In this document: positions 1 to 47,862 of the stretch, piece after piece
How the letters are laid out: the number at the start of each line of letters is the position of its first letter
Position numbering within the stretch: position 1 is the first letter of the stretch
Virus record (IMG/VR): IMGVR_UViG_3300046507_000176
Coordinates: 1 to 47,862 of that record
Source: a virus
Length of the DNA stretch: 47,862 nt
Strand: one strand, 5' to 3'
Notes under the pieces: generated by a model
Database searches by the model: none
What the model was told of the DNA's origin: nothing
Seen by the model: only the letters and a program-made list of their open reading frames with translations
Made by a program: the position numbers and the translations under genes

Positions 1-125
1 CTACACCATCATCTCGCGAGGCACTTGGCCACTTAGCGGCGCGGCAGATAATTGCCGTCTGCTGGTCAATGCGCAGTTGAAGGCATGGAAGGATGCAAAC
101 CGACCCGGTCTATATGCGGTCGCAG
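1..125. repeat. Terminal overlap, copy 1 of 2
   Basis: Identical base for base to 47738-47862. It lies inside the SGNH-hydrolase reading frame, which continues uninterrupted across the join. This is what a circularly closed assembly looks like when the contig is opened at an arbitrary place. It is not likely to be the physical terminal repeat, because T7-type ends lie outside genes. Confidence 0.97.
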
Positions 126-925
126 ATGGGGAGGCGATCTTTGGACCTGCCAATGCGCAGGTTACCACAAACTTCTTCTCCGATCTGATCCACCCGAGCC
201 CACGCGGCATGTATGCCTTTGTGACCACCGTCCTACTGCCTATCCTTCAGGGGATGGTCTCAGCAGGAACGTATTATGTCACAGACCCGGCAGACGCTGG
301 AAACCTTCATCCCGACAAGGGGATGCTCGGCACATCGGGGACGAAATCGGGTGCCGCTCCGACGCCTACCGGGAACGTTGCGAACAACTACAACGTCAAC
401 CGAGCAACCGGCACGTCGGTTATCACCTGCTCTAAGGAAGTCATTGACTCAAACTACGAAAAGCAGGTTATCGCCATTGCCCCGGCAAGCGACGGGACGA
501 AGGTTCATGCGATCCGTCTCCAGCGCATCACCAATCTAACGCTTGCGTCTATGGGTATAGCTGCGGGTGACTGGTTGATCTTCCGGCAATATGTCGAGAT
601 GTCGGCGTGGGATCAGTGGGTCCAAGCTTCGGCAACTTTCCAACTATCGGCGGGTTCATCCACGAACACCATGTCCTCGTTCATCATGCGGCCTGATGTG
701 ACAACCGGTGCTGACATATTGCCGAGCGGTGGATTTGCTGGCTGGTTCATCTCGGACCCGATACAAGTTCCGGCTGGCACTGACACGTTCCGAGCCTCGC
801 AGTCCGCCAACACCCTCAGCCTTATGTGGAACAGTGACGGCGGCGGCAATGGAGTTGTTAAGCTGTCAAAGCTTGGCGTCCAGAAGGTAGCAGCGCCCTA
901 CACGGCGTGGAAGCTGGCAGCCTAA
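2..925 (+). CDS. SGNH/GDSL-type hydrolase, C-terminal part (gene begins at 47163)
   Basis: This is the 3' part of a 499-residue protein whose first 700 bases are at 47163-47862; codon 193 is at position 2. The SGNH catalytic Asp and His are here, in DLIHPSPRG (D253 and H256 of the whole protein). The serine and the Asn/Asp block lie in the other piece. After about residue 275 the protein becomes a Ser/Thr/Gly-rich, probably beta-structured domain, which could bind carbohydrate or anchor it to the virion. Known relatives deacetylate or de-esterify polysaccharides. I infer a virion-associated esterase acting on host surface glycans. Its place between SSB and endonuclease I is unusual for a structural protein. 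The hydrolase fold is fairly sure; substrate and virion location are not. Confidence 0.85.
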   Translation, partial: YTIISRGTWPLSGAADNCRLLVNAQLKAWKDANRPGLYAVADGEAIFGPANAQVTTNFFSDLIHPSPRGMYAFVTTVLLPILQGMVSAGTYYVTDPADAGNLHPDKGMLGTSGTKSGAAPTPTGNVANNYNVNRATGTSVITCSKEVIDSNYEKQVIAIAPASDGTKVHAIRLQRITNLTLASMGIAAGDWLIFRQYVEMSAWDQWVQASATFQLSAGSSTNTMSSFIMRPDVTTGADILPSGGFAGWFISDPIQVPAGTDTFRASQSANTLSLMWNSDGGGNGVVKLSKLGVQKVAAPYTAWKLAA

Positions 926-958
926 CCCACCCCGGCCCTAACCAAAAGTGGAACCCTA

Positions 959-1456
959 TTGCCCACATCTCGCACGGTCCCACAGTGGGCCAAAGACCGC
1001 GACACGCGAGGCATCAAGCACGGCTACAGGTCTGGCCTTGAGGAAAAGCTCGGAGCCCAGATCAAAGGGCACGGCCAGCCGGTCCTCTTCGAAACCTTCA
1101 AGGTCCCTTACGTCATCCCAGAAAGCCTCCATCGCTACACGCCAGACTTCTTGCTGGCCAATGGCATCATTGTGGAAGGCAAAGGGATATTCGACGCACA
1201 GGACCGTGCCAAGCATCTCCTCATCAAGGCCCAGCACCCAGAGCTAGACATCAGGTTCGTCTTCACGCGAAGCAAAGCGCCCATCACTCCGGGGTCCAAG
1301 ACTACCCTAGCTGAGTGGTGTCTCAAGCACGGCTTCAGGTATGCCGACAAGGTGATACCCGAAGGGTGGTTTCATGAGGCCGGGCCTGCGGTCAACCCAA
1401 TGGAAGTCATCAAGGAGGTGCCTAGTGCTGGCACCCGGAGAAACAAAGCATCATGA
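959..1456 (+). CDS. T7-type endonuclease I (Holliday-junction resolvase)
   Basis: A 165-residue protein of the T7 gp3 family (149 residues in T7). It resolves branched DNA during replication and packaging and helps degrade host DNA. The signature YRSGLEEK is followed by KVPYVIP, YTPDFLL, VEGKG and HPELDIR. The four active-site residues of the T7 enzyme have counterparts with the same spacing: E28, D63, E73 and K75. The only in-frame start upstream of the conserved core is TTG at 959, with a weak ribosome site. The stop overlaps the next start as ATGA. It opens the middle region after the SGNH cassette. Confidence 0.95.
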   Translation: MPTSRTVPQWAKDRDTRGIKHGYRSGLEEKLGAQIKGHGQPVLFETFKVPYVIPESLHRYTPDFLLANGIIVEGKGIFDAQDRAKHLLIKAQHPELDIRFVFTRSKAPITPGSKTTLAEWCLKHGFRYADKVIPEGWFHEAGPAVNPMEVIKEVPSAGTRRNKAS

Positions 1457-1593
1457 AAACCGGACTGCTATTCCGCATGGGTAGCTTATGGGTAGGGGCT
1501 CATTGGTCCCCATACAACAAGCGCCTATGCATCAACTTCCTGCCATGCTTGACGTGGTGGATTGTCTGGCCTGGGGGTAACCGCCCACAATGA
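1453..1593 (+). CDS. Small conserved-looking phage protein, 46 aa
   Basis: It starts at ATG overlapping the endonuclease stop and ends overlapping the next ATG, so it is tightly coupled on both sides. The product is rich in Trp and basic residues (MKTGLLFRMGSLWVG at the N terminus, then YNKRLCINFLPC). I recall similar small proteins next to endonuclease I in T7-like phages, but the function is unknown. A hydrophobic stretch near residues 27-40 may touch the membrane. Confidence 0.7.
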   Translation: MKTGLLFRMGSLWVGAHWSPYNKRLCINFLPCLTWWIVWPGGNRPQ

Positions 1594-1811
1594 CCCTCCA
1601 TCCCAACTGGAAGGACATCCTCCTGAAGGCATGGAGCCTACGCTTCTTGGCCATCTCCATGCTGGCTCTAGGCCTGAACACAGCGTTCCCCGTGTTGTCG
1701 GCATGGTGGCCCTACTCGCAGCCCTTGCTTGTTGGCATCGGCTTCCTGAGTGGTGCGCTCACTGCCATCTCTCGGGTGATCCCTCAGAAGAACCTACCGG
1801 GTCTGACATGA
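1590..1811 (+). CDS. Putative holin (two membrane segments)
   Basis: A 73-residue protein with two predicted membrane segments, about residues 17-37 (LRFLAISMLALGLNTAF) and 46-63 (LLVGIGFLSGALTAISRV), and a short polar tail. Size, topology and position directly upstream of the endolysin and spanins fit a class II holin or pinholin that opens or depolarises the inner membrane at lysis. Because the endolysin carries a SAR signal, a pinholin is the more likely kind. The start overlaps the previous stop (ATGA). A second holin candidate lies at 29497. Confidence 0.65.
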   Translation: MTLHPNWKDILLKAWSLRFLAISMLALGLNTAFPVLSAWWPYSQPLLVGIGFLSGALTAISRVIPQKNLPGLT

Positions 1812-1900
1812 GCGAGGTGGTAACCTATAGCTTTGGCTACGGGGTGCTCCTTGCGCTGGCCTGCGGGGTCATCTGGTTTACCAATAAGGTCAAGCTCTGA
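1808..1900 (+). CDS. Small membrane peptide, 30 aa
   Basis: A 30-residue product with one membrane segment (YSFGYGVLLALACGVIWF) and a basic end. The start overlaps the holin-like gene stop (ATGA), and the last base of its stop is the first base of the endolysin ATG. Such coupling in a lysis block suggests an antiholin or accessory lysis peptide, but nothing in the sequence proves this. Confidence 0.5.
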   Translation: MSEVVTYSFGYGVLLALACGVIWFTNKVKL

Positions 1901-2382
1901 TGTCCGGTGTATCCCTACGCACAAAAGCAATTGGGGCCAGCGCCGCCGTGGCACTCGCCATAAGTGCACTCATCGTGCCAAGCGAGGGGTTAAGCCTCAG
2001 GACCTACAGGGACCCCATCGGCATCCTCACCTACTGCTACGGGGAGACCGCTGGAGCTGTAGCCGGAAGAACCTACACGCGAGACCAATGCGTCTCTATT
2101 CTTGACGCCCGCGTGAAGTCGTTTGAGAAGAGCGTCTCGCTGTGCCTCAGTGACTACCCCAGCCTGCCCACCCCCGTGCAAGCCGCTGTGCTCTCCATCA
2201 GCTACAACGTCGGGACCGGGACCATGTGCAAGTCCACTATGTTCTCTAAGCTCCGTGCTGGTGACATCCTCGGGGCTTGTGGGGAATTCCCCAAGTTCAC
2301 GCGAGCGGGAGGCAAAGAGCTCCCCGGTCTCGTAAAACGCCGAGCTGCTGAGCGTGCAGTCTGTCTCAAAGGAGTTCATTGA
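1900..2382 (+). CDS. SAR endolysin, GH24 lysozyme family
   Basis: A 160-residue muramidase that cleaves the glycan backbone of peptidoglycan. Residues 12-26 (GASAAVALAISALIV) form a weakly hydrophobic, Ala/Gly/Ser-rich N-terminal segment typical of a signal-anchor-release sequence: the enzyme is exported by the host Sec system, held in the membrane and released when the membrane is depolarised. The catalytic pattern is E29, then D38 after eight residues, then T44 after five, as in lysozymes of phages T4 and P21. Several cysteines (C46 and others) could regulate activation. The start overlaps the previous stop as TGATG. It is followed by the spanins. Confidence 0.9.
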   Translation: MSGVSLRTKAIGASAAVALAISALIVPSEGLSLRTYRDPIGILTYCYGETAGAVAGRTYTRDQCVSILDARVKSFEKSVSLCLSDYPSLPTPVQAAVLSISYNVGTGTMCKSTMFSKLRAGDILGACGEFPKFTRAGGKELPGLVKRRAAERAVCLKGVH

Positions 2383-2495
2383 TGGGCTTCCTTGCTGTGT
2401 GGACTACAGAGATAGGTACTGACTCATGCGCCTTTCTGCCGTGCTCCTCAGCATCCAGACCCTCTAACCCAAGGGACACGCAGCCAGCATCATGA
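2382..2495 (+). CDS. Possible small ORF, 37 aa
   Basis: A reading frame that starts at an ATG overlapping the endolysin stop (TGATG) and ends overlapping the inner-spanin ATG (ATGA). The overlaps at both ends are the main reason to list it; otherwise 109 bases here would be unexplained. The product shows no membrane segment or motif. It may only serve to couple translation, or may not be made. Confidence 0.3.
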   Translation: MGFLAVWTTEIGTDSCAFLPCSSASRPSNPRDTQPAS

Positions 2496-2719
2496 CATGG
2501 CTTTACGGAAAACTCCAGTCATACCTAGCAGTCGCCGGGGCAGTCATAGTGGCCCTAGCCTACGTATTCCTCAAGGGTAGGGCCGAAGGCGTACACGCTT
2601 CGGAGGCCGCAATCAACAAAGAAACGCAAGAGGCCAATGAGAAGTTCCAACAAATTGATGCTCAGCGCCCTGATTTCGATGGGGCTGTTAGCAAGCTGCG
2701 GGACCGTAGCAAACAATGA
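2492..2719 (+). CDS. Inner-membrane spanin (Rz-like)
   Basis: A 75-residue protein with an N-terminal membrane anchor (residues 10-27, LQSYLAVAGAVIVALAYVF region) followed by a polar helix-prone segment with repeated Glu, Gln and Lys. This is the build of an i-spanin, which bridges to the outer-membrane spanin and fuses the two membranes in the last step of lysis. It is shorter than lambda Rz. The next gene starts inside its stop (ATGA) and encodes a lipoprotein, as expected for Rz1. Confidence 0.75.
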   Translation: MTWLYGKLQSYLAVAGAVIVALAYVFLKGRAEGVHASEAAINKETQEANEKFQQIDAQRPDFDGAVSKLRDRSKQ

Positions 2720-2943
2720 GCCGCCGCCTAACGCTATCCCTTACGTTAGTTATGCTGTGCCTGCTCCTCATCCCGCTGGCATCGTGCTCAACCACCGTCA
2801 AGTACCTGTGCCCTCAGCTCGCCCCGCCGCCGCCCAAAGTGGTGGACAGCTTGGAGACAGCAGGGAGACAGGACCCCTCCAGCGCGGTATGGGTGACTGG
2901 CCTGGAGAAGCACTACGAGAAGCTGGACACCTGCAAGCCGTAA
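2716..2943 (+). CDS. Outer-membrane spanin (Rz1-like lipoprotein)
   Basis: A 75-residue protein with a signal peptide and lipobox LASC, so Cys24 would be lipidated. A Pro-rich stretch (LAPPPPK) follows, typical of Rz1. It overlaps the i-spanin stop as ATGA. A second reading frame from 2637 (in the +1 frame of the i-spanin) encodes another plausible lipoprotein start with lipobox LASC and a Pro-rich tail, so which frame is the true o-spanin is open; I prefer this one because of the ATGA coupling and its compact end. Confidence 0.7.
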   Translation: MSRRLTLSLTLVMLCLLLIPLASCSTTVKYLCPQLAPPPPKVVDSLETAGRQDPSSAVWVTGLEKHYEKLDTCKP

Positions 2944-2981
2944 GGTATCCGACCATCAGCGAGGACCCTAAAGCCACCTCC

Positions 2982-3167
2982 ATGCCAACCTCCGTTGCTA
3001 CCCACTGGCTCCCGTCGTGGGCCATCGTGTGGAAGCTTCTGGCTGCGCTGGCCTTAGCGGGTATCGGCTGGGGTCTCGCCCTTGAGCGCCACCTAAAGCT
3101 TGGCAATGCGCTGGCTTTGGTCAACCAGTGGCGTGTCAAGGCGATGTCCTTCCGAGCTGCCGCCTAG
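2982..3167 (+). CDS. Small membrane protein, 61 aa
   Basis: The ATG at 2982 opens a 61-residue product with one clear membrane segment (WAIVWKLLAALALAGIGWG, about residues 13-32) and a basic C terminus. The frame is open further upstream to 2637, where it would add an alternative lipoprotein-like N terminus. I take the shorter form because the part between overlaps the o-spanin in another frame. The stop overlaps a GTG start of the next tiny gene (TAGTG). Likely another lysis-block membrane protein; function unknown. Confidence 0.45.
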   Translation: MPTSVATHWLPSWAIVWKLLAALALAGIGWGLALERHLKLGNALALVNQWRVKAMSFRAAA

Positions 3168-3268
3168 TGGCCAAGGTCTTTCAGGCGGTAGACCTCCTTG
3201 TCCTAGCGCTGATTGTCCTCCTTGTGCTCGGCTGTGTGCTGGCCTCATGCGTCCCTCCAGTCCCGTGA
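3167..3268 (+). CDS. Tiny lipoprotein-like peptide, 33 aa
   Basis: A 33-residue frame starting at GTG overlapping the previous stop and ending inside the amidase gene. It consists of a hydrophobic segment (LLVLALIVLLVLGCVLASC) with a lipobox-like LASC and only five residues after the cysteine (VPPVP). If made, it would be an outer-membrane or inner-membrane lipopeptide, like a stripped-down Rz1. The frame overlaps and the hydrophobic pattern support it; its small size keeps confidence low. Confidence 0.4.
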   Translation: MAKVFQAVDLLVLALIVLLVLGCVLASCVPPVP

Positions 3269-3753
3269 CCGGCAGCAACCAACTGACATACCGCCACCGT
3301 GAGGAGACCAAGTGGTGCATCCTCCACGACAGCCATACGCTCCCCGGCCAGCTTCGGCCTATCGAGTGGCTTAAGGTCCACGGCAGGATAAACGGCCTGC
3401 TCTCCATTGGGTATCATTTCGTAATCTTTGAGGATGGCGAGATGGTCTCATGCCGGGAGCTACAGGCACAGGGCTCCCATTGCAGAGGCTTCAACCACAA
3501 CTCGGTAGGGGTCTGCCTCATCGGGGGCTTACGCCAAAGGCCCGGCGAAGATGGCGAGCTGATTGATGTCCACTGTGACACCTTCACGCCAGCCCAGAAG
3601 GACAAGGTGAGGGCCTTGATGGTCTACCTTGAGGCACACTTCCCCGGCATCAAGCTCCGGGGTCACACCGAAATGGGACGGCATAAGGATACCCATAAAG
3701 GTTTCCCATGCCCAGCCCTCAACATGGACGACATACGATGTTCCAATCCGTAG
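3247..3753 (+). CDS. N-acetylmuramoyl-L-alanine amidase (T7 lysozyme family)
   Basis: A 168-residue Amidase_2 protein like T7 gp3.5 (151 residues), which cuts the bond between muramic acid and L-alanine and in T7 also binds and inhibits the phage RNA polymerase. The zinc ligands are visible as H27, H140 and C155; Y56 (IGYHF) and K151 correspond to the T7 catalytic residues. The conserved GFNHNSVGVCLIGG is present. I chose ATG 3247 because the family begins just before the RHREETKWCILH strand; the frame is open further upstream without homology. It lies between lysis and replication genes, as gp3.5 does in T7. Confidence 0.92.
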   Translation: MRPSSPVTGSNQLTYRHREETKWCILHDSHTLPGQLRPIEWLKVHGRINGLLSIGYHFVIFEDGEMVSCRELQAQGSHCRGFNHNSVGVCLIGGLRQRPGEDGELIDVHCDTFTPAQKDKVRALMVYLEAHFPGIKLRGHTEMGRHKDTHKGFPCPALNMDDIRCSNP

Positions 3754-4001
3754 CTCCCATTGAGCTCACCCCCCAGCAGGGCCGGGTGATGAATTATCTG
3801 AAGGGCGGCTCAACGCTGACCAACATGGTGGCCCTGAATGGGCTTGGTGTTGGCTCATTGACCAGCCGTATTGCTGAGCTCCGAAAGCTCGGCTTCCCGA
3901 TCACTGACCGCTTCGACGTGGACCAGTTCAACAGGCAGTACAAGAAGTATGACCTTGATGCCACGGCCCCGTGCCCGGCCTTCACCGTCAAGGGCGAGTA
4001 G
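3738..4001 (+). CDS. Small helix-turn-helix domain protein
   Basis: An 87-residue protein. Residues 10-50 (TPQQGRVMNYLKGGSTLT, then LGVGSLTSRIAELRKLGFPI) look like the winged-helix/HTH domain seen in small phage proteins that begin with 'Q.VL..L..G..T' and end with 'RI.ELR..G'. It probably binds DNA. ATG 3738 is chosen because the HTH starts soon after and it overlaps the amidase end by 16 bases. Role unknown; a regulator or DNA-metabolism helper is possible. Confidence 0.65.
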   Translation: MFQSVAPIELTPQQGRVMNYLKGGSTLTNMVALNGLGVGSLTSRIAELRKLGFPITDRFDVDQFNRQYKKYDLDATAPCPAFTVKGE

Positions 4002-4185
4002 CGGCCACCCTCACTGGCACGACCATGGGGACATTGGGCTCAACCCTACTGAGGAAGTCTTTGAGGTAGATGAGCCCCGGCTCTCCTCCATCCTTGGTCC
4101 AGACGGTGAGCCCATCCCCTATGCAAGCAAGAAGCTCGGCTACATGGGCTTCACCAAATTGAGAGAAAGACACGATGCAGATTAA
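3958..4185 (+). CDS. Hypothetical protein, about 75 aa, start uncertain
   Basis: The conserved-looking part is DHGDIGLNPTEEVFEVDEPR onwards to the stop at 4185. The only ATG near it in frame is 3958, which overlaps the HTH gene by 44 bases and gives a Pro/Arg-rich N terminus that looks like read-through of another frame. A non-standard start nearer 4000 is possible. Acidic, soluble, no motif recognised. Confidence 0.45.
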   Translation: MPRPRARPSPSRASSGHPHWHDHGDIGLNPTEEVFEVDEPRLSSILGPDGEPIPYASKKLGYMGFTKLRERHDAD

Positions 4186-4348
4186 CATCATGGGCCTTGT
4201 GGGCCTGCTTCTCGTGGGCCTTAAGCTCACCGGCTACATCGCGTGGTCTTGGTGGTTGGTTCTCCTGCCATTCTGGATTGGCGTCCCGATTGTTCTGGTG
4301 TTCCTGCTCATCTGCGCCGTGGTGGTCGCATGGGCAAACGCAAGGTAG
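4175..4348 (+). CDS. Small two-segment membrane protein, 57 aa
   Basis: Almost wholly hydrophobic: LVGLLLVGLKLTGYIAW and WLVLLPFWIGVPIVLVFLLI are two adjacent membrane segments. The pattern LVGLKLTGYIAWSWWLVLLP is shared by many small phage membrane proteins, but no function is known to me. A purine-rich ribosome site (GAGAGAAAG) precedes ATG 4175. It overlaps its neighbours on both sides. Confidence 0.65.
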   Translation: MQINIMGLVGLLLVGLKLTGYIAWSWWLVLLPFWIGVPIVLVFLLICAVVVAWANAR

Positions 4349-4653
4349 CCAAGACAGCCGACACCTACGTCCGCTCCATCGTAGACCACAACGCCAACAT
4401 GCTGGTGCCTCACTACCTGATGGCCTGCTACGCGTACTACGTGATGGACAACCCGATCATCAGCGATGAGCTTTTTGATCACATCACCAAGCGGCTCATC
4501 AAGGAATACGATGGGCTGACCCACTGGCACAAAGAGCACATCACCATGGATGACCTCATAGCGGGGACAGGCTACGCGCTTGTCTACCCGGTGCGGACCG
4601 TGGGGGCGGCTCAGAGGCTAAGCTACATGCACGAACACGGAGAGCTTAGGTGA
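4330..4653 (+). CDS. DNA ligase LigA-related small protein
   Basis: A 107-residue protein starting at ATG 4330 inside the end of the previous gene. YYVMDNPIISDELFDHITK resembles the first helices of NAD-dependent DNA ligase (the YY..D.P.ISD.EYD motif that binds the NMN half of NAD). No adenylation or nucleotidyl-transfer motif follows, so it is not a ligase. It sits just before the primase-helicase and its stop overlaps that gene's GTG start (GTGA). Confidence 0.65.
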   Translation: MGKRKVAKTADTYVRSIVDHNANMLVPHYLMACYAYYVMDNPIISDELFDHITKRLIKEYDGLTHWHKEHITMDDLIAGTGYALVYPVRTVGAAQRLSYMHEHGELR

Positions 4654-6401
4654 CCCAGAAGGAATACCCGGAAGGAAACGACCGGGTTATCAGCAAGGGG
4701 CCGTGCGAGAAGTGCGGCTCCAAGGACAACATGGTCCTGTATGGCGATGGCCACTCCACGTGTTTCACTCCCGGCTGTGGGAACTACAAAGCATCCAGCG
4801 CCGAGGTTGAACACACGGAGAAACCTTCACACAGCGCCGATCTCCTGAAGCCAGACGCGGGGAGTTGGCCAGCCGATGGCCTTAAGCTACGCCGTCTTTC
4901 TCTGGACACAATGCGCAAGTTTGGCGTGTTCCTTCCCGGCTATAATGGGCAGCGGGTGCAGGCCTATCCGTACTACAATCCTGATGGGTCTGAGGCGGGC
5001 CAGAAGCTCCGTTTCCCGGACAAGACGTTTAGCTTCCTTAAGGCTGAGGGTGCGACGCCTCTTCTCCAGTGTCAGCTCTTTGGCAGGCACGTCTTCGGTG
5101 ACCGATACGACCGGCAGGTAATCATCACTGAGGGTGAGCTTGACGCCATGTCGGTGGCCCAGGCAACAGACTTTAAGGTGGCTGTAGTATCCATCAACTC
5201 GGGGGCGGGCTCCGCAGTCAAGTGCTTGAAGAGTTCCTACCTGTGGCTAGACCGTTTTGAGGATATCGTCCTCTGGCTGGACAATGATGCCCCCGGTATG
5301 GAAGCTGCCGAGGAGTGCGCCAAGCTCTTCAAGGTGGGTAAGGTCCGCATCGCCAAGCATGCTGAGTTCAAGGACGCATCGGATGTGCTTCAGGCCGACC
5401 GACCGGGAGACATCAAGACCACCATCTACGGGGCAGCCAAGTGGAGACCCCGTGGCATCGTCAACGCAAGGGACAATCCTAGTGATGTCTTTGCGCCGAC
5501 CGAGAAGCTAGCCTCCATCCCGTATCCCGGCATGATGCTACGGCTTCAGGAGATGACTGGCGGGATGTTCCCCGGTGAGGTCAACTACCATGTGGCTGGC
5601 ACAGGGGTGGGCAAATCGACGGGCCTTAGGGAAATCCAGTATCATTGCGTAGAGCAGGGCCACAAGATCGCTGTGCTCAGCTTTGAGGATACCATCAAGG
5701 ACGCAAAGTTCGGCCTGATGTCTATCGCCGCCGGGGAACGCCTACAGCTCCGCGAGCTGCCCGACCCTGAAGATACCAAGGCGATGGAAGCCTACAACAG
5801 CTACATGGCGAAGGTGCATGAGGTTGTCTTCGGGCCCGGACTTGTCGAGCTCTTCGATCCGCAGACCGCAGAGTGGACCATGGAGGCTATCCTCGGGTAC
5901 GTCCGCTACTGTGCCAAGGCGCTGGACTGCAAGGTCATCTTCTTGGACCCCATCAGCTTCGTGGCGGCAGGCATTGACCTCAGTGCCGATGAGCGCCGCA
6001 TGCTGGACTTCGTGGCCAAGGAATTCGCCAAGCTCGCCAAAGAGCTGGACATAGTGATTGTCATTGCGCACCACCTGAAGCGGACATCAGGTGTCCCCCA
6101 CGAGGAGGGTGCCCCAACGTCCCTCAATGAGCTTCGTAGCTCTGGGGGTCTAGCGAACTTTGCGACCGCCGTCATAGGCTGGGAGCGCAATAACCAAGCA
6201 GCAGGGGACGCATGGCGCGTTACCCAGAGCCGCATCATTAAGCCTATCCGCAGGACAGGCAAGTCGGGACTGGCCGATGTTCTCTACTACGGGGAAGACG
6301 GCAGGCTTGTACAGTCCCCCATCCCATTCCCACCCATAGGCAAGCCCGATGGCCAAGACACCACGCAAGGTGCTGGCGGGTTTGGCCCTGTGGACTACTA
6401 A
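4650..6401 (+). CDS. Primase-helicase (T7 gp4-like)
   Basis: A 583-residue bifunctional replication protein. The N-terminal zinc finger uses C19, C22, C38 and C43. A TOPRIM primase core follows, with ITEGELDAMS (E161) and VLWLDNDAPG. The hexameric 5'-3' helicase domain has Walker A GTGVGKST (K322), Walker B VIFLDPIS and a later RSSGGLANFATAVIGWERN segment. T7 gp4 is 566 residues. The protein ends in ...GPVDY; in T7 an acidic tail with a terminal aromatic residue contacts the DNA polymerase, and the SSB here also ends in DY. The GTG start overlaps the previous stop. An open frame without a normal start follows the stop in the same register (see findings). Confidence 0.96.
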   Translation: MTQKEYPEGNDRVISKGPCEKCGSKDNMVLYGDGHSTCFTPGCGNYKASSAEVEHTEKPSHSADLLKPDAGSWPADGLKLRRLSLDTMRKFGVFLPGYNGQRVQAYPYYNPDGSEAGQKLRFPDKTFSFLKAEGATPLLQCQLFGRHVFGDRYDRQVIITEGELDAMSVAQATDFKVAVVSINSGAGSAVKCLKSSYLWLDRFEDIVLWLDNDAPGMEAAEECAKLFKVGKVRIAKHAEFKDASDVLQADRPGDIKTTIYGAAKWRPRGIVNARDNPSDVFAPTEKLASIPYPGMMLRLQEMTGGMFPGEVNYHVAGTGVGKSTGLREIQYHCVEQGHKIAVLSFEDTIKDAKFGLMSIAAGERLQLRELPDPEDTKAMEAYNSYMAKVHEVVFGPGLVELFDPQTAEWTMEAILGYVRYCAKALDCKVIFLDPISFVAAGIDLSADERRMLDFVAKEFAKLAKELDIVIVIAHHLKRTSGVPHEEGAPTSLNELRSSGGLANFATAVIGWERNNQAAGDAWRVTQSRIIKPIRRTGKSGLADVLYYGEDGRLVQSPIPFPPIGKPDGQDTTQGAGGFGPVDY

Positions 6402-6473
6402 GCAAGGATCACTCCAATTCTCAAGGATGAAGGCGACCTCCTCAAGGAGACCGCTGCGGACCTGCGTGCCCGC

Positions 6474-6728
6474 GTGATGACAAGCCAGATGTTCGCCCAG
6501 GTGTTGCTCAAGGGCTACCACGCCCTGCGCTCCTACGGCGTGGACTTCATGGCTCTGCGGGAGTGGAAAGAGAACGGCATCTTGGATGAAGCCCGAAAGC
6601 TCAAGCCAGTGCCCGCCTCCGAAAAGATCATCGCCTACCTGTGCCGCTTGGAGAATGCCATCTCGGCAGCCATCAGGCGCAAGGGCTTCAAGACCATCGT
6701 GGACAACACCACGCCACCCGAAGACTAG
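6474..6728 (+). CDS. Hypothetical protein following primase, start uncertain
   Basis: The 84-residue frame from GTG 6474 has no clear ribosome site. The same frame stays open back to 6402, directly after the primase-helicase stop, and the extra 24 codons (LKDEGDLLKETAADLRARV) read like real helical protein continuous with the rest. There is no ATG, GTG or TTG in those codons; ATT 6417 has an AAGG nine bases upstream. The product is helical, basic near the end, with no motif I recognise. It may start at a rare codon or arise by readthrough of the primase stop. Confidence 0.6.
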   Translation: MMTSQMFAQVLLKGYHALRSYGVDFMALREWKENGILDEARKLKPVPASEKIIAYLCRLENAISAAIRRKGFKTIVDNTTPPED

Positions 6729-6742
6729 AGGGACCAACCACC

Positions 6743-6910
6743 ATGACACTCGTAGTTACTTGCAAGCACGACACCGAAGAGCTTGAGGCCAACATTCCGT
6801 ATGAGGTGCTGGATGAGCGAGCGTGGGGTTACCGCCTGTTGGTAGGGCGGGTGGCTCAGTGGTTCCGCAAGGATATGTTCTTCAAGCCCCGCATGGTGAG
6901 TGTAGCGTGA
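6743..6910 (+). CDS. Hypothetical protein, 55 aa
   Basis: Starts at ATG 6743 after a GAGGGA ribosome site and ends overlapping the GTG start of DNA polymerase (GTGA). The product is short with a strand-rich look (LVVTCKHDTEELEANIPY) and one aromatic basic segment (WFRKDMFF). No motif recognised. Its coupling to the polymerase start supports it as a real gene. Confidence 0.6.
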   Translation: MTLVVTCKHDTEELEANIPYEVLDERAWGYRLLVGRVAQWFRKDMFFKPRMVSVA

Positions 6911-9159
6911 GGCCATCTGGCATCGGGCGAAAGCTCGGAGGCGACATAGAGAGTAACGGTCTGCTGCACGCCCAAGGCAATATAGCAGCGATGACCAAGA
7001 CGCACTGCATAGGGTATCTGGACAAGGACACAGGCGAGGAGTTCTACTTCGGCCCTGCTGTACCAAAAGGCCACCCAAAGTGGGACCCAATCATTGGGAA
7101 CCCAGCAGGCAGCGTGGAGGATGGCGTTAGGTTTGCCGAAGAGGCGGACACGCTGGTCTTCCATAATGGCATAGACTTCGACTATCGCGCTATGGAAAAG
7201 TTCCATGGTTTCGTTAGGCCGAAGCGCTCATGGGATACCTTCATCCTCGCCAAGTTGGTGTGGCCTGCGGAAGTCCTCCTCGGGCCAGACCTAGTGCGTG
7301 CCCGCCAAGGCAAGCTCCCCATGCAACTCCTCAAGTCTCACAGCTTGAAGGCATGGGGCTACCGGCTGGGCGAGCTCAAAGACGAATACCGAGGGGACTA
7401 CGACAAGTACCCTGAGGATGGCAACCCGGCAACTGATAAGCTCCGGTATGAGAAGCGCTGGGAAGAGTGGAACCCATACCTTGCGTCCTACATGATGCAG
7501 GACAACAGGCCCATGGTGAAGCTCTGGAAGCTCATCGAGAAGAGGCTTGGCTGGGTGGAGCCCGAGAAGGCAGACCTAGTGTGGCCTGAGTTCGTCATTG
7601 AGTATGAGCATGAAGCCGCCCACATCATTGCCGAGCAGGAAACCTTTGGGGTCAACTTCGATGTGGAGAAGGCCCGGAAGATGGAAGCCAAGCTCCTCAA
7701 CGAGAAGGCCCGCCTTAGCCGTACCCTTGAGGAAACATTCGGTTCATGGTGGCAGCCCGGCGATGAGGTCACCCCGAAGATTGAACGCAACGTCAAGCGA
7801 ACGGATTTGCCCAATGTCACCATCAGGCGTATCGGGAAGACCGGCAAAGAGCTCCAGCCATACGTGGGGCCACCCATGGAGCGTTATGCACCTGACGCCC
7901 CCTACACGCCAATCGAACGGCTCACCTTCAAGGCGTCATCGCGTGACCATCTGGGGATGCGGCTACAGGATGTCTATGGGTGGAAGCCCAAGAAGTTCGG
8001 CAAAGGCAAGGATGGCCAGCAGGGCAAACCTACCGTAGACGAAAGCGTCCTTGAGGAAATCCCTGAGGCTGTCCTTCCGAAAGAAGTGCGCAAGCTCATC
8101 CTAGATTTCTTCGTGGTCAACAAGACGCTAGGTATGCTTGGTGCGGGCTCAAAGGCTTGGCTCCATCTCGTTGACGATACCGGCAGATTGCATGGCCGCG
8201 TGGATACCAACGGGGCAGTCACAAGGCGAGGCACCCACGCCAACCCAAATCTAGGCCAGTGCCCAGCCGTACGCAAAGCCAAGGTGGTTCTCCCCGATGG
8301 CACCAAGACGGAGGTCATTCTGTATGACCTTGAGGGACGCTATGGCTACGAGTGCCGTGAGCTCTTCACCGCCGATGATGGGTGGGAGCAGACAGGTGTT
8401 GACGCCAGCGCCCTAGAGCTTATCGACCTCGGGCACTACCTTGTGCCGTACGATGAGGGGGCCTTCCGTGACCGCGTATGCGATCCGAAGAGAGACCCCC
8501 ACACGGAGCACGCTGAGCTAACGGGCCTAACCCGAGGCGATACCAAGACGGCCACCTACCTGTATATCTACGGTGGGTCTGCCTACAAGCTCTCCCTTGA
8601 CATCTCCATTGAGGATGACGAGCTGCCCGAGCTGCTTATCTACCGTGGGCTGCCCATGATGCTCCGCTCCTTGGCCAAGCGTTTCGATGACGACTTTGTG
8701 GCCAAGCTTGATGACCGGCAGAAAGCCAAGATAGTCAAGGCCCGCAAGATTATCCTCAGCTTTGAGGAGGGCATCACGGGCATCAAGGACCTCAAGGAGA
8801 ATGTCACGAAGGCAGCCGAGAAGGGATGGCTGCGGGGTATGGACGGCAGCCGCCTCCACGTCCGCAAGTCCCATGCTGCCCTCAACACGTTGCTCCAGTC
8901 GGCTGGCGCTATGACGTGCAAGCTGTGGATGGTGTTGACCCACCGCAAGCTCCGAGCTCGGGGGCTTACCAATGGAGTGGACTTCAAGCAAGTCCTCTGG
9001 GTCCACGATGAGCTCCAGTTTACCCACAAGCCGGGGCTGGCAGACGTAATCAAAGAGTGCGCCTACGAGGCAATCCGTGAGGCTGGCGAGATGCTGGGCC
9101 TTAGGGGTGTATATCGAGGTGACGCCAAGACTGGCGCTAACTGGGCGGAATGCCATTAG
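6907..9159 (+). CDS. DNA polymerase, T7 family A
   Basis: A 750-residue replicative polymerase (T7 gp5 is 704). The 3'-5' exonuclease domain starts with GGDIESNGLL (D13, E15) and includes VFHNGIDFDY and WGYRLGELKDEY. Polymerase motif A is GVDASALELIDLGHY (D499), motif B RGDTKTATYLYIYGG, motif C WVHDELQF (D701). These are the two metal-binding aspartates of family A. GTG 6907 is chosen because it overlaps the previous stop and places the exonuclease motif at residue 13; the frame is open further upstream without similarity to the family. Confidence 0.97.
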   Translation: MRPSGIGRKLGGDIESNGLLHAQGNIAAMTKTHCIGYLDKDTGEEFYFGPAVPKGHPKWDPIIGNPAGSVEDGVRFAEEADTLVFHNGIDFDYRAMEKFHGFVRPKRSWDTFILAKLVWPAEVLLGPDLVRARQGKLPMQLLKSHSLKAWGYRLGELKDEYRGDYDKYPEDGNPATDKLRYEKRWEEWNPYLASYMMQDNRPMVKLWKLIEKRLGWVEPEKADLVWPEFVIEYEHEAAHIIAEQETFGVNFDVEKARKMEAKLLNEKARLSRTLEETFGSWWQPGDEVTPKIERNVKRTDLPNVTIRRIGKTGKELQPYVGPPMERYAPDAPYTPIERLTFKASSRDHLGMRLQDVYGWKPKKFGKGKDGQQGKPTVDESVLEEIPEAVLPKEVRKLILDFFVVNKTLGMLGAGSKAWLHLVDDTGRLHGRVDTNGAVTRRGTHANPNLGQCPAVRKAKVVLPDGTKTEVILYDLEGRYGYECRELFTADDGWEQTGVDASALELIDLGHYLVPYDEGAFRDRVCDPKRDPHTEHAELTGLTRGDTKTATYLYIYGGSAYKLSLDISIEDDELPELLIYRGLPMMLRSLAKRFDDDFVAKLDDRQKAKIVKARKIILSFEEGITGIKDLKENVTKAAEKGWLRGMDGSRLHVRKSHAALNTLLQSAGAMTCKLWMVLTHRKLRARGLTNGVDFKQVLWVHDELQFTHKPGLADVIKECAYEAIREAGEMLGLRGVYRGDAKTGANWAECH

Positions 9160-9395
9160 TGCTATATCACGGCCCAATCCCAGAGATGACCTGGGAGGCA
9201 GCGCTCATGGCCCACCTTCAAGCCGGGCTACATGTTCAGGGCAACTTTGCTCGGGCCTATGCCGCTGAGGTGGCGCTCGCTGCCTCCCTCGGGTGGATAA
9301 CCACCGTTGACCCCAATGGCCAAGCATATGGCCGCGTCTGGCACATCACCGTGGCCGGGCTCACAGCTCTTAACAATAAGGAACTCATGAAGTGA
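9150..9395 (+). CDS. Hypothetical protein, 81 aa
   Basis: Starts at ATG 9150 inside the polymerase end, with GGGCGGA as ribosome site in the polymerase gene. The product is Ala-rich and helical in the middle (FARAYAAEVALAASLGWI), ending in a strand/turn region with LTALNNKELMK. It resembles a small winged-helix-like protein but I recognise no specific family. Its stop overlaps the next GTG start. Confidence 0.6.
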   Translation: MPLVLYHGPIPEMTWEAALMAHLQAGLHVQGNFARAYAAEVALAASLGWITTVDPNGQAYGRVWHITVAGLTALNNKELMK

Positions 9396-9628
9396 TTACG
9401 CTTCTGTATTGCCTTGTGCTCTACCTCATCCTCAGCACATCGGCTGCCATCATCGTTATGGCGGGCTATGAGGCTGAAGCTTTCAAGCCCGACCTAATGG
9501 ACCGCGTGATTGCCTTCTTGGTCATCCCGTGGGGCCTGCTTCTCGCCTTCCTTGACGGTGACAGCCCCATAGAGTTCTGGGCTGCATGCTGGCATATGGT
9601 CTGGCACGGTGAGTACATTGATGCCTGA
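9392..9628 (+). CDS. Small membrane protein, 78 aa
   Basis: Starts at GTG 9392 (GTGA overlap). Two membrane segments are visible: LLYCLVLYLILSTSAAIIVM near the N terminus and VIAFLVIPWGLLLAFL in the middle. A Trp-rich tail follows. It lies between replication genes; role unknown. Confidence 0.6.
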   Translation: MITLLYCLVLYLILSTSAAIIVMAGYEAEAFKPDLMDRVIAFLVIPWGLLLAFLDGDSPIEFWAACWHMVWHGEYIDA

Positions 9629-10487
9629 GGAGCTCACACTTCTCATTGACGCCGATGTGGTTGCCTTCACCGCTGCATCTGCCGCCCAGCACATCTATGA
9701 GGACAGCTTCGGGTACGTCCAGCCTTTTGCCAACAAGGTGGAAGGCGAGGCGATTGTAGACAACATGGTGTTGGGCTTGGAGCTTGCCTTCAAGTGCAGC
9801 CATATGCGTTTCATCCTGAGCGACCCCAAGGCCAACTGGCGGAATGACGTGTGGCCCGCCTACAAGTCCAACCGCAAGGACGGCATAAGGCCCCTCCTGC
9901 TGGACTACCTCAAGCAGTACATGCGGGACAAGTATCAGGCCGAGCATTGGGCCGAGCTTGAGGCCGACGATGTGCTGGGCATTCTGAACACGGAGCCTCA
10001 GGAGTACAGCGGTAAGCGCATCCTTGTTGGCCGCGATAAGGATTTCAAGACGATCCCCGGCTTGTACCACCGCCTGAAGGACTTCGATGTGAAAGGCAAT
10101 CCGGTGGTCCAAGAGATCACCGAATGGGAGGCCACACGCTTCCACATGTACCAGACCCTCAAGGGCGACATGACGGACGGCTATCCGGGCTGCCCAGGGA
10201 TTGGCGATAAGCGGGCCGAAGAGTTGCTAGACAATCCGGTACTGCTCAGAGCCACAGAGGGTGTGGTGACCAGAGGCCCCCGTAAAGGCGAGAGCACTCA
10301 GCGCTGGGTCTCAGAGCCGACCAAGGATTACTGGGCGATGATCGTCTCGCACTACCGCAAGGGTGGGCAGGGCGAGGAGGAGGCGCTGGTGACAGCACGC
10401 TTGGCCAACATCCTAAGGCATGACCAATACGACCGGGAGACCGGAGAGATCACGTTATGGACCCCCGACAGGTTGAGAGGCTTATAG
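9621..10487 (+). CDS. 5'-3' exonuclease (T7 gp6-like)
   Basis: A 288-residue FLAP/PIN-type nuclease (T7 gp6 about 300). It removes RNA primers and degrades host DNA. Metal-binding acidic residues are seen in LLIDADVVAF, ELEADDVLG and VGRDKDFKTIPG, then LKGDMTDGYPGCPGIGDKRAEELL, which contains the helix-hairpin-helix DNA-binding motif. ATG 9621 overlaps the previous gene by eight bases. Its 3' end is overlapped by an HNH endonuclease gene. Confidence 0.93.
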   Translation: MPEELTLLIDADVVAFTAASAAQHIYEDSFGYVQPFANKVEGEAIVDNMVLGLELAFKCSHMRFILSDPKANWRNDVWPAYKSNRKDGIRPLLLDYLKQYMRDKYQAEHWAELEADDVLGILNTEPQEYSGKRILVGRDKDFKTIPGLYHRLKDFDVKGNPVVQEITEWEATRFHMYQTLKGDMTDGYPGCPGIGDKRAEELLDNPVLLRATEGVVTRGPRKGESTQRWVSEPTKDYWAMIVSHYRKGGQGEEEALVTARLANILRHDQYDRETGEITLWTPDRLRGL

Positions 10488-10951
10488 CCGAACAGTTCCG
10501 CCTTGTGGGTGAGGATGTCATACGCATCAGTACGGGCAGGATAGTAGACCTCAAGTCGAGCCCACAGGGGTACAAGTGGGTCCGAATAGCCAACTCCGGT
10601 AGAACGTGCTGTGCATACCACCGCATCAAGTTCTTCCTCATCCACGGCTTCATGCCCGACAAGGTTGACCATAAAAGCCGGATCAGGGCCGACAACTCTA
10701 GGGACAACCTCAGAGCTGCAACAAGCAGTGAAAACTCCATTAACCGCCCACGAAGAACACGGCCGCTGCCCAAGGGCGTCTCCTATGATCAGAGCTGTAA
10801 GCGGCGGAAGCGCTACCTTGTGGCGTTTATGTTCCAGAGGAAGCGTCACTACGTCGGTAGGTACCTGACCGTGGAAGAGGCATCCAAAGCGGCTGAGGAT
10901 TTCATGAAGAAACATCACGGAGACTTCTATGTTAAACCTGAAGGTGATTAA
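10457..10951 (+). CDS. HNH homing endonuclease with AP2-like C-terminal domain
   Basis: A 164-residue protein. The HNH core runs from YHRIKFFLIHGF through KVDHKSRI to DNSRDNLRAATSSENSINR, matching the H..DH....N..NLR pattern of phage HNH endonucleases. The C-terminal 55 residues (KGVSYDQ..KRKRYLVAFMFQRKRHYVGRYLTVEEAS) look like the AP2 DNA-binding fold often joined to them. Such genes are selfish elements that nick DNA and spread between phages. It overlaps the exonuclease end by 31 bases and the next gene by 23, an unusually neat fit for an insertion. Confidence 0.9.
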   Translation: MDPRQVERLIAEQFRLVGEDVIRISTGRIVDLKSSPQGYKWVRIANSGRTCCAYHRIKFFLIHGFMPDKVDHKSRIRADNSRDNLRAATSSENSINRPRRTRPLPKGVSYDQSCKRRKRYLVAFMFQRKRHYVGRYLTVEEASKAAEDFMKKHHGDFYVKPEGD

Positions 10952-11486
10952 CATCTGGGGAGCGCCAGGGGTGGGTAAATCCACGGTGGCTACCGGGCTG
11001 TTTACACTTATGAAGATTAAGGGTCATAGCGTGGAGTACGTCTCCGAGTACGCAAAGGACCTGACATGGGGCAGGGACTGGATGGGTCTAGCCCACCAGC
11101 CCAGCATATTGGCTCATCAGGACTACAGGCTCTACCGCCTAAACAATCAGGTAGAGTGGGTGGTACTTGACAGCCCCCTCCCGATGCAGATTGCCTACAT
11201 GGGTGACGCTTGGGTAGGCATCGGGCTGGACCGTACGGCATGGGACCTCTTTGCCCGCTACGACAACTTCAACGTCCTCATAGAGCGGAGCGGCTTGTTC
11301 CCCTACGAGGAGGCTGGACGCAACCAGACCTCAGAGCAGGCCATGATGCTGGACAACGTGATAGACCACCTGTTCCACACGGCCATCCTTGATGATGAAG
11401 ACTTCTCGCTTGAAATGAAGTCCAGCTTTGAGGCCCCCCATAAGATTTACCAGTGGCTCATGGAAAGCGAACATGGAGCCGATTGA
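10929..11486 (+). CDS. P-loop ATPase/kinase-like protein
   Basis: A 185-residue protein beginning with VINIWGAPGVGKSTVATGLF, a textbook Walker A. WVVLDSPL is a likely Walker B. The overall order (P-loop, EYVSEYAKDL, ...DYRLYRL, DSPLPMQIAY, FNVLIERSGLFPYEEAGR) resembles the AAA_28/NadR-like kinase group found in phages next to nucleotide-metabolism genes. Substrate unknown; phosphorylation of a nucleotide or a cofactor such as nicotinamide riboside is possible. The R-rich lid with RSGLFPYEEAGRNQ fits a kinase. Located in the DNA-metabolism block. Confidence 0.75.
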   Translation: MLNLKVINIWGAPGVGKSTVATGLFTLMKIKGHSVEYVSEYAKDLTWGRDWMGLAHQPSILAHQDYRLYRLNNQVEWVVLDSPLPMQIAYMGDAWVGIGLDRTAWDLFARYDNFNVLIERSGLFPYEEAGRNQTSEQAMMLDNVIDHLFHTAILDDEDFSLEMKSSFEAPHKIYQWLMESEHGAD

Positions 11487-12000
11487 GGAGTGGATGACCG
11501 CCAAGAAGATAAGGGTGGGTGCCGCAGAGTTGATCTTTGAGGACCCCACATGGGCACAGGGCGATGGCTACTTTCACCCGGAGACCCATGAGGTTCCCAT
11601 GATGAAGGGCGATGAGTTGACCGCCGTGCCCAGCTACAAGATGCCATGTGACTTTCCACGGTGTCAATGCAGCATGGGTTCGGCTGAGAGGTGCAACAGG
11701 CCCAAGGGCACAGTGGAGGAGCAACAGGCCCTCCATGCGTTCCTCAACATGGCGTCGATGGCAGAGCGTACACCCGAAAGGGATATGGTCACACTGCCCA
11801 AGCATTACGCCCGATTCCCGATAGAGCCCATTCGCTTCATCTGCGAAAACAACCTGAACTTCTTTCAGGCCAACATCGTGAAGTACATCCTGCGATGGGA
11901 CGCCAAGAACGGGCTTGAGGATTTGCGGAAGGCCAAGCGCTATCTGGAGATGTTCATCAAGTTCGTCCAGAAGGACCCAGATTGGTGGAAAGCAGCTTGA
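11473..12000 (+). CDS. DUF3310-type protein
   Basis: A 175-residue protein. The C-terminal 60 residues, HYARFPIEPIRFICENNLNFFQANIVKYILRW and ..DLRKAKRYLEMFI, are the DUF3310 signature, sometimes annotated as nucleotide kinase or all-alpha NTP-PPase-like. The N-terminal part contains PCDFPRCQCSMGSAERC, a possible metal-binding cysteine cluster. ATG 11473 overlaps the previous gene and is preceded by GGAAAG. Role in nucleotide pool control is inferred from neighbours. Confidence 0.8.
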   Translation: MEPIEEWMTAKKIRVGAAELIFEDPTWAQGDGYFHPETHEVPMMKGDELTAVPSYKMPCDFPRCQCSMGSAERCNRPKGTVEEQQALHAFLNMASMAERTPERDMVTLPKHYARFPIEPIRFICENNLNFFQANIVKYILRWDAKNGLEDLRKAKRYLEMFIKFVQKDPDWWKAA

Positions 12001-12275
12001 TCGACAGGCCCACCAACCACGTCACCCAGCAGTTAGCCCTACGCCTACATCAGGCCGGGGCTCCATGCCCAGACCTCACGGAACAGCAGCTTGCTTACCT
12101 TGAGGCTCTCTTCCCGCCCCGATGCCTCAAGCCCAACGAGATGGTTGAAGACCACCTACGGTACGCCGGGAAGGTGGAACTCATCGCCATGCTTCGTGCC
12201 CAGCTTGAGGAGCGGACTGGCGGGGACGAGCATCTGGACCCAACCCTGATGCCCGCCGACTTGGCGAGCGCATAG
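11997..12275 (+). CDS. Hypothetical protein, about 92 aa
   Basis: I place the start at TTG 11997, which overlaps the previous stop (TTGA) after GGAAAG; GTG 11985 is an alternative. The product is helical with LRLHQAGAPCPDLTEQQLAYLEALFP and MVEDHLRYAGKVELIAMLRAQLEER. No motif recognised. It is the last gene before the virion block. Confidence 0.6.
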   Translation: MIDRPTNHVTQQLALRLHQAGAPCPDLTEQQLAYLEALFPPRCLKPNEMVEDHLRYAGKVELIAMLRAQLEERTGGDEHLDPTLMPADLASA

Positions 12276-12292
12276 GAGACAACACAACAAGC

Positions 12293-12514
12293 ATGTGCAT
12301 TGTGCCTAAATCGAACCCGCAGCAACAGCAGACGGTCCAACAAACTGTGCCATCCCCGGAGCCCACCGCTTCGGCATCCGCTGAGCCAACGCAGATTGGC
12401 AGCAAGAGGAAGGAAGAGGACCAGAACCTCTTTGGTGGCACACCGGACCTCCGCATTGATCGAACCACCCCGCCCGCCGTTACGGGTGCTGGCTCTGGGC
12501 TTTACCTAGCGTAG
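12293..12514 (+). CDS. T7 gp7.3-like small virion/tail protein
   Basis: A 73-residue, low-complexity, Gln/Pro/Ser-rich protein that begins MCIVPKSNPQ. T7 gp7.3 begins MCFSPKIKTP, is also low complexity and lies directly before the portal gene, where it acts in tail assembly and adsorption. Position, start and composition agree. A GGAGA ribosome site lies about 12 bases before ATG. The stop overlaps the portal GTG (TAGTG). Confidence 0.7.
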   Translation: MCIVPKSNPQQQQTVQQTVPSPEPTASASAEPTQIGSKRKEEDQNLFGGTPDLRIDRTTPPAVTGAGSGLYLA

Positions 12515-14226
12515 TGCCCTCCAAGATGGAAGAGGACGAATACGACCAGACCAATGAGTATAGCCTTGGCAAGGATTATTGCGCTGAGGATGCCTACCGG
12601 GACCTGACAACGCGCCGCCAGCCGGTGATTGACATGGGCAGGAAGATGGCCGAACTCACCATCCCTTCCGTCTTTCCTCCCGAAGGCTACCATACGGGCG
12701 ACCCCTTGCCCGGCAATAATCAGAGCCTTGGGTCTATCCTAGTGAACAACTTGGCGTCTGCCTTGATGTTCATGGCTTTCCCTCCCGGCCAGCCAATCAT
12801 GCGGTTTGAGCCGGTGGAGTACAAGCTTCAAGCCGATATCGACAAGGACCCCGACTTGTGGGCCGAGACGCAGCTAGCCCTTAGCCGCCTTGAGCTCAGC
12901 CATAGGAAGCGCTTTGCGGCCACCCCCATGCAGACAGCCTACACGGGCTACATGAAGGTGATGCTCGTAGCGGGTAACTGCCTGTGGAAGCAAGTCAAGC
13001 TCAATGAGCCCACCTACCATCTGCCCACCTGTTACGTGGTCAAGCGGTCCTCCGCTGGGTGGCCCCTGATGTGCATCCAGAAGGAATGCGTGTCGTTCAT
13101 GACCCTTGATGACGAGCATAAGGCTCAGCTCAAGGAGGTCATGGATGCCAAGGACTACGAGAACAAGAAGCCTTGGGAAGTCGAGGTGGATATCTACTCG
13201 TGCCTTAAGTACAAGCCGCCTCGCTCTGGGTCCAACTCTCAGGAGGGCTCATGGCTCTACTGGCAGGAAAGCCACGGGGTCATGCTTGAGGGCACCGAGG
13301 TGGAGACCGACATTGACGCTCCCGTTATGTGGCCCGGCTGGCTCATCCCTGTGTTCGGTAACGATTGGGGCCGTGGCTACTGCGAGGAGTACCAAGGTGA
13401 CCTGTTCACTATCGAGTCCCTTGCGTCCGCTCTGAATGATGGCGCGGCTGCCGCTGCATTGAGCCTGCTCTTTGTGCGACCCGGCCAGACCAGCATCAAG
13501 CAAGTGCGTGAGGCGCGAAACCTCAGCATCATGTCTGGGAGTGCCGAAGATGTCACCATGTTCCGCACGGAGAAGACCGGCGATTTCTCCTTTGTGGACA
13601 GCCGCGAGGAGAAGGTGGCCAAGCGCCTGGGCTCTGCGTTCCTGCTCAACAGCTCCATCCAGCGTAGTGGCGAGCGTGTCACCGCCGAAGAGTGGAAGCG
13701 TATGGGGCAAGAGCTCGATAAGGCTATGGGTGGTCTATACACCTCCACGGCTCAGGGCAATCAGCGCATCATCATTGTGAGGGCCGTACGCCTCCACGAA
13801 GAGGAGAGCAAGCAGCTCCCCAAGGTGCCTACCGATGTGGTCAACATTGAGGTAGTCACAGGGATTGATGCACTAGGCCAGACCACAGAGGCACAGGACC
13901 TAGAGGAGTTCGCTCAGGCTGGGCTCCAAGCTTTCCCCAAGACGTGGGAGACCAACGTGGATGGCCGGAACTACCTGACACGCTGGGCCGCTGCCAAGGG
14001 CATCAAGCCTGATGGCCTCATCAAGAAGCCCGAGCAGCTACAGCAAGAAGCCGCCCAGCAGCAACAGCAGGCCATGCAACAGGAGCTTATCTCCAAGGGC
14101 ACCGGGCCAGCCATCAAGGGTGTATCTGATGCTATCTCCCAGTCGGGTGGGGCTCAAGGTATCGACCCGCAACAATTGGCCCAGACCCTTCAGGCAGGCC
14201 AGCAGCAGCAACCACCTCAGCAATAA
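12514..14226 (+). CDS. Portal (head-tail connector), T7 gp8-like
   Basis: A 570-residue protein (T7 gp8 is 536) forming the dodecameric ring through which DNA enters and leaves the head. The N-terminal region has R-rich AYRDLTTRRQPVIDMGRKMAEL and LVNNLASALMFMAFPPGQP, typical of the T7-family portal. The C terminus is a Gln-rich low-complexity tail (QQEAAQQQQQAMQQ). GTG 12514 overlaps the previous stop; ATG 12526 is a second choice. Confidence 0.95.
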   Translation: MPSKMEEDEYDQTNEYSLGKDYCAEDAYRDLTTRRQPVIDMGRKMAELTIPSVFPPEGYHTGDPLPGNNQSLGSILVNNLASALMFMAFPPGQPIMRFEPVEYKLQADIDKDPDLWAETQLALSRLELSHRKRFAATPMQTAYTGYMKVMLVAGNCLWKQVKLNEPTYHLPTCYVVKRSSAGWPLMCIQKECVSFMTLDDEHKAQLKEVMDAKDYENKKPWEVEVDIYSCLKYKPPRSGSNSQEGSWLYWQESHGVMLEGTEVETDIDAPVMWPGWLIPVFGNDWGRGYCEEYQGDLFTIESLASALNDGAAAAALSLLFVRPGQTSIKQVREARNLSIMSGSAEDVTMFRTEKTGDFSFVDSREEKVAKRLGSAFLLNSSIQRSGERVTAEEWKRMGQELDKAMGGLYTSTAQGNQRIIIVRAVRLHEEESKQLPKVPTDVVNIEVVTGIDALGQTTEAQDLEEFAQAGLQAFPKTWETNVDGRNYLTRWAAAKGIKPDGLIKKPEQLQQEAAQQQQQAMQQELISKGTGPAIKGVSDAISQSGGAQGIDPQQLAQTLQAGQQQQPPQQ

Positions 14227-14244
14227 CCCAGAGTGGAGACCCAA

Positions 14245-15225
14245 GTGGAAGACAACACGACTACGAATGACCGCGTGTCGGTGGGCATTGAGGAAGATAC
14301 CTCCTCGGTATCCTTCGACGGCAAGGGCAATACGTCCGCGTCCAGCACCAGCGACAGCATGAACCAAGAGTTCAACCGGGAAGGTGAGGCATTGAGTCCA
14401 GCCGACTTGGCCGAATTGGAGGGCGATGACGCAGACCAGCCGGGAAAGCCCCAAGATGGTACGGATGGGGAGGAGGTGGATACCACCGCTGGTGACGACA
14501 AACCGGACACCGATGAGCCCGCCGCTGAGCTGCCTGAATGGGACCCTGCAAGCGAGGAGGTCTCAGCGGCCTACGATGGCAAGTACATCACCAAGGATGA
14601 AGGTGGTGCGGATGTCCTCAACTTCGAAGCATTCAACGAAGAGTTCGCCAAGGATCGCGGCGAGGGCAAGCGGGACCTCAATGCCGGAACCCGCAAGTTC
14701 CTCAAGGATCGCTTCGGCATCTCGGACAAGCTCATTGACTCCCACCTCGCTGGCGTCATTGCGCAGGAACAGCAGGCCCGAGACATCCTGCACAAGCAGT
14801 TTGCTGCCACCCCTGAGGAAGGCGAGAAGACCTTCAACGCCATGACCACCTGGGCGAAGGAGAACTTCACGCAGGCCCAGAAGGATCGCTACAACGCTGG
14901 CATGCGGGCGGGCGGGGAGGCAGCCTTGGAGCAGATTGAACTCCTCAAGACGCGCTACCTCACCAAGAACCCCAATGGCCTCGGCAAGCAGGAAAGCACC
15001 GAGCCGGGCAAGAAGCCGGGCATTGGGCTCCAGCGTCGGGCAGCATCCCCCCAGAAGAACGCCACCAGCGGCGAAACTTCAAGACAGATTTCGGTCCAAC
15101 CCTTCGCCAACGCAGAGGAGCACCGCATCGCCCAGAACGAGGCTTTGCGGCTCACCGGCAAGGAGCAGACCGAGAAGCTGGCCGAGGTGCGCAAGCGTCT
15201 CATCGCCAGTGACTTCTACAAGTAA
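14245..15225 (+). CDS. Scaffolding protein, T7 gp9-like
   Basis: A 326-residue acidic, low-complexity protein between portal and capsid, matching T7 gp9 (307). The N-terminal third is rich in Asp, Glu, Ser and Thr; the C-terminal third is basic and helical (KEQTEKLAEVRKRLIASDFYK), the part that binds capsid in the family. GTG 14245 has GGAG seven bases upstream; GTG 14233, four codons earlier, lacks one. The protein shapes the procapsid and leaves before DNA is packaged. Confidence 0.9.
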   Translation: MEDNTTTNDRVSVGIEEDTSSVSFDGKGNTSASSTSDSMNQEFNREGEALSPADLAELEGDDADQPGKPQDGTDGEEVDTTAGDDKPDTDEPAAELPEWDPASEEVSAAYDGKYITKDEGGADVLNFEAFNEEFAKDRGEGKRDLNAGTRKFLKDRFGISDKLIDSHLAGVIAQEQQARDILHKQFAATPEEGEKTFNAMTTWAKENFTQAQKDRYNAGMRAGGEAALEQIELLKTRYLTKNPNGLGKQESTEPGKKPGIGLQRRAASPQKNATSGETSRQISVQPFANAEEHRIAQNEALRLTGKEQTEKLAEVRKRLIASDFYK

Positions 15226-15256
15226 CCCTTAAAGCTCAACAAGAAGGAAACCTACT

Positions 15257-16234
15257 TTGAGCGAATACACGAACGCAGCATCACGCCCAGGTCAACGCGC
15301 ACTTACGGGTGATGTCCGCGCTCTCTTCCTTATTGAGTTCGGTGGCATGGTCATCACGTCCTACGACGAGATCAACGACTATGACGACCTCCGCTATGTC
15401 AAGCACATCTCGCAGGGCAAGGCGGATACCTTCCCGATCATTGGCCGGAAGCGTGACGCCGCTGAGCATGATCCGGGTGAAATCATCCTGGGCGGCAAGG
15501 TCGAGCACAACGATGTGTCCATTGACGTGGATAACATGGTCTATGATGCGATCTTCCTCCCCGAGATTGACGAGCTCCTGAACCACATTGAGGTCCGTGC
15601 CCCGTACGCCTCGCAGCTCGGCCAGTCTCTCGGCTCCCTTCAGGCCAAGCGCATCGCCATCATGCACATCCTGGCAAGCCGCAAGTACTACGTCGCAGGC
15701 GTCCCGACCGGCGTACCGCAAGGCCAGCCCGCTCCGTTCTACATCTCGGATGCAGCGATGAAGACCTCCGCGTCTGTGCTGGAGTCTGCCTTCTGGAGCT
15801 CCAAGGAATACATCTTGGAGAACGACATGTCTGGGCAGGAGGTCAATGCCCGCTTGCCGCACCAGCAGGTTCTCCTTCTGGCCCGCAACTTCGGCCTCGC
15901 TACGGACGGCACGGCGGCTAACCCCAATGCCGGTTCCGGCAGCCGCATCACGGGTGAGCTCGGCCAGATCGTTGGCATGCGCGTGAAGGGCACCAACCAC
16001 ATTCCGAAGACCAACATCACGGTTGGCCCGACGAAGTATCAGGGTGACTTTTCCACCACGGTTGGCCACATCGGCAACAAGATGGCAGTCGGCTCGCTGG
16101 AGCGTAAGGCTCTCCAGATGACCCTCAAGGACCAGCCAGAGCGCCTGGGCGTGCTGATGATCGCCAGCCAGCTCAATGGCCACGGCGTCCTGCGTCCTGA
16201 ATGCTCCATCGAATTGGCAACTGCTGCCCGTTAG
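15257..16234 (+). CDS. Major capsid protein, T7 gp10-like
   Basis: A 325-residue HK97-fold capsid protein (T7 gp10A is 345). Matching segments include ALFLIEFGGMV, SQLGQSLGSLQAK, RLPHQQVLLLARN and the end NGHGVLRPECSIEL, like GHGGLRPE in T7. No ATG is available before the conserved N-terminal region, so the start is TTG 15257, preceded by AAGAAGGAAA. A TTG start for the most abundant virion protein is notable. No sign of a frameshift-made longer form was seen near the stop. Confidence 0.96.
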   Translation: MSEYTNAASRPGQRALTGDVRALFLIEFGGMVITSYDEINDYDDLRYVKHISQGKADTFPIIGRKRDAAEHDPGEIILGGKVEHNDVSIDVDNMVYDAIFLPEIDELLNHIEVRAPYASQLGQSLGSLQAKRIAIMHILASRKYYVAGVPTGVPQGQPAPFYISDAAMKTSASVLESAFWSSKEYILENDMSGQEVNARLPHQQVLLLARNFGLATDGTAANPNAGSGSRITGELGQIVGMRVKGTNHIPKTNITVGPTKYQGDFSTTVGHIGNKMAVGSLERKALQMTLKDQPERLGVLMIASQLNGHGVLRPECSIELATAAR

Positions 16235-16420
16235 TAACTCTATGCCCGGCCCCTCGCCAACAGCTCCTAGCAGAGCACAAGGCGGGGGGTCTCCTTGGAC
16301 CGTATACCTTCGGTCTACTTATGTGTGGGCTGGGTGAGCTTTCTCTCCTCCAAGCCACGATCATCATGTTCTCCCTCCATGCCCTGATCCCCAGCTCACT
16401 CCTAAGGAGACCTTCAAGCT
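16235..16420. other. Intergenic gap after capsid gene
   Basis: 186 bases without a credible gene, at the place where T7 has its late terminator. GACCG and CGGTC around 16298-16315 can form a five-pair stem with an eight-base loop, and an overlapping GGTCTCCTTGGACC can form an alternative one. There is no T-run after either, so a terminator is only possible. A strong AAGGAGACC ribosome site for the next gene ends the gap. Confidence 0.4.
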
Positions 16421-17020
16421 ATGGCCACTACGTCAACACCTACCACACCCAGAACGCTGCTTGAGGCAGTAAACACCCTGCTGCTGGCCGTAAGGCTAGG
16501 CGCTGTGATGTCCCTCAATGCTGCTGACCTCAACGAGGATGCAGCCGGTGCCAAGTCCGCTTTGGATGACGCCTCTAGGGAAGTCCAGTTGCGGGGCTAC
16601 GAGTTCAACACGGACTGGGACTACAAGATAGACCCCAATGTCACCACAGGGGAAATCACCCTCCCTGAGAACACCCTTAAGGTTCGGGCCGCAAGGTGTA
16701 GCAATAAGCGTCTCGTGCAGCGAGGCTTGCGGCTCTATGACAGCAGGCTCCACACCTACAGCATCGGCAAGACTGTCTCCGTGGACATCGTGGTGGCTCT
16801 CCCATTCGAGGACCTACCAGAAGGCTTCAAGCTCTACGTGACGGCCTCAGCAGCCCGCAAGTGGTGCCTCCCGAAGCTCCCCGCATCGGCCACCTTTGAG
16901 TACACCAAAGAGATGCTCGCTAACGCTCTATCAGCCGCCGAAGAGCAGGATGCCGAAATGGCAGACGCGACGGCTCCCGATACTAGCCCGCATTTCGCCG
17001 CCATGAGGAGACGCTCTTAG
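16421..17020 (+). CDS. Tail tubular protein A (T7 gp11-like adaptor)
   Basis: A 199-residue protein (T7 gp11 is 196) that forms the ring below the portal. Family pattern: LLEAVNTLLLAVRLGAV near the N terminus, LDDASREVQLRGYEFN, then LRLYDSRLHTY and AARKWC.P..P... towards the end. It is preceded by a strong ribosome site and followed two bases later by the nozzle gene, the order seen in T7. Confidence 0.93.
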   Translation: MATTSTPTTPRTLLEAVNTLLLAVRLGAVMSLNAADLNEDAAGAKSALDDASREVQLRGYEFNTDWDYKIDPNVTTGEITLPENTLKVRAARCSNKRLVQRGLRLYDSRLHTYSIGKTVSVDIVVALPFEDLPEGFKLYVTASAARKWCLPKLPASATFEYTKEMLANALSAAEEQDAEMADATAPDTSPHFAAMRRRS

Positions 17021-17021
17021 T

Positions 17022-19400
17022 ATGGCCAAAGTGCCTGTCCAAATCGTTGCAAACTTGGTCCAGGGTGTTTCACAACAAGCGGCGCAGAACCGCAGGGATG
17101 CCCAATGTGAGTCCCAGTTTGATTGCGTCAATTCGGTACTTGAGGGTGTGGCAGCCCGCCCCCATGGAGACCTCATCAAGGTGTGGCTCGGCAGGGACCT
17201 CACCGGGGCTATGTTCTCGGAGACGGCTCACGGGACCGATGAGAACTACCTCACGGGTGTAACAAATGCCGGTGCTCCTTTCGCCATTGACCTCTCTGAT
17301 GGTACGGACTGCACGGTAACCATATCGGACCCCACTACGTATCTGGCGGCAGGTTCCGCATCCAGTAAGGACAAGCTGCGGACCCAGGTGGTGGATGACT
17401 TCACGTTCATTGGCAATCGCTCTGTGGTGGTCGCAATGGCCAGCACAACGTCCACCCCTAAGGTCAACGAGGCACTGGTGTTCGTGAGGGCAACAGCCTT
17501 TGACTGCACCTACAAGATTACGCTCTCTGGCCCCGGCTCAGCTTCGGCTACTGTCACCACAGACCCATCAACGGTCACTGGCACAAGCTCTATAGCCTCA
17601 GACCTCCGAACAGCTCTCAATGGCGTGGACGGATACTCTTGCTTCCAGCATGGCTCAACGCTCCGTATTGCCAGAGCTGATGGTGCTGCCTTCACGGTAG
17701 ACGCTTCGGATGACGGTGGCGATGCCAACATGCCTGTCTTCAACGGCTCTGCTTCCAGCTTCGACAAGCTGCCCGCCCGAGGCTTCTCCAATATGGTGGT
17801 CAAGGTTGGGTCTGATGATGGGAATGTAGCCAGCCAGTTCTACATGAAGTTCGTTGGCGATCCGTCCACAGGCGCTTGGCAGGAGACCGTAGGCCCAGGC
17901 ATCACGACTGACCTTGATGCCGCCACTATGCCCCACGCTCTGGTGTCAACAGGGTTCCGAACCTTTGAGTTCAAGAGGCTGGCATGGAGCTCCCGCATTG
18001 CCGGGGACGATGATACGGCCAAGGTTCCCAGCTTCGTAGGCAAGTCAATCCAAGACATGATCTACCACCAGCGGCGCTTAGGCTTCATATGGTCTGCCGG
18101 TGTGGTGTTCTCCAAGACGGACTTCCCGTTTACCATCTTCCCCGACACTGTGCAGACCGTCTTGGCTACCGCTCCGGTGGACATCAAGGTCTCCAGCGGG
18201 GATAAGCGTGGGGCTTCCGTTCTGGACTTCGGCTTACAGGTCCAAGAGAACCTCTACCTGTGGGCTCAGCGTTCACAGTTCAGGGTTAGCTCTGGGCAAG
18301 ACCCTTTCCGCCAAGACACGGTGGAGGTTCTTCCCAGCATGGCCTACCAATACGCCCCAGCCGCCTATCCACTGCCCGTAGCCAACTTCGTGTTCCTCGC
18401 TACGGATGCCGGGACGTTCGCCTCTCTGCGTGCCCTCCTGTATTCCCAGACGCGGCTCTCCGGTGACACCGATGTGACCAGCCACGTGGGCCAGTACATT
18501 GCCGCAGGGGTCACAGACCTAACCGCCTCCGATACCCTCAGGTACGTCTTTGTGCAGAGCGATGGGGACCAAGATGTCCTCTACCTGTTCAACTACACGT
18601 ATGACGGCGATCAAGGTTTCATCCAAACGGCCATCAACACGTGGCGCATCCCCGGTGGGCAAATCCTCTGGTGCGGGCTGAAGGACAACTCCCTACGCCT
18701 CTTCCAGCAGCGGCCTGAGGGCGTGGTCTTCCTGAAGTTCGATTTGACACCTCAGGCCAAGGACCCGATTGCAGGCGCTACGTACAACACGAGGCTGGAC
18801 TTCAGGGTGAGCGAAACGGGTGTCACTGGGCTGGCCTATGATGCCGATGCCAAGACGACAAGCTTTAAGCTGCCCTACAAGCCCACCGGACCAGACCTAA
18901 TAGTCGCCACCAGCGCGGACAAGACGGGCGGCTACACCCGAGGCCGCATCTTTGAGATTGTCTCGCAGGCCAACGTTTCGGATGGGCAAGTGGTCACCGT
19001 GAAGGGAGACCTCACTGGCTACCAGTTCTATGCTGGCCAGAGGATCACCGCAGAGAGAACCGAAAGTGAGTTCTTTGTGCGTGGGCAGCAAGGGGCCATG
19101 CCTGTGGACGAGTTGACAGTCAATAGGTTCTTCCTGTGGGTTGCGGCTACAGGCTACACCCGCGTGGAGGTCAGTGCTCCCAACAAGGCCACCAAGAAGT
19201 ACGAATTCACTGGGCAGGTATTGGGCGGCATAGGGGCTCACACAGGGACGCCTACGCCATCTAATGGCCACGTCAATGCTCCGATAGCGGACAAGTCCAA
19301 GAATGCAACGATACGATTGGTCAATGACAGCTTCCTCCCAAGCTACTGGCAGGCGGCAGCCTATGACTATACCGCTGTGGGGTGGAGTGCTCCATCTTAA
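17022..19400 (+). CDS. Tail tubular protein B (T7 gp12-like nozzle)
   Basis: A 792-residue protein (T7 gp12 is 794). The N terminus IVANLVQGVSQQAAQNRRDAQ and DCVNSVLEGVAARP is the hallmark of the family. It forms the hexameric nozzle closing the tail and binding the fibres. Composition is Gly/Asp/Ser/Thr-rich and beta-structured. It is followed closely by the internal virion genes. Confidence 0.95.
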   Translation: MAKVPVQIVANLVQGVSQQAAQNRRDAQCESQFDCVNSVLEGVAARPHGDLIKVWLGRDLTGAMFSETAHGTDENYLTGVTNAGAPFAIDLSDGTDCTVTISDPTTYLAAGSASSKDKLRTQVVDDFTFIGNRSVVVAMASTTSTPKVNEALVFVRATAFDCTYKITLSGPGSASATVTTDPSTVTGTSSIASDLRTALNGVDGYSCFQHGSTLRIARADGAAFTVDASDDGGDANMPVFNGSASSFDKLPARGFSNMVVKVGSDDGNVASQFYMKFVGDPSTGAWQETVGPGITTDLDAATMPHALVSTGFRTFEFKRLAWSSRIAGDDDTAKVPSFVGKSIQDMIYHQRRLGFIWSAGVVFSKTDFPFTIFPDTVQTVLATAPVDIKVSSGDKRGASVLDFGLQVQENLYLWAQRSQFRVSSGQDPFRQDTVEVLPSMAYQYAPAAYPLPVANFVFLATDAGTFASLRALLYSQTRLSGDTDVTSHVGQYIAAGVTDLTASDTLRYVFVQSDGDQDVLYLFNYTYDGDQGFIQTAINTWRIPGGQILWCGLKDNSLRLFQQRPEGVVFLKFDLTPQAKDPIAGATYNTRLDFRVSETGVTGLAYDADAKTTSFKLPYKPTGPDLIVATSADKTGGYTRGRIFEIVSQANVSDGQVVTVKGDLTGYQFYAGQRITAERTESEFFVRGQQGAMPVDELTVNRFFLWVAATGYTRVEVSAPNKATKKYEFTGQVLGGIGAHTGTPTPSNGHVNAPIADKSKNATIRLVNDSFLPSYWQAAAYDYTAVGWSAPS

Positions 19401-19409
19401 GGAGACACC

Positions 19410-19889
19410 ATGCAAGTAGTTGATGCCCGGCCTGAGCACGTTGAGCAATTCCTCAGCAAGCCTATCAGGCAGGATGACATAGATGAATGGTTCGCTGCCA
19501 CAGGTGGGGACGCCATAGGCCGTACCCTCAGGGAAACCTTCACGGTGGACAATCAGCCGATCTACAGGGCGCTCCTCAATGATAACGAGGAGTGCATCTG
19601 CCTGTGGGGCATGGCGCATTCCCCGGAAGGCTTCGGCTTGGTGTGGCTCATTGCCAGCCAAGAGGCCGAGCAGCACGGCAAACACATCCACCGCTATTGG
19701 CCCAAGGAGGTCTCCCTGATGCATATGCATTACAGCCGCCTTGTGGCCATCGCCTATCAGGGCAACCCGCTGCATCTAAGCTGGTTGGAGGCAATCGGCT
19801 TCGAACCTGTGGCCGCGTACCCTGTGGGGCCGGGGTCCCTCCCATTCGTCACATACGTTAGGGATATGCCATGTGCAACCCAGCATTAG
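19410..19889 (+). CDS. Internal virion protein A-like (T7 gp13-like), GNAT-like fold
   Basis: A 159-residue protein in the gp13 position (T7: 138 residues). The pattern MQVVDARPEHVEQFL, WGMAHSPEGFGLVWLIAS, then LHLSWLEAIGFEPV resembles an N-acetyltransferase-like fold, as in gp13, where an enzyme activity is not known. The WLEAIGF...P segment matches gp13 RFLKTIGAVF. ATG 19410 follows AAGGAGACACC. The end overlaps gp14-like gene by 19 bases. Confidence 0.8.
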   Translation: MQVVDARPEHVEQFLSKPIRQDDIDEWFAATGGDAIGRTLRETFTVDNQPIYRALLNDNEECICLWGMAHSPEGFGLVWLIASQEAEQHGKHIHRYWPKEVSLMHMHYSRLVAIAYQGNPLHLSWLEAIGFEPVAAYPVGPGSLPFVTYVRDMPCATQH

Positions 19890-20383
19890 CCGTAGGCCTG
19901 CTCAGCGCCGGGCTTGGTGTGGCCCAGACGGTGGCCAGCTATTCGGCTCAACGCCAAGAGTCCAAGACCAACGCTGACAACTCTGTGCAGGCTTGGAAGA
20001 ACAACCAAGAGCAAATCACCCAGCGTGAGATGCAGGAGCAGGACGCCCTACGCCAGAAGCAGACCCAGCAGAATATCCAAGAGGCTCAAGCCTTGGCGGA
20101 TACGCAGGTTAGCGCAGCAGCTTCGGGGGTCTCCGGCATCTCGGTTGACAACCTGCTCCAAGATGTTTCCCGCCGTGCGGATGCCAATCGGGAGACCGAG
20201 CAGACCAACACCGACATGGTTATCAGCCAGTTGAAGCAGCAGCGTAAGGGTATCAATTCGGATGCCCAAAGCCGGATCAATTCGGTTCCCGAGCCGTCGC
20301 CTCTAAGCCTCATCGCTGGCATTGGCTCTGCGGGCATCTCTGGCTTCAACTCCTACACCAGCGCAAAGAATAGGATGCTTTGA
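19871..20383 (+). CDS. Internal virion protein B-like (T7 gp14-like)
   Basis: A 170-residue protein that starts with MCNPALAVGLLSAGLGVAQT, a hydrophobic glycine/alanine-rich head, then a long Gln/Glu/Ala helix, like T7 gp14 (196 residues, also beginning MC). In T7 it enters the outer membrane during DNA ejection. Position between the gp13-like and gp15-like genes supports the call. The stop overlaps the next ATG as TGATG. Confidence 0.85.
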   Translation: MCNPALAVGLLSAGLGVAQTVASYSAQRQESKTNADNSVQAWKNNQEQITQREMQEQDALRQKQTQQNIQEAQALADTQVSAAASGVSGISVDNLLQDVSRRADANRETEQTNTDMVISQLKQQRKGINSDAQSRINSVPEPSPLSLIAGIGSAGISGFNSYTSAKNRML

Positions 20384-23211
20384 TGGCGAGAGCGCCCGTA
20401 AGAGACATACCGCTATCCGAGCAGCTTAACCCTGTAGCCTCTCCTGTTGACACGTTCGTCAAGCCCGCCCAGTCGCCTCTCCGTGGGTTGGCTGATAGCT
20501 TGGGCAGGGTGGATAAGAGCCTTCAGGAGTTCCTAACCATCAGGGACCAGAAGGCCGAGCAGGATGCCGAGCTCCAAGGCAAAGCTAGGGCTCTCTCCGA
20601 TGATGCCCCTGAGTTCGCCAAGATGGTCACCGATGGGACTGTCCCCGCACAGTACTCGCCTTTCTACGTTCGGGGCTTCAAGAATGCTCAGGGTGCGGCG
20701 GCAGGGGAAGCTCTTCGTACCAAGTGGAGTGACGCCTGGGATAACTGGGATGGGAAGAACAGCGATGACCCTAAGGCCTTCGATACGTTCTTTCACACCT
20801 TCATCTCCAACAATGTGGGCACTACGGACCCCGATGTGCTACGCGGCCTCTTGCCCACCGTTGAGGCTCTCCAGCAGAACGCCACCACCCAGTACACCCA
20901 GTACCGCCATGACCAGACCGTAAGCGGTAGCCTCACGGCGCATGGGGCCGTCATTTCGGGTAACGTCACGGATGGGCTTGATGCTGGCCAGACGCAGGAC
21001 GGAGGGGCAGACTACCCGGCGATCTTCGGGAACGTCAACAAGGTGGTGGCTGATAGCTTGGCTAAAGGCGATCCCGGTGGCAAGGCCGTGGACACCTTCA
21101 TTGATGTCATGTCGGCCAAGACCCTTGAGAGCCATGACCCCAAACTGCTCGATTGGTTTGACACCAAGGTCCCCGGCAAGGATTACACCTACGGCCAGAC
21201 TCCTCATGGTATCGAGGTGAAGAACCGCACGGTTAGCTCTCTGGAGTCCCTTGCAAGACAGCAGGCGGCTGGGCTTACGGCTGCCGAGAAGGCGAAGCAG
21301 AAGCAGCTAAAGGATGATGCCCAGAGCGGTATCATCAACGGCATCCTTCAGGACCCGAGCGCTCCGTTTGACGAAAAGCTCCTCACGCAGGCTGAGCAGA
21401 ATGGTGACCCTCTTGTCCGAGTCCATGCCCAGCAGTGGAAGGATGAGCTCACCAAGGGGCAATCAGACCCCAAGAAGCTCTCCAGCTTTTATGACGATGT
21501 GGTCTCAGGCCGTGTGCCTCCCCAACAGGCTCTCATGGAGGCACTCTCCAACGGGGTCTTTGGCACTGCGGATGACATGAGGGCGGCATCAAGCTTCGTC
21601 CAGAACTTCAAGACCAATTCGGATACCATTGAGAAGTCTCTCGGTGGACAGGTCTCCAAGCAAATCCTTGAGACGATCCGGCAAAGGACCGTAGCCAAAG
21701 ACCCCACCACCATGAACCCCATTATGGGAACATCGGATGAGGGCTTTGAGGCGAGCTCTGACTTCCGGCAGTTGGTTACCCGGTGGATCATCAACAATCC
21801 CAATGCCACCCAACCGGAAATCGAAGAGCAAATCCAGAAGTTCGGCAAGCAGATCACGGACAGGTTCCAGTTGCCTCCTGGAGGGGACAGCCTCACGGAT
21901 GCCCTTCAGTATAACCGCGATCCGAACTTGCCATTTGAGAACCCCTATGACCAGCCCAAGACGCCAGACCAGAGCGAGGCCACAGGGACCGATGTGCAGC
22001 AGTGGGAGCAGACCAACAAGATAACCCCCGAGCAGCATCAAATCCTCAAGGACCAAGCCGATAGGGCGGGCATGGGGTACGATGAGTATATTCGCTCTAA
22101 GGCCCTGAAGAAGACAGAGAGCGCTCCTCCATCTCCGGGTGGCGCTGTGCTCAACAAGGTGTCCTACGATCCTCAGGGCAATGACCTTGGGGAGGGCGAT
22201 AGGGCGGCTGGTGGGGTTACCCCTGAGCAGGCATCGGGCTACATTGACCAAGCCTTTGCGCAGGCCGATCAAGCCAAGCTGTCTGATGACGAGAGGGCTA
22301 CCACGCTGCTTGACCTAATCGGGAAGGGCGAGAGCGGCGGGAATTACAATGCTGTCTATGGCAATCAGGGGAACACTCGGGACCTCAGTCAGTACAGCCT
22401 TGATGACATCCTCAGCCAGCAGCAGCAGGCCCGTAATGGCGGGATAGACTCTACTGCCATCGGGAAGTACGGCTTCCTGTACAAGACCCTCAGAGGTCTC
22501 AAGGCAGAGATGGGTCTCTCAGGCAACGAGAAGTTTACCCCGCAGCTCCAAGACCAAATGGGCCGGGCGCTCCTCAACAGGCGAGGGCTTCAGGCCTACA
22601 AGGCGGGACGTATCTCCAAGGCTACGTTCGCTCTGAGCCTCAGCCAAGAGTTCGCCTCACTGCCCAACCCCAATACAGGCCGAAGCTTCTACAGCGGGGA
22701 TGGGCTTAATGCCGCCCGTGTGCCTCGCTCTGCGGTCTACAGCGCTCTGGGCTTCTCTCCGGTGAGCTACTCTCCCAGTTCTGGCGATACGGCTAACTTG
22801 ACGTTCGATCACCCCGAGCAGGCATCTGGGGTCAAACAGCAGCTCACGGCGGCTGTCTCCGATGTTGGCCGTGAGCTCGGCTTTGGGCCAGAGATCATCA
22901 GCGGCTACCGATCGCCTGGGCATAATGCCGCCGTTGGGGGTGCCCGTGCCAGCCAGCACGTGGAGGGGAACGCCGTAGACATCAACATTGGGTCCCTCTC
23001 AGATGAGAAGAAATCACAGTTGGTGCAGGGCCTTATAGCCCGAGGCGTCAAGCGCTTCATCACGTACACCAATGAGCCCAACATGCTCCATGTGGACCTT
23101 AAGGACCAGAACGGAGATGGGCGACCCTACTTCATGCACGACAAGTCTGCCCGCAACCTGAGCCGAGCCCCTGAGTGGTTCCGAGCGATAGCAGGCGGGC
23201 CAACCATATAG
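20383..23211 (+). CDS. Internal virion protein C (gp15-like) fused to two peptidoglycan-hydrolase domains
   Basis: A 942-residue protein (T7 gp15 is 747). About residues 1-620 are helical, Gln/Asp/Lys-rich ejection-protein sequence. From about 640 a lambda-lysozyme-like (GH104) transglycosylase domain appears: LIGKGESGGNYNAVYG with E650, then AIGKYGFLYKTLRGLKAEMG, FTPQLQDQMG and FASLPNPNTG, each with a counterpart in lambda R. From about 835 an M15 zinc D,D-peptidase domain follows: SGYRSPGHN, then zinc ligands H859, D866 and H903 (SQHVEGNAVDI, LHVDL). The two would cut both glycan and peptide during DNA entry. ATG 20383 overlaps the previous stop. Confidence 0.88.
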   Translation: MARAPVRDIPLSEQLNPVASPVDTFVKPAQSPLRGLADSLGRVDKSLQEFLTIRDQKAEQDAELQGKARALSDDAPEFAKMVTDGTVPAQYSPFYVRGFKNAQGAAAGEALRTKWSDAWDNWDGKNSDDPKAFDTFFHTFISNNVGTTDPDVLRGLLPTVEALQQNATTQYTQYRHDQTVSGSLTAHGAVISGNVTDGLDAGQTQDGGADYPAIFGNVNKVVADSLAKGDPGGKAVDTFIDVMSAKTLESHDPKLLDWFDTKVPGKDYTYGQTPHGIEVKNRTVSSLESLARQQAAGLTAAEKAKQKQLKDDAQSGIINGILQDPSAPFDEKLLTQAEQNGDPLVRVHAQQWKDELTKGQSDPKKLSSFYDDVVSGRVPPQQALMEALSNGVFGTADDMRAASSFVQNFKTNSDTIEKSLGGQVSKQILETIRQRTVAKDPTTMNPIMGTSDEGFEASSDFRQLVTRWIINNPNATQPEIEEQIQKFGKQITDRFQLPPGGDSLTDALQYNRDPNLPFENPYDQPKTPDQSEATGTDVQQWEQTNKITPEQHQILKDQADRAGMGYDEYIRSKALKKTESAPPSPGGAVLNKVSYDPQGNDLGEGDRAAGGVTPEQASGYIDQAFAQADQAKLSDDERATTLLDLIGKGESGGNYNAVYGNQGNTRDLSQYSLDDILSQQQQARNGGIDSTAIGKYGFLYKTLRGLKAEMGLSGNEKFTPQLQDQMGRALLNRRGLQAYKAGRISKATFALSLSQEFASLPNPNTGRSFYSGDGLNAARVPRSAVYSALGFSPVSYSPSSGDTANLTFDHPEQASGVKQQLTAAVSDVGRELGFGPEIISGYRSPGHNAAVGGARASQHVEGNAVDINIGSLSDEKKSQLVQGLIARGVKRFITYTNEPNMLHVDLKDQNGDGRPYFMHDKSARNLSRAPEWFRAIAGGPTI

Positions 23212-23219
23212 GAACCTGA

Positions 23220-26200
23220 ATGGACCCCTCCGAGTTCGCAAAGACGTTTGGTGTATCATCGCCACAGCAGACCCCCGAGCAGACCCAGAACTCGGCCCCT
23301 CAGGTAGACATCCCGGCCACGCTCTCGGCAGCTCAGAACCTTGTGGGCTCCATGCAGCAATCGCAGGATGCCGGGGCACCACCAGCGCCAGACCAGCAAG
23401 CCACAGACCCTCAGGCACCAATCCCTCATGGTAGCTGGGCGGATGCGTTCTCGCGTCTTCCCGGCATCCTTGGTGACAGTGCTGCCGAGGAGTCTCAACC
23501 TGCGCAGGCGGCTGCTGGTGGTGCCCTTAAGTCGGTCTTTGAGACCAAGGACTTCCTGTTTGGCGATACGCCACGCGAGCAGCAATCTCCCTTCCGCCAG
23601 AGCGTTGAGGATGATGTGGACCGGCTCCGTGCCGAACACCCTTTGCTCAATGGCCTCTCGGCTGGCATCGGGCAATTCACCGTGGCCATGATGGGTCTCG
23701 GAAAGCTGGGCATGGTGGCGAAAGCCTTGCCGTATGTGGGCGAGGGGGTTGCTGCTGTGGAGGGCATAAAGGGCGGCTCTACGGCGCTTGAGGCTGGCAA
23801 GGCGGCTCTTGCCGGTGCCATTGCGTTCGATCCTCACGAGGCCCGCCTATCGAACCTCATTCAGGATACCCCTCTGGCCAACCCCTTCAATGCGTGGCTC
23901 TCTGCCAAGCCGGGGGATAGCGCCGCTATGGGACGCCTGAAGAATGCCATGGAGAGCCTCGGGATGGATGCGGCCATCATCGGCACATTCACTGGGGGTC
24001 TGAAGATATGGAAGTACCTGAAGGCTGGCGATACGCAGGCAGCAAGCCGAGCCGTTACCGATCTTCAGGCCGAGCAGACCGCACACGTAGCGCAGGAGCA
24101 GCAAGCCAATGCAATGCAGGCATCACAACAGGCTACGCAGGGACAGGAAGCTCAACCCCCGGCTGGACCTGAGGCTGTACCTCAGGCTAGCGAACCTGGA
24201 GCTGGGCCTACCGGAACCGAGCCCGTGGCAACTGGAGTTCCTGAAGGAGTTTCACCAGAGGTCAATCCGAATGCGACCCCGGAGGCAGCGAAAGCGGGGC
24301 AAGAGGCCGCTCAATCCGCCGACATCCCGGTAGACATCTCGTCAACCCCCACAGCCGCCACAGAGCAGGCCGGTGTAGCCAAGCCTCAAGCCTTCAAGCC
24401 GGTCACAGACTTCAAGCCCAGCGAAACGTCCTCCATCCTAGACGACCTCCCGGTGTCTCTTGAGAACGCCGAAAAGGACTGGGACGCGATGGAGAAGAAT
24501 GGCGGCTGGGCGGGGACCATGGAGGCGGGCCAGAAGCTCAGTCCCGACATGGGCACCTTCTATGACCGCTTCAAGACGGACACCGATGTGGACCACATGA
24601 TTGCCCTTGCAGTCAGCCACAAGTCCGAAGAGCTAGCGGCCAAAGGCTTCAGGGGAACGCTTACGGATGCCAAGCTCCAGCGGCAGGTTAACGCCTTTGC
24701 TTCCCTTGCTGGTGTAGATCCAGCTGGGCTTGCGGGTATCCTCCAGCAGGCAGGCGAGGCGAGCAGGACGCTCACCGCCAAGATGATCGTTGTGGGGTCC
24801 CTTGCTGCCAAGACCTTTCAGGATGCCTCATTGATGGCCATGCGGCTCAAGCTTGGGGACTTCTCGGAGTTTGGCAGCATGGAGGCCATGAAGCAGGAAA
24901 TCTCCAAGCGGTTCTCAATCGCCACGACTTTCCTCAAGCTCACCGATGATATCCGCGCTCAGGGTGGCCGTACGCTTCGCGCCAATAGGGGGAAGCCTTT
25001 TGACCCCTCGCTGTTTGAGGGCGTCACAGGGGACCGCTTCTATGATCTTCTCGCCCAGGCACAAGGCCGTCCCCAAGAGCTGAAGCGCCTTGCCGACCCA
25101 TCGCTGTACCGCAAGATACTCGATACGGTTAGCTACATGCGCATCTCCTCGCTGGTATCCGGCCCAAAGACCCAGCTTATCAACATCATGACCAACGGGT
25201 ACATGCTCGGGGCTCGGCCTATGGAGCGTATCCTTGGGTCTGTCCCCGGTGCCTTGACCGGCAGTGACGCCAGTAAGGCCCTCATCAAGGAGAACCTTAG
25301 GCAATACTCCTATATGGGGTCTGCCCTGTATGACGGCTTCGGGGAGGCCGTGAAGGCTTTCACCCGCAATGACGGCATCCTCAAGCCCCACAGCTCGGAA
25401 GCTTTTGGCCCTAATGCAAGCTGGCAAGTTCCCGGTACGCAGGCATTCAATGCTAGCTACTTCAAGCCGTGGGACAGCGTGCCGAACCTCATGTACAACG
25501 CCCTGTCTGTCCCGCTGTCGGCTGCCGGTGTGGCTCCTCGCCTCCTCGGTGGTGTGGACGAGTTGGTCAAGCAGATCACCTACAGGTCCAAGCTCGCAGC
25601 TCGGGCCAATATGGAGGGCACAGAGCAGGCCGTAAGGGCTGGGCTCAAGGGTAAAGCCGCAAAGGACTACATCAAGAGCTACACCGCCACCCGGCTGGAC
25701 AATGCGTTTGACGCTGAGGGGCGGGGTGTTGACCCTGAAGCCCTGCGTGAGGCCAACATTGCGACCTTCCAGCAAGACCTCTTGCCGGGCACTCTGGGCA
25801 AGAACATCCAGACCCTCATCAGCAATGACAAGACTCAGCTCATTAGGCTCATCCTGCCATTCGTGAAGACCCCGACGAACGTCATACGGTACGGCTGGAA
25901 GATGACGCCCGGCCTCAATATGCTTCAGGAGGAGTATCGCCAGATGCTATCAGGAAGCTTGGGGCAGGAGGCCAAGTCTCAGGCAATCGGGCAGATGTCC
26001 ATGGGGGCACTCTTCATGGGGGCCGCTAGTTACCTTGGTGCTCAGGGGATGATAACGGGTGGTGGACCTTCCAACCAAGGCCTAAAGTCCCAGCTCCTCG
26101 CCACCGGCTGGCAGCCTTACTCAATCGTGGTCCAGCATGATGACGGCACAAAGTCCTACATCCCGTTCAACCGCTACGATCCTGTTGGCCTGCCTCTCGG

Positions 26201-27065
26201 TATCATTGCGGATATCCAAGATGCTATCCACATCATGGGCGAAGATGGCGAGAACACGCCGGAAATCTCTACGGCAATCGGAGCGTTGGGCCAATCGCTC
26301 GCCAAGCAGTTTACCAGCCGCACCTATCTGCTGAGCTTGAACCAAGCGCTGGACGCTCTTCAGGACCCCGGCAAGCGTGGCGAGCTGTTCTTTGGAAGCT
26401 TGGCACAGAGCATGGTCCCGTACAGCGGAGCCACACGCCAGCTCTCCACGGACCCCTACCTCAGGGATGCCCGCACGATTGCTGACAAGATGACGCAGGC
26501 GATACCCGGCCAGTCGGAAAGCCTACCGCCTAGATACAATTGGCTCGGCCAGCCGGTACTCAATCGGCAGGGCTTGTGGTCTGATGACAATGGGACGTTG
26601 GTCGATCAGGAAACCCTTAGGCTCGGGCTTGAGGGCGGCGCTGTGATGTCTCCCCCATCTCCTACGTGGAACAAGGTGGACCTTCGGAACATCACGCTCA
26701 CCACCGGGGAGAACGCCTACGTGGCGTACCAGCGGTTGGCCGGGAAGCCTGGGCCTAACGCCAAGTCTCTAAGGGACGTGGTGGCCAACATGATGAGGAC
26801 TTCCGGCTACAAGAGGGCTCCTGATGGAGACCTCGGGACCAAGGGCACCAAGTCATGGCTTCTGGCGGGCATGGTCAACAAGTACCGTGAGGCTGCCTCT
26901 AGGCGTATCCGTGCGGACAAGAACGTACGGGATGCCCTGCTGGCTGCACAGCGCCGCGTGGTGGACCATTACGCCCACCTGAAGCAGACCCCTCAGTCCC
27001 AGGATGGCCAAGGTTCCGGCTCGGTGCAGAACATCATTGATGGCTTCGGGGCCAGCAGTAAGTAA
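23220..27065 (+). CDS. Internal virion protein D-like (T7 gp16-like)
   Basis: A 1281-residue protein in the gp16 position (T7: 1318). The N terminus is Pro/Gln-rich low complexity, followed by a Gly/Ala-rich hydrophobic region (VAMMGLGKLGMVAKALPYVGEGVAAVEG) and long helical stretches; MSMGALFMGAASYLGAQGMI near residue 930 is another hydrophobic segment. T7 gp16 begins with a lytic transglycosylase; I see no such motif here, and the activity appears moved to the gp15-like protein. It likely forms the channel across the inner membrane during ejection. Confidence 0.85.
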   Translation: MDPSEFAKTFGVSSPQQTPEQTQNSAPQVDIPATLSAAQNLVGSMQQSQDAGAPPAPDQQATDPQAPIPHGSWADAFSRLPGILGDSAAEESQPAQAAAGGALKSVFETKDFLFGDTPREQQSPFRQSVEDDVDRLRAEHPLLNGLSAGIGQFTVAMMGLGKLGMVAKALPYVGEGVAAVEGIKGGSTALEAGKAALAGAIAFDPHEARLSNLIQDTPLANPFNAWLSAKPGDSAAMGRLKNAMESLGMDAAIIGTFTGGLKIWKYLKAGDTQAASRAVTDLQAEQTAHVAQEQQANAMQASQQATQGQEAQPPAGPEAVPQASEPGAGPTGTEPVATGVPEGVSPEVNPNATPEAAKAGQEAAQSADIPVDISSTPTAATEQAGVAKPQAFKPVTDFKPSETSSILDDLPVSLENAEKDWDAMEKNGGWAGTMEAGQKLSPDMGTFYDRFKTDTDVDHMIALAVSHKSEELAAKGFRGTLTDAKLQRQVNAFASLAGVDPAGLAGILQQAGEASRTLTAKMIVVGSLAAKTFQDASLMAMRLKLGDFSEFGSMEAMKQEISKRFSIATTFLKLTDDIRAQGGRTLRANRGKPFDPSLFEGVTGDRFYDLLAQAQGRPQELKRLADPSLYRKILDTVSYMRISSLVSGPKTQLINIMTNGYMLGARPMERILGSVPGALTGSDASKALIKENLRQYSYMGSALYDGFGEAVKAFTRNDGILKPHSSEAFGPNASWQVPGTQAFNASYFKPWDSVPNLMYNALSVPLSAAGVAPRLLGGVDELVKQITYRSKLAARANMEGTEQAVRAGLKGKAAKDYIKSYTATRLDNAFDAEGRGVDPEALREANIATFQQDLLPGTLGKNIQTLISNDKTQLIRLILPFVKTPTNVIRYGWKMTPGLNMLQEEYRQMLSGSLGQEAKSQAIGQMSMGALFMGAASYLGAQGMITGGGPSNQGLKSQLLATGWQPYSIVVQHDDGTKSYIPFNRYDPVGLPLGIIADIQDAIHIMGEDGENTPEISTAIGALGQSLAKQFTSRTYLLSLNQALDALQDPGKRGELFFGSLAQSMVPYSGATRQLSTDPYLRDARTIADKMTQAIPGQSESLPPRYNWLGQPVLNRQGLWSDDNGTLVDQETLRLGLEGGAVMSPPSPTWNKVDLRNITLTTGENAYVAYQRLAGKPGPNAKSLRDVVANMMRTSGYKRAPDGDLGTKGTKSWLLAGMVNKYREAASRRIRADKNVRDALLAAQRRVVDHYAHLKQTPQSQDGQGSGSVQNIIDGFGASSK

Positions 27066-27090
27066 TTATCTCGAAAGGAGCGCCACATAG

Positions 27091-29253
27091 ATGGCAAGCT
27101 TTAACCGGGTGACGGCATCGGGGAGCACCAATCTGTTCTCCGTGCCGTTCCCCTATTTGGACCAAGACCACGTGCATGTCTCTGTGGATGGCGAAGAGGT
27201 TTCCGCTGGGCAGTTCACGTGGAGTAGCCCATCCCAGATAGCCCTGACTGCTGGCAACCCGGAGGCCGGGGCCGTGGTGGAAACCTATAGGCTTACTCCT
27301 GTCGGCGCTATCGTACAGTTCCGAGCTGGCAACTTGGACATTGGCGACCTGAACGTAGCCACCTTGCAAGCACTGTATCTGGCCGAAGAGGCGAGGGACC
27401 GCAACAACGACCTCAAGGACCGTGCTTGGCTAAGTCCTCACTATGGTCCGGGGGGTCTTATCACGAAAGGCCCATCCGATAGGCTGCCGATATTCGATGC
27501 TCTCGGTAACCTCGGGCCGAGCGGAACATCCTTGTCGGTTCTCCTTGGGCTCTTGTCTGATGCGATCACCGGAGGTGGGGATGCTGTCTTTGCAACAGCC
27601 CTGGGCCTGCGCGATATCAACGTAAAGGCCGGTATCAACACGATACGGACGAACGGCTACTATTCTGCCGGGGATGCCGGTGGCTGGGCGTATCGCCTCA
27701 AGGCGGCACCCGAGGCCGATGAGCCGGGCCAGTTGCTCTCCAATGGGGATACCCTCAGGTGGGCCATTGTGCCGGGCTTTGGGCTATCCGCTGAGGTGTT
27801 CGGTGCGGGCCGAGCTGGGTTTGAGACCGTGGACGACACCGATGCTTTCGCCAATGCGTTGGCCTTCATGGCTCTCCATCCCGGCAACTTGCAACTCCTC
27901 TCTCCGGTTTACAAGGTGACCAGCTTCCCGGTTGTCCCTGATGGGGTCCACCTCTATGGGCAAGGCGGCGGGTATATCTTTGAGCATACCACTAAGATCA
28001 TCTTCACGGGGACAGGCTCAAGGTCCTACTCCATCGCCGGTGCTACCGCCACCACCGTAGCTAACCCGAGCGTTGGCGAGGCGTACCTTGCCGATAGTGG
28101 GACTCGTGGAAATACGTACACCACGCTTGACCTCACGGTGGCTTTCAGCGCTGCCATCATCCTGGGCAAGGGGTCCGGTCTCCATAGCATCGGCTTCTAT
28201 CCAGACCTTGACGGAACGGATGGTTACTATGTCGATAGTCCTGATATGGCGGCTGACTGGGACGTGGGTGTCTGGCTGCGTAATGCCGACGCCTGGAGCA
28301 TGTCAGATTGCTCTTTCGCTGGGCATTGGCGTAAGGCTGCCTGCTTGGTCTCATCGCATGATATCGGGGATGGCAAGGTGCCTAGCTGTGAGAAGGGGCG
28401 TGCGGTTCACTGCTTCTTTCAGGGCTTCAGGGGCGTGGCCATTCGCTCGCCTCAGACCATCACCGGGGACAACTACGGGTTTGCCGGAACCAGCTTCCTT
28501 GATTGCCGCATCGGGCCATTGACCCACCAGTCTGGCTACTTGGCCACATCGTCCCATCTGGCTGCGCCCCTGAGCTCACCCTCGGGGTGCTTGGAGATGA
28601 GCGGCGGGGCTATGCGCGGCATTCAGTTCATCGACACTACGTTCATTGGGCCTGATGACATCTGCATGATCTTCGACAAGGCATCTGAGATATTCTTCAC
28701 AGGATGCTACGAGGAGGGGCAGACCGTCAAGGTGGGCGCTGGGGTCCTCACTAATGGTGTGGGGTCTCGCATGGTTGGGACCGTTAACACCTCTCGCATC
28801 ATCTTCAGGAATAACGCCAAGTTCGCCGTAGACTTCACGCCATACCAAGGGCGGGACGTGGGACTGGGCTCAGGGCGGTACACTGCGGCTGGCGTGTGGG
28901 TCCCCCTGTCGTCGGACGATGACGACTACTCCGAGCAGCGCTTCGGTAGCAACCTCGGGCCAAAGCTTCGAAGCTCGGCACAGAGCTGGCGTGTGGTTGA
29001 CCAGAATGATGGTGTACCCATGCAGATGTCCAACGCTGGCATCCTGTCATTTGGAAGTACTGGGGGCCTACTCATACCCAACGTCACGGCAGCCCAATTG
29101 GCTAGTGCCACCGATGCCATCAACACCACGGGAAAGTATCTCTGGAAGTTGGTCTTCAATGCTACCACGGGCATCCTGATGCGTGCCAATGGAGGGACCC
29201 CCACCTCCACATGGAAGAACATGGACGCTACTATCACCGTATCGCCAGCTTAA
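27091..29253 (+). CDS. Tail fibre/tailspike with T7-type N-terminal anchor
   Basis: A 720-residue protein. Residues 1-115 (FNRVTASGSTNLFSVPFPYL, VHVSVDGEEV, LTPVGAIVQFRAGNLDIGDL, YLAEEARDR) are the T7 gp17 tail-attachment domain. The rest differs from T7: around residues 170-600 it is Gly/Asp/Ser-rich with repeated short strands (INTIRTNGYYSAGDAGGWAY, GVHLYGQGGG, CSFAGHW, ITGDNYGFAGTSF), which suggests a right-handed beta-helix as in capsule-degrading tailspikes. It would be the host-recognition protein. ATG 27091 follows AAAGGAG. Its stop overlaps a minus-strand ORF stop. Confidence 0.9.
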   Translation: MASFNRVTASGSTNLFSVPFPYLDQDHVHVSVDGEEVSAGQFTWSSPSQIALTAGNPEAGAVVETYRLTPVGAIVQFRAGNLDIGDLNVATLQALYLAEEARDRNNDLKDRAWLSPHYGPGGLITKGPSDRLPIFDALGNLGPSGTSLSVLLGLLSDAITGGGDAVFATALGLRDINVKAGINTIRTNGYYSAGDAGGWAYRLKAAPEADEPGQLLSNGDTLRWAIVPGFGLSAEVFGAGRAGFETVDDTDAFANALAFMALHPGNLQLLSPVYKVTSFPVVPDGVHLYGQGGGYIFEHTTKIIFTGTGSRSYSIAGATATTVANPSVGEAYLADSGTRGNTYTTLDLTVAFSAAIILGKGSGLHSIGFYPDLDGTDGYYVDSPDMAADWDVGVWLRNADAWSMSDCSFAGHWRKAACLVSSHDIGDGKVPSCEKGRAVHCFFQGFRGVAIRSPQTITGDNYGFAGTSFLDCRIGPLTHQSGYLATSSHLAAPLSSPSGCLEMSGGAMRGIQFIDTTFIGPDDICMIFDKASEIFFTGCYEEGQTVKVGAGVLTNGVGSRMVGTVNTSRIIFRNNAKFAVDFTPYQGRDVGLGSGRYTAAGVWVPLSSDDDDYSEQRFGSNLGPKLRSSAQSWRVVDQNDGVPMQMSNAGILSFGSTGGLLIPNVTAAQLASATDAINTTGKYLWKLVFNATTGILMRANGGTPTSTWKNMDATITVSPA

Positions 29254-29429
29254 CGGACGTAGCGCTCAGCCACCTCTCCATCATCGAACTGCACTAGATA
29301 CAGGCCGTTTTCCTCCAACGGCTCCAGCACGAGGGCTTCGCCCTCATCGGACGGCATTAAGTTTAAACTCACGGAGTAGACCCTAACGCGGGCTCCACGG
29401 TCTGGTTTCGTCTGTCTCTCAGTCATCAT
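29250..29429 (-). CDS. Possible small minus-strand protein, 59 aa
   Basis: A frame on the minus strand that shares its stop region (TTAA) with the tail fibre gene. The product ends in EALVLEPLEENGLYLVQFDDGEVAERYVR in pattern, which reads like an SH3/Tudor-like small protein, not random translation. Upstream of the ATG on that strand is GGGTGGGG, a possible ribosome site. The region would otherwise be 240 bases of gap in a compact genome. No promoter recognised. Confidence 0.45.
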   Translation of the reverse strand: MMTERQTKPDRGARVRVYSVSLNLMPSDEGEALVLEPLEENGLYLVQFDDGEVAERYVR

Positions 29430-29496
29430 TAACACCCCACCCTGCTAGAAAGATTTGCACCTTATGCGGGCGTGAATCTCGTTGCAAGGGTAAAGT

Positions 29497-29811
29497 TTGC
29501 AATCAGGATACCAACGGTTGAATGAAGCTCCCGACGAGCCAGCCCGCAAGGGACGCTCCAATGCCATCCTTACGTACGAAACTGTCGAGCTGCTCAACCT
29601 GGGCATCCAAAAGGCCCTGCTCGGCATTGAGCATCTCACCAAGAAGCTTGACGATGAGCACGCCCTTTATATCGACCATGAGGCCCGCCTTCGCATTCTC
29701 GAAAAGGCTGAGGCCGGGAGGTCATCCTCCACGGGCTCCATCAAGTTTCTCTACCAAGCCATTTGGCCAGCGGCGGCATTCGGTATCGCCCTGCTGAACT
29801 ACCTCAAGTAA
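29497..29811 (+). CDS. Holin-like protein with coiled coil and C-terminal membrane anchor
   Basis: A 104-residue protein in the place of T7 gp17.5 (holin), between fibre and terminase. It has a helical region (ETVELLNLGIQKALLGIEHLTKKLDDEHALY) that may form a coiled coil, then one membrane segment near the end (FLYQAIWPAAAFGIALLNYL). This resembles XhlA-type lysis proteins, with one C-terminal anchor, more than gp17.5. TTG 29497 follows AAGGG by eight bases; TTG 29518 is an alternative. It may act with the holin-like protein at 1590. Confidence 0.6.
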   Translation: MQSGYQRLNEAPDEPARKGRSNAILTYETVELLNLGIQKALLGIEHLTKKLDDEHALYIDHEARLRILEKAEAGRSSSTGSIKFLYQAIWPAAAFGIALLNYLK

Positions 29812-29844
29812 TCCACTCAGTCCCAACACAAGGAAGACGCACAC

Positions 29845-30243
29845 ATGTCCCTTTCCGCAGGCTTGCAGAACTATATCCTCGATTTCCAGATCAATGGCAC
29901 CGACACGGCAGCCAACACGGACCAGGACTTCATTTCGCCGGTTGATGGCTATATCGAAGAGCTCGGCACCATCATCCAGTCGGCAGTCACCACGGGCGGC
30001 ACCATTGCGGTCAAGACCGGCGACACCCTGACCAACACCGTGGCTGGCCTCACGCAGACCATCGCGAACGGCGCTACGAAGGGCACCAAGCAGACCACCA
30101 AGGCCACCAAGCAGTCGGCCACCCGCAAGGTATCCAAGGGCGACCGCATCAATCTGGACCTGACAAGCTTCGCCACGGCGGGTGCTGTCAACGGCTACAT
30201 CCTCATCCTGGCTGCCGACACGGACGGCGTAATGCCCTTCTAA
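29845..30243 (+). CDS. Putative capsid decoration or minor virion protein
   Basis: A 132-residue protein with strand-rich pattern: DGYIEELGTIIQSAVTTGG, TIAVKTGDT, then a Lys/Thr-rich repeat-like linker (KGTKQTTKATKQSATRK), then VSKGDRINLDLTSFATAGAVNGYILIL. Codon use is like that of the capsid gene (strong C-ending preference), suggesting high expression. The position between holin-like and TerS genes is unlike T7, which has no gene here. I infer a virion surface protein; no family match is certain. Confidence 0.5.
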   Translation: MSLSAGLQNYILDFQINGTDTAANTDQDFISPVDGYIEELGTIIQSAVTTGGTIAVKTGDTLTNTVAGLTQTIANGATKGTKQTTKATKQSATRKVSKGDRINLDLTSFATAGAVNGYILILAADTDGVMPF

Positions 30244-30246
30244 CGA

Positions 30247-30546
30247 ATGGGATATCCGAGCAACGAGCCTGATGAGTTTGGCGAAGAGGACAGCCCTGAG
30301 ACACAGGCCCTCTATGCCGAGCTTGAAGGCAAGACCGTACAGGAAATCCTCAGGGAGGGCCAGAAGGCTCTCTTTGTAGACCTTGTGGTCAAGGTGCGAA
30401 ACGGCAAGGCTAACCACCAAGAGAAGTCCATCCTGAGGAACCTCCTTAAGGACAATGGCTTGGTGCTGGGCATTCCGCCTGAGAAGCCCGCAGAACAGAC
30501 CGCTCCTGTGGACCTCCCGGATTTCGAGACGCCAGACTACGAGTAA
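30247..30546 (+). CDS. terS: Terminase small subunit (T7 gp18-like)
   Basis: A 99-residue acidic protein (T7 gp18 is 89). KVRNGKANHQEKSILRNLLKDNGL is the conserved T7-family TerS segment, and the protein ends in an acidic, aromatic tail (LPDFETPDYE). It recognises DNA and helps the large subunit start packaging. It is followed by a strong hairpin terminator. Confidence 0.85.
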   Translation: MGYPSNEPDEFGEEDSPETQALYAELEGKTVQEILREGQKALFVDLVVKVRNGKANHQEKSILRNLLKDNGLVLGIPPEKPAEQTAPVDLPDFETPDYE

Positions 30547-30555
30547 AGACTGCAT

Positions 30556-30581
30556 GCCCCTGCCTTCGGGTGGGGGCCTTT
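30556..30581 (+). terminator. Rho-independent terminator with UUCG loop
   Basis: GCCCCTGCC pairs with GGTGGGGGC (two G-U pairs) around a TTCG tetraloop, followed by CTTT. It lies ten bases after the small terminase stop. The T-run is short, but the stem is very stable. Confidence 0.75.
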
Positions 30582-30674
30582 AGGCGTGGGCACGGCAAGG
30601 GACCATCAGGTTACGCCTCCATGAGATTGGCACCATGCTCACACCTAAAGCTTCAAACGAAAGGAGACCCTATC

Positions 30675-30761
30675 ATGTGGTCCAATGTAATTCGATTTGC
30701 CAACTGGCTGCTTCGGCTGGCTGGCGTGCGTGATGGCAGCGAAAAGGCCGTCGAAGAGTGA
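30675..30761 (+). CDS. Small peptide, 28 aa
   Basis: Starts at ATG 30675 with a very strong ribosome site (AAAGGAGA) and ends overlapping the next GTG. The product MWSNVIRFANWLLRLAGVRD... is an amphipathic helix. No family recognised; the strong signal and coupling make it likely to be translated. Confidence 0.6.
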   Translation: MWSNVIRFANWLLRLAGVRDGSEKAVEE

Positions 30762-30958
30762 AGGACTTCACCAAGCGCGAGCTCAGCGTTGGTGACAAGG
30801 TTGTCCATGGCGTGGGTGGACGATACGGCGGACTTGACGGCCCCTATTGGGTTCTCAGCTTCACGCCGAAGATGGTACGCCTTACGAAAGAGAACCACGC
30901 TGGGGCTGAGGTCTATAAGATCGTACCTCCAGGCAACCTCGTAAAGGTGCCCGCATGA
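30758..30958 (+). CDS. Hypothetical protein, 66 aa, SH3-like
   Basis: Starts at GTG overlapping the previous stop. LSVGDKVVHGVGGRYGGLDGPYWVLSFTP.MVRLTK has the spacing of a small SH3/KOW-like barrel. The stop overlaps the next ATG (ATGA). Function unknown. Confidence 0.6.
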   Translation: MKDFTKRELSVGDKVVHGVGGRYGGLDGPYWVLSFTPKMVRLTKENHAGAEVYKIVPPGNLVKVPA

Positions 30959-31122
30959 AGAAGTCCGTTGGCTTTATCGTCTGGCACGTTCCTTCGGATG
31001 AGCCTTGGGATGGTATTCGGCGCTTCAAGGTCTGGTGCAGCCACAAGATGGCAATGGCCCATGGGGGAAACTGCAAGGGCTGTGAGGTCCGCGAGGTCTT
31101 CGTAGAGGTGCCGGTTGGCTAA
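30955..31122 (+). CDS. Hypothetical protein, 55 aa
   Basis: Coupled by ATGA to the previous gene and overlapping the terminase start by eight bases. It has WCSHKMAMAHGGNCKGCEV, with C, H, C, C residues that might bind zinc, and an acidic end. No family recognised. Confidence 0.55.
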   Translation: MKKSVGFIVWHVPSDEPWDGIRRFKVWCSHKMAMAHGGNCKGCEVREVFVEVPVG

Positions 31123-33082
31123 ACTTCGTGATCCCCTCAAGGAACCCACCGAAAGCCAGCGCCTAGCCACCCACGCAGCACAGCGCCTCAAGGACGAGCG
31201 CAAAGCCTCCGGTGAGCTATCTGCCAGCCAGATCGCCAACTCCTCCCTACGCCCCCCTGCTGCCCCGCCTGTGGCCGTTATGCCGGGAGCAACCCTTGAG
31301 CAGCGCATCAGGGCAGACTTCCGGGTCTTCCTCACGCTCGTCTGGCGGCATCTCCTTGGCAGCGACCCCAATCCCATCCAGCTTGACTTGGCGTATTGGC
31401 TCCAGCACGGACCAGACCGCGCCATCATCATGGCTTTCCGTGGGTTTTCCAAGTCGTGGATTACCGGGGCCTATGCCCTGTGGCGGCTTTACTGTGATCC
31501 TGATGAGAAGATCATGGTGGTGTCGGGCAGCCTCAAGCGTGCAATCGCTACGTCTACGTGGTGCTTCAGCCTTGTGATGACCATGGACCTGCTGGCCCAC
31601 ATGCGGCCTAAGGCCGATACCCGCCAGTCAGCCACAGCGTGGGACGTTGGGAATTGCATTCCGGCTCAGTCTGCGTCCTTCACTCCGTTTGGCATTGGGG
31701 GTCAGCTCGTCGGCTTCCGTGGTAGCTGCATCATCCCGGATGACGTGGAGACCCAGACGAACTCCCTCACGCTAGTCATGCGGGAGAAGATCGAGGAGGC
31801 CGTCAAGGAGTTTGAGTCCGTGCTCACTCCCGGTGGTGTCATCAAGTACCTGGGCACTCCGCATGACGTGGACAGCCTGTACATGAAGCTCCTCCGCTTG
31901 AAGAACGCAGCCGGGGCACCTGTCTATCAGGCTCGCATCTGGCCCGCCCTCTATCCGAGCACGGAGGAAATCAAAGGGTACGGCAAGCTGCTGGCTCCGT
32001 ATATCCTTGCGCAACTCAAGAAGCTCGGGCCTACAGCCGTGGGCCACAGCACCATGCCCATGCGCTTCCCCGATGAGGACCTTGAGACCCGTAGGGCGGC
32101 TATGGGTAACTCCGAGTTCCGCCTACAGTTCATGTTGGACCTTGCGGGCTCGCTTATCGATAAGTTCCCGCTCAAGCTCAAAGACCTCATCGTCATGGAG
32201 CTGGCTGCCAATCAGGCCCCTGAGGAAATCGTATGGGGTCCCAATCCGGGTAACCGTGAGCAGGACCTTCCGCTCATGGGCTTTGATGGTGACTACCTCC
32301 ACCGGCCTGCCCACGCAGGGACACACTACAGCCCGTACAGCCGCAAGATTGGCTATCTGGATGGATCGGGCAGGGGCACAGACGAAACCTCTCTGAGCGT
32401 CCTTGGTGAGCTGTTTGGCCGTGCTTTCTGGCTGGACCTCTATGCCACCCAAGACGGCTACGGCCCGGCCACGCTGGAAGCTATTTCCAATATGTGTGTC
32501 CGCTGGGATGTCTCCACGCTCTACATCGAGGCCAACTTCGGGGACGGCATGATGACTGCCCTGATGCGGCCTGAGCTCACCAAGGCGTGGGACCGTGAGG
32601 CTGCCCGCCGTAAGAATGCCGGTCTGTCTCCCCTTGAGCGCACCGGTACGCTTATCGAAGAGGTGAAGTCTGGGGCCGTCCAGAAGGAGAAGCGCATTCT
32701 GTCGGTCCTAGAGCCCGTCACACAGCAGCACAGGCTTGTGGTTAACCGGGAGGTCTTCCTCTACGACCGGCGCTCTATGGAGGCTCTGGATGGCGAAGAT
32801 ACACGGCACCGCTATGCCTTCAACTATCAGTACACGCACCTCACCCGCGAGAAGGATTGCCTCGGGCATGATGACCGTTTGGAGAGCCTTGCCGGTGGCT
32901 TGGCGATGCTGGCGGCTGAGCTCGGGGTTGACCCTGAAGGAATAGCCCTCAGAGCCAAGCTGGAGCGCAATGACTCGCTTCTGGCCGAGCTGGAGGAGGA
33001 TGCATGGGACCAAGTGGGTAGGGGCTCAGGGGGCCGCTATAAGGACACCAGAGTGCAAGCAGCGAGGATACAGACGAGATGA
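31115..33082 (+). CDS. terL: Terminase large subunit (T7 gp19-like)
   Basis: A 655-residue packaging motor (T7 gp19 is 586). The ATPase domain has AFRGFSKSW in the Walker A position (K113; the usual glycine before Lys is Ser), CIIPDDVE as Walker B, and YLGTPHDVDSLY as coupling motif. The nuclease domain has YLDGSGRGTDETSLSVL, TLYIEANFGDGM and CLGHDDRLESLAGGLAM. TTG 31115 follows GAGGTG and gives a 55-residue extension relative to T7; ATG at 31280 is an alternative start. The stop overlaps the next ATG. Confidence 0.95.
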   Translation: MAKLRDPLKEPTESQRLATHAAQRLKDERKASGELSASQIANSSLRPPAAPPVAVMPGATLEQRIRADFRVFLTLVWRHLLGSDPNPIQLDLAYWLQHGPDRAIIMAFRGFSKSWITGAYALWRLYCDPDEKIMVVSGSLKRAIATSTWCFSLVMTMDLLAHMRPKADTRQSATAWDVGNCIPAQSASFTPFGIGGQLVGFRGSCIIPDDVETQTNSLTLVMREKIEEAVKEFESVLTPGGVIKYLGTPHDVDSLYMKLLRLKNAAGAPVYQARIWPALYPSTEEIKGYGKLLAPYILAQLKKLGPTAVGHSTMPMRFPDEDLETRRAAMGNSEFRLQFMLDLAGSLIDKFPLKLKDLIVMELAANQAPEEIVWGPNPGNREQDLPLMGFDGDYLHRPAHAGTHYSPYSRKIGYLDGSGRGTDETSLSVLGELFGRAFWLDLYATQDGYGPATLEAISNMCVRWDVSTLYIEANFGDGMMTALMRPELTKAWDREAARRKNAGLSPLERTGTLIEEVKSGAVQKEKRILSVLEPVTQQHRLVVNREVFLYDRRSMEALDGEDTRHRYAFNYQYTHLTREKDCLGHDDRLESLAGGLAMLAAELGVDPEGIALRAKLERNDSLLAELEEDAWDQVGRGSGGRYKDTRVQAARIQTR

Positions 33083-33375
33083 TAACAGACATCAAGATTG
33101 CTACCCACTTGACGGCCTTGCGCCTGTTCGGGTGGTTTCTCCTCATCGTCCTTGGCTCTGTGGTGGCCGCAGGCGCGTTTCTTGGCGCAGCTATCCTAGT
33201 GGCCATTCTCCACGAGAATACGCCTGTGTGGTCTCACTGGGCCACGCTAGGGGCATGCCTTACGGCTTTCGTCTACTGGTGTTGCTGGGAGCTTGCCCGA
33301 GAGCAGGAACAGGTGGCCGAGATTGAGGCCAAGCGTAAAGCATTTCTGGAAGGTGCCTTCGATGATCCTCACTGA
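33079..33375 (+). CDS. Membrane protein, 98 aa, two segments
   Basis: Follows TerL with ATGA overlap. Two membrane segments (FGWFLLIVLGSVVAAGAFLGAAILVAIL and LGACLTAFVYWCCWELA) and a charged C-terminal helix. T7 has spanin genes inside and before gp19 in this area. It could be another lysis-related or superinfection protein. Not identified. Confidence 0.65.
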   Translation: MITDIKIATHLTALRLFGWFLLIVLGSVVAAGAFLGAAILVAILHENTPVWSHWATLGACLTAFVYWCCWELAREQEQVAEIEAKRKAFLEGAFDDPH

Positions 33376-33568
33376 ACAAGAGGCTAAGACCAAGCTGTGC
33401 CCCTTCATGTCTTGCCGTAATTCCCAGTCCAAGGGAGCTGACGGCGATGGCGTTGTGTTCTGCCAAGCGTCCGACTGTATGGCGTGGCGCTGGGGCGACA
33501 ACTCGGGGCCTGAGGACTTAGCATGGCGGCAGGACAAGCCGCTGCCCAAAGGCTTCTGTGGGGCCTAG
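33362..33568 (+). CDS. Small zinc-ribbon-like protein, 68 aa
   Basis: ATG 33362 overlaps the previous gene by 14 bases. KLCPFMSCRN and VFCQASDCMAWRWG hold four cysteines in CxxxxC pairs typical of a zinc ribbon, and KGFCGA ends the protein. Similar small Cys-rich proteins occur near the end of T7-like genomes; function unknown. It is the last gene before the terminator and the long non-coding region. Confidence 0.65.
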   Translation: MILTEQEAKTKLCPFMSCRNSQSKGADGDGVVFCQASDCMAWRWGDNSGPEDLAWRQDKPLPKGFCGA

Positions 33569-33577
33569 CTTTCAGGT

Positions 33578-33597
33578 AGTCGCTCTTCGGGGCGGCT
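33578..33597 (+). terminator. Hairpin terminator with UUCG loop after late genes
   Basis: AGTCGCTC pairs with GGGCGGCT around TTCG (8 pairs, two G-U). A pyrimidine-rich stretch (ATCTGTCTCTCTT) follows in place of a pure T-run. It lies nine bases after the last late gene. Confidence 0.65.
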
Positions 33598-33630
33598 ATC
33601 TGTCTCTCTTCGCTTTTGCTCTCAGTTCTA

Positions 33631-33650
33631 ATTCCCTTCGTATAGCAGAG
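33631..33650 (+). promoter_or_regulatory. ATTCCCTTC-type motif, copy A (putative phage promoter)
   Basis: ATTCCCTTCG followed by TATAGCAGAG. The TATAG part resembles the start region of T7-family promoters (CTATAGGGAGA). A near-identical copy lies 97 bases downstream. In T7 such promoters near the right end serve late transcription and replication. That this phage's polymerase uses it is inference. Confidence 0.5.
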
Positions 33651-33666
33651 GGCGGCATACGGTTGG

Positions 33667-33680
33667 CTATATGTATATTC
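33667..33680 (+). repeat. 14-bp repeat CTATATGTATATTC, copy 1
   Basis: Exact match to 33775-33788. Each copy lies 36 or 47 bases after an ATTCCCTTC-type motif, so a larger unit seems duplicated with divergence. AT-rich; could be a melting or host -10-like element. Confidence 0.7.
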
Positions 33681-33727
33681 CCTAGACCACCATTGTCTCC
33701 TTGAGGGAAGCTTTAGGCTAAATCCTT

Positions 33728-33747
33728 ATTCCCTTCCTATAGCAGAG
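33728..33747 (+). promoter_or_regulatory. ATTCCCTTC-type motif, copy B (putative phage promoter)
   Basis: ATTCCCTTCC followed by TATAGCAGAG. It differs from copy A at one base in 20. CCTATAGCAGAGA is close to the T7 promoter start. Both copies point towards the early region. Confidence 0.55.
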
Positions 33748-33774
33748 AACTCAGAGCCCACCCCAGGGCTTTAC

Positions 33775-33788
33775 CTATATGTATATTC
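33775..33788 (+). repeat. 14-bp repeat CTATATGTATATTC, copy 2
   Basis: Exact match to 33667-33680, 108 bases apart. See the first copy. Confidence 0.7.
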
Positions 33789-33916
33789 AATAGGTATTAG
33801 TGCTCAAAGTGACCTACTTCATGCCACCCAGCATGCCTAGGCACATAGCCACACCACATGATAACCCCATGGCTACAGCATTGATGAGGGGACATAGCAA
33901 CACAGAGGACATAGAG

Positions 33917-34009
33917 ATGGACCTACAGGCATTCACAATGCTGCCGAGCGTAATGCAGTACCTTTGGCTCAGCATAAAGCTATGGGCCTTTGGTTCCCGA
34001 GGCTGGTAG
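33917..34009 (+). CDS. Possible tiny ORF, 30 aa
   Basis: ATG 33917 has GAGGA seven bases upstream and opens a 30-codon frame with a hydrophobic, Trp-rich product (YLWLSIKLWAFG). It is the only frame with a good ribosome site in the long gap. It may be a chance feature. Confidence 0.2.
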   Translation: MDLQAFTMLPSVMQYLWLSIKLWAFGSRGW

Positions 34010-34179
34010 GGGTCACACATCTCAGAGGTAACCACGTGGCAGCGGCGACAGGCATTTCCCCCCGTGGGGCTCATCGCGCCCCCATGCGCACAGAATGGCT
34101 CCCAGGCGTGCCCCAGCGCCATGCGGAATGGCTCCCGAGGGCATGCGCGATGCTAACCCGTTGTTTCCATTGAGGTGAA

Positions 34180-34199
34180 ATGTCCTTAAGGGAGGACAT
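34180..34199. repeat. Perfect inverted repeat, 7-bp stem
   Basis: ATGTCCT, six-base spacer TAAGGG, AGGACAT. It has no T-run after it. It could be a processing hairpin or a protein-binding site near the genome end. Confidence 0.6.
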
Positions 34200-34333
34200 A
34201 TTGCCCTCTTAGTGCCTACCTGGGTGCTTGGCTAGATGCTGGGCATGATGCGGCAATGAGCTTTATACCACATCGATATCTACCAAAATGGTGACTTTGA
34301 CCGCAGGTATATGTGGGGTCTCAGGCAGCCCTA

Positions 34334-34388
34334 CCGCATGCCATCCATCACGCTTGTCATGTGGCTATGCATGTAGCTTGGCATGCGG
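34334..34388. repeat. 10-bp inverted repeat enclosing 35 bases
   Basis: CCGCATGCCA (34334-34343) and TGGCATGCGG (34379-34388) are perfect inverted repeats. The loop holds ATGCAT and more CATG-type palindromes. A DNA cruciform, RNA hairpin or protein-binding site is possible; its position between genome arms makes a packaging or replication role worth testing. Confidence 0.6.
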
Positions 34389-34416
34389 CTACCTGCAAAA
34401 AGTTCACTAGGGGGTG

Positions 34417-34446
34417 TTGACAGCTTTGAGGAGGAGGCGCATAGGT
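34417..34446 (+). promoter_or_regulatory. Possible host promoter for early genes
   Basis: TTGACA at 34417-34422 matches the -35 consensus fully; 17 bases on is CATAGG (3 of 6 matches to -10). It lies about 60 bases before the ribosome site of the first clear early gene, where a T7-like phage needs a host-read promoter. The weak -10 keeps confidence low. Confidence 0.4.
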
Positions 34447-34507
34447 AGGCACATGGCAAGGCACATGGCTAGCCACACAGCAACGAACACCTAAGGAGAC
34501 ATGCACA

Positions 34508-34798
34508 ATGATTACCGTAAGCAAAGCACTCACCTACATCAACGATGTCCACTGTGGTTACCTCGCGTTTGCCTGTGAGGACGGCCTAGTGGTTCGCTCT
34601 GAGATGGTTGACACCTGCAAGGACGTGGGGGAGCTGCCAGAGTACGCTAGGTACGCACTCATTGGCAGCAAGATGGATGGCAAGTTGGTGGACTGCAAGT
34701 ATTATGATGCTGACCGCGTAGAGGAGGACTTTGAGGTGTTCCCCATTGTTGACGGCATGGTGAGCTTGAAGGCCATCCGCGACCACATGGGATACTGA
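34508..34798 (+). CDS. First early gene, 96 aa, unknown
   Basis: Starts after a strong AAGGAGAC ribosome site. The product is acidic (many Asp/Glu) and mixed alpha/beta: TYINDVHCGYLAFACEDGLVV, ARYALIGSKMDGKLVDCKYYD, FEVFPIVDGMVSLKAIRDHMG. The first genes of T7-like phages often disarm host defences or enzymes, sometimes as DNA mimics; acidity fits but proves nothing. No family recognised. Confidence 0.7.
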   Translation: MITVSKALTYINDVHCGYLAFACEDGLVVRSEMVDTCKDVGELPEYARYALIGSKMDGKLVDCKYYDADRVEEDFEVFPIVDGMVSLKAIRDHMGY

Positions 34799-34875
34799 GG
34801 GCTTAGCTTTTAGGTGACTTCAAGCACAGACCGCTTGGAGCATCCTAATGGCTAACCATAGGAGCACCCAACGCC

Positions 34876-34962
34876 ATGACGCCTATCACTTGGTTTTTCA
34901 TCACGGTCAACACCATGATTATCTGTGTGTCTGCCGTCACTATCACCTACTTGAGCCACTGA
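34876..34962 (+). CDS. Early membrane peptide, 28 aa
   Basis: MTPITWFFITVNTMIICVSA and a short end: one membrane segment spanning almost the whole peptide. AGGAG lies ten bases upstream. Function unknown. Confidence 0.5.
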   Translation: MTPITWFFITVNTMIICVSAVTITYLSH

Positions 34963-34972
34963 GGAAAGCACC

Positions 34973-35209
34973 ATGTTTACGCATGAGGACAACCGGTATC
35001 GTTACGCGGTGAATGTGAAGACATACAAGGACACTGCGGCATCTTCATGGACACAACACGCCACGCTAGGTGGGGCAATACGCTCCGCTAGGTCGCTTAT
35101 CGGTGGCCGCAAGTACCGCATAAAGGACATGGAGACCTGCCTAATCTGGGACAAGCACACGAACGCCTTGCTTAGCGTGAATGCTGCCGAAAGGCTCCTC
35201 AACGCCTAG
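34973..35209 (+). CDS. Early protein, 78 aa, unknown
   Basis: GAGGAAAG ribosome site. Basic, soluble product with YRYAVNVKTYKDTAASSW and LGGAIRSARSLIGGRKYRIKD. Its stop lies at the left edge of the 50-bp hairpin repeat. No family recognised. Confidence 0.65.
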   Translation: MFTHEDNRYRYAVNVKTYKDTAASSWTQHATLGGAIRSARSLIGGRKYRIKDMETCLIWDKHTNALLSVNAAERLLNA

Positions 35210-35255
35210 AGCTACCCTTAGGCCTACCTCACCGTAGGCCATTGGCTAACCCTAG
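35206..35255 (+). repeat. 50-bp hairpin repeat, copy 1
   Basis: CTAGAGCTA then CCCTTAGGCCTACC..., differing at one base from 35587-35636. Inside, GGCCTAC and GTAGGCC form a perfect seven-pair stem with loop CTCACC. It sits in the untranslated gap before the 101-residue early gene. There is no T-run, so an RNA-processing site, such as the RNase III sites between T7 early genes, is a better guess than a terminator. Confidence 0.85.
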
Positions 35256-35277
35256 AGCAACTGAGGAGAATAGCACC

Positions 35278-35583
35278 ATGGCACGCGTACACTCTCGCAA
35301 AGACTTCGAAGCGATCATCATCAAGGGCAGCCCCAGGTTTGCCCGTTGCGCCTATGCATGCGTGATCACTCAAAGCACAGCCTACCCGGATGAGCGTGCT
35401 CTTTACCATGTGGAGACATTCTATGGTGAGGATGGTCGCAAGGTACGCTCTGAGGCACAGCGCTATGGCCGTGAGATAACATCCGGCAAGCGTGGTGTCT
35501 GCGGCTACCGGAGCCAATACATACCGTCTAACTTTCCGCGTGCTGGCTTGCCCAAGCCCGAGGATCAAATCGAAGTTAGATAG
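35278..35583 (+). CDS. Early protein, 101 aa, unknown
   Basis: TGAGGAGA ribosome site nine bases before ATG 35278. Basic N terminus (ARVHSRKDFEAIIIKGSPRF), then CAYACVITQ, LYHVETFYGEDGRKVRSEAQ, and a basic Arg/Pro-rich end. It is bracketed by two copies of a 50-bp repeat, as if the gene plus one repeat had been acquired or duplicated as a unit. No family recognised. Confidence 0.65.
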   Translation: MARVHSRKDFEAIIIKGSPRFARCAYACVITQSTAYPDERALYHVETFYGEDGRKVRSEAQRYGREITSGKRGVCGYRSQYIPSNFPRAGLPKPEDQIEVR

Positions 35584-35586
35584 CCA

Positions 35587-35636
35587 CTAGAGCTGCCCTT
35601 AGGCCTACCTCACCGTAGGCCATTGGCTAACCCTAG
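35587..35636 (+). repeat. 50-bp hairpin repeat, copy 2
   Basis: 49 of 50 bases match 35206-35255, including the whole GGCCTAC/GTAGGCC stem. It starts three bases after the 101-residue gene's stop and lies in an 136-base gap before the next gene. A shorter relative of its right half (TGGCTAACCATAGG) is at 34849. Confidence 0.85.
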
Positions 35637-35719
35637 GACATGGTTAGGTGAATGTAGCCACACGCTGGGCATGGTGCTTAGCGCGTATGGCGAAGCTTTG
35701 ACGGGAGCTTAGAAGCACA

Positions 35720-35989
35720 ATGACACAGGCAATCACCACGAAATACTCTGGGCCTAGCAGTACGCAGCCGGGACGCATCATCGCCAAGTGCAACTCAAAG
35801 CGCATGGTGGTCTACTACGATCACGGCTTTGACACGGAGCGCAATCACCACAGAGCCGCCATGAAGCTCGCCACAGAGATGGGCTGGAAAGGCTCTTGGT
35901 GCGTGGGGGTGCTGCCGGATGGTGTCACCAACGTCTACGTATCGAACGGGCATAATGCAGGCTTTGCGCCCTTCGTTGTGGAGGTATGA
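35720..35989 (+). CDS. Early protein, 89 aa, unknown
   Basis: ATG 35720 after GGGAGC/AGAAGC. Product: PGRIIAKCNSKRMVVYYDHG, then RAAMKLATEMGWKGSWCVGV and FAPFVVEV. The pattern A..LA..MGW.G....G.L..G...V is seen in small proteins of many phages, but its function is not known to me. Confidence 0.7.
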   Translation: MTQAITTKYSGPSSTQPGRIIAKCNSKRMVVYYDHGFDTERNHHRAAMKLATEMGWKGSWCVGVLPDGVTNVYVSNGHNAGFAPFVVEV

Positions 35990-35993
35990 GGCC

Positions 35994-36206
35994 ATGGCGA
36001 AATTCAAAGTTGGCGATAGGGTTACCTTCACTAACGACTATGGATTGGCCTTCAAGGGCAAGACGATAGTTGGCTTGTCGCAATGGACGTGGGAAGGTGC
36101 AGACCCACAGCAGCGTTACTTCTATGCCCCCAATGATGCACCTTGGTATAGCGTGCCTGAGTCTAGCCTCACGCTTGAGCAAGAGGACGATGCGCCCAAT
36201 GCCTAG
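35994..36206 (+). CDS. Early protein, 70 aa, SH3/KOW-like
   Basis: Follows five bases after the previous stop with GGAGG inside that gene. MAKFKVGDRVTFTNDYGLAF suggests a small SH3/KOW-type barrel; the end is acidic (LEQEDDAPNA). Function unknown. Confidence 0.65.
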   Translation: MAKFKVGDRVTFTNDYGLAFKGKTIVGLSQWTWEGADPQQRYFYAPNDAPWYSVPESSLTLEQEDDAPNA

Positions 36207-36396
36207 CAAGACGCACCCCTACATGGTCACCCTTCCACCAAGCGATTTCGAACACCAAACGGAGGTCACTTTGCGCCAGGAATTACGCTGTTATCATGGT
36301 GCTTGCCAACGCGAAGCAGCACTCATATTCTCGCTTCTAGTCCTCTTTCTGGGGCTTTTCGGCTGCATTTTGATCCTTATGGCCGCTCTGGAGTAG
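36199..36396 (+). CDS. Small membrane protein, 65 aa
   Basis: ATG 36199 overlaps the previous gene and has GAGGA eleven bases upstream; ATG 36190 is an alternative. A polar first half is followed by one membrane segment (LIFSLLVLFLGLFGCILILM) near the end. Last gene before a terminator. Confidence 0.55.
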   Translation: MPSKTHPYMVTLPPSDFEHQTEVTLRQELRCYHGACQREAALIFSLLVLFLGLFGCILILMAALE

Positions 36397-36430
36397 GTCC
36401 ATACGAAAATATTTTCAGGCATCACAAAGA

Positions 36431-36460
36431 GCCCTCTGGACACCCTCCAGGGGGCCTTTT
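36431..36460 (+). terminator. Rho-independent terminator
   Basis: GCCCTCTGG pairs with CCAGGGGGC over nine pairs, loop ACACCCT, followed by CTTTT. It ends the first early transcription unit. Confidence 0.85.
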
Positions 36461-36467
36461 GCTGCTT

Positions 36468-36480
36468 ACGAAGGGAATAG
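36468..36480 (-). promoter_or_regulatory. ATTCCCTTCGT motif on the minus strand, copy D
   Basis: Read on the minus strand: CTATTCCCTTCGTAAGCAG. It equals copy A except for one missing base before AGCAG. It lies just after a terminator. The missing base would disturb a promoter, so it could be a relic or a site for another protein. Confidence 0.4.
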
Positions 36481-36544
36481 CAAGATGCGGGGCAAAACGC
36501 ACCCTTTGAGCCACCCCAGCGGCTACGGCCCATTAAAATAGTTC

Positions 36545-36575
36545 TTGACGTGACCACGTGAAGTATGACCACATG
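36545..36575 (+). promoter_or_regulatory. Possible promoter with tandem 10-bp operator-like repeat
   Basis: TTGACG at 36545 is a -35-like hexamer. Overlapping it downstream are TGACCACGTG (36551-36560) and TGACCACATG (36566-36575), a direct repeat with one mismatch and a 15-base period. This gap (36397-36683) between a terminator and the next gene should hold that gene's promoter. A -10 element is not obvious. Confidence 0.35.
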
Positions 36576-36683
36576 CCCTCACCACGGACCCCTTAAGCTC
36601 AACGCATCTCATGTTGCCTAGGGTGGTCTGGTGGGTGAGCATGCACCATCGCAAACCATGGACAACGTGAAGGACACACACCC

Positions 36684-37289
36684 ATGACCAATACCAAGAG
36701 CACACTTACGGCAGGCGTAACGGAACACCTCAGCGATACACCCGACATGATCGGCTTCACCGGCAAGACCATCGTTATCACCAAGCAGGGCGAAGAGGGC
36801 GGCTTTGAGGTTGATGCCTTCAGCGGCGTGGTGCTTCGCCACAGCAAGAACGCAGAGACCGGCCAGTGGGAGGGCATTGAGCTACCTGCATGGGCTGAAG
36901 GCCTCACCAATGCGCTGCTGACCGAACGCCACATCTTCTACACGTCTCGCCTCGGTGGTCTCTACACGGACGCCATGAAGCAGCCCGAAGCGCTGTGCTA
37001 CGAGGACCTCTCCTGGGTCCACGTCACGCCGCTGGAAGAGCCCAGGCAGAACGAAGAGACCGGCCAGATGGAGCACGTGGAGCTTTCCGAGGTGGAAGCC
37101 GACCACGAGTTCCGCATGGGCATCATCGCAGAGGTCACCGGCATTGCTGGCGATGTGGACCTCGCTGAGGGCACATTCGGCAAGGATGCGCTTACGGTCG
37201 CCATCGAGCGCGACAATATGCGAACCGAAGAGGAGCTCGCTTCCATGGAGCAAGCCTCGCGGGAGGGCTTCAAGGCTGTCAACGGGTAA
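36684..37289 (+). CDS. Acidic early protein, 201 aa, unknown
   Basis: A strongly acidic protein with optimal-looking C-ending codons, its own upstream gap and its own terminator, so it is probably made in quantity. NAETGQWEGIELPAW and NEETGQMEHVELSEV are an internal near-repeat. The C-terminal 50 residues are helical and Glu-rich. High acidity and isolated strong expression recall T7 early proteins that bind host proteins or mimic DNA, but no family is recognised. Confidence 0.75.
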   Translation: MTNTKSTLTAGVTEHLSDTPDMIGFTGKTIVITKQGEEGGFEVDAFSGVVLRHSKNAETGQWEGIELPAWAEGLTNALLTERHIFYTSRLGGLYTDAMKQPEALCYEDLSWVHVTPLEEPRQNEETGQMEHVELSEVEADHEFRMGIIAEVTGIAGDVDLAEGTFGKDALTVAIERDNMRTEEELASMEQASREGFKAVNG

Positions 37290-37337
37290 TCAACTGCCCG
37301 CTGAGCTCCACAGCGACTTGAAGTAACCGAGAGGGCT

Positions 37338-37362
37338 GGGCCAGTGATGGTCTGGCCCTTTT
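37338..37362 (+). terminator. Rho-independent terminator
   Basis: GGGCCAG pairs with CTGGCCC, loop TGATGGT, followed by TTTT. It follows the 201-residue acidic early gene. Confidence 0.85.
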
Positions 37363-37408
37363 GGCTTTCCTAAGGGTAGGAGCCCATTGTGGGCCTGAGG
37401 AGAGTACC

Positions 37409-37756
37409 ATGTTGCCTTTTGACGAGAATGACCCATTGGACATGGACGGCATATCATTAGAGGCCATCAAGGCCAGCCTAGAGCGCCGGGGGCTGCTATT
37501 CCCGAAGCATGAAGCATCCTTGACGCTAACGCACAATGACCACAAGAGCGTTTACGAGACGGTGGCCGAGCGGGTGGCAGACGATCCGTACTATAGCGAT
37601 GCCGTTCACTGGGTGAGCGAGGAGCAGCGCCAGAAGGCCATAGCCTCCAACGAGATGTGGACCCTTCACTGGTATCCTCGCACTCCGGTGGGCTTTTGCG
37701 TTCTCCATGCTTGTGACCTGGACGTGCTGCTCAAAGCCGCCAACTCGCCCGATTAA
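37409..37756 (+). CDS. Early protein, 115 aa, unknown
   Basis: TGAGGAGAG lies just before ATG 37409. MDGISLEAIKASLERRGLLF is helical; HNDHKSVYETVAERVADDPY and WVSEEQRQKAIASNEMWTLHWYPRTPVGF follow. The second half (Y-P-TPVGFCVLHACDLDVLL) may form a small alpha/beta fold. No family recognised. Confidence 0.65.
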   Translation: MLPFDENDPLDMDGISLEAIKASLERRGLLFPKHEASLTLTHNDHKSVYETVAERVADDPYYSDAVHWVSEEQRQKAIASNEMWTLHWYPRTPVGFCVLHACDLDVLLKAANSPD

Positions 37757-37787
37757 TGCACTCTGCCATCACCGGAGGCAATCACTA

Positions 37788-38675
37788 ATGCAGACTGAGA
37801 CCCTAGACCAAGCCTTAAGCCGCATCTGGCAAAACGAATGGCGGCACATGCGGAGCGGCCCCACCTTGAGAAGCCAAGCGGAGATAGCCGTACGGGCCAT
37901 ATCGGTGGTCCATGAGTTTGGCGTATTGCCTCACGTAGTGGGTGGAGAGCGGTACATCAACAGGGAGCTCAAGGTTAGCGCTGTGGAGCCTCACCACATC
38001 CAGCAAGCTACGGCCTATTGGTATTCCGAAGGTGTTAGCCCAGCCACGATCACCAAGCGCCTCAACTGCTTGTCTAAGCTGGGGGTCAACGTTGATGGCT
38101 GCCGCGTGAAGGTCCCCAAGCAGCTCAAGTGGCACCTGAAGGAGAGTGACAAGCCAAAGGTGCTGGCATGGTGCCGTGAGCAATTCGAGAAGCATCGAGT
38201 GCCTTGGCTTGACATCCTAGCGGACTACATTGAATGGACCACAATCACCGGCCTCCGCATTGAGGAGAGCTTGTGGCTAGACCTGGGGAACGACTTTTCG
38301 CCAGACTATTCGGCTGTCTCAGTGCCCGGTTTGAAGACGGCCACCAGTCAAGCCACTTTGCCGCTTGGTGCTGAGGCATCTGGAGTAGCTTTCCGCCGTA
38401 GCTTCGCGTCTACCAGCTTGATGTTCCCCATTCCGTATAAAGACCTACAGGAAGCGTGGGAGCTCGTCCGTGAGCACTTCGGCTGGCAGCATGACCCTAC
38501 AGCCACCCTCAAGGCCCTCCGACGCTCAGCAGCCCGCTATCTCCACGTGGACTGCGGAATGCCGCTCCATATGGTCCAGCAATACCTCAGGCACGAGAGC
38601 ATGGACACCACGCTGGAATACTTGCGGCTGGCTGGCGGGTATGGCACTGAGGAGATGAGGCGGTATCTGAGATGA
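37788..38675 (+). CDS. Tyrosine recombinase, divergent
   Basis: A 295-residue protein. The catalytic domain has Arg157 in TITGLRIEESLWLDL, then a C-terminal box with R245 in LKALRRSAARYL, H269 in YLRHESMDTT and the nucleophile Y278 in LEYLRL. The first His of the usual HxxR is Lys242. The N-terminal 110 residues resemble a SAM-like core-binding domain. It could be an integrase, a dimer resolvase or a regulator of DNA form. It belongs to the plus-strand early operon and is unlike the minus-strand integrase in size and sequence. Confidence 0.85.
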   Translation: MQTETLDQALSRIWQNEWRHMRSGPTLRSQAEIAVRAISVVHEFGVLPHVVGGERYINRELKVSAVEPHHIQQATAYWYSEGVSPATITKRLNCLSKLGVNVDGCRVKVPKQLKWHLKESDKPKVLAWCREQFEKHRVPWLDILADYIEWTTITGLRIEESLWLDLGNDFSPDYSAVSVPGLKTATSQATLPLGAEASGVAFRRSFASTSLMFPIPYKDLQEAWELVREHFGWQHDPTATLKALRRSAARYLHVDCGMPLHMVQQYLRHESMDTTLEYLRLAGGYGTEEMRRYLR

Positions 38676-38945
38676 GAAAGGCCGCTTGGTTCGCCCTAGG
38701 GCTTCTCGTGGCTGGGATGTTCTTCCAGCTCGGCATCTTGGCTGTGGTCCACCTGCTTGGGCCTTAGGTGTCATCCCACCAACAAGACACTTGGGGCTGT
38801 GTAACCTGCACAGCTCCTCCATGGCCTCAGCTCGGCCAGCATCGCGCTTATCCCTTTCGCTGGCCGAGTGGCTCAACCAGCCCCAGAACAGCGCCAGCAC
38901 TATGGCAGCCATAAAGAATTCACTTAGGCCCAGGTTGCGTAGCAT
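38526..38945 (-). CDS. Possible minus-strand membrane protein after integrase
   Basis: ATG 38945 overlaps the integrase end by 26 bases, with GAAGAAGG just before it on that strand. The first 60 residues look real: membrane segment LSEFFMAAIVLALFWGWLS, a charged helix (SERDKRDAGRAEAMEELC) and a short Cys end. The later part is antisense to the recombinase 3' end and low quality, so if the gene is real its true 3' end may be the whole frame only by chance. Confidence 0.35.
   Translation of the reverse strand: MLRNLGLSEFFMAAIVLALFWGWLSHSASERDKRDAGRAEAMEELCRLHSPKCLVGGMTPKAQAGGPQPRCRAGRTSQPREALGRTKRPFSSQIPPHLLSAIPASQPQVFQRGVHALVPEVLLDHMERHSAVHVEIAGC
38672..38767 (+). CDS. Small membrane peptide, 31 aa
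   Basis: Coupled by ATGA to the recombinase. MRKAAWFALGLLVAGMFFQL and LAVVHLLG: one membrane segment after a basic start. Function unknown. Confidence 0.45.
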   Translation: MRKAAWFALGLLVAGMFFQLGILAVVHLLGP

Positions 38946-40590
38946 CCTTCTTCGTTCCCAGATCGTACCTCGGGAACTTGGTGATAGCATCTTGCTTGGC
39001 TTTTAGCGAGACCCTGCCGTACTTTCCACCCTCAGTGCTTGCAGAATGCCCGCAGATTGCATCCAAAACCTTCTCCTGTATGTCCACATCTCGGCCCATG
39101 GTCTTGAAGGTGTGCCTCCAGCCGTGGTTAGGCGCAACATTGGGGTCTGAGACCACCTTGCGGATATGCCTTCTGAGGTTTTCCCGCTGCTGGTTCGCCA
39201 TGGTGGCCGTGAGGGTCTGGCCCTTAGGCACAGCCACAAAGAGATAGCCAGCTTTGGCACTCTTCACGAACGTCTCAAGGCCCAGCGCAACGAGATGCTC
39301 ATGGATAGGCACCACGCGGAGCTCTTTGCCCTTCACAGTGCCAGCCTCGGGTGTGATCCTTAGGACGCCATCTGTGATATCCTGCTTGCGAAGCTGAATG
39401 ATTTCCGTAACGCGAGCCCCGGTGTAGGCACAGAGCCACGGGACCCAGTAGAATGCCTCATCGATCTTCCGCCAGTCGCTCGTAGCCAGCAGGATAGCCT
39501 TGACCTCATCCGCCGTGAAATCCTTATCGCGTAGCTTCTTGTCCTTGCCTACCATGACCACAATGCCATCCGTAGGGTTGGATGCCAGACGCTTGTCCGT
39601 CACAGCCCACTCAAAGATGGTCTTCAAGCCAGCCAGCTCGGGATTGCGAAATGCCTTGGGCTTGAGGAGCTTGCCTGTGTGTGGATTGGGCGTGGTCAAG
39701 CGATGGTCCTTGAAGCGCAGCATATCGTTGTGCGTAATGCGGGCCGCATCGTCATGCCCCATGAAGGCACCAAGCCGGTTGATGGCCCGACGATAGGACA
39801 GGTAGGTATTCTCGGCCAGCCCAGCCGCCTTGGCAATCGACCACCAGCTTTCCAAGAGCCCCTTGAGGCTCACCTGGGCAACCGTAGGCTGGAACGTCTG
39901 GGTCTCCCACTTCGGGAACATCTGGAGGCGCTCATCTGGCCGGTAGTCTCCAAGGGCGTAGCGTGCTGATTGCTGGAGGGCTTCACCTTTGAGCCGCCTC
40001 AATGCCTCAGCAAGACGCTCACGCGAGGCCACAGTTACGCGAGGAACGCCGTGCTGGGCCAAAAGGGATGAGACCACTGCGTCGTAGCTCTTCGCTTCCA
40101 GAGAGCCGTCTGTGTGGGCTGGCATATCGTCTGGCCTGATGCCTGCGACCACAAGCGACACAGCGTTCAACATTTCGGCCTCCTCGATGGCTCCAAGGGG
40201 AGTTAGAACCGGCTCAGGATCAAACAGATAGTTGAGCGTATTGTCTGGCGTGGAGTTGGCAGACCCAGCGTAGAACACCCCGGCCAGCGCTGTGATTTGC
40301 TTGTGGGTGAGCTCAAGGGGCTGCTCAGTGCGGAGGCCGTGAAACCAGCGCTCAATGCAGTCTAGGGCAACCGCATGTCTCGCCTTGGCTTCCCGTGGGT
40401 CTCGTGTCCGCAAGGAAAACCTAATGCTCTTCGTTTTGGGTTTGATCTTGATGACAATGCCGTCCTCGCCAAGCGGAATGGGCAGCGAAGAGCCAGCAAC
40501 ACGCTCCTTCAGATCGTCGGGAATGCGCTTCAAAAACTGTAGGGTTTCAACCCCATCTCTTCGGCTTGGTCTAGCTATTCGCAGTCCCAT
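38920..40590 (-). CDS. int: Phage integrase, tyrosine recombinase
   Basis: A 556-residue integrase on the opposite strand from nearly all other genes. The catalytic residues are Arg in AYTGARVTEIIQL, Lys in GTVKGKELR, H489/R492 in NHGWRHTF, H515 in CGHSAS and nucleophile Y524. The N-terminal 350 residues include a core-binding domain (AENTYLSYRRAINRLGAFMG). The ATG at 40590 has GAGGGGG five bases upstream on its strand. The gene implies site-specific integration in a T7-like phage; relatives with integrases exist among some marine T7-like phages. No repressor gene is recognised beside it. Confidence 0.95.
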   Translation of the reverse strand: MGLRIARPSRRDGVETLQFLKRIPDDLKERVAGSSLPIPLGEDGIVIKIKPKTKSIRFSLRTRDPREAKARHAVALDCIERWFHGLRTEQPLELTHKQITALAGVFYAGSANSTPDNTLNYLFDPEPVLTPLGAIEEAEMLNAVSLVVAGIRPDDMPAHTDGSLEAKSYDAVVSSLLAQHGVPRVTVASRERLAEALRRLKGEALQQSARYALGDYRPDERLQMFPKWETQTFQPTVAQVSLKGLLESWWSIAKAAGLAENTYLSYRRAINRLGAFMGHDDAARITHNDMLRFKDHRLTTPNPHTGKLLKPKAFRNPELAGLKTIFEWAVTDKRLASNPTDGIVVMVGKDKKLRDKDFTADEVKAILLATSDWRKIDEAFYWVPWLCAYTGARVTEIIQLRKQDITDGVLRITPEAGTVKGKELRVVPIHEHLVALGLETFVKSAKAGYLFVAVPKGQTLTATMANQQRENLRRHIRKVVSDPNVAPNHGWRHTFKTMGRDVDIQEKVLDAICGHSASTEGGKYGRVSLKAKQDAITKFPRYDLGTKKDATQPGPK

Positions 40591-41031
40591 TTTGACCCCC
40601 TCAAGTCACACAGTCATGTTACACAGTCGAAGGTTTCTAAGCATTTGCAAATACGTTCTTATATGCTACATAGGCGATAGCGCAGCAATAGGGAAGTAAC
40701 GGGAAGTTATATCTGCTGGCCACGTCCCGCTTGATTTCATTACGAAATTTTGGGGCATTTGCCAAGCATGTAACACACTCCTGCTACACACTTTTTTGCC
40801 CTCAGTTCTGCGACTGGACGAGTAGCTAGACGCCTAGCAAGGCACATAGGAAGGAATACGGCTGTGCATAGGGCTACACTTGATAAGATACCCCTAGTAA
40901 AGACCCTCTTTTATGTTGACGCTGAGTTAGGCGCTATGGTACGTACGGAGATAAGGCGAGACCCTAATACAGGGCTTACCTTTACCAGCAAGACCATAGT
41001 GAATTCACAGAAACCATAAGGAGTGTAGACT
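40591..41031. other. AT-richer intergenic region with attP-like repeats
   Basis: 441 bases between the integrase start and the next plus-strand gene, no credible ORF. Repeats: ACACAGTC at 40608 and 40621, within CATGTTACACAGTC (40615) and its relative CATGTAACACACTC (40767); GCATTTGCAAA (40641) and GCATTTGCCAA (40755); ATTTGCAAAT (40643-40652) is a perfect palindrome. This arrangement could be integrase arm and core sites, making it the best attP candidate. TTGACG at 40916 is a -35-like hexamer without a clear -10. A sequence like TTTTGCYCTCAGTTCT occurs here (40794) and at 33615. Confidence 0.5.
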
Positions 41032-41478
41032 ATGACTACCCCGAGTACATCACCGAAGGCCCCCCAAACGCCCTCTCAGTCTGCAAAGACCGAGTGGGAA
41101 TTCACCGCAGACTTTGACGTTGGGCTGCCTCCCCCTGAGGCTCCCCGTGTGACCCGCTCCACGGAACTGCCCTTCGCCGCTAAGTTCTTCAGCCCCGCCA
41201 TGCAGGCAGCGCTTGAGGGGAAGCAGCCCCACAAGTTCATACCTAAGGCGTTCTTCACAGGGCGTGCCGATAAGCCCGAAAAGGTGGACGGTTCGTACAT
41301 GAAGACGAAGGTGCGGGAGGCATTCAACAAATGGCTAAAACTACAGGCTCAGCCGGTTCGTGAAGCCCTCGCAATCCTCCAAGTCGAGCGTAAAGGCGAC
41401 GAAGGGGACTACAAGGAGCCCGGCGTTTCGGTCTGGATTGTTACCGCCAAGCCGAAAAAGGCACCACCCGCAGTATGA
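41032..41478 (+). CDS. Early protein before RNA polymerase, 148 aa, unknown
   Basis: AAGGAG lies nine bases before ATG 41032. Pro/Ser/Thr-rich N terminus, then WEFTADFDVGLPPPEAPRVT, LPFAAKFFSPAMQAALEG, and a basic C-terminal half ending in Lys/Pro. It could bind nucleic acid or a polymerase. It is followed by a terminator and then the RNA polymerase gene. Confidence 0.65.
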   Translation: MTTPSTSPKAPQTPSQSAKTEWEFTADFDVGLPPPEAPRVTRSTELPFAAKFFSPAMQAALEGKQPHKFIPKAFFTGRADKPEKVDGSYMKTKVREAFNKWLKLQAQPVREALAILQVERKGDEGDYKEPGVSVWIVTAKPKKAPPAV

Positions 41479-41495
41479 TATGATGATTGAGAAAG

Positions 41496-41532
41496 TGGCC
41501 GTAAGATTAACAAATTGCGGCCATTTGCTTTT
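41496..41532 (+). terminator. Rho-independent terminator
   Basis: TGGCCG pairs with CGGCCA across a 16-base AT-rich loop, followed by TTTGCTTTT. The remaining gap to the polymerase (41533-41692) holds no gene; TTTCCCTTATAAGG near 41650 weakly resembles the ATTCCCTTC motif. Confidence 0.7.
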
Positions 41533-41692
41533 CCCCACTACCAGTGGCCTGCTGTAAGGTGACCCCACTGTTAAATCATGTGTATTGCAACGTTCGGAAA
41601 TCCTAAATAGGAAAATAAGCATAAGGTCGAGCACATAAGCTTTCCCTTATAAGGCGAGTTTTGAGTAATGCCAATCAAGACTAGGGGGTAAA

Positions 41693-44431
41693 ATGGACAC
41701 GTTGGAGTTACAGGAGGACCCCTTCATCGGGGAAGACGGTCCTCAGGAAACCATTGAGATAATCGATGATTGGAAGCACGGAGACGACCCGCAGGCCCAT
41801 CCCCTGTGGGACGAGCAATTGAAGCTAGAATATGGGATGATGCGGTCTGGGGCCAACAAGCTGCGAGACCAAGTGATTACCGCCACGGAAGACCGGCAGC
41901 TCACCCAGGTGGCAGTAGTTCGGGGTCTCATGGTGGACTGGCTGCCGGGTGTCGCCCAGACACTCAAGGACTGGTGCAGGGTGTGGGACAATCAGCGGGG
42001 CGTAAAGCCGCGCATCTTGCCCCTCATGAAGACCATAGACATGCATATGGCCGCGCTTGTGGGTCTCCGCGAGATCATGGACCGCATCGGCCAGAGCAAG
42101 AACACAGTGCTCAACATCGCGATGGAGATAGGCCGCACCATTGAGTATGAGCAGCGCGTTCGTGCCTGGGAGAAGGGCTCCGAAAAGGAGCGGGCTCTGT
42201 GGTTCAGCGAGCAGAAATCCATGCAGCGTGACAAGGTGACGACTGGACACCGCCGCCTCCGCAGCATCAACCGTTTCAACCATCACCTTAAGGAAGGCAA
42301 CTTCGATAGCCTCACGTGGGACAATTGGTCCACCGATACGCTATTCCGTGTAGGCTGGGAGGTCATGGATGCCGTTGTGCGTCACACCGGATGGTTTGAG
42401 GTGCAGGATGACCCGGAGCACGTCTACAGGAATGGCGGGAAGAACAGCCCTAAGCTGCTGCTTGTCGTCAAGAGTGGCCTCACCGACTGGCTATCCAAAG
42501 CGCTGGACTACGCTGAGATTAACCAGCCGGATTTCAGGCCCACCATTATGCCACCCAAACCGTGGACCAGCAGCCGTGACGGCGGATACTGGACGGCCTA
42601 CGTTAAGCCACCCCGCTTGGTTCGCTTCAAAGCATCTCAAGAGAACCAAAAGGATAACGCAGCAGATGAGTACGACGCTCTGGATATGCCACATGTGTAT
42701 GCTGCGGTCAATATGCTACAGGATACTGCCTATAGGGTTAACACAAGGGTACTAGATGTTTTCTCCCGAGTGTGGACGGAACTAAGGTGGTCAAGCGATA
42801 AGGCATACTTACCGGAGCTCAGGGACCGCGACTTGCCACCCACCACGGCCCGCATGCAGCTCCACCGTGAGCTCAACCGTGGGAGGCGAGGGGAAGACAG
42901 GACGCCGCCCGATGAGGAGACCGCTCAGGAAATCTTTGAGTGGAAAAAGAAGGCATCACCCATCCACGCCTTTAACGGGAAGCGGGCCGCACGCACCAAG
43001 GCTTGCTCGGCTACCCTGAGGATCGCCACTGAGTTTGCCAAGTATGACGCCATCTACTTCCCCCACATGCTTGACTTCCGGGGACGTATCTATCCGATAC
43101 CAGCCTACTTGCAGCCTCAGGGTAACGACTTGGCGCGTGGCCTTCTGACCTACGCCACCGAGGCACCCATCACGCATGCAAACGGCGGTATCAAGTGGCT
43201 GGCTATATGCTTGGCTTCCAACTGGGGTCATGACAAGAAGTCATTCACCGAGCGTGGGCAATGGGTCTATGACAATGAGGAGCTCATCCTCTCCATAGCC
43301 GAAGACCCTTATGCCAACGATGAGTGGTTCCGTGCAGACAAGCCTTGGCAAACCCTTGCGGCCATCTTTGAGTGGGCAGAGTACCGCAAGGCTGAGGCCC
43401 GAGGGGAAACCTTCATGAGCTCATTGCCGGGCATGGTGGACGGTACATGCAACGGCATCCAGCACCTCAGCGCCATCATCAGGGACGAAGTGGCGGGCGA
43501 ATACGTCAACCTCATCCCAGGTGAGAAGCCTCGGGACATCTACAAGTTTGTCGCTGAGGACCTTCAGGCCAAGCTTGAAAGGATCGAACGGGCAGGCGGC
43601 TCACAGGGAGAGCTTGCCAAGTGGTGGCTGGAGCTCTGCGACCACGATCTACCCCGCACGTTGACCAAACGCCAAGTCATGGTGCTGCCTTATGGAGGCA
43701 CGAAGGACAGCTTCTTTTCGTACACCCGCAAGTGGCTGGATGATAAGGACCCGGTGACCGAACGGCTGGACATTGAGGCTGCCAAAGCGAGAACCGAGAA
43801 GATCACCTTCTTGACCAACCTGATGTGGGATAGCGTCAAGGAGAACGTGAGGGCAGCCGAAGAGGTCATGACGTGGCTTCAGGATTGCGCAAGGGTGGCC
43901 GCTCAGGAAAACCAGCCAATCTACTGGGTCACTCCGAGCGGCTTCACCGTCCGTCACTTCTATGGTGTGCTCAAGGATAAGCAGGTTGATCTAAAGCTTG
44001 ATGGTCAACGCTGCCAAGTTCGGCTGGGCGAGAGAACCGCCACGCTGAGCGTAAAGGAACAGCTTCAAGGCATCTCCCCGAACTTCATCCACTCGCTGGA
44101 CGCAAGCTGCCTTGTGGATTGTCTTAATGCCTGCCGTGATGTCGGCATTACGAGCTTTACTTCCGTGCATGACGCCTACGGCACGCATATGGCCAACATG
44201 GATGCGCTCTCTGCGCTGCTCCGTGAGGCTTTCGTGAAGACCCATGAGGTGGACGTTCTCGGCCTTTTCCGTCAAGCCTGCATCGAAGTGTTACTTCCTG
44301 TGCTCATCCTGCGTGACGGTCTAGACCCGCTTGAGGCGTTCGAGAAGGCTGATGGCATGATGCCCAAGCCTTTGGCCCACGGAAAGCTGGACCTTAAAGC
44401 CGTTCTCCGCTCGGAATATTTCTTCGCCTAG
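41693..44431 (+). CDS. Single-subunit DNA-directed RNA polymerase (T7 gp1-like)
   Basis: A 912-residue polymerase (T7: 883) that transcribes the phage middle and late genes. Catalytic motifs: DGTCNGIQHLSA (D583), KRQVMVLPYGG (Y667) and SVHDAYGTH (D827), matching T7 D537, Y639 and D812. FRGRIYPIPAYLQPQGNDLARGLL is the palm/thumb signature. The C terminus ends ...EYFFA, like T7 FAFA. GGGGG at 41683 is the ribosome site. It lies after the integrase region and before the middle genes, as in T7. Confidence 0.98.
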   Translation: MDTLELQEDPFIGEDGPQETIEIIDDWKHGDDPQAHPLWDEQLKLEYGMMRSGANKLRDQVITATEDRQLTQVAVVRGLMVDWLPGVAQTLKDWCRVWDNQRGVKPRILPLMKTIDMHMAALVGLREIMDRIGQSKNTVLNIAMEIGRTIEYEQRVRAWEKGSEKERALWFSEQKSMQRDKVTTGHRRLRSINRFNHHLKEGNFDSLTWDNWSTDTLFRVGWEVMDAVVRHTGWFEVQDDPEHVYRNGGKNSPKLLLVVKSGLTDWLSKALDYAEINQPDFRPTIMPPKPWTSSRDGGYWTAYVKPPRLVRFKASQENQKDNAADEYDALDMPHVYAAVNMLQDTAYRVNTRVLDVFSRVWTELRWSSDKAYLPELRDRDLPPTTARMQLHRELNRGRRGEDRTPPDEETAQEIFEWKKKASPIHAFNGKRAARTKACSATLRIATEFAKYDAIYFPHMLDFRGRIYPIPAYLQPQGNDLARGLLTYATEAPITHANGGIKWLAICLASNWGHDKKSFTERGQWVYDNEELILSIAEDPYANDEWFRADKPWQTLAAIFEWAEYRKAEARGETFMSSLPGMVDGTCNGIQHLSAIIRDEVAGEYVNLIPGEKPRDIYKFVAEDLQAKLERIERAGGSQGELAKWWLELCDHDLPRTLTKRQVMVLPYGGTKDSFFSYTRKWLDDKDPVTERLDIEAAKARTEKITFLTNLMWDSVKENVRAAEEVMTWLQDCARVAAQENQPIYWVTPSGFTVRHFYGVLKDKQVDLKLDGQRCQVRLGERTATLSVKEQLQGISPNFIHSLDASCLVDCLNACRDVGITSFTSVHDAYGTHMANMDALSALLREAFVKTHEVDVLGLFRQACIEVLLPVLILRDGLDPLEAFEKADGMMPKPLAHGKLDLKAVLRSEYFFA

Positions 44432-44445
44432 CATGCTCTGAGTCT

Positions 44446-44456
44446 ATTCCCTTCGT
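44446..44456 (+). promoter_or_regulatory. ATTCCCTTCGT motif, copy C
   Basis: Eleven bases identical to copies A and D, in the gap after the RNA polymerase gene. The TATAG part is missing (TGTGG follows). It lies just before the polymerase terminator. Its repetition only in gaps supports a regulatory role. Confidence 0.4.
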
Positions 44457-44466
44457 TGTGGAAAGA

Positions 44467-44501
44467 AGCTCGCCTTTGGTTCGGCCATCGGCGGGCTTTT
44501 T
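44467..44501 (+). terminator. Rho-independent terminator after RNA polymerase
   Basis: AGCTCGCC pairs with GGCGGGCT (eight pairs, one G-U) and is followed by TTTTTGC. This corresponds to the T7 early terminator, where host polymerase stops after the RNA polymerase region. Confidence 0.88.
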
Positions 44502-44540
44502 GCATTCTAGCCACCCACCACACCAAGGAGCAGCCGCCCA

Positions 44541-44897
44541 GTGACCCAGCATGTCCAGACCGTAATCCGCATGGGCGCTGCCCACTATGACCTCACCGTC
44601 ACCGACGCATCCGGCAGCTCCAAGCCTTTCGACCTCACCAAGGCCAAGCGCTACGAGAAGGCCGAGATGGCACGCCAACTGTGTGAGGCATACGGCATCA
44701 CCGATCCGACACCATCCCCAACGAAGACGAGGAAGGCCAAGCACCATGGCAAGCACCACCGAAGAGACCGGCCTACCGGACAGCTATCTGGCAAAGCACC
44801 CATTCGACCGGACGAGACTCGGGATGGTGCCAAGAAGCCAAGCCGCCGACGCGGCGCACCTCGCCCTGTTCCAGCTTCAGGACCTACCCCGAACTGA
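44541..44897 (+). CDS. Hypothetical protein, 118 aa, with basic tail
   Basis: GTG 44541 follows AAGGAG. The first 55 residues (VQTVIRMGAAHYDLTVTDA, PFDLTKAKRYEKAEMARQLC) look like a folded domain. After residue 60 the protein is a Lys/Arg/Pro/Gly-rich tail. The last 152 bases overlap the next gene in another frame, so the tail's composition may partly result from the overlap. Confidence 0.6.
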   Translation: MTQHVQTVIRMGAAHYDLTVTDASGSSKPFDLTKAKRYEKAEMARQLCEAYGITDPTPSPTKTRKAKHHGKHHRRDRPTGQLSGKAPIRPDETRDGAKKPSRRRGAPRPVPASGPTPN

Positions 44898-45096
44898 GAC
44901 CATGATGCTCGGCATTGGGGTGCTCTTTGCGGCCTTCTGCTCCCGCACCGGGACAGACCCACAGGAGCTTCACGCCATGGGCCTCGCTGTTCTCAAGGAA
45001 CGTACCGATGGTGACGTACCCACGAGCAACAGCTTGCAGGTTCTTCGCGACTTCGCTGCCATCCGCGTGATGGGCGAGCAGACCACCTTTTACTGA
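44746..45096 (+). CDS. Hypothetical protein, 116 aa
   Basis: ATG 44746 follows GAGGAAGG. The helical product has AADAAHLALFQLQDLPRTETM, LGIGVLFAAFC, LHAMGLAVLKE and ALQVLRDFAA-like segments. It overlaps the previous gene by 152 bases. No family recognised; position fits T7 gene 1.x/2-type middle proteins. Confidence 0.65.
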   Translation: MASTTEETGLPDSYLAKHPFDRTRLGMVPRSQAADAAHLALFQLQDLPRTETMMLGIGVLFAAFCSRTGTDPQELHAMGLAVLKERTDGDVPTSNSLQVLRDFAAIRVMGEQTTFY

Positions 45097-45110
45097 GAGG
45101 GATACTCAAC

Positions 45111-45341
45111 ATGTACGGAAAGTCATATGTAGCCGCGATGGCTGCACTCTTCGGATGGGCCGACAGCATCAGCATTGTGCCCGACATCCAGCTACCTCCC
45201 ACGGTGGTCTTTGCGCCAGCTCCAAGCCGCAACGCACGGAAGCGCATGAGGCCGGGCCGCACGTACCCCCATTCCAGCGCCAGACAGCAGGCCCGCTTCA
45301 AGAAGCAGCTTGAGGCCGGGCATCACGCTAGCTGGGCATAA
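45111..45341 (+). CDS. Basic protein, 76 aa
   Basis: GAGGGA ribosome site before ATG 45111. N-terminal YVAAMAALFGWADS is mildly hydrophobic; the second half is Arg/Lys-rich (RNARKRMRPGRTYPHSSARQQ), so binding to nucleic acid is possible. No family recognised. Confidence 0.6.
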   Translation: MYGKSYVAAMAALFGWADSISIVPDIQLPPTVVFAPAPSRNARKRMRPGRTYPHSSARQQARFKKQLEAGHHASWA

Positions 45342-45346
45342 CTCCG

Positions 45347-45688
45347 ATGGCCACCCTTTTGACACGCATCTGGAAGGCTGCCACCGGGGCCTTCTTTGAG
45401 ACCGAGCTAGAGGCCCTCACGGCTGAGAGGAAAGCCGACTTCAAGAAAGCCTACGTGGCTGCTTGGAAGGAGGCGGGCAAGCAAGACATGGAGAACTACA
45501 CCAAGGCCAAGGCTCTCTATGATGAAGCATACGCTCAGGCAGGCATCGGGCGGACCCACATGAACCACCCCGAAGACCCGTCATGGAAGTGGAAAACCCC
45601 TCCGGACTTTTCGGATAAGCTCTTCGCTGAGCTTCAGGAGAGGAACCTTCTGGCTCCTATCGTTCTCAGTACCCCGCCTGAGGGTTAG
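45347..45688 (+). CDS. Hypothetical helical protein, 113 aa
   Basis: Follows five bases after the previous gene. Lys/Glu/Ala-rich helices (ELEALTAERKADFKKAYVAAWKE in pattern) then a Pro/Trp-rich end (HPEDPSWKWKTPPDFSDKLF). No family recognised. It is the last gene before a 345-base gap. Confidence 0.6.
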   Translation: MATLLTRIWKAATGAFFETELEALTAERKADFKKAYVAAWKEAGKQDMENYTKAKALYDEAYAQAGIGRTHMNHPEDPSWKWKTPPDFSDKLFAELQERNLLAPIVLSTPPEG

Positions 45689-46033
45689 ACTGGCAAGCAC
45701 TACCCAAGACGATGACCGAATGTCGCCCTACAAGTGAGGTGAGATGACGGGCATGTAGAATACATTTGCGAGGCCTCCCTAGCGGCGAAAGCTAGCGGCA
45801 GTCTACTCGCTCCGAACCCATTGAATTGGGCTTTAGGGCAGCGCATTGCATCGCCCAGCAGGTTACTAGGCAGGTTGGTTGCGAGACACCACGAACCCTA
45901 GACCACGAGACCAGACCACATGACTGTTTACGATCCCCTACAAGATGCCGCATCCTGCCCCGACTATAGGGGTTCATGGTGGCTGCGTAGGGAGATCAAT
46001 AAGCCGCCATCACGCACCCTAGAAAGGACCATT
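45689..46033. other. Non-coding gap before SSB with RNA-like structure
   Basis: 345 bases. GCGAG (45768) and CTCGC (45806) can pair, enclosing CTAGC-ggcgaaa-GCTAG (45779-45795); CCCA/TGGG follows near 45818. This nested fold may be a small RNA or leader structure. A frame in register with SSB is open from ATG 45920, but its 38 codons look random and lack a good ribosome site. It holds no tRNA that I can recognise. Confidence 0.45.
45956..45974 (+). promoter_or_regulatory. T7-promoter-like sequence before SSB
   Basis: GCCCCGACTATAGGGGTTC contains CTATAGGGG, close to the T7 CTATAGGGA start. T7 has a class II promoter in the same place, before gene 2.5. It is also a short CCCC/GGGG palindrome, and its upstream half does not match the ATTCCCTTC motifs, so the call is tentative. 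Confidence 0.35.
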
Positions 46034-46687
46034 ATGGCAAGCAAGTATCAAGACTCCCCGTTCGGCATTGGGGTCCACATCCACGTGAACAAGGCCGACA
46101 AGGGTATCCCCGGCAAGTTCGAGACCAATCCGACCTTCAAGGTTGACCTTGAGCTGGACGGTGAGGAAGCCCTGAAGTTCAAGGAGCTGGTGGACGCCCA
46201 GGCCGAAGCCGCCTTCGAAGCCTACAAGCTGACCGAAGCCTACGAAAAGATGGCCCCCAAGGCCCGCCGTGAGCTCACTGTGTTCCGCCCCTACGAGGAG
46301 GAGGAAGACGAGGAAGGCAACAAGACCGGCAAGATCATCTTCGACTTCCGGCAGAACGAACGCATCAAGCTCAAGGATGGCACCTTCAAGGTCATCAAGA
46401 TGGGCATCTATGACGCGAAGGGCAAGGAGATGACCAAGCTGGTTCGATCCGGCTCCGAGCTCCGCGTCAAGTATTCGTTCCGCCCAATCAAGGCTCCCAC
46501 CACGCCTCCGCAATATGGTGTCCGTCTGGACTTCATGGGGGTCCAGGTCCGCAAGCTGGCTGAAGGCACCGGCGGCATTGGGTTCGGCGCTGTGGATGGC
46601 TACGAGGATGATGGCCAAGGCGGCTTCAGCAACGTGGACGACGATGCGGGGCAGCCCGGTGGTTCCTCCTCGGATGGGGACTACTGA
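46034..46687 (+). CDS. ssb: Single-stranded DNA-binding protein (T7 gp2.5-like)
   Basis: A 217-residue protein (T7: 232). OB-fold strands are in VHIHVNKADKGIPGKF, FKVDLELDGEEALKF, KLKDGTFKVIKMGIYDAKGK and GSELRVKYSFRP..; the C-terminal 45 residues are Gly/Asp/Ser-rich and acidic, ending SSSDGDY. In T7 the acidic tail with a terminal aromatic residue binds DNA polymerase and helicase. AAAGGACC precedes ATG 46034. It coats single-stranded DNA at the fork. Confidence 0.9.
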   Translation: MASKYQDSPFGIGVHIHVNKADKGIPGKFETNPTFKVDLELDGEEALKFKELVDAQAEAAFEAYKLTEAYEKMAPKARRELTVFRPYEEEEDEEGNKTGKIIFDFRQNERIKLKDGTFKVIKMGIYDAKGKEMTKLVRSGSELRVKYSFRPIKAPTTPPQYGVRLDFMGVQVRKLAEGTGGIGFGAVDGYEDDGQGGFSNVDDDAGQPGGSSSDGDY

Positions 46688-46692
46688 GCGCC

Positions 46693-46992
46693 ATGCGTAC
46701 AGCCTCCGTCCAGACCCACAACACGCGGCACGGGAAGGTGGCCTCAAGCACTAGCCCTGTGCAGCTCTTCGCCCCGGCAGGTTCCATGAGCCCGACCATT
46801 GGGCGCTCCATCTGGAATGACAGCACGGCAATCCTCACGATTGTCCACGGGCCGACAACCGACTTGGCCACCAACTTCTCCGCTCAGATCGCCGCAGGGG
46901 GATACTACGAGGTGCCCTTCGGCTATGTCGGTGAGATATCGGGGCAATGGGCTACGGCTAACGGCTTCGCGAGAACCGAGGAGTTCGTCTAA
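46693..46992 (+). CDS. Small virion-type protein, 99 aa
   Basis: Strand-rich product: IWNDSTAILTIVHGPTTDL, NFSAQIAAGGYYEVPFGYVG, EISGQWATANGFARTEEF. The pattern of a beta-sandwich with ..IAPGGYYEVPFG..G..TG.WA.ANG.A is typical of small phage structural proteins. Its place just after SSB, with the SGNH hydrolase next but one, points to a virion cassette placed inside the replication region. Confidence 0.6.
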   Translation: MRTASVQTHNTRHGKVASSTSPVQLFAPAGSMSPTIGRSIWNDSTAILTIVHGPTTDLATNFSAQIAAGGYYEVPFGYVGEISGQWATANGFARTEEFV

Positions 46993-47159
46993 TGGGTCTT
47001 CACGATCCGGTGGGCAACGGCGGTATCTCAATGGGGCCTCTGAGGTTTAGCCACGAGGCGGCTGTGAGCCATGAGCCAGAGGCTGGGCAAGAGGCTACCA
47101 TAGAGCAGCCGCAGCCCACCAAGAAGACGAGAGCACCACGGAAGCTTAAGGAGGGCTAG
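46992..47159 (+). CDS. Small basic-tailed protein, 55 aa
   Basis: Starts at ATG overlapping the previous stop (TAATG). Gly-rich start (DPVGNGGISMGPLRF), acidic middle, and a Lys/Arg end (PTKKTRAPRKLKEG). Such proteins often sit before tail or fibre genes. Function unknown; part of the SGNH cassette by coupling. Confidence 0.55.
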   Translation: MGLHDPVGNGGISMGPLRFSHEAAVSHEPEAGQEATIEQPQPTKKTRAPRKLKEG

Positions 47160-47162
47160 ACG

Positions 47163-47862
47163 ATGCCCTTATGGAGTGGACCTTTGGGTCCACGCGGTAA
47201 CACGCATAATGCCGCCCTCGCCGCAATACAGGGTGGGGGTGTCTTGCCTGACGTCCCGCTGCCTTCGCTGCCGCTTGCCGCTGGCGCAAAGTTTGCCGAA
47301 TTCGGGCACTCCTTCGCCGCACGTGGCTATAACAGCGCAAGTGCATCAGGCGTTCTCACCGGCAGCACCAGCTACATGCGCGGTGCCTATTCGTGGATCA
47401 AGTTCTTTGATCAGCGCTTCAATGTTGACTTCTGGCCGTCAGCGAACTTGCAGAGCTGGGATAGCGTTGCGGGGGGTACGGCACTGAACGGCGCAGCCTT
47501 GGGCCTTTCCGGTGATCGCCTTACATTCGTTCAGACCACCGCACCCGGTCTGCTTTACCGGATGCCTTATCTGCGCTCCAACGGCCCCGATATCGTCGGC
47601 ATTGTGATCGGAACTAACGATATCGAAGATCTGGTCAACACCCAGGGCATGAGCGCCTCGGATGCTGCGACGACAATCCTCGCCAACTACGATCAGCTGC
47701 TCACGTCCATCTTTAAGGCCGGCATCTGGGCAATCCCCTACACCATCATCTCGCGAGGCACTTGGCCACTTAGCGGCGCGGCAGATAATTGCCGTCTGCT
47801 GGTCAATGCGCAGTTGAAGGCATGGAAGGATGCAAACCGACCCGGTCTATATGCGGTCGCAG
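47163..47862 (+). CDS. SGNH/GDSL-type hydrolase, N-terminal part (gene ends at 925)
   Basis: First 700 bases of a 1500-base gene; the rest is at 126-925 after the overlap. AAGGAGGG precedes ATG 47163, an ideal ribosome site. Residues 1-40 are Gly/Pro/Leu-rich (a possible attachment segment). AEFGHSFAARGYN holds the catalytic Ser50 in the block I position, with GHS instead of GDS. VGIVIGTNDI holds N152/D153 (block III). The catalytic Asp and His are in the other part (D253, H256). It is probably a virion-attached esterase. Confidence 0.87.
   Translation, partial: MPLWSGPLGPRGNTHNAALAAIQGGGVLPDVPLPSLPLAAGAKFAEFGHSFAARGYNSASASGVLTGSTSYMRGAYSWIKFFDQRFNVDFWPSANLQSWDSVAGGTALNGAALGLSGDRLTFVQTTAPGLLYRMPYLRSNGPDIVGIVIGTNDIEDLVNTQGMSASDAATTILANYDQLLTSIFKAGIWAIPYTIISRGTWPLSGAADNCRLLVNAQLKAWKDANRPGLYAVA
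47738..47862. repeat. Terminal overlap, copy 2 of 2
   Basis: Identical to 1-125. The real genome length as a circle is therefore 47,737 bases if the overlap is an assembly join. Confidence 0.97.

What the first reader, a model, noticed from the sequence alone, without database searches (positions are those of the whole stretch)
35206..35636. 50-bp hairpin repeat flanks a single early gene
Two copies, 49 of 50 bases identical, bracket the 101-residue early gene. Each holds a perfect GGCCTAC/GTAGGCC stem. A shorter relative of the right half is at 34849, before another early gene. Near-identity in a non-coding sequence suggests recent duplication or selection. Possibilities: RNA-processing sites between early messages, a recombination cassette allowing early genes to be swapped, or target sites of the small tyrosine recombinase.
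Basis: seen in the sequence. Interest (0 to 1): 0.7.

Follow-up and report, generated by a model that had tools for sequence, protein, structure and literature searches.

The report
Repeated RNA-type hairpins between phage early genes
A T7-like phage carries near-identical hairpins between its early genes, and related phages keep the same hairpin shape with different letters, so these are most likely RNA-cutting signals at the joints where early genes come and go, although no cutting has been shown.

Summary
The repeat is real: 49 of 50 bases, 35206-35255 and 35587-35636, with homology ending at the hairpin edges. The "shorter relative" is the right arm of a complete third hairpin (34803-34855). 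The window is a T7-like phage genome (own RNA polymerase, two tyrosine recombinases) whose relatives include prophages of Aminobacter and Methylobacterium. In relatives, early genes are either packed tightly or separated by imperfect hairpins. The window's two hairpin classes recur there with the same ladder of short helices, mismatches and internal loop, but with compensating base-pair changes (0 of 500 shuffles match). A covariance model from four phages found four more such hairpins in a fifth, all between early genes. The design resembles T7 RNase III sites, so I read them as RNase III-type processing signals of the early message. Against: no cleavage data, and A and B fold more stably on the antisense strand, unlike T7 sites. 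The unit [hairpin A + gene without relatives] is missing in the closest syntenic relative, which fits cassette gain at hairpin joints. Recombinase targets are not supported. New variant of a known kind.

The parts
34508..34798 (+). early gene of family F1 (96 aa), just before hairpin C
   Evidence: gene; homologs in G079, G2, G3, L023
34876..34962 (+). 28-aa ORF after hairpin C
   Evidence: gene
34973..35209 (+). 78-aa early ORF; its stop codon overlaps the first bases of hairpin A
35206..35255 (+). hairpin A (class a), copy 1 of the 50-nt repeat
35278..35583 (+). 101-aa early gene between A and B, no relatives found
35587..35636 (+). hairpin B (class a), copy 2 of the 50-nt repeat, in front of the F2 gene
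35720..35989 (+). early gene of family F2 (89 aa; phrog_3199, unknown function); preceded by a hairpin in the window, G079 and L023
36431..36455 (+). terminator-like site after the early gene cluster
   Evidence: consensus match only
41693..44431 (+). single-subunit RNA polymerase gene downstream of the early region

Best explanation
The hairpins are intercistronic RNA processing signals of the early polycistronic message, working like the RNase III sites of phage T7. The early genes would be read as one message; each such junction folds into an irregular hairpin of about two helical turns (11-12 position lower stem with one or two mismatches, an internal loop, a top stem of about 7-8 bp). Host RNase III would cut at or near the internal loop, leaving shorter mRNAs with folded ends before the ribosome site of the next gene. 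Shown here: the repeat, the junction positions, covariation, recurring mismatches, recurrence in relatives, likeness to T7 sites. Inferred: transcription as one message, RNase III as the enzyme, the effect on translation or stability. The 98% identity of A and B is read as recent copying when the unit [hairpin A + 101-aa gene] was gained beside the older hairpin in front of the F2 gene.
For: Compensating changes: class b 11 of 20 pairs changed on both sides, 88.8% of cells paired against 70.9% in shuffles, 0 of 500; class a 92.9% against 70.0%, 0 of 500, and 85.8% against 56.4%, 0 of 2000, in a hand alignment of nine. Model R2 found four plus-strand sites between early genes of L076, not used to build it, among 25 loci. 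Hairpins seen by eye in 25 of 27 early gaps of nine phages. No T-run; none of nine terminator-like sites is at A, B or C. T7 RNase III gaps refold to a similar ladder and are partial repeats of each other. T7 early mRNA is cut at five sites by RNase III (passage, PMC4858673); rhizobial RNase III cuts T7 R1.1 (passages, PMC6121014). The only A/B difference is A-U to G.U on the plus strand.
Against: No cleavage or RNA-end data. Strand test: plus more stable in only 11 of 24 trimmed hairpins, and all nine class a hairpins, A and B included, fold better antisense, unlike T7 (5 of 5 plus). Folding energy alone is modest: 14 of 27 gaps at p<=0.05 against late segments, hairpin A's gap 0.227. R2 does not recover G3a, G3b or L023 at E<=10. 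The S. meliloti enzyme prefers longer duplexes and cuts R1.1 partly at an unusual place. The match of R2 to T7 is not significant (E 2.2).
Confidence: 0.58

Rival explanations
1. Structured leaders or spacers without cleavage: the hairpins protect mRNA ends or control access to the ribosome site of the next gene.
For: They lie shortly before ribosome sites; L020 copies carry a second small covarying hairpin with the ribosome site in its loop; repeats in L020 and L076 run on to the start codon.
Against: Window hairpin B lies about 80 bases before its gene's start codon; the repeat in the window stops at the hairpin edge; the lower-stem, internal-loop, top-stem plan recurs, which simple roadblocks do not need.
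Confidence: 0.2
2. Recombination joints at the DNA level: the hairpins serve mainly as homology (or folded single-strand DNA) at which early-gene cassettes are exchanged, as proposed for T4 PeSLs.
For: Different genes between hairpins at the same places in window, G079 and L023; near-identical copies within G0 and G4; class a folds better antisense; two tyrosine recombinases.
Against: Pairing, not letters, is kept between phages, so homology between phages is poor; no exchange seen; recurring mismatches fit an RNA ladder; L076, L020 and distant repeats favour the transcribed strand.
Confidence: 0.12
3. Target sites of a phage tyrosine recombinase (attachment-like or integron attC-like).
For: Inverted arms around a 6-nt spacer; a 322-aa recombinase gene 2 kb away.
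Against: Top-stem letters are free; G3 and L023 regions hold hairpins without a match to the 322-aa recombinase; tRNA-Leu beside the integrases in three prophages; the integron-integrase model scores 12.8 bits against a cut-off of 265 for the 556-aa protein and is not listed for the 322-aa one.
Confidence: 0.04
4. Chance repeat or assembly artefact.
For: Metagenomic record; the copies are 98% alike.
Against: E 1.7e-18; independent pairs in relatives; covariation.
Confidence: 0.03

Closest known systems
RNase III processing sites of the phage T7 early region (R1.1 named; other site names recalled)
   Same: Irregular hairpins between early genes; lower stem of 11-12 positions with mismatches, internal loop, 9-10 bp top stem; partial repeats of one another within the genome.
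   Different: Other letters; internal loop mostly symmetric (3x3 or 2x2) where T7 has 2x3 in these folds and 4/5 nt; C.C and A.C mismatches; nearly identical copies; no cleavage evidence; class a does not favour the transcribed strand.
PeSLs (promoter early stem-loops) of T4-like phages (known from a passage of PMC4503421; the two original papers are not held)
   Same: Repeated stem-loops between early genes of one phage, linked to shuffling of those genes.
   Different: No promoter was found in the copied unit; PeSLs are titled promoter-terminator motifs, and these hairpins lack a T-run.
Integron attC sites
   Same: Imperfect palindromes between small genes, structure kept more than sequence (recalled).
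   Different: No protein passes the integron-integrase cut-off among the two recombinases; symmetric 1x1 mismatches; one to several genes between hairpins.

Membership tests
T7-type RNase III processing signal | Intercistronic position in the early region of a T7-like phage | tested here: met
   Window A, B, C and relatives' hairpins lie between early genes
T7-type RNase III processing signal | About two turns of irregular helix with an internal loop | tested here: met
   T7 refolded for comparison
T7-type RNase III processing signal | Structure conserved by compensating changes | tested here: met
T7-type RNase III processing signal | More stable on the transcribed strand, as T7 sites are | tested here: inconclusive
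   11 of 24 here, class a 0 of 9; L076 4 of 4 and distant repeats 8 of 8; T7 5 of 5
T7-type RNase III processing signal | Cleavage by RNase III | not testable with these tools
   Needs an enzyme assay or RNA ends
T4 PeSL | Promoter within the repeated unit | tested here: not met
   No promoter-like match in A, B or C in the sigma-70 consensus scan; the scan does not cover other promoter types
T4 PeSL | Repeated between early genes with gene shuffling around it | tested here: inconclusive
   Repeated; gene content differs between hairpins in relatives, but no exchange was traced
Integron attC site | Integron integrase present | tested here: not met
   12.8 bits against cut-off 265 for the 556-aa recombinase; not listed for the 322-aa one
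Intrinsic terminator | G+C-rich stem followed by a run of T | tested here: not met
   None of nine terminator-like sites in 33000-42000 is at A, B or C

The most novel reading that the evidence does not exclude
The hairpin itself is a mobile junction element: it is copied from palindrome edge to palindrome edge into new early-gene junctions, so that each newly gained gene arrives with its own processing site, and copies within a phage stay alike by repeated copying. T7-like phages would then own a hairpin-bounded gene-cassette system, a PeSL-like device built from processing sites.
Probability: 0.15. Interest if true: 0.8.

Novelty: new variant of a known kind. Interest (0 to 1): 0.5.

Why it matters
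Phage early regions turn over fast and are full of genes without relatives; how new genes enter without wrecking expression is open. A hairpin at the joints that is conserved in structure, with close copies inside one phage and compensating changes between phages, makes this testable: it gives a search model for such joints and a prediction of where early messages are cut. It also extends T7-type message processing, if confirmed, to an uncultured temperate-looking T7-like lineage with prophage relatives in Aminobacter and Methylobacterium.

Tried and rejected
Exact top hairpin in IMG/VR: 0 matches, the window's own record being left out. Right-half pattern in IMG/VR: 25 loci, of which 1 (L045, the G2 record) is a hairpin of this kind by its fold; the other 24 read as chance. 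Hairpin B as a host repeat: 0 of 297 family genomes; model R2: 0 of 61, with strict filters; neither search had a positive control. Relatives of the 101-aa gene: none in viral contigs or in five records. Rfam: none at gathering score; two chance-level snoRNA matches at E<=10. MAFFT misaligned class a when G3a/b were included, so a hand alignment and a smaller MAFFT set (A8) were used. Model R1 found nothing at E<=1 in 25 further loci and beyond its own sites and their antisense only weak matches. Strand test: null overall and against for class a. tRNA-Leu attachment-site match in the window: none. Literature: searches listed no title on these hairpins; only PMC4503421, PMC6121014, PMC4858673 and PMC8708148 were opened, for passages, and most subscription papers are not held.

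Full report
What was checked. The two 50-base copies are as described: 35206-35255 and 35587-35636, 49 of 50 identical, with a perfect 7-bp stem and 6-nt loop in the middle of a longer imperfect palindrome. Homology ends at the palindrome edges; 20-base flanks agree at 5 and 6 positions. The 'shorter relative' at 34849 is the 3' arm of a whole third hairpin, 34803-34855.

Setting. The window is a virus record with 125-nt identical ends. It has T7-like primase-helicase, DNA polymerase, RNA polymerase, head-tail connector, nozzle, tail fibre and terminase genes and two tyrosine recombinases (37707-38672 plus, 38920-40590 minus). The hairpins lie between the terminase gene (31115-33082) and the RNA polymerase gene (41693-44431), where T7-like phages carry early genes (established knowledge; T7 map).

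Relatives have hairpins at early junctions too. Genes were called by one script in nine early regions: window (G0), G079, G2, G3, G4, L020, L022, L023, L024; more distant regions fetched (G146, G020, G390, G187, G242) were left out of this count. Of 61 early junctions 27 have gaps of 30 nt or more. By eye 25 of these 27 hold a hairpin; the two without are L022 2241-2310 and L023 2414-2556, and some of the 25 are weak (G2 6166-6294, G079 1791-1892). By dinucleotide shuffles 18 of 27 gaps fold at p<=0.05; against same-length late segments 14 of 27 do. Early gaps fold better than 27 late gaps (p 3e-4), but late gaps are shorter. So energy alone is a weak argument, and hairpin A's own gap is not remarkable (0.227).

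Repeats in relatives. Hairpins that are near-identical or similar within one phage also occur in G2 (two families), G3, G4 (55 nt, 100%), L020 (five copies) and L076 (four), and in the more distant loci L003, L104, L111 and L143. Most of the 31 upstream regions scanned gave no such pair, and L023, L024 and G079 gave none. Sequences differ between phages.

Structure is kept while letters change. Class a: hairpins of G0, G2, G3, L022 and L023 fold to one ladder: about 4 bp, mismatch, 3 bp, mismatch, 1-3 bp, internal loop, then 7 or more bp (the window's own copies deviate in the lower stem). In the hand alignment of nine hairpins 85.8% of cells pair against 56.4% in shuffles, none of 2000 reaching it; 16 of 18 columns have changes on both sides; the inner mismatch column is never paired (C.C six, A.C two, U.U one). 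That alignment was fitted to structure. A MAFFT alignment of six hairpins gives 92.9% against 70.0%, 0 of 500. Class b (window C, two of G2, one of L022): the motif GGTGAC..GCATCC occurs four times on the plus strand of the nine regions (96.7 kb), 0.17 expected, none on the minus strand; 11 of 20 pairs show changes on both sides, 0 of 500. L020's five copies show further compensating changes, also in a small hairpin that carries the ribosome site in its loop. Model R2, built from class a of four phages, was run on 25 further loci (463 kb): of five matches at E<=1, four are plus-strand sites in the early region of L076 (E 4.6e-8, 6e-5, 7e-4, 8e-4) and the fifth is the antisense of the first. 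Adding the two best (the threshold left the other two out) keeps the signal (0 of 500 for four measures, 1 of 500 for one); that alignment is fitted to the model. R2 does not recover G3a, G3b or L023 at E<=10, and gives weak matches elsewhere, best L003 on the minus strand, E 0.01.

Strand. An RNA element rich in G.U pairs should fold better on the transcribed strand. T7's five gaps do. Here plus wins in 11 of 24 trimmed hairpins; all nine class a hairpins are better antisense, because C.C and A.C mismatches become G.G and G.U there. L076 (4 of 4; a fifth, doubtful segment goes the other way) and the distant repeats (8 of 8) favour plus. The single A/B difference is A-U to G.U on plus, which would be a mismatch on minus. 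I take the recurring mismatches as selected on the plus strand, but this is inference and the main weakness.

Likeness to T7. Refolding the T7 record, gap 1/1.1 gives 6 bp, mismatch, 3 bp, mismatch, 1 bp, 2x3 loop, 10 bp, and the gap before 0.3 gives 3, mismatch, 5, mismatch, 1, 2x3 loop, 9; the other three gaps fold less alike. T7 sites are partial repeats of each other (80% over 45 nt; 90% over 29 nt). [quoted passage not shown] The latter adds that the rhizobial enzyme needs longer duplexes than the E. coli one for optimal activity.

Gene content around the hairpins. F2 is preceded by a hairpin in the window, G079 and L023, three of three phages where F2 was found, although the G079 one does not stand out from shuffles (p 0.775). 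F1 is next to a hairpin in the window, G079, G2 and G3, and in L076 by my reading of its sequence (not aligned), but not in L023. Between F1 and F2 the window has 28-, 78- and 101-aa genes and hairpins C and A; G079 has F4 and a 32-aa gene and one hairpin. So [hairpin A + 101-aa gene] looks like a gain in the window's line; the 101-aa protein has no relative. Since relatives build the same ladder from other letters, the identity of A and B points to recent copying or conversion, not to selection on letters. This is inference.

Recombinase idea. Top-stem letters change freely if pairing is kept, which is unlike a sequence-specific DNA site. The G3 and L023 regions searched hold hairpins but no match to the 322-aa recombinase. 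In prophages G079, G146 and G020 a tRNA-Leu gene lies beside the integrase genes, as is common for attachment sites; the window shows no such match.

Verdict. Intercistronic processing-type hairpins, RNase III the likely enzyme, in a T7-like lineage that carries integrase genes; the window's pair made by recent copying; junctions where early genes turn over. New variant of a known kind; cleavage untested.

Noticed in passing
window 33800-33818; also L008/L012, L011, L015, L016, L020, L023, L024 soon after the terminase gene: A conserved motif GTGCTYAAAGTGACCTACT; in several relatives a second, inverted copy lies about 350-470 bases on. Only one match in the window at up to 3 mismatches (0.02 expected). 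Possibly phage promoter or genome-end signal.
   Followed up: partly
window 37707-38672 (+) and 38920-40590 (-): Two different tyrosine recombinase genes side by side on opposite strands; G079 has both, other relatives one of them.
   Followed up: partly
L020:11868-14028: Five junctions carry, besides the main hairpin, a small covarying hairpin with the ribosome site in its loop.
   Followed up: partly
L111 near 1077 and 3221, L143 near 3332 and 5649, L003 near 7114 and 7637: More distant T7-like records also have repeated hairpins with a mid-stem internal loop (3x3, or 2x3 in L003) upstream of the RNA polymerase gene.
   Followed up: partly
L058 near 903: TTGACA, 18-base spacer, CTATAT about 70 bases before the F1 gene: a likely host-type early promoter; no such match in the window at that threshold.
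   Followed up: no
window 33628-33747: Direct repeat CTAATTCCCTTCGTATAGCAGAG (91% over 23 nt), 97 bases apart, in the long gap after the terminase cluster.
   Followed up: no

Follow-up and report, generated by a model that had tools for sequence, protein, structure and literature searches.

In textbooks, T7-like phages exemplify the strictly lytic life cycle. The temperate T7-like phage LUZ100 encodes a tyrosine integrase on the plus strand just upstream of its RNA polymerase gene (PMC10134795), and the integrases of Pasto, HTVC019P/HTVC022P, BB8 and RHEph21 occupy the same slot. These phages have one integrase each, mostly with an arm-binding domain and the His of the HxxR motif, and often with a MarR regulator and a tRNA-Leu gene adjoining. 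In the open papers that we searched, nothing relevant was found on two integrases in T7-like phages; only temperate members with a single integrase were described.

Several other tyrosine recombinases and related enzymes offer points of comparison. Cre of phage P1 resolves dimers of the phage genome (PMC8138268) and, like Xer, has a two-domain build without an arm-binding domain. MrpR of SPbeta is a repressor with the tyrosine-recombinase fold that is used in lysogeny, and it has lost the Arg, His and His/Trp positions of the active site (PMC10516654). The archaeal SSV1-type integrases have the active-site pattern R..KXXR..Y (PMC8371274), and in type IB topoisomerases the position of the second His is likewise occupied by Lys (PMC2747268).

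The DNA analyzed here (the window) is the IMG/VR virus record IMGVR_UViG_3300046507_000176, 47,862 bases, which represents a whole phage genome of approximately 47.7 kb and is probably complete, because an exact direct repeat of 125 bp is present at both ends. Genes were called mechanically as ORFs. Searches with Pfam and PHROGs recovered, in T7 order, genes for RNA polymerase, primase/helicase, A-family DNA polymerase, T7-type SSB, portal, capsid, tail and terminase, as well as an endonuclease and a lysozyme; with its single-subunit RNA polymerase and this gene order, the window is a T7-like phage (Autographiviridae). Only two of its proteins contain PF00589. These are the convergent tyrosine recombinases reported in the initial annotation, where positions and lengths had been given correctly, and their stop codons are 244 bp apart (Table 1).

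Table 1. Features of the window referred to in the text.
Feature	Positions	Strand	Evidence or remark
Terminal direct repeat, left copy	1..125	+	exact, 125 bp
201-aa gene, upstream of small recombinase	36684..37289	+	homologues in L019, L020, L202, L132, L133
Small tyrosine recombinase, 295 aa from ATG	37788..38675	+	PF00589 28.0 bits (cut-off 27.1)
31-codon membrane-peptide ORF	38672..38767	+	ATG overlaps the small-recombinase stop (ATGA), read from the sequence
Large integrase, 556 aa	38920..40590	-	PF00589 39.4 bits (cut-off 27.1)
Non-coding stretch 5' of large integrase	40591..40864		candidate attP, by comparison with Aminobacter
ORF of about 51 codons, GTG start	40865..41020	+	...GAMVRTEIRRDPNTGLTFTSKT...; similar in L202, L133, L019
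148-aa gene, neighbor of small recombinase	41032..41478	+	tblastn matches in L202, L133, L019, L020, L209, L210, L211, L212
T7-type single-subunit RNA polymerase	41693..44431	+	PF00940 3e-91; phrog_414 1.5e-213
Terminal direct repeat, right copy	47738..47862	+	exact, 125 bp

Both proteins scored above the PF00589 cut-off and matched the PHROGs "integrase" family phrog_1 (1.5e-11 for the small protein and 1.3e-36 for the large one); the small protein does not fall outside the tyrosine recombinases. Judged by its length and alignment, it consists of a core-binding (CB) and a catalytic (CAT) domain, and alignment with the sister proteins described below shows no arm-binding domain at its N-terminus. 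The residues first noted in it (R157, R245, H269 and Y278, with Lys242 in place of the HxxR His) were all correct, and K183 completes the active site; five of the six catalytic residues of R-K-H-R-H/W-Y are present, and Lys242 replaces the second His. All nine small recombinases, at 41-56% identity to that of the window, have R157, K183, K242, R245, H269 and Y278 without exception. Because this active site is invariant, the small protein probably still cuts DNA. Lys242 would be compatible with catalysis by analogy, since Lys stands at that place in both SSV1-type integrases and type IB topoisomerases; with the SSV1-type enzymes the small protein has the active-site pattern alone in common.

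The small protein resembles Xer and Cre in its two-domain build, but differs from them in its Lys, in scoring below the NCBIfam Xer cut-off (18 bits against 220) and in that no dif- or lox-like site was found: across four phages, nothing convincing was seen as a conserved inverted repeat of this kind near the small gene. The inspected portion of a comparison of shared non-coding sequences did not contain a site for the small protein either. ARAGORN found no tRNA in the window, and next to the small gene no 3' end of a tRNA was seen. Compared with the slot integrases of LUZ100 and the other phages named above, whose position and strand it shares, the small gene thus lacks the arm domain, the His and the tRNA, and it has a second integrase alongside. 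An AlphaFold2 model of the small protein was weak (mean pLDDT 69.7, pTM 0.43); when it was submitted to Foldseek, Tn1549 Int and Cre came out on top, XerA/XerD lower and the MrpR structure 8a0a likewise among the matches, with TM scores of only about 0.3.

The large protein has the domain order of a DUF6538 N-terminus, a SAM-like core-binding domain and a PF00589 catalytic domain (Pfam), with all six catalytic residues, R-K-H-R-H-Y. It shares this order, the full active site and, in its relatives, the place beside att with integrases of the DUF6538 type from bacterial islands and phages; unlike those, the window's is carried by a T7-like phage and lies inverted beside a second recombinase.

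Scans of IMG/VR with each recombinase as a single protein yielded no relative, and relatives surfaced through alignments of the integrase and of the RNA polymerase, which served as the anchor gene for locating them. The expectation that two recombinases in one T7-like phage would be unusual agrees with our survey, a small sample of records that may be fragments, in which 1 of 43 T7-like records contained two PF00589 proteins. In this record (L112/G010, 436-2793) a slot-type integrase converges on a P22-like one with an AlpA-like gene upstream. The record has no end repeat and the second gene is at the contig edge, so the pair may be two elements, and we take it at most as a possible second case.

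Within the annotated phage collection the small protein matched only T7-like slot integrases, at 22-27% identity and best in Bordetella phage BB8, and all of those inspected lie just upstream of the RNA polymerase gene. A single slot integrase is present in LUZ100, RHEph21, Pasto, Lo5R7ANS, ProddE and BB8, the closest RNA-polymerase relatives inspected; Stappia phage SI01, another such relative, has none. In two close relatives from IMG/VR, found with an RNA-polymerase profile (L019 and L020, RNA polymerase 50-52% identical), the only PF00589 protein is homologous to the large integrase over its full length (40%), and neither the small protein nor a relic of its gene was found in them. Another, L202/G441 (47,284 bp, RNA polymerase 58% identical), has a small recombinase at 55% identity and, by PF00589 and three profiles, no other tyrosine recombinase, so that the small one may be the integrase there. 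G441 is a linear contig without an end repeat, and one end is therefore possibly missing.

In each of four further relatives (RNA polymerase 37-40%) a single PF00589 protein was found. We built a quick recombinase tree without bootstrap, in which the small family is monophyletic (SH-aLRT 98) and the proteins of these relatives, among them the lone integrases that L226, L228 and G460 have in the slot, are its sister group (SH-aLRT 100), and the large proteins form a separate clade (SH-aLRT 100); a second analysis agrees on both clades. As had been suggested, the two recombinases differ in type. The sister slot integrases (L226, L228, L231 and G460) have the arm-binding domain and read TLRALRR, with Arg at the His position, whereas the small family reads ATLKALRR, with Lys. 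Sister proteins that still have the arm domain already carry Arg there, so loss of the His preceded loss of that domain. Since the small family is sister to arm-domain integrases in the same slot, its sequence relationships indicate that the small protein is probably the old integrase of this lineage after loss of the arm-binding domain. We also considered the small gene as a newcomer or recent insertion, and ruled this out on the grounds that it occupies the integrase slot of the sister phages.

When bacterial genomes were scanned, once, with an alignment of RNA polymerases, two loci came up, prophages in Aminobacter and Methylobacterium, both with host junctions. Relatives of the window are thus integrated in chromosomes, contrary to the alternative of strictly lytic relatives without host junctions that the initial annotation had raised. 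The order in Aminobacter sp. HY435 is host phaC, large integrase, homologue of the 201-aa gene, small recombinase, homologue of the 148-aa gene and RNA polymerase, after which the prophage (L133) is broken by the contig end; its remaining half is on contig C21. The att core is the 10-bp sequence TATGTCAATA, which spans the phaC start codon. By comparison with congeners, attB reads ...GATAGTATGTCAATAAAAGG..., attL reads ...AGTATGTCAATA followed by TCCCGG, and attR reads ...CATTATGTCAATA followed by AAAGGCC; the phaC side has a match in eight congeners, and in all four that were compared the site is uninterrupted. The large gene lies beside the junction, with the core within about 55-110 bp upstream of its start, and for this reason we place the attP of the window most likely in the non-coding stretch listed in Table 1. 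TNACACA-type direct repeats in 40591-41031 were examined as integrase arm sites and rejected, as they were not above random windows. The Aminobacter prophage enters (G034:C22 ~5150) exactly at the start of phaC, which encodes polyhydroxyalkanoate synthase; the ATG is restored and the upstream region is replaced, so lysogeny might alter PHA synthesis.

In Methylobacterium ajmalii, a colinear T7-like prophage (L132, G033:C106 17560-68093) has 22-bp att repeats at 17560 and 68072 and interrupts a terminase-like gene that joining of the flanks would restore. The interrupted gene is apparently part of a different prophage, so that one prophage would be nested in the other. An unrelated third integrase, of the arm type (MSVYKPAKSPYYAYDFQ...), adjoins attL at the left end; the small recombinase lies 10 kb further in, ahead of the RNA polymerase gene, and no homologue of the large integrase was found near it. 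The window record contains no host junction of its own. The window phage is temperate, belonging to a lineage with known lysogens in Hyphomicrobiales, and its relatives suggest a host in the same order.

Members of the small family were present in 5 of the 398 Hyphomicrobiales genomes sampled. Besides Aminobacter these are four genomes (L209, L210, L211 and L212, corresponding to G130, G093, G193 and G164) in which the small recombinase sits in an island. Each of these islands encodes a protein of 1.5-1.6 kaa that is similar to window 23220-27065, with weak matches to DUF3990 and to polyvalent-protein ADP-ribosyltransferase, together with a homologue of the 148-aa gene, which is common to the phages and the tRNA islands. 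The large integrase is present in three of the four (39-42% identical to that of the window), and the fourth has another integrase. In those three it adjoins tRNA-Leu, with the small recombinase kilobases inside. In three of the four cases the islands, roughly 20 kb long, are bounded by direct repeats of 17-21 bp, including two of the three with the large integrase at tRNA-Leu (17 bp and 21 bp). In one island (L211, 8635-10574) the small recombinase gene is present twice, as tandem copies that have diverged. Neither a phage RNA polymerase nor a capsid gene was seen near the island small recombinases, and the islands are possibly phage satellites or mobilizable islands. Among their ORFs, two islands seemingly contain a serine resolvase, recognized by eye; a resolvase role of the small protein would be redundant there.

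Because its gene adjoins the host junction in the Aminobacter prophage and tRNA-Leu in the islands, we regard the large protein as the integrase. Its gene is on the plus strand upstream of the 201-aa gene homologue in L019, L020 and Aminobacter and inverted downstream of the small gene in the window; given this change of place and strand, it is the mobile one of the pair. The small gene is on the plus strand upstream of the RNA polymerase gene in four phages (the window, L202, L132 and L133), and among the integrated copies examined, namely two prophages and four islands, there is not one with a junction at it. In the relatives, position shows that integration is done by the large protein, or in M. 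ajmalii by a different integrase. A separate role for the small recombinase, proposed at the outset, is in keeping with these junctions, since another recombinase borders them in the relatives.

The remaining sequences around the pair were examined as well. The product of the 201-aa gene had no Pfam or PHROG match. The short ORF preceding the 148-aa gene was recognized as a conserved nucleotide stretch, taken as coding and translated by hand. Intergenic DNA of the early region contains a 50-nt imperfect palindrome, with perfect inner arms of 7 bp and a 6-bp spacer, in direct orientation at 35206-35255 and 35587-35636; looser look-alikes are found between early genes of L019, L020 and G441. We rejected it as a recombinase site in view of the similar palindromes in L019 and L020, both of which are without the small protein. 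An RNA consensus attempted on these palindromes gave no structure, and they are possibly RNA-processing hairpins.

Our favored reading, which we consider rather likely, is that the large protein is the integrase and the small protein is a shortened old integrase, probably active as an accessory recombinase on a simple site of its own. In this scheme the large DUF6538-type protein would join a host site to an attP lying immediately 5' of its own start, a step shown by its position in the relatives and extended from them to the window phage. The small protein would descend from the integrase that the lineage had retained in its usual place ahead of the RNA polymerase gene, and would have lost its N-terminal arm-binding domain and come to carry Lys for the second-position His, with the other catalytic residues strictly conserved. 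It would have been kept as an accessory enzyme that most likely resolves or circularizes the extrachromosomal genome or helps excision. What is observed is the conservation of the active site, the fixed slot, the kinship and another recombinase bordering the junction; its catalytic activity, separate site and biological step are predictions from these, of which an accessory recombinase acting on another site seems the most likely. The Cre/Xer-like CB and CAT build would suit a resolvase or circularizing role, and it is not diagnostic of a resolvase, because Pelagibacter phages with short enzymes integrate too. Against an accessory role we count the failure to find a site, the presence of the small protein alone in G441, its absence from L019 and L020, the apparent serine resolvase in two islands and the lack of a host junction in the window itself.

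An alternative is that each of the two recombinases is an integrase with its own attachment site, the small one continuing to integrate at its attB, as slot integrases of other T7-like phages do, and the large one adding a second target, with each sufficient alone. We think this unlikely. G441 has the small protein only and L019 and L020 the large one only, the sister phages rely on the slot integrase alone, the slot integrase of Pelagibacter phage HTVC022P is equally short (290 aa), and short integrases do integrate, as in the example of Brujita cited in PMC8138268. However, neither the two prophages nor the four islands examined have a junction at the small gene, and no tRNA is present in the window or beside that gene, in contrast to LUZ100, S28-C10 and Pasto.

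It is similarly improbable that the two genes have no special partnership, integrase cassettes simply being shuffled and the window having caught an old and a new one together. The patchy distribution (both, small only, large only, or small with an unrelated integrase) and the differing place and strand of the large gene between the window and its kin are what shuffling would produce, but the small gene occupies the same slot in four phages, and it occurs together with the large or another integrase in both prophages, in the window and in all four islands. Its active site is also invariant, which would not be expected of a dispensable relic.

That the small protein has turned into a DNA-binding regulator of lysogeny, like MrpR of SPbeta, we consider very unlikely. 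This reading has the MrpR precedent (PMC10516654), the appearance of 8a0a among the structural matches, the place of the small gene just upstream of the RNA polymerase gene and the lack of a recognized lysogeny repressor in the window in its favor. MrpR and the small protein have the fold and a temperate phage in common, but the catalytic residues lost in MrpR are kept in all nine small recombinases, including the nucleophile Tyr, and in the islands no phage RNA polymerase was seen near the small gene.

Returning to the accessory recombinase, a broader form of this reading is that the arm-less, Lys-for-His recombinases are the constant member of a two-recombinase system, with exchangeable integrase partners in T7-like prophages and Hyphomicrobiales tRNA islands, and that they carry out a second site-specific reaction (circularization, multimer resolution or directional excision) that would be new to T7-like phages. 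We offer this tentatively and lean somewhat against it. At the least, this is a lineage with provable host junctions in which integration appears to have passed to a newly acquired enzyme and the old integrase to have been kept, intact but shortened. It would provide a tractable case of the demotion or repurposing of a phage integrase, and would naturally test Lys as a substitute for the second active-site His in a bacterial tyrosine recombinase.
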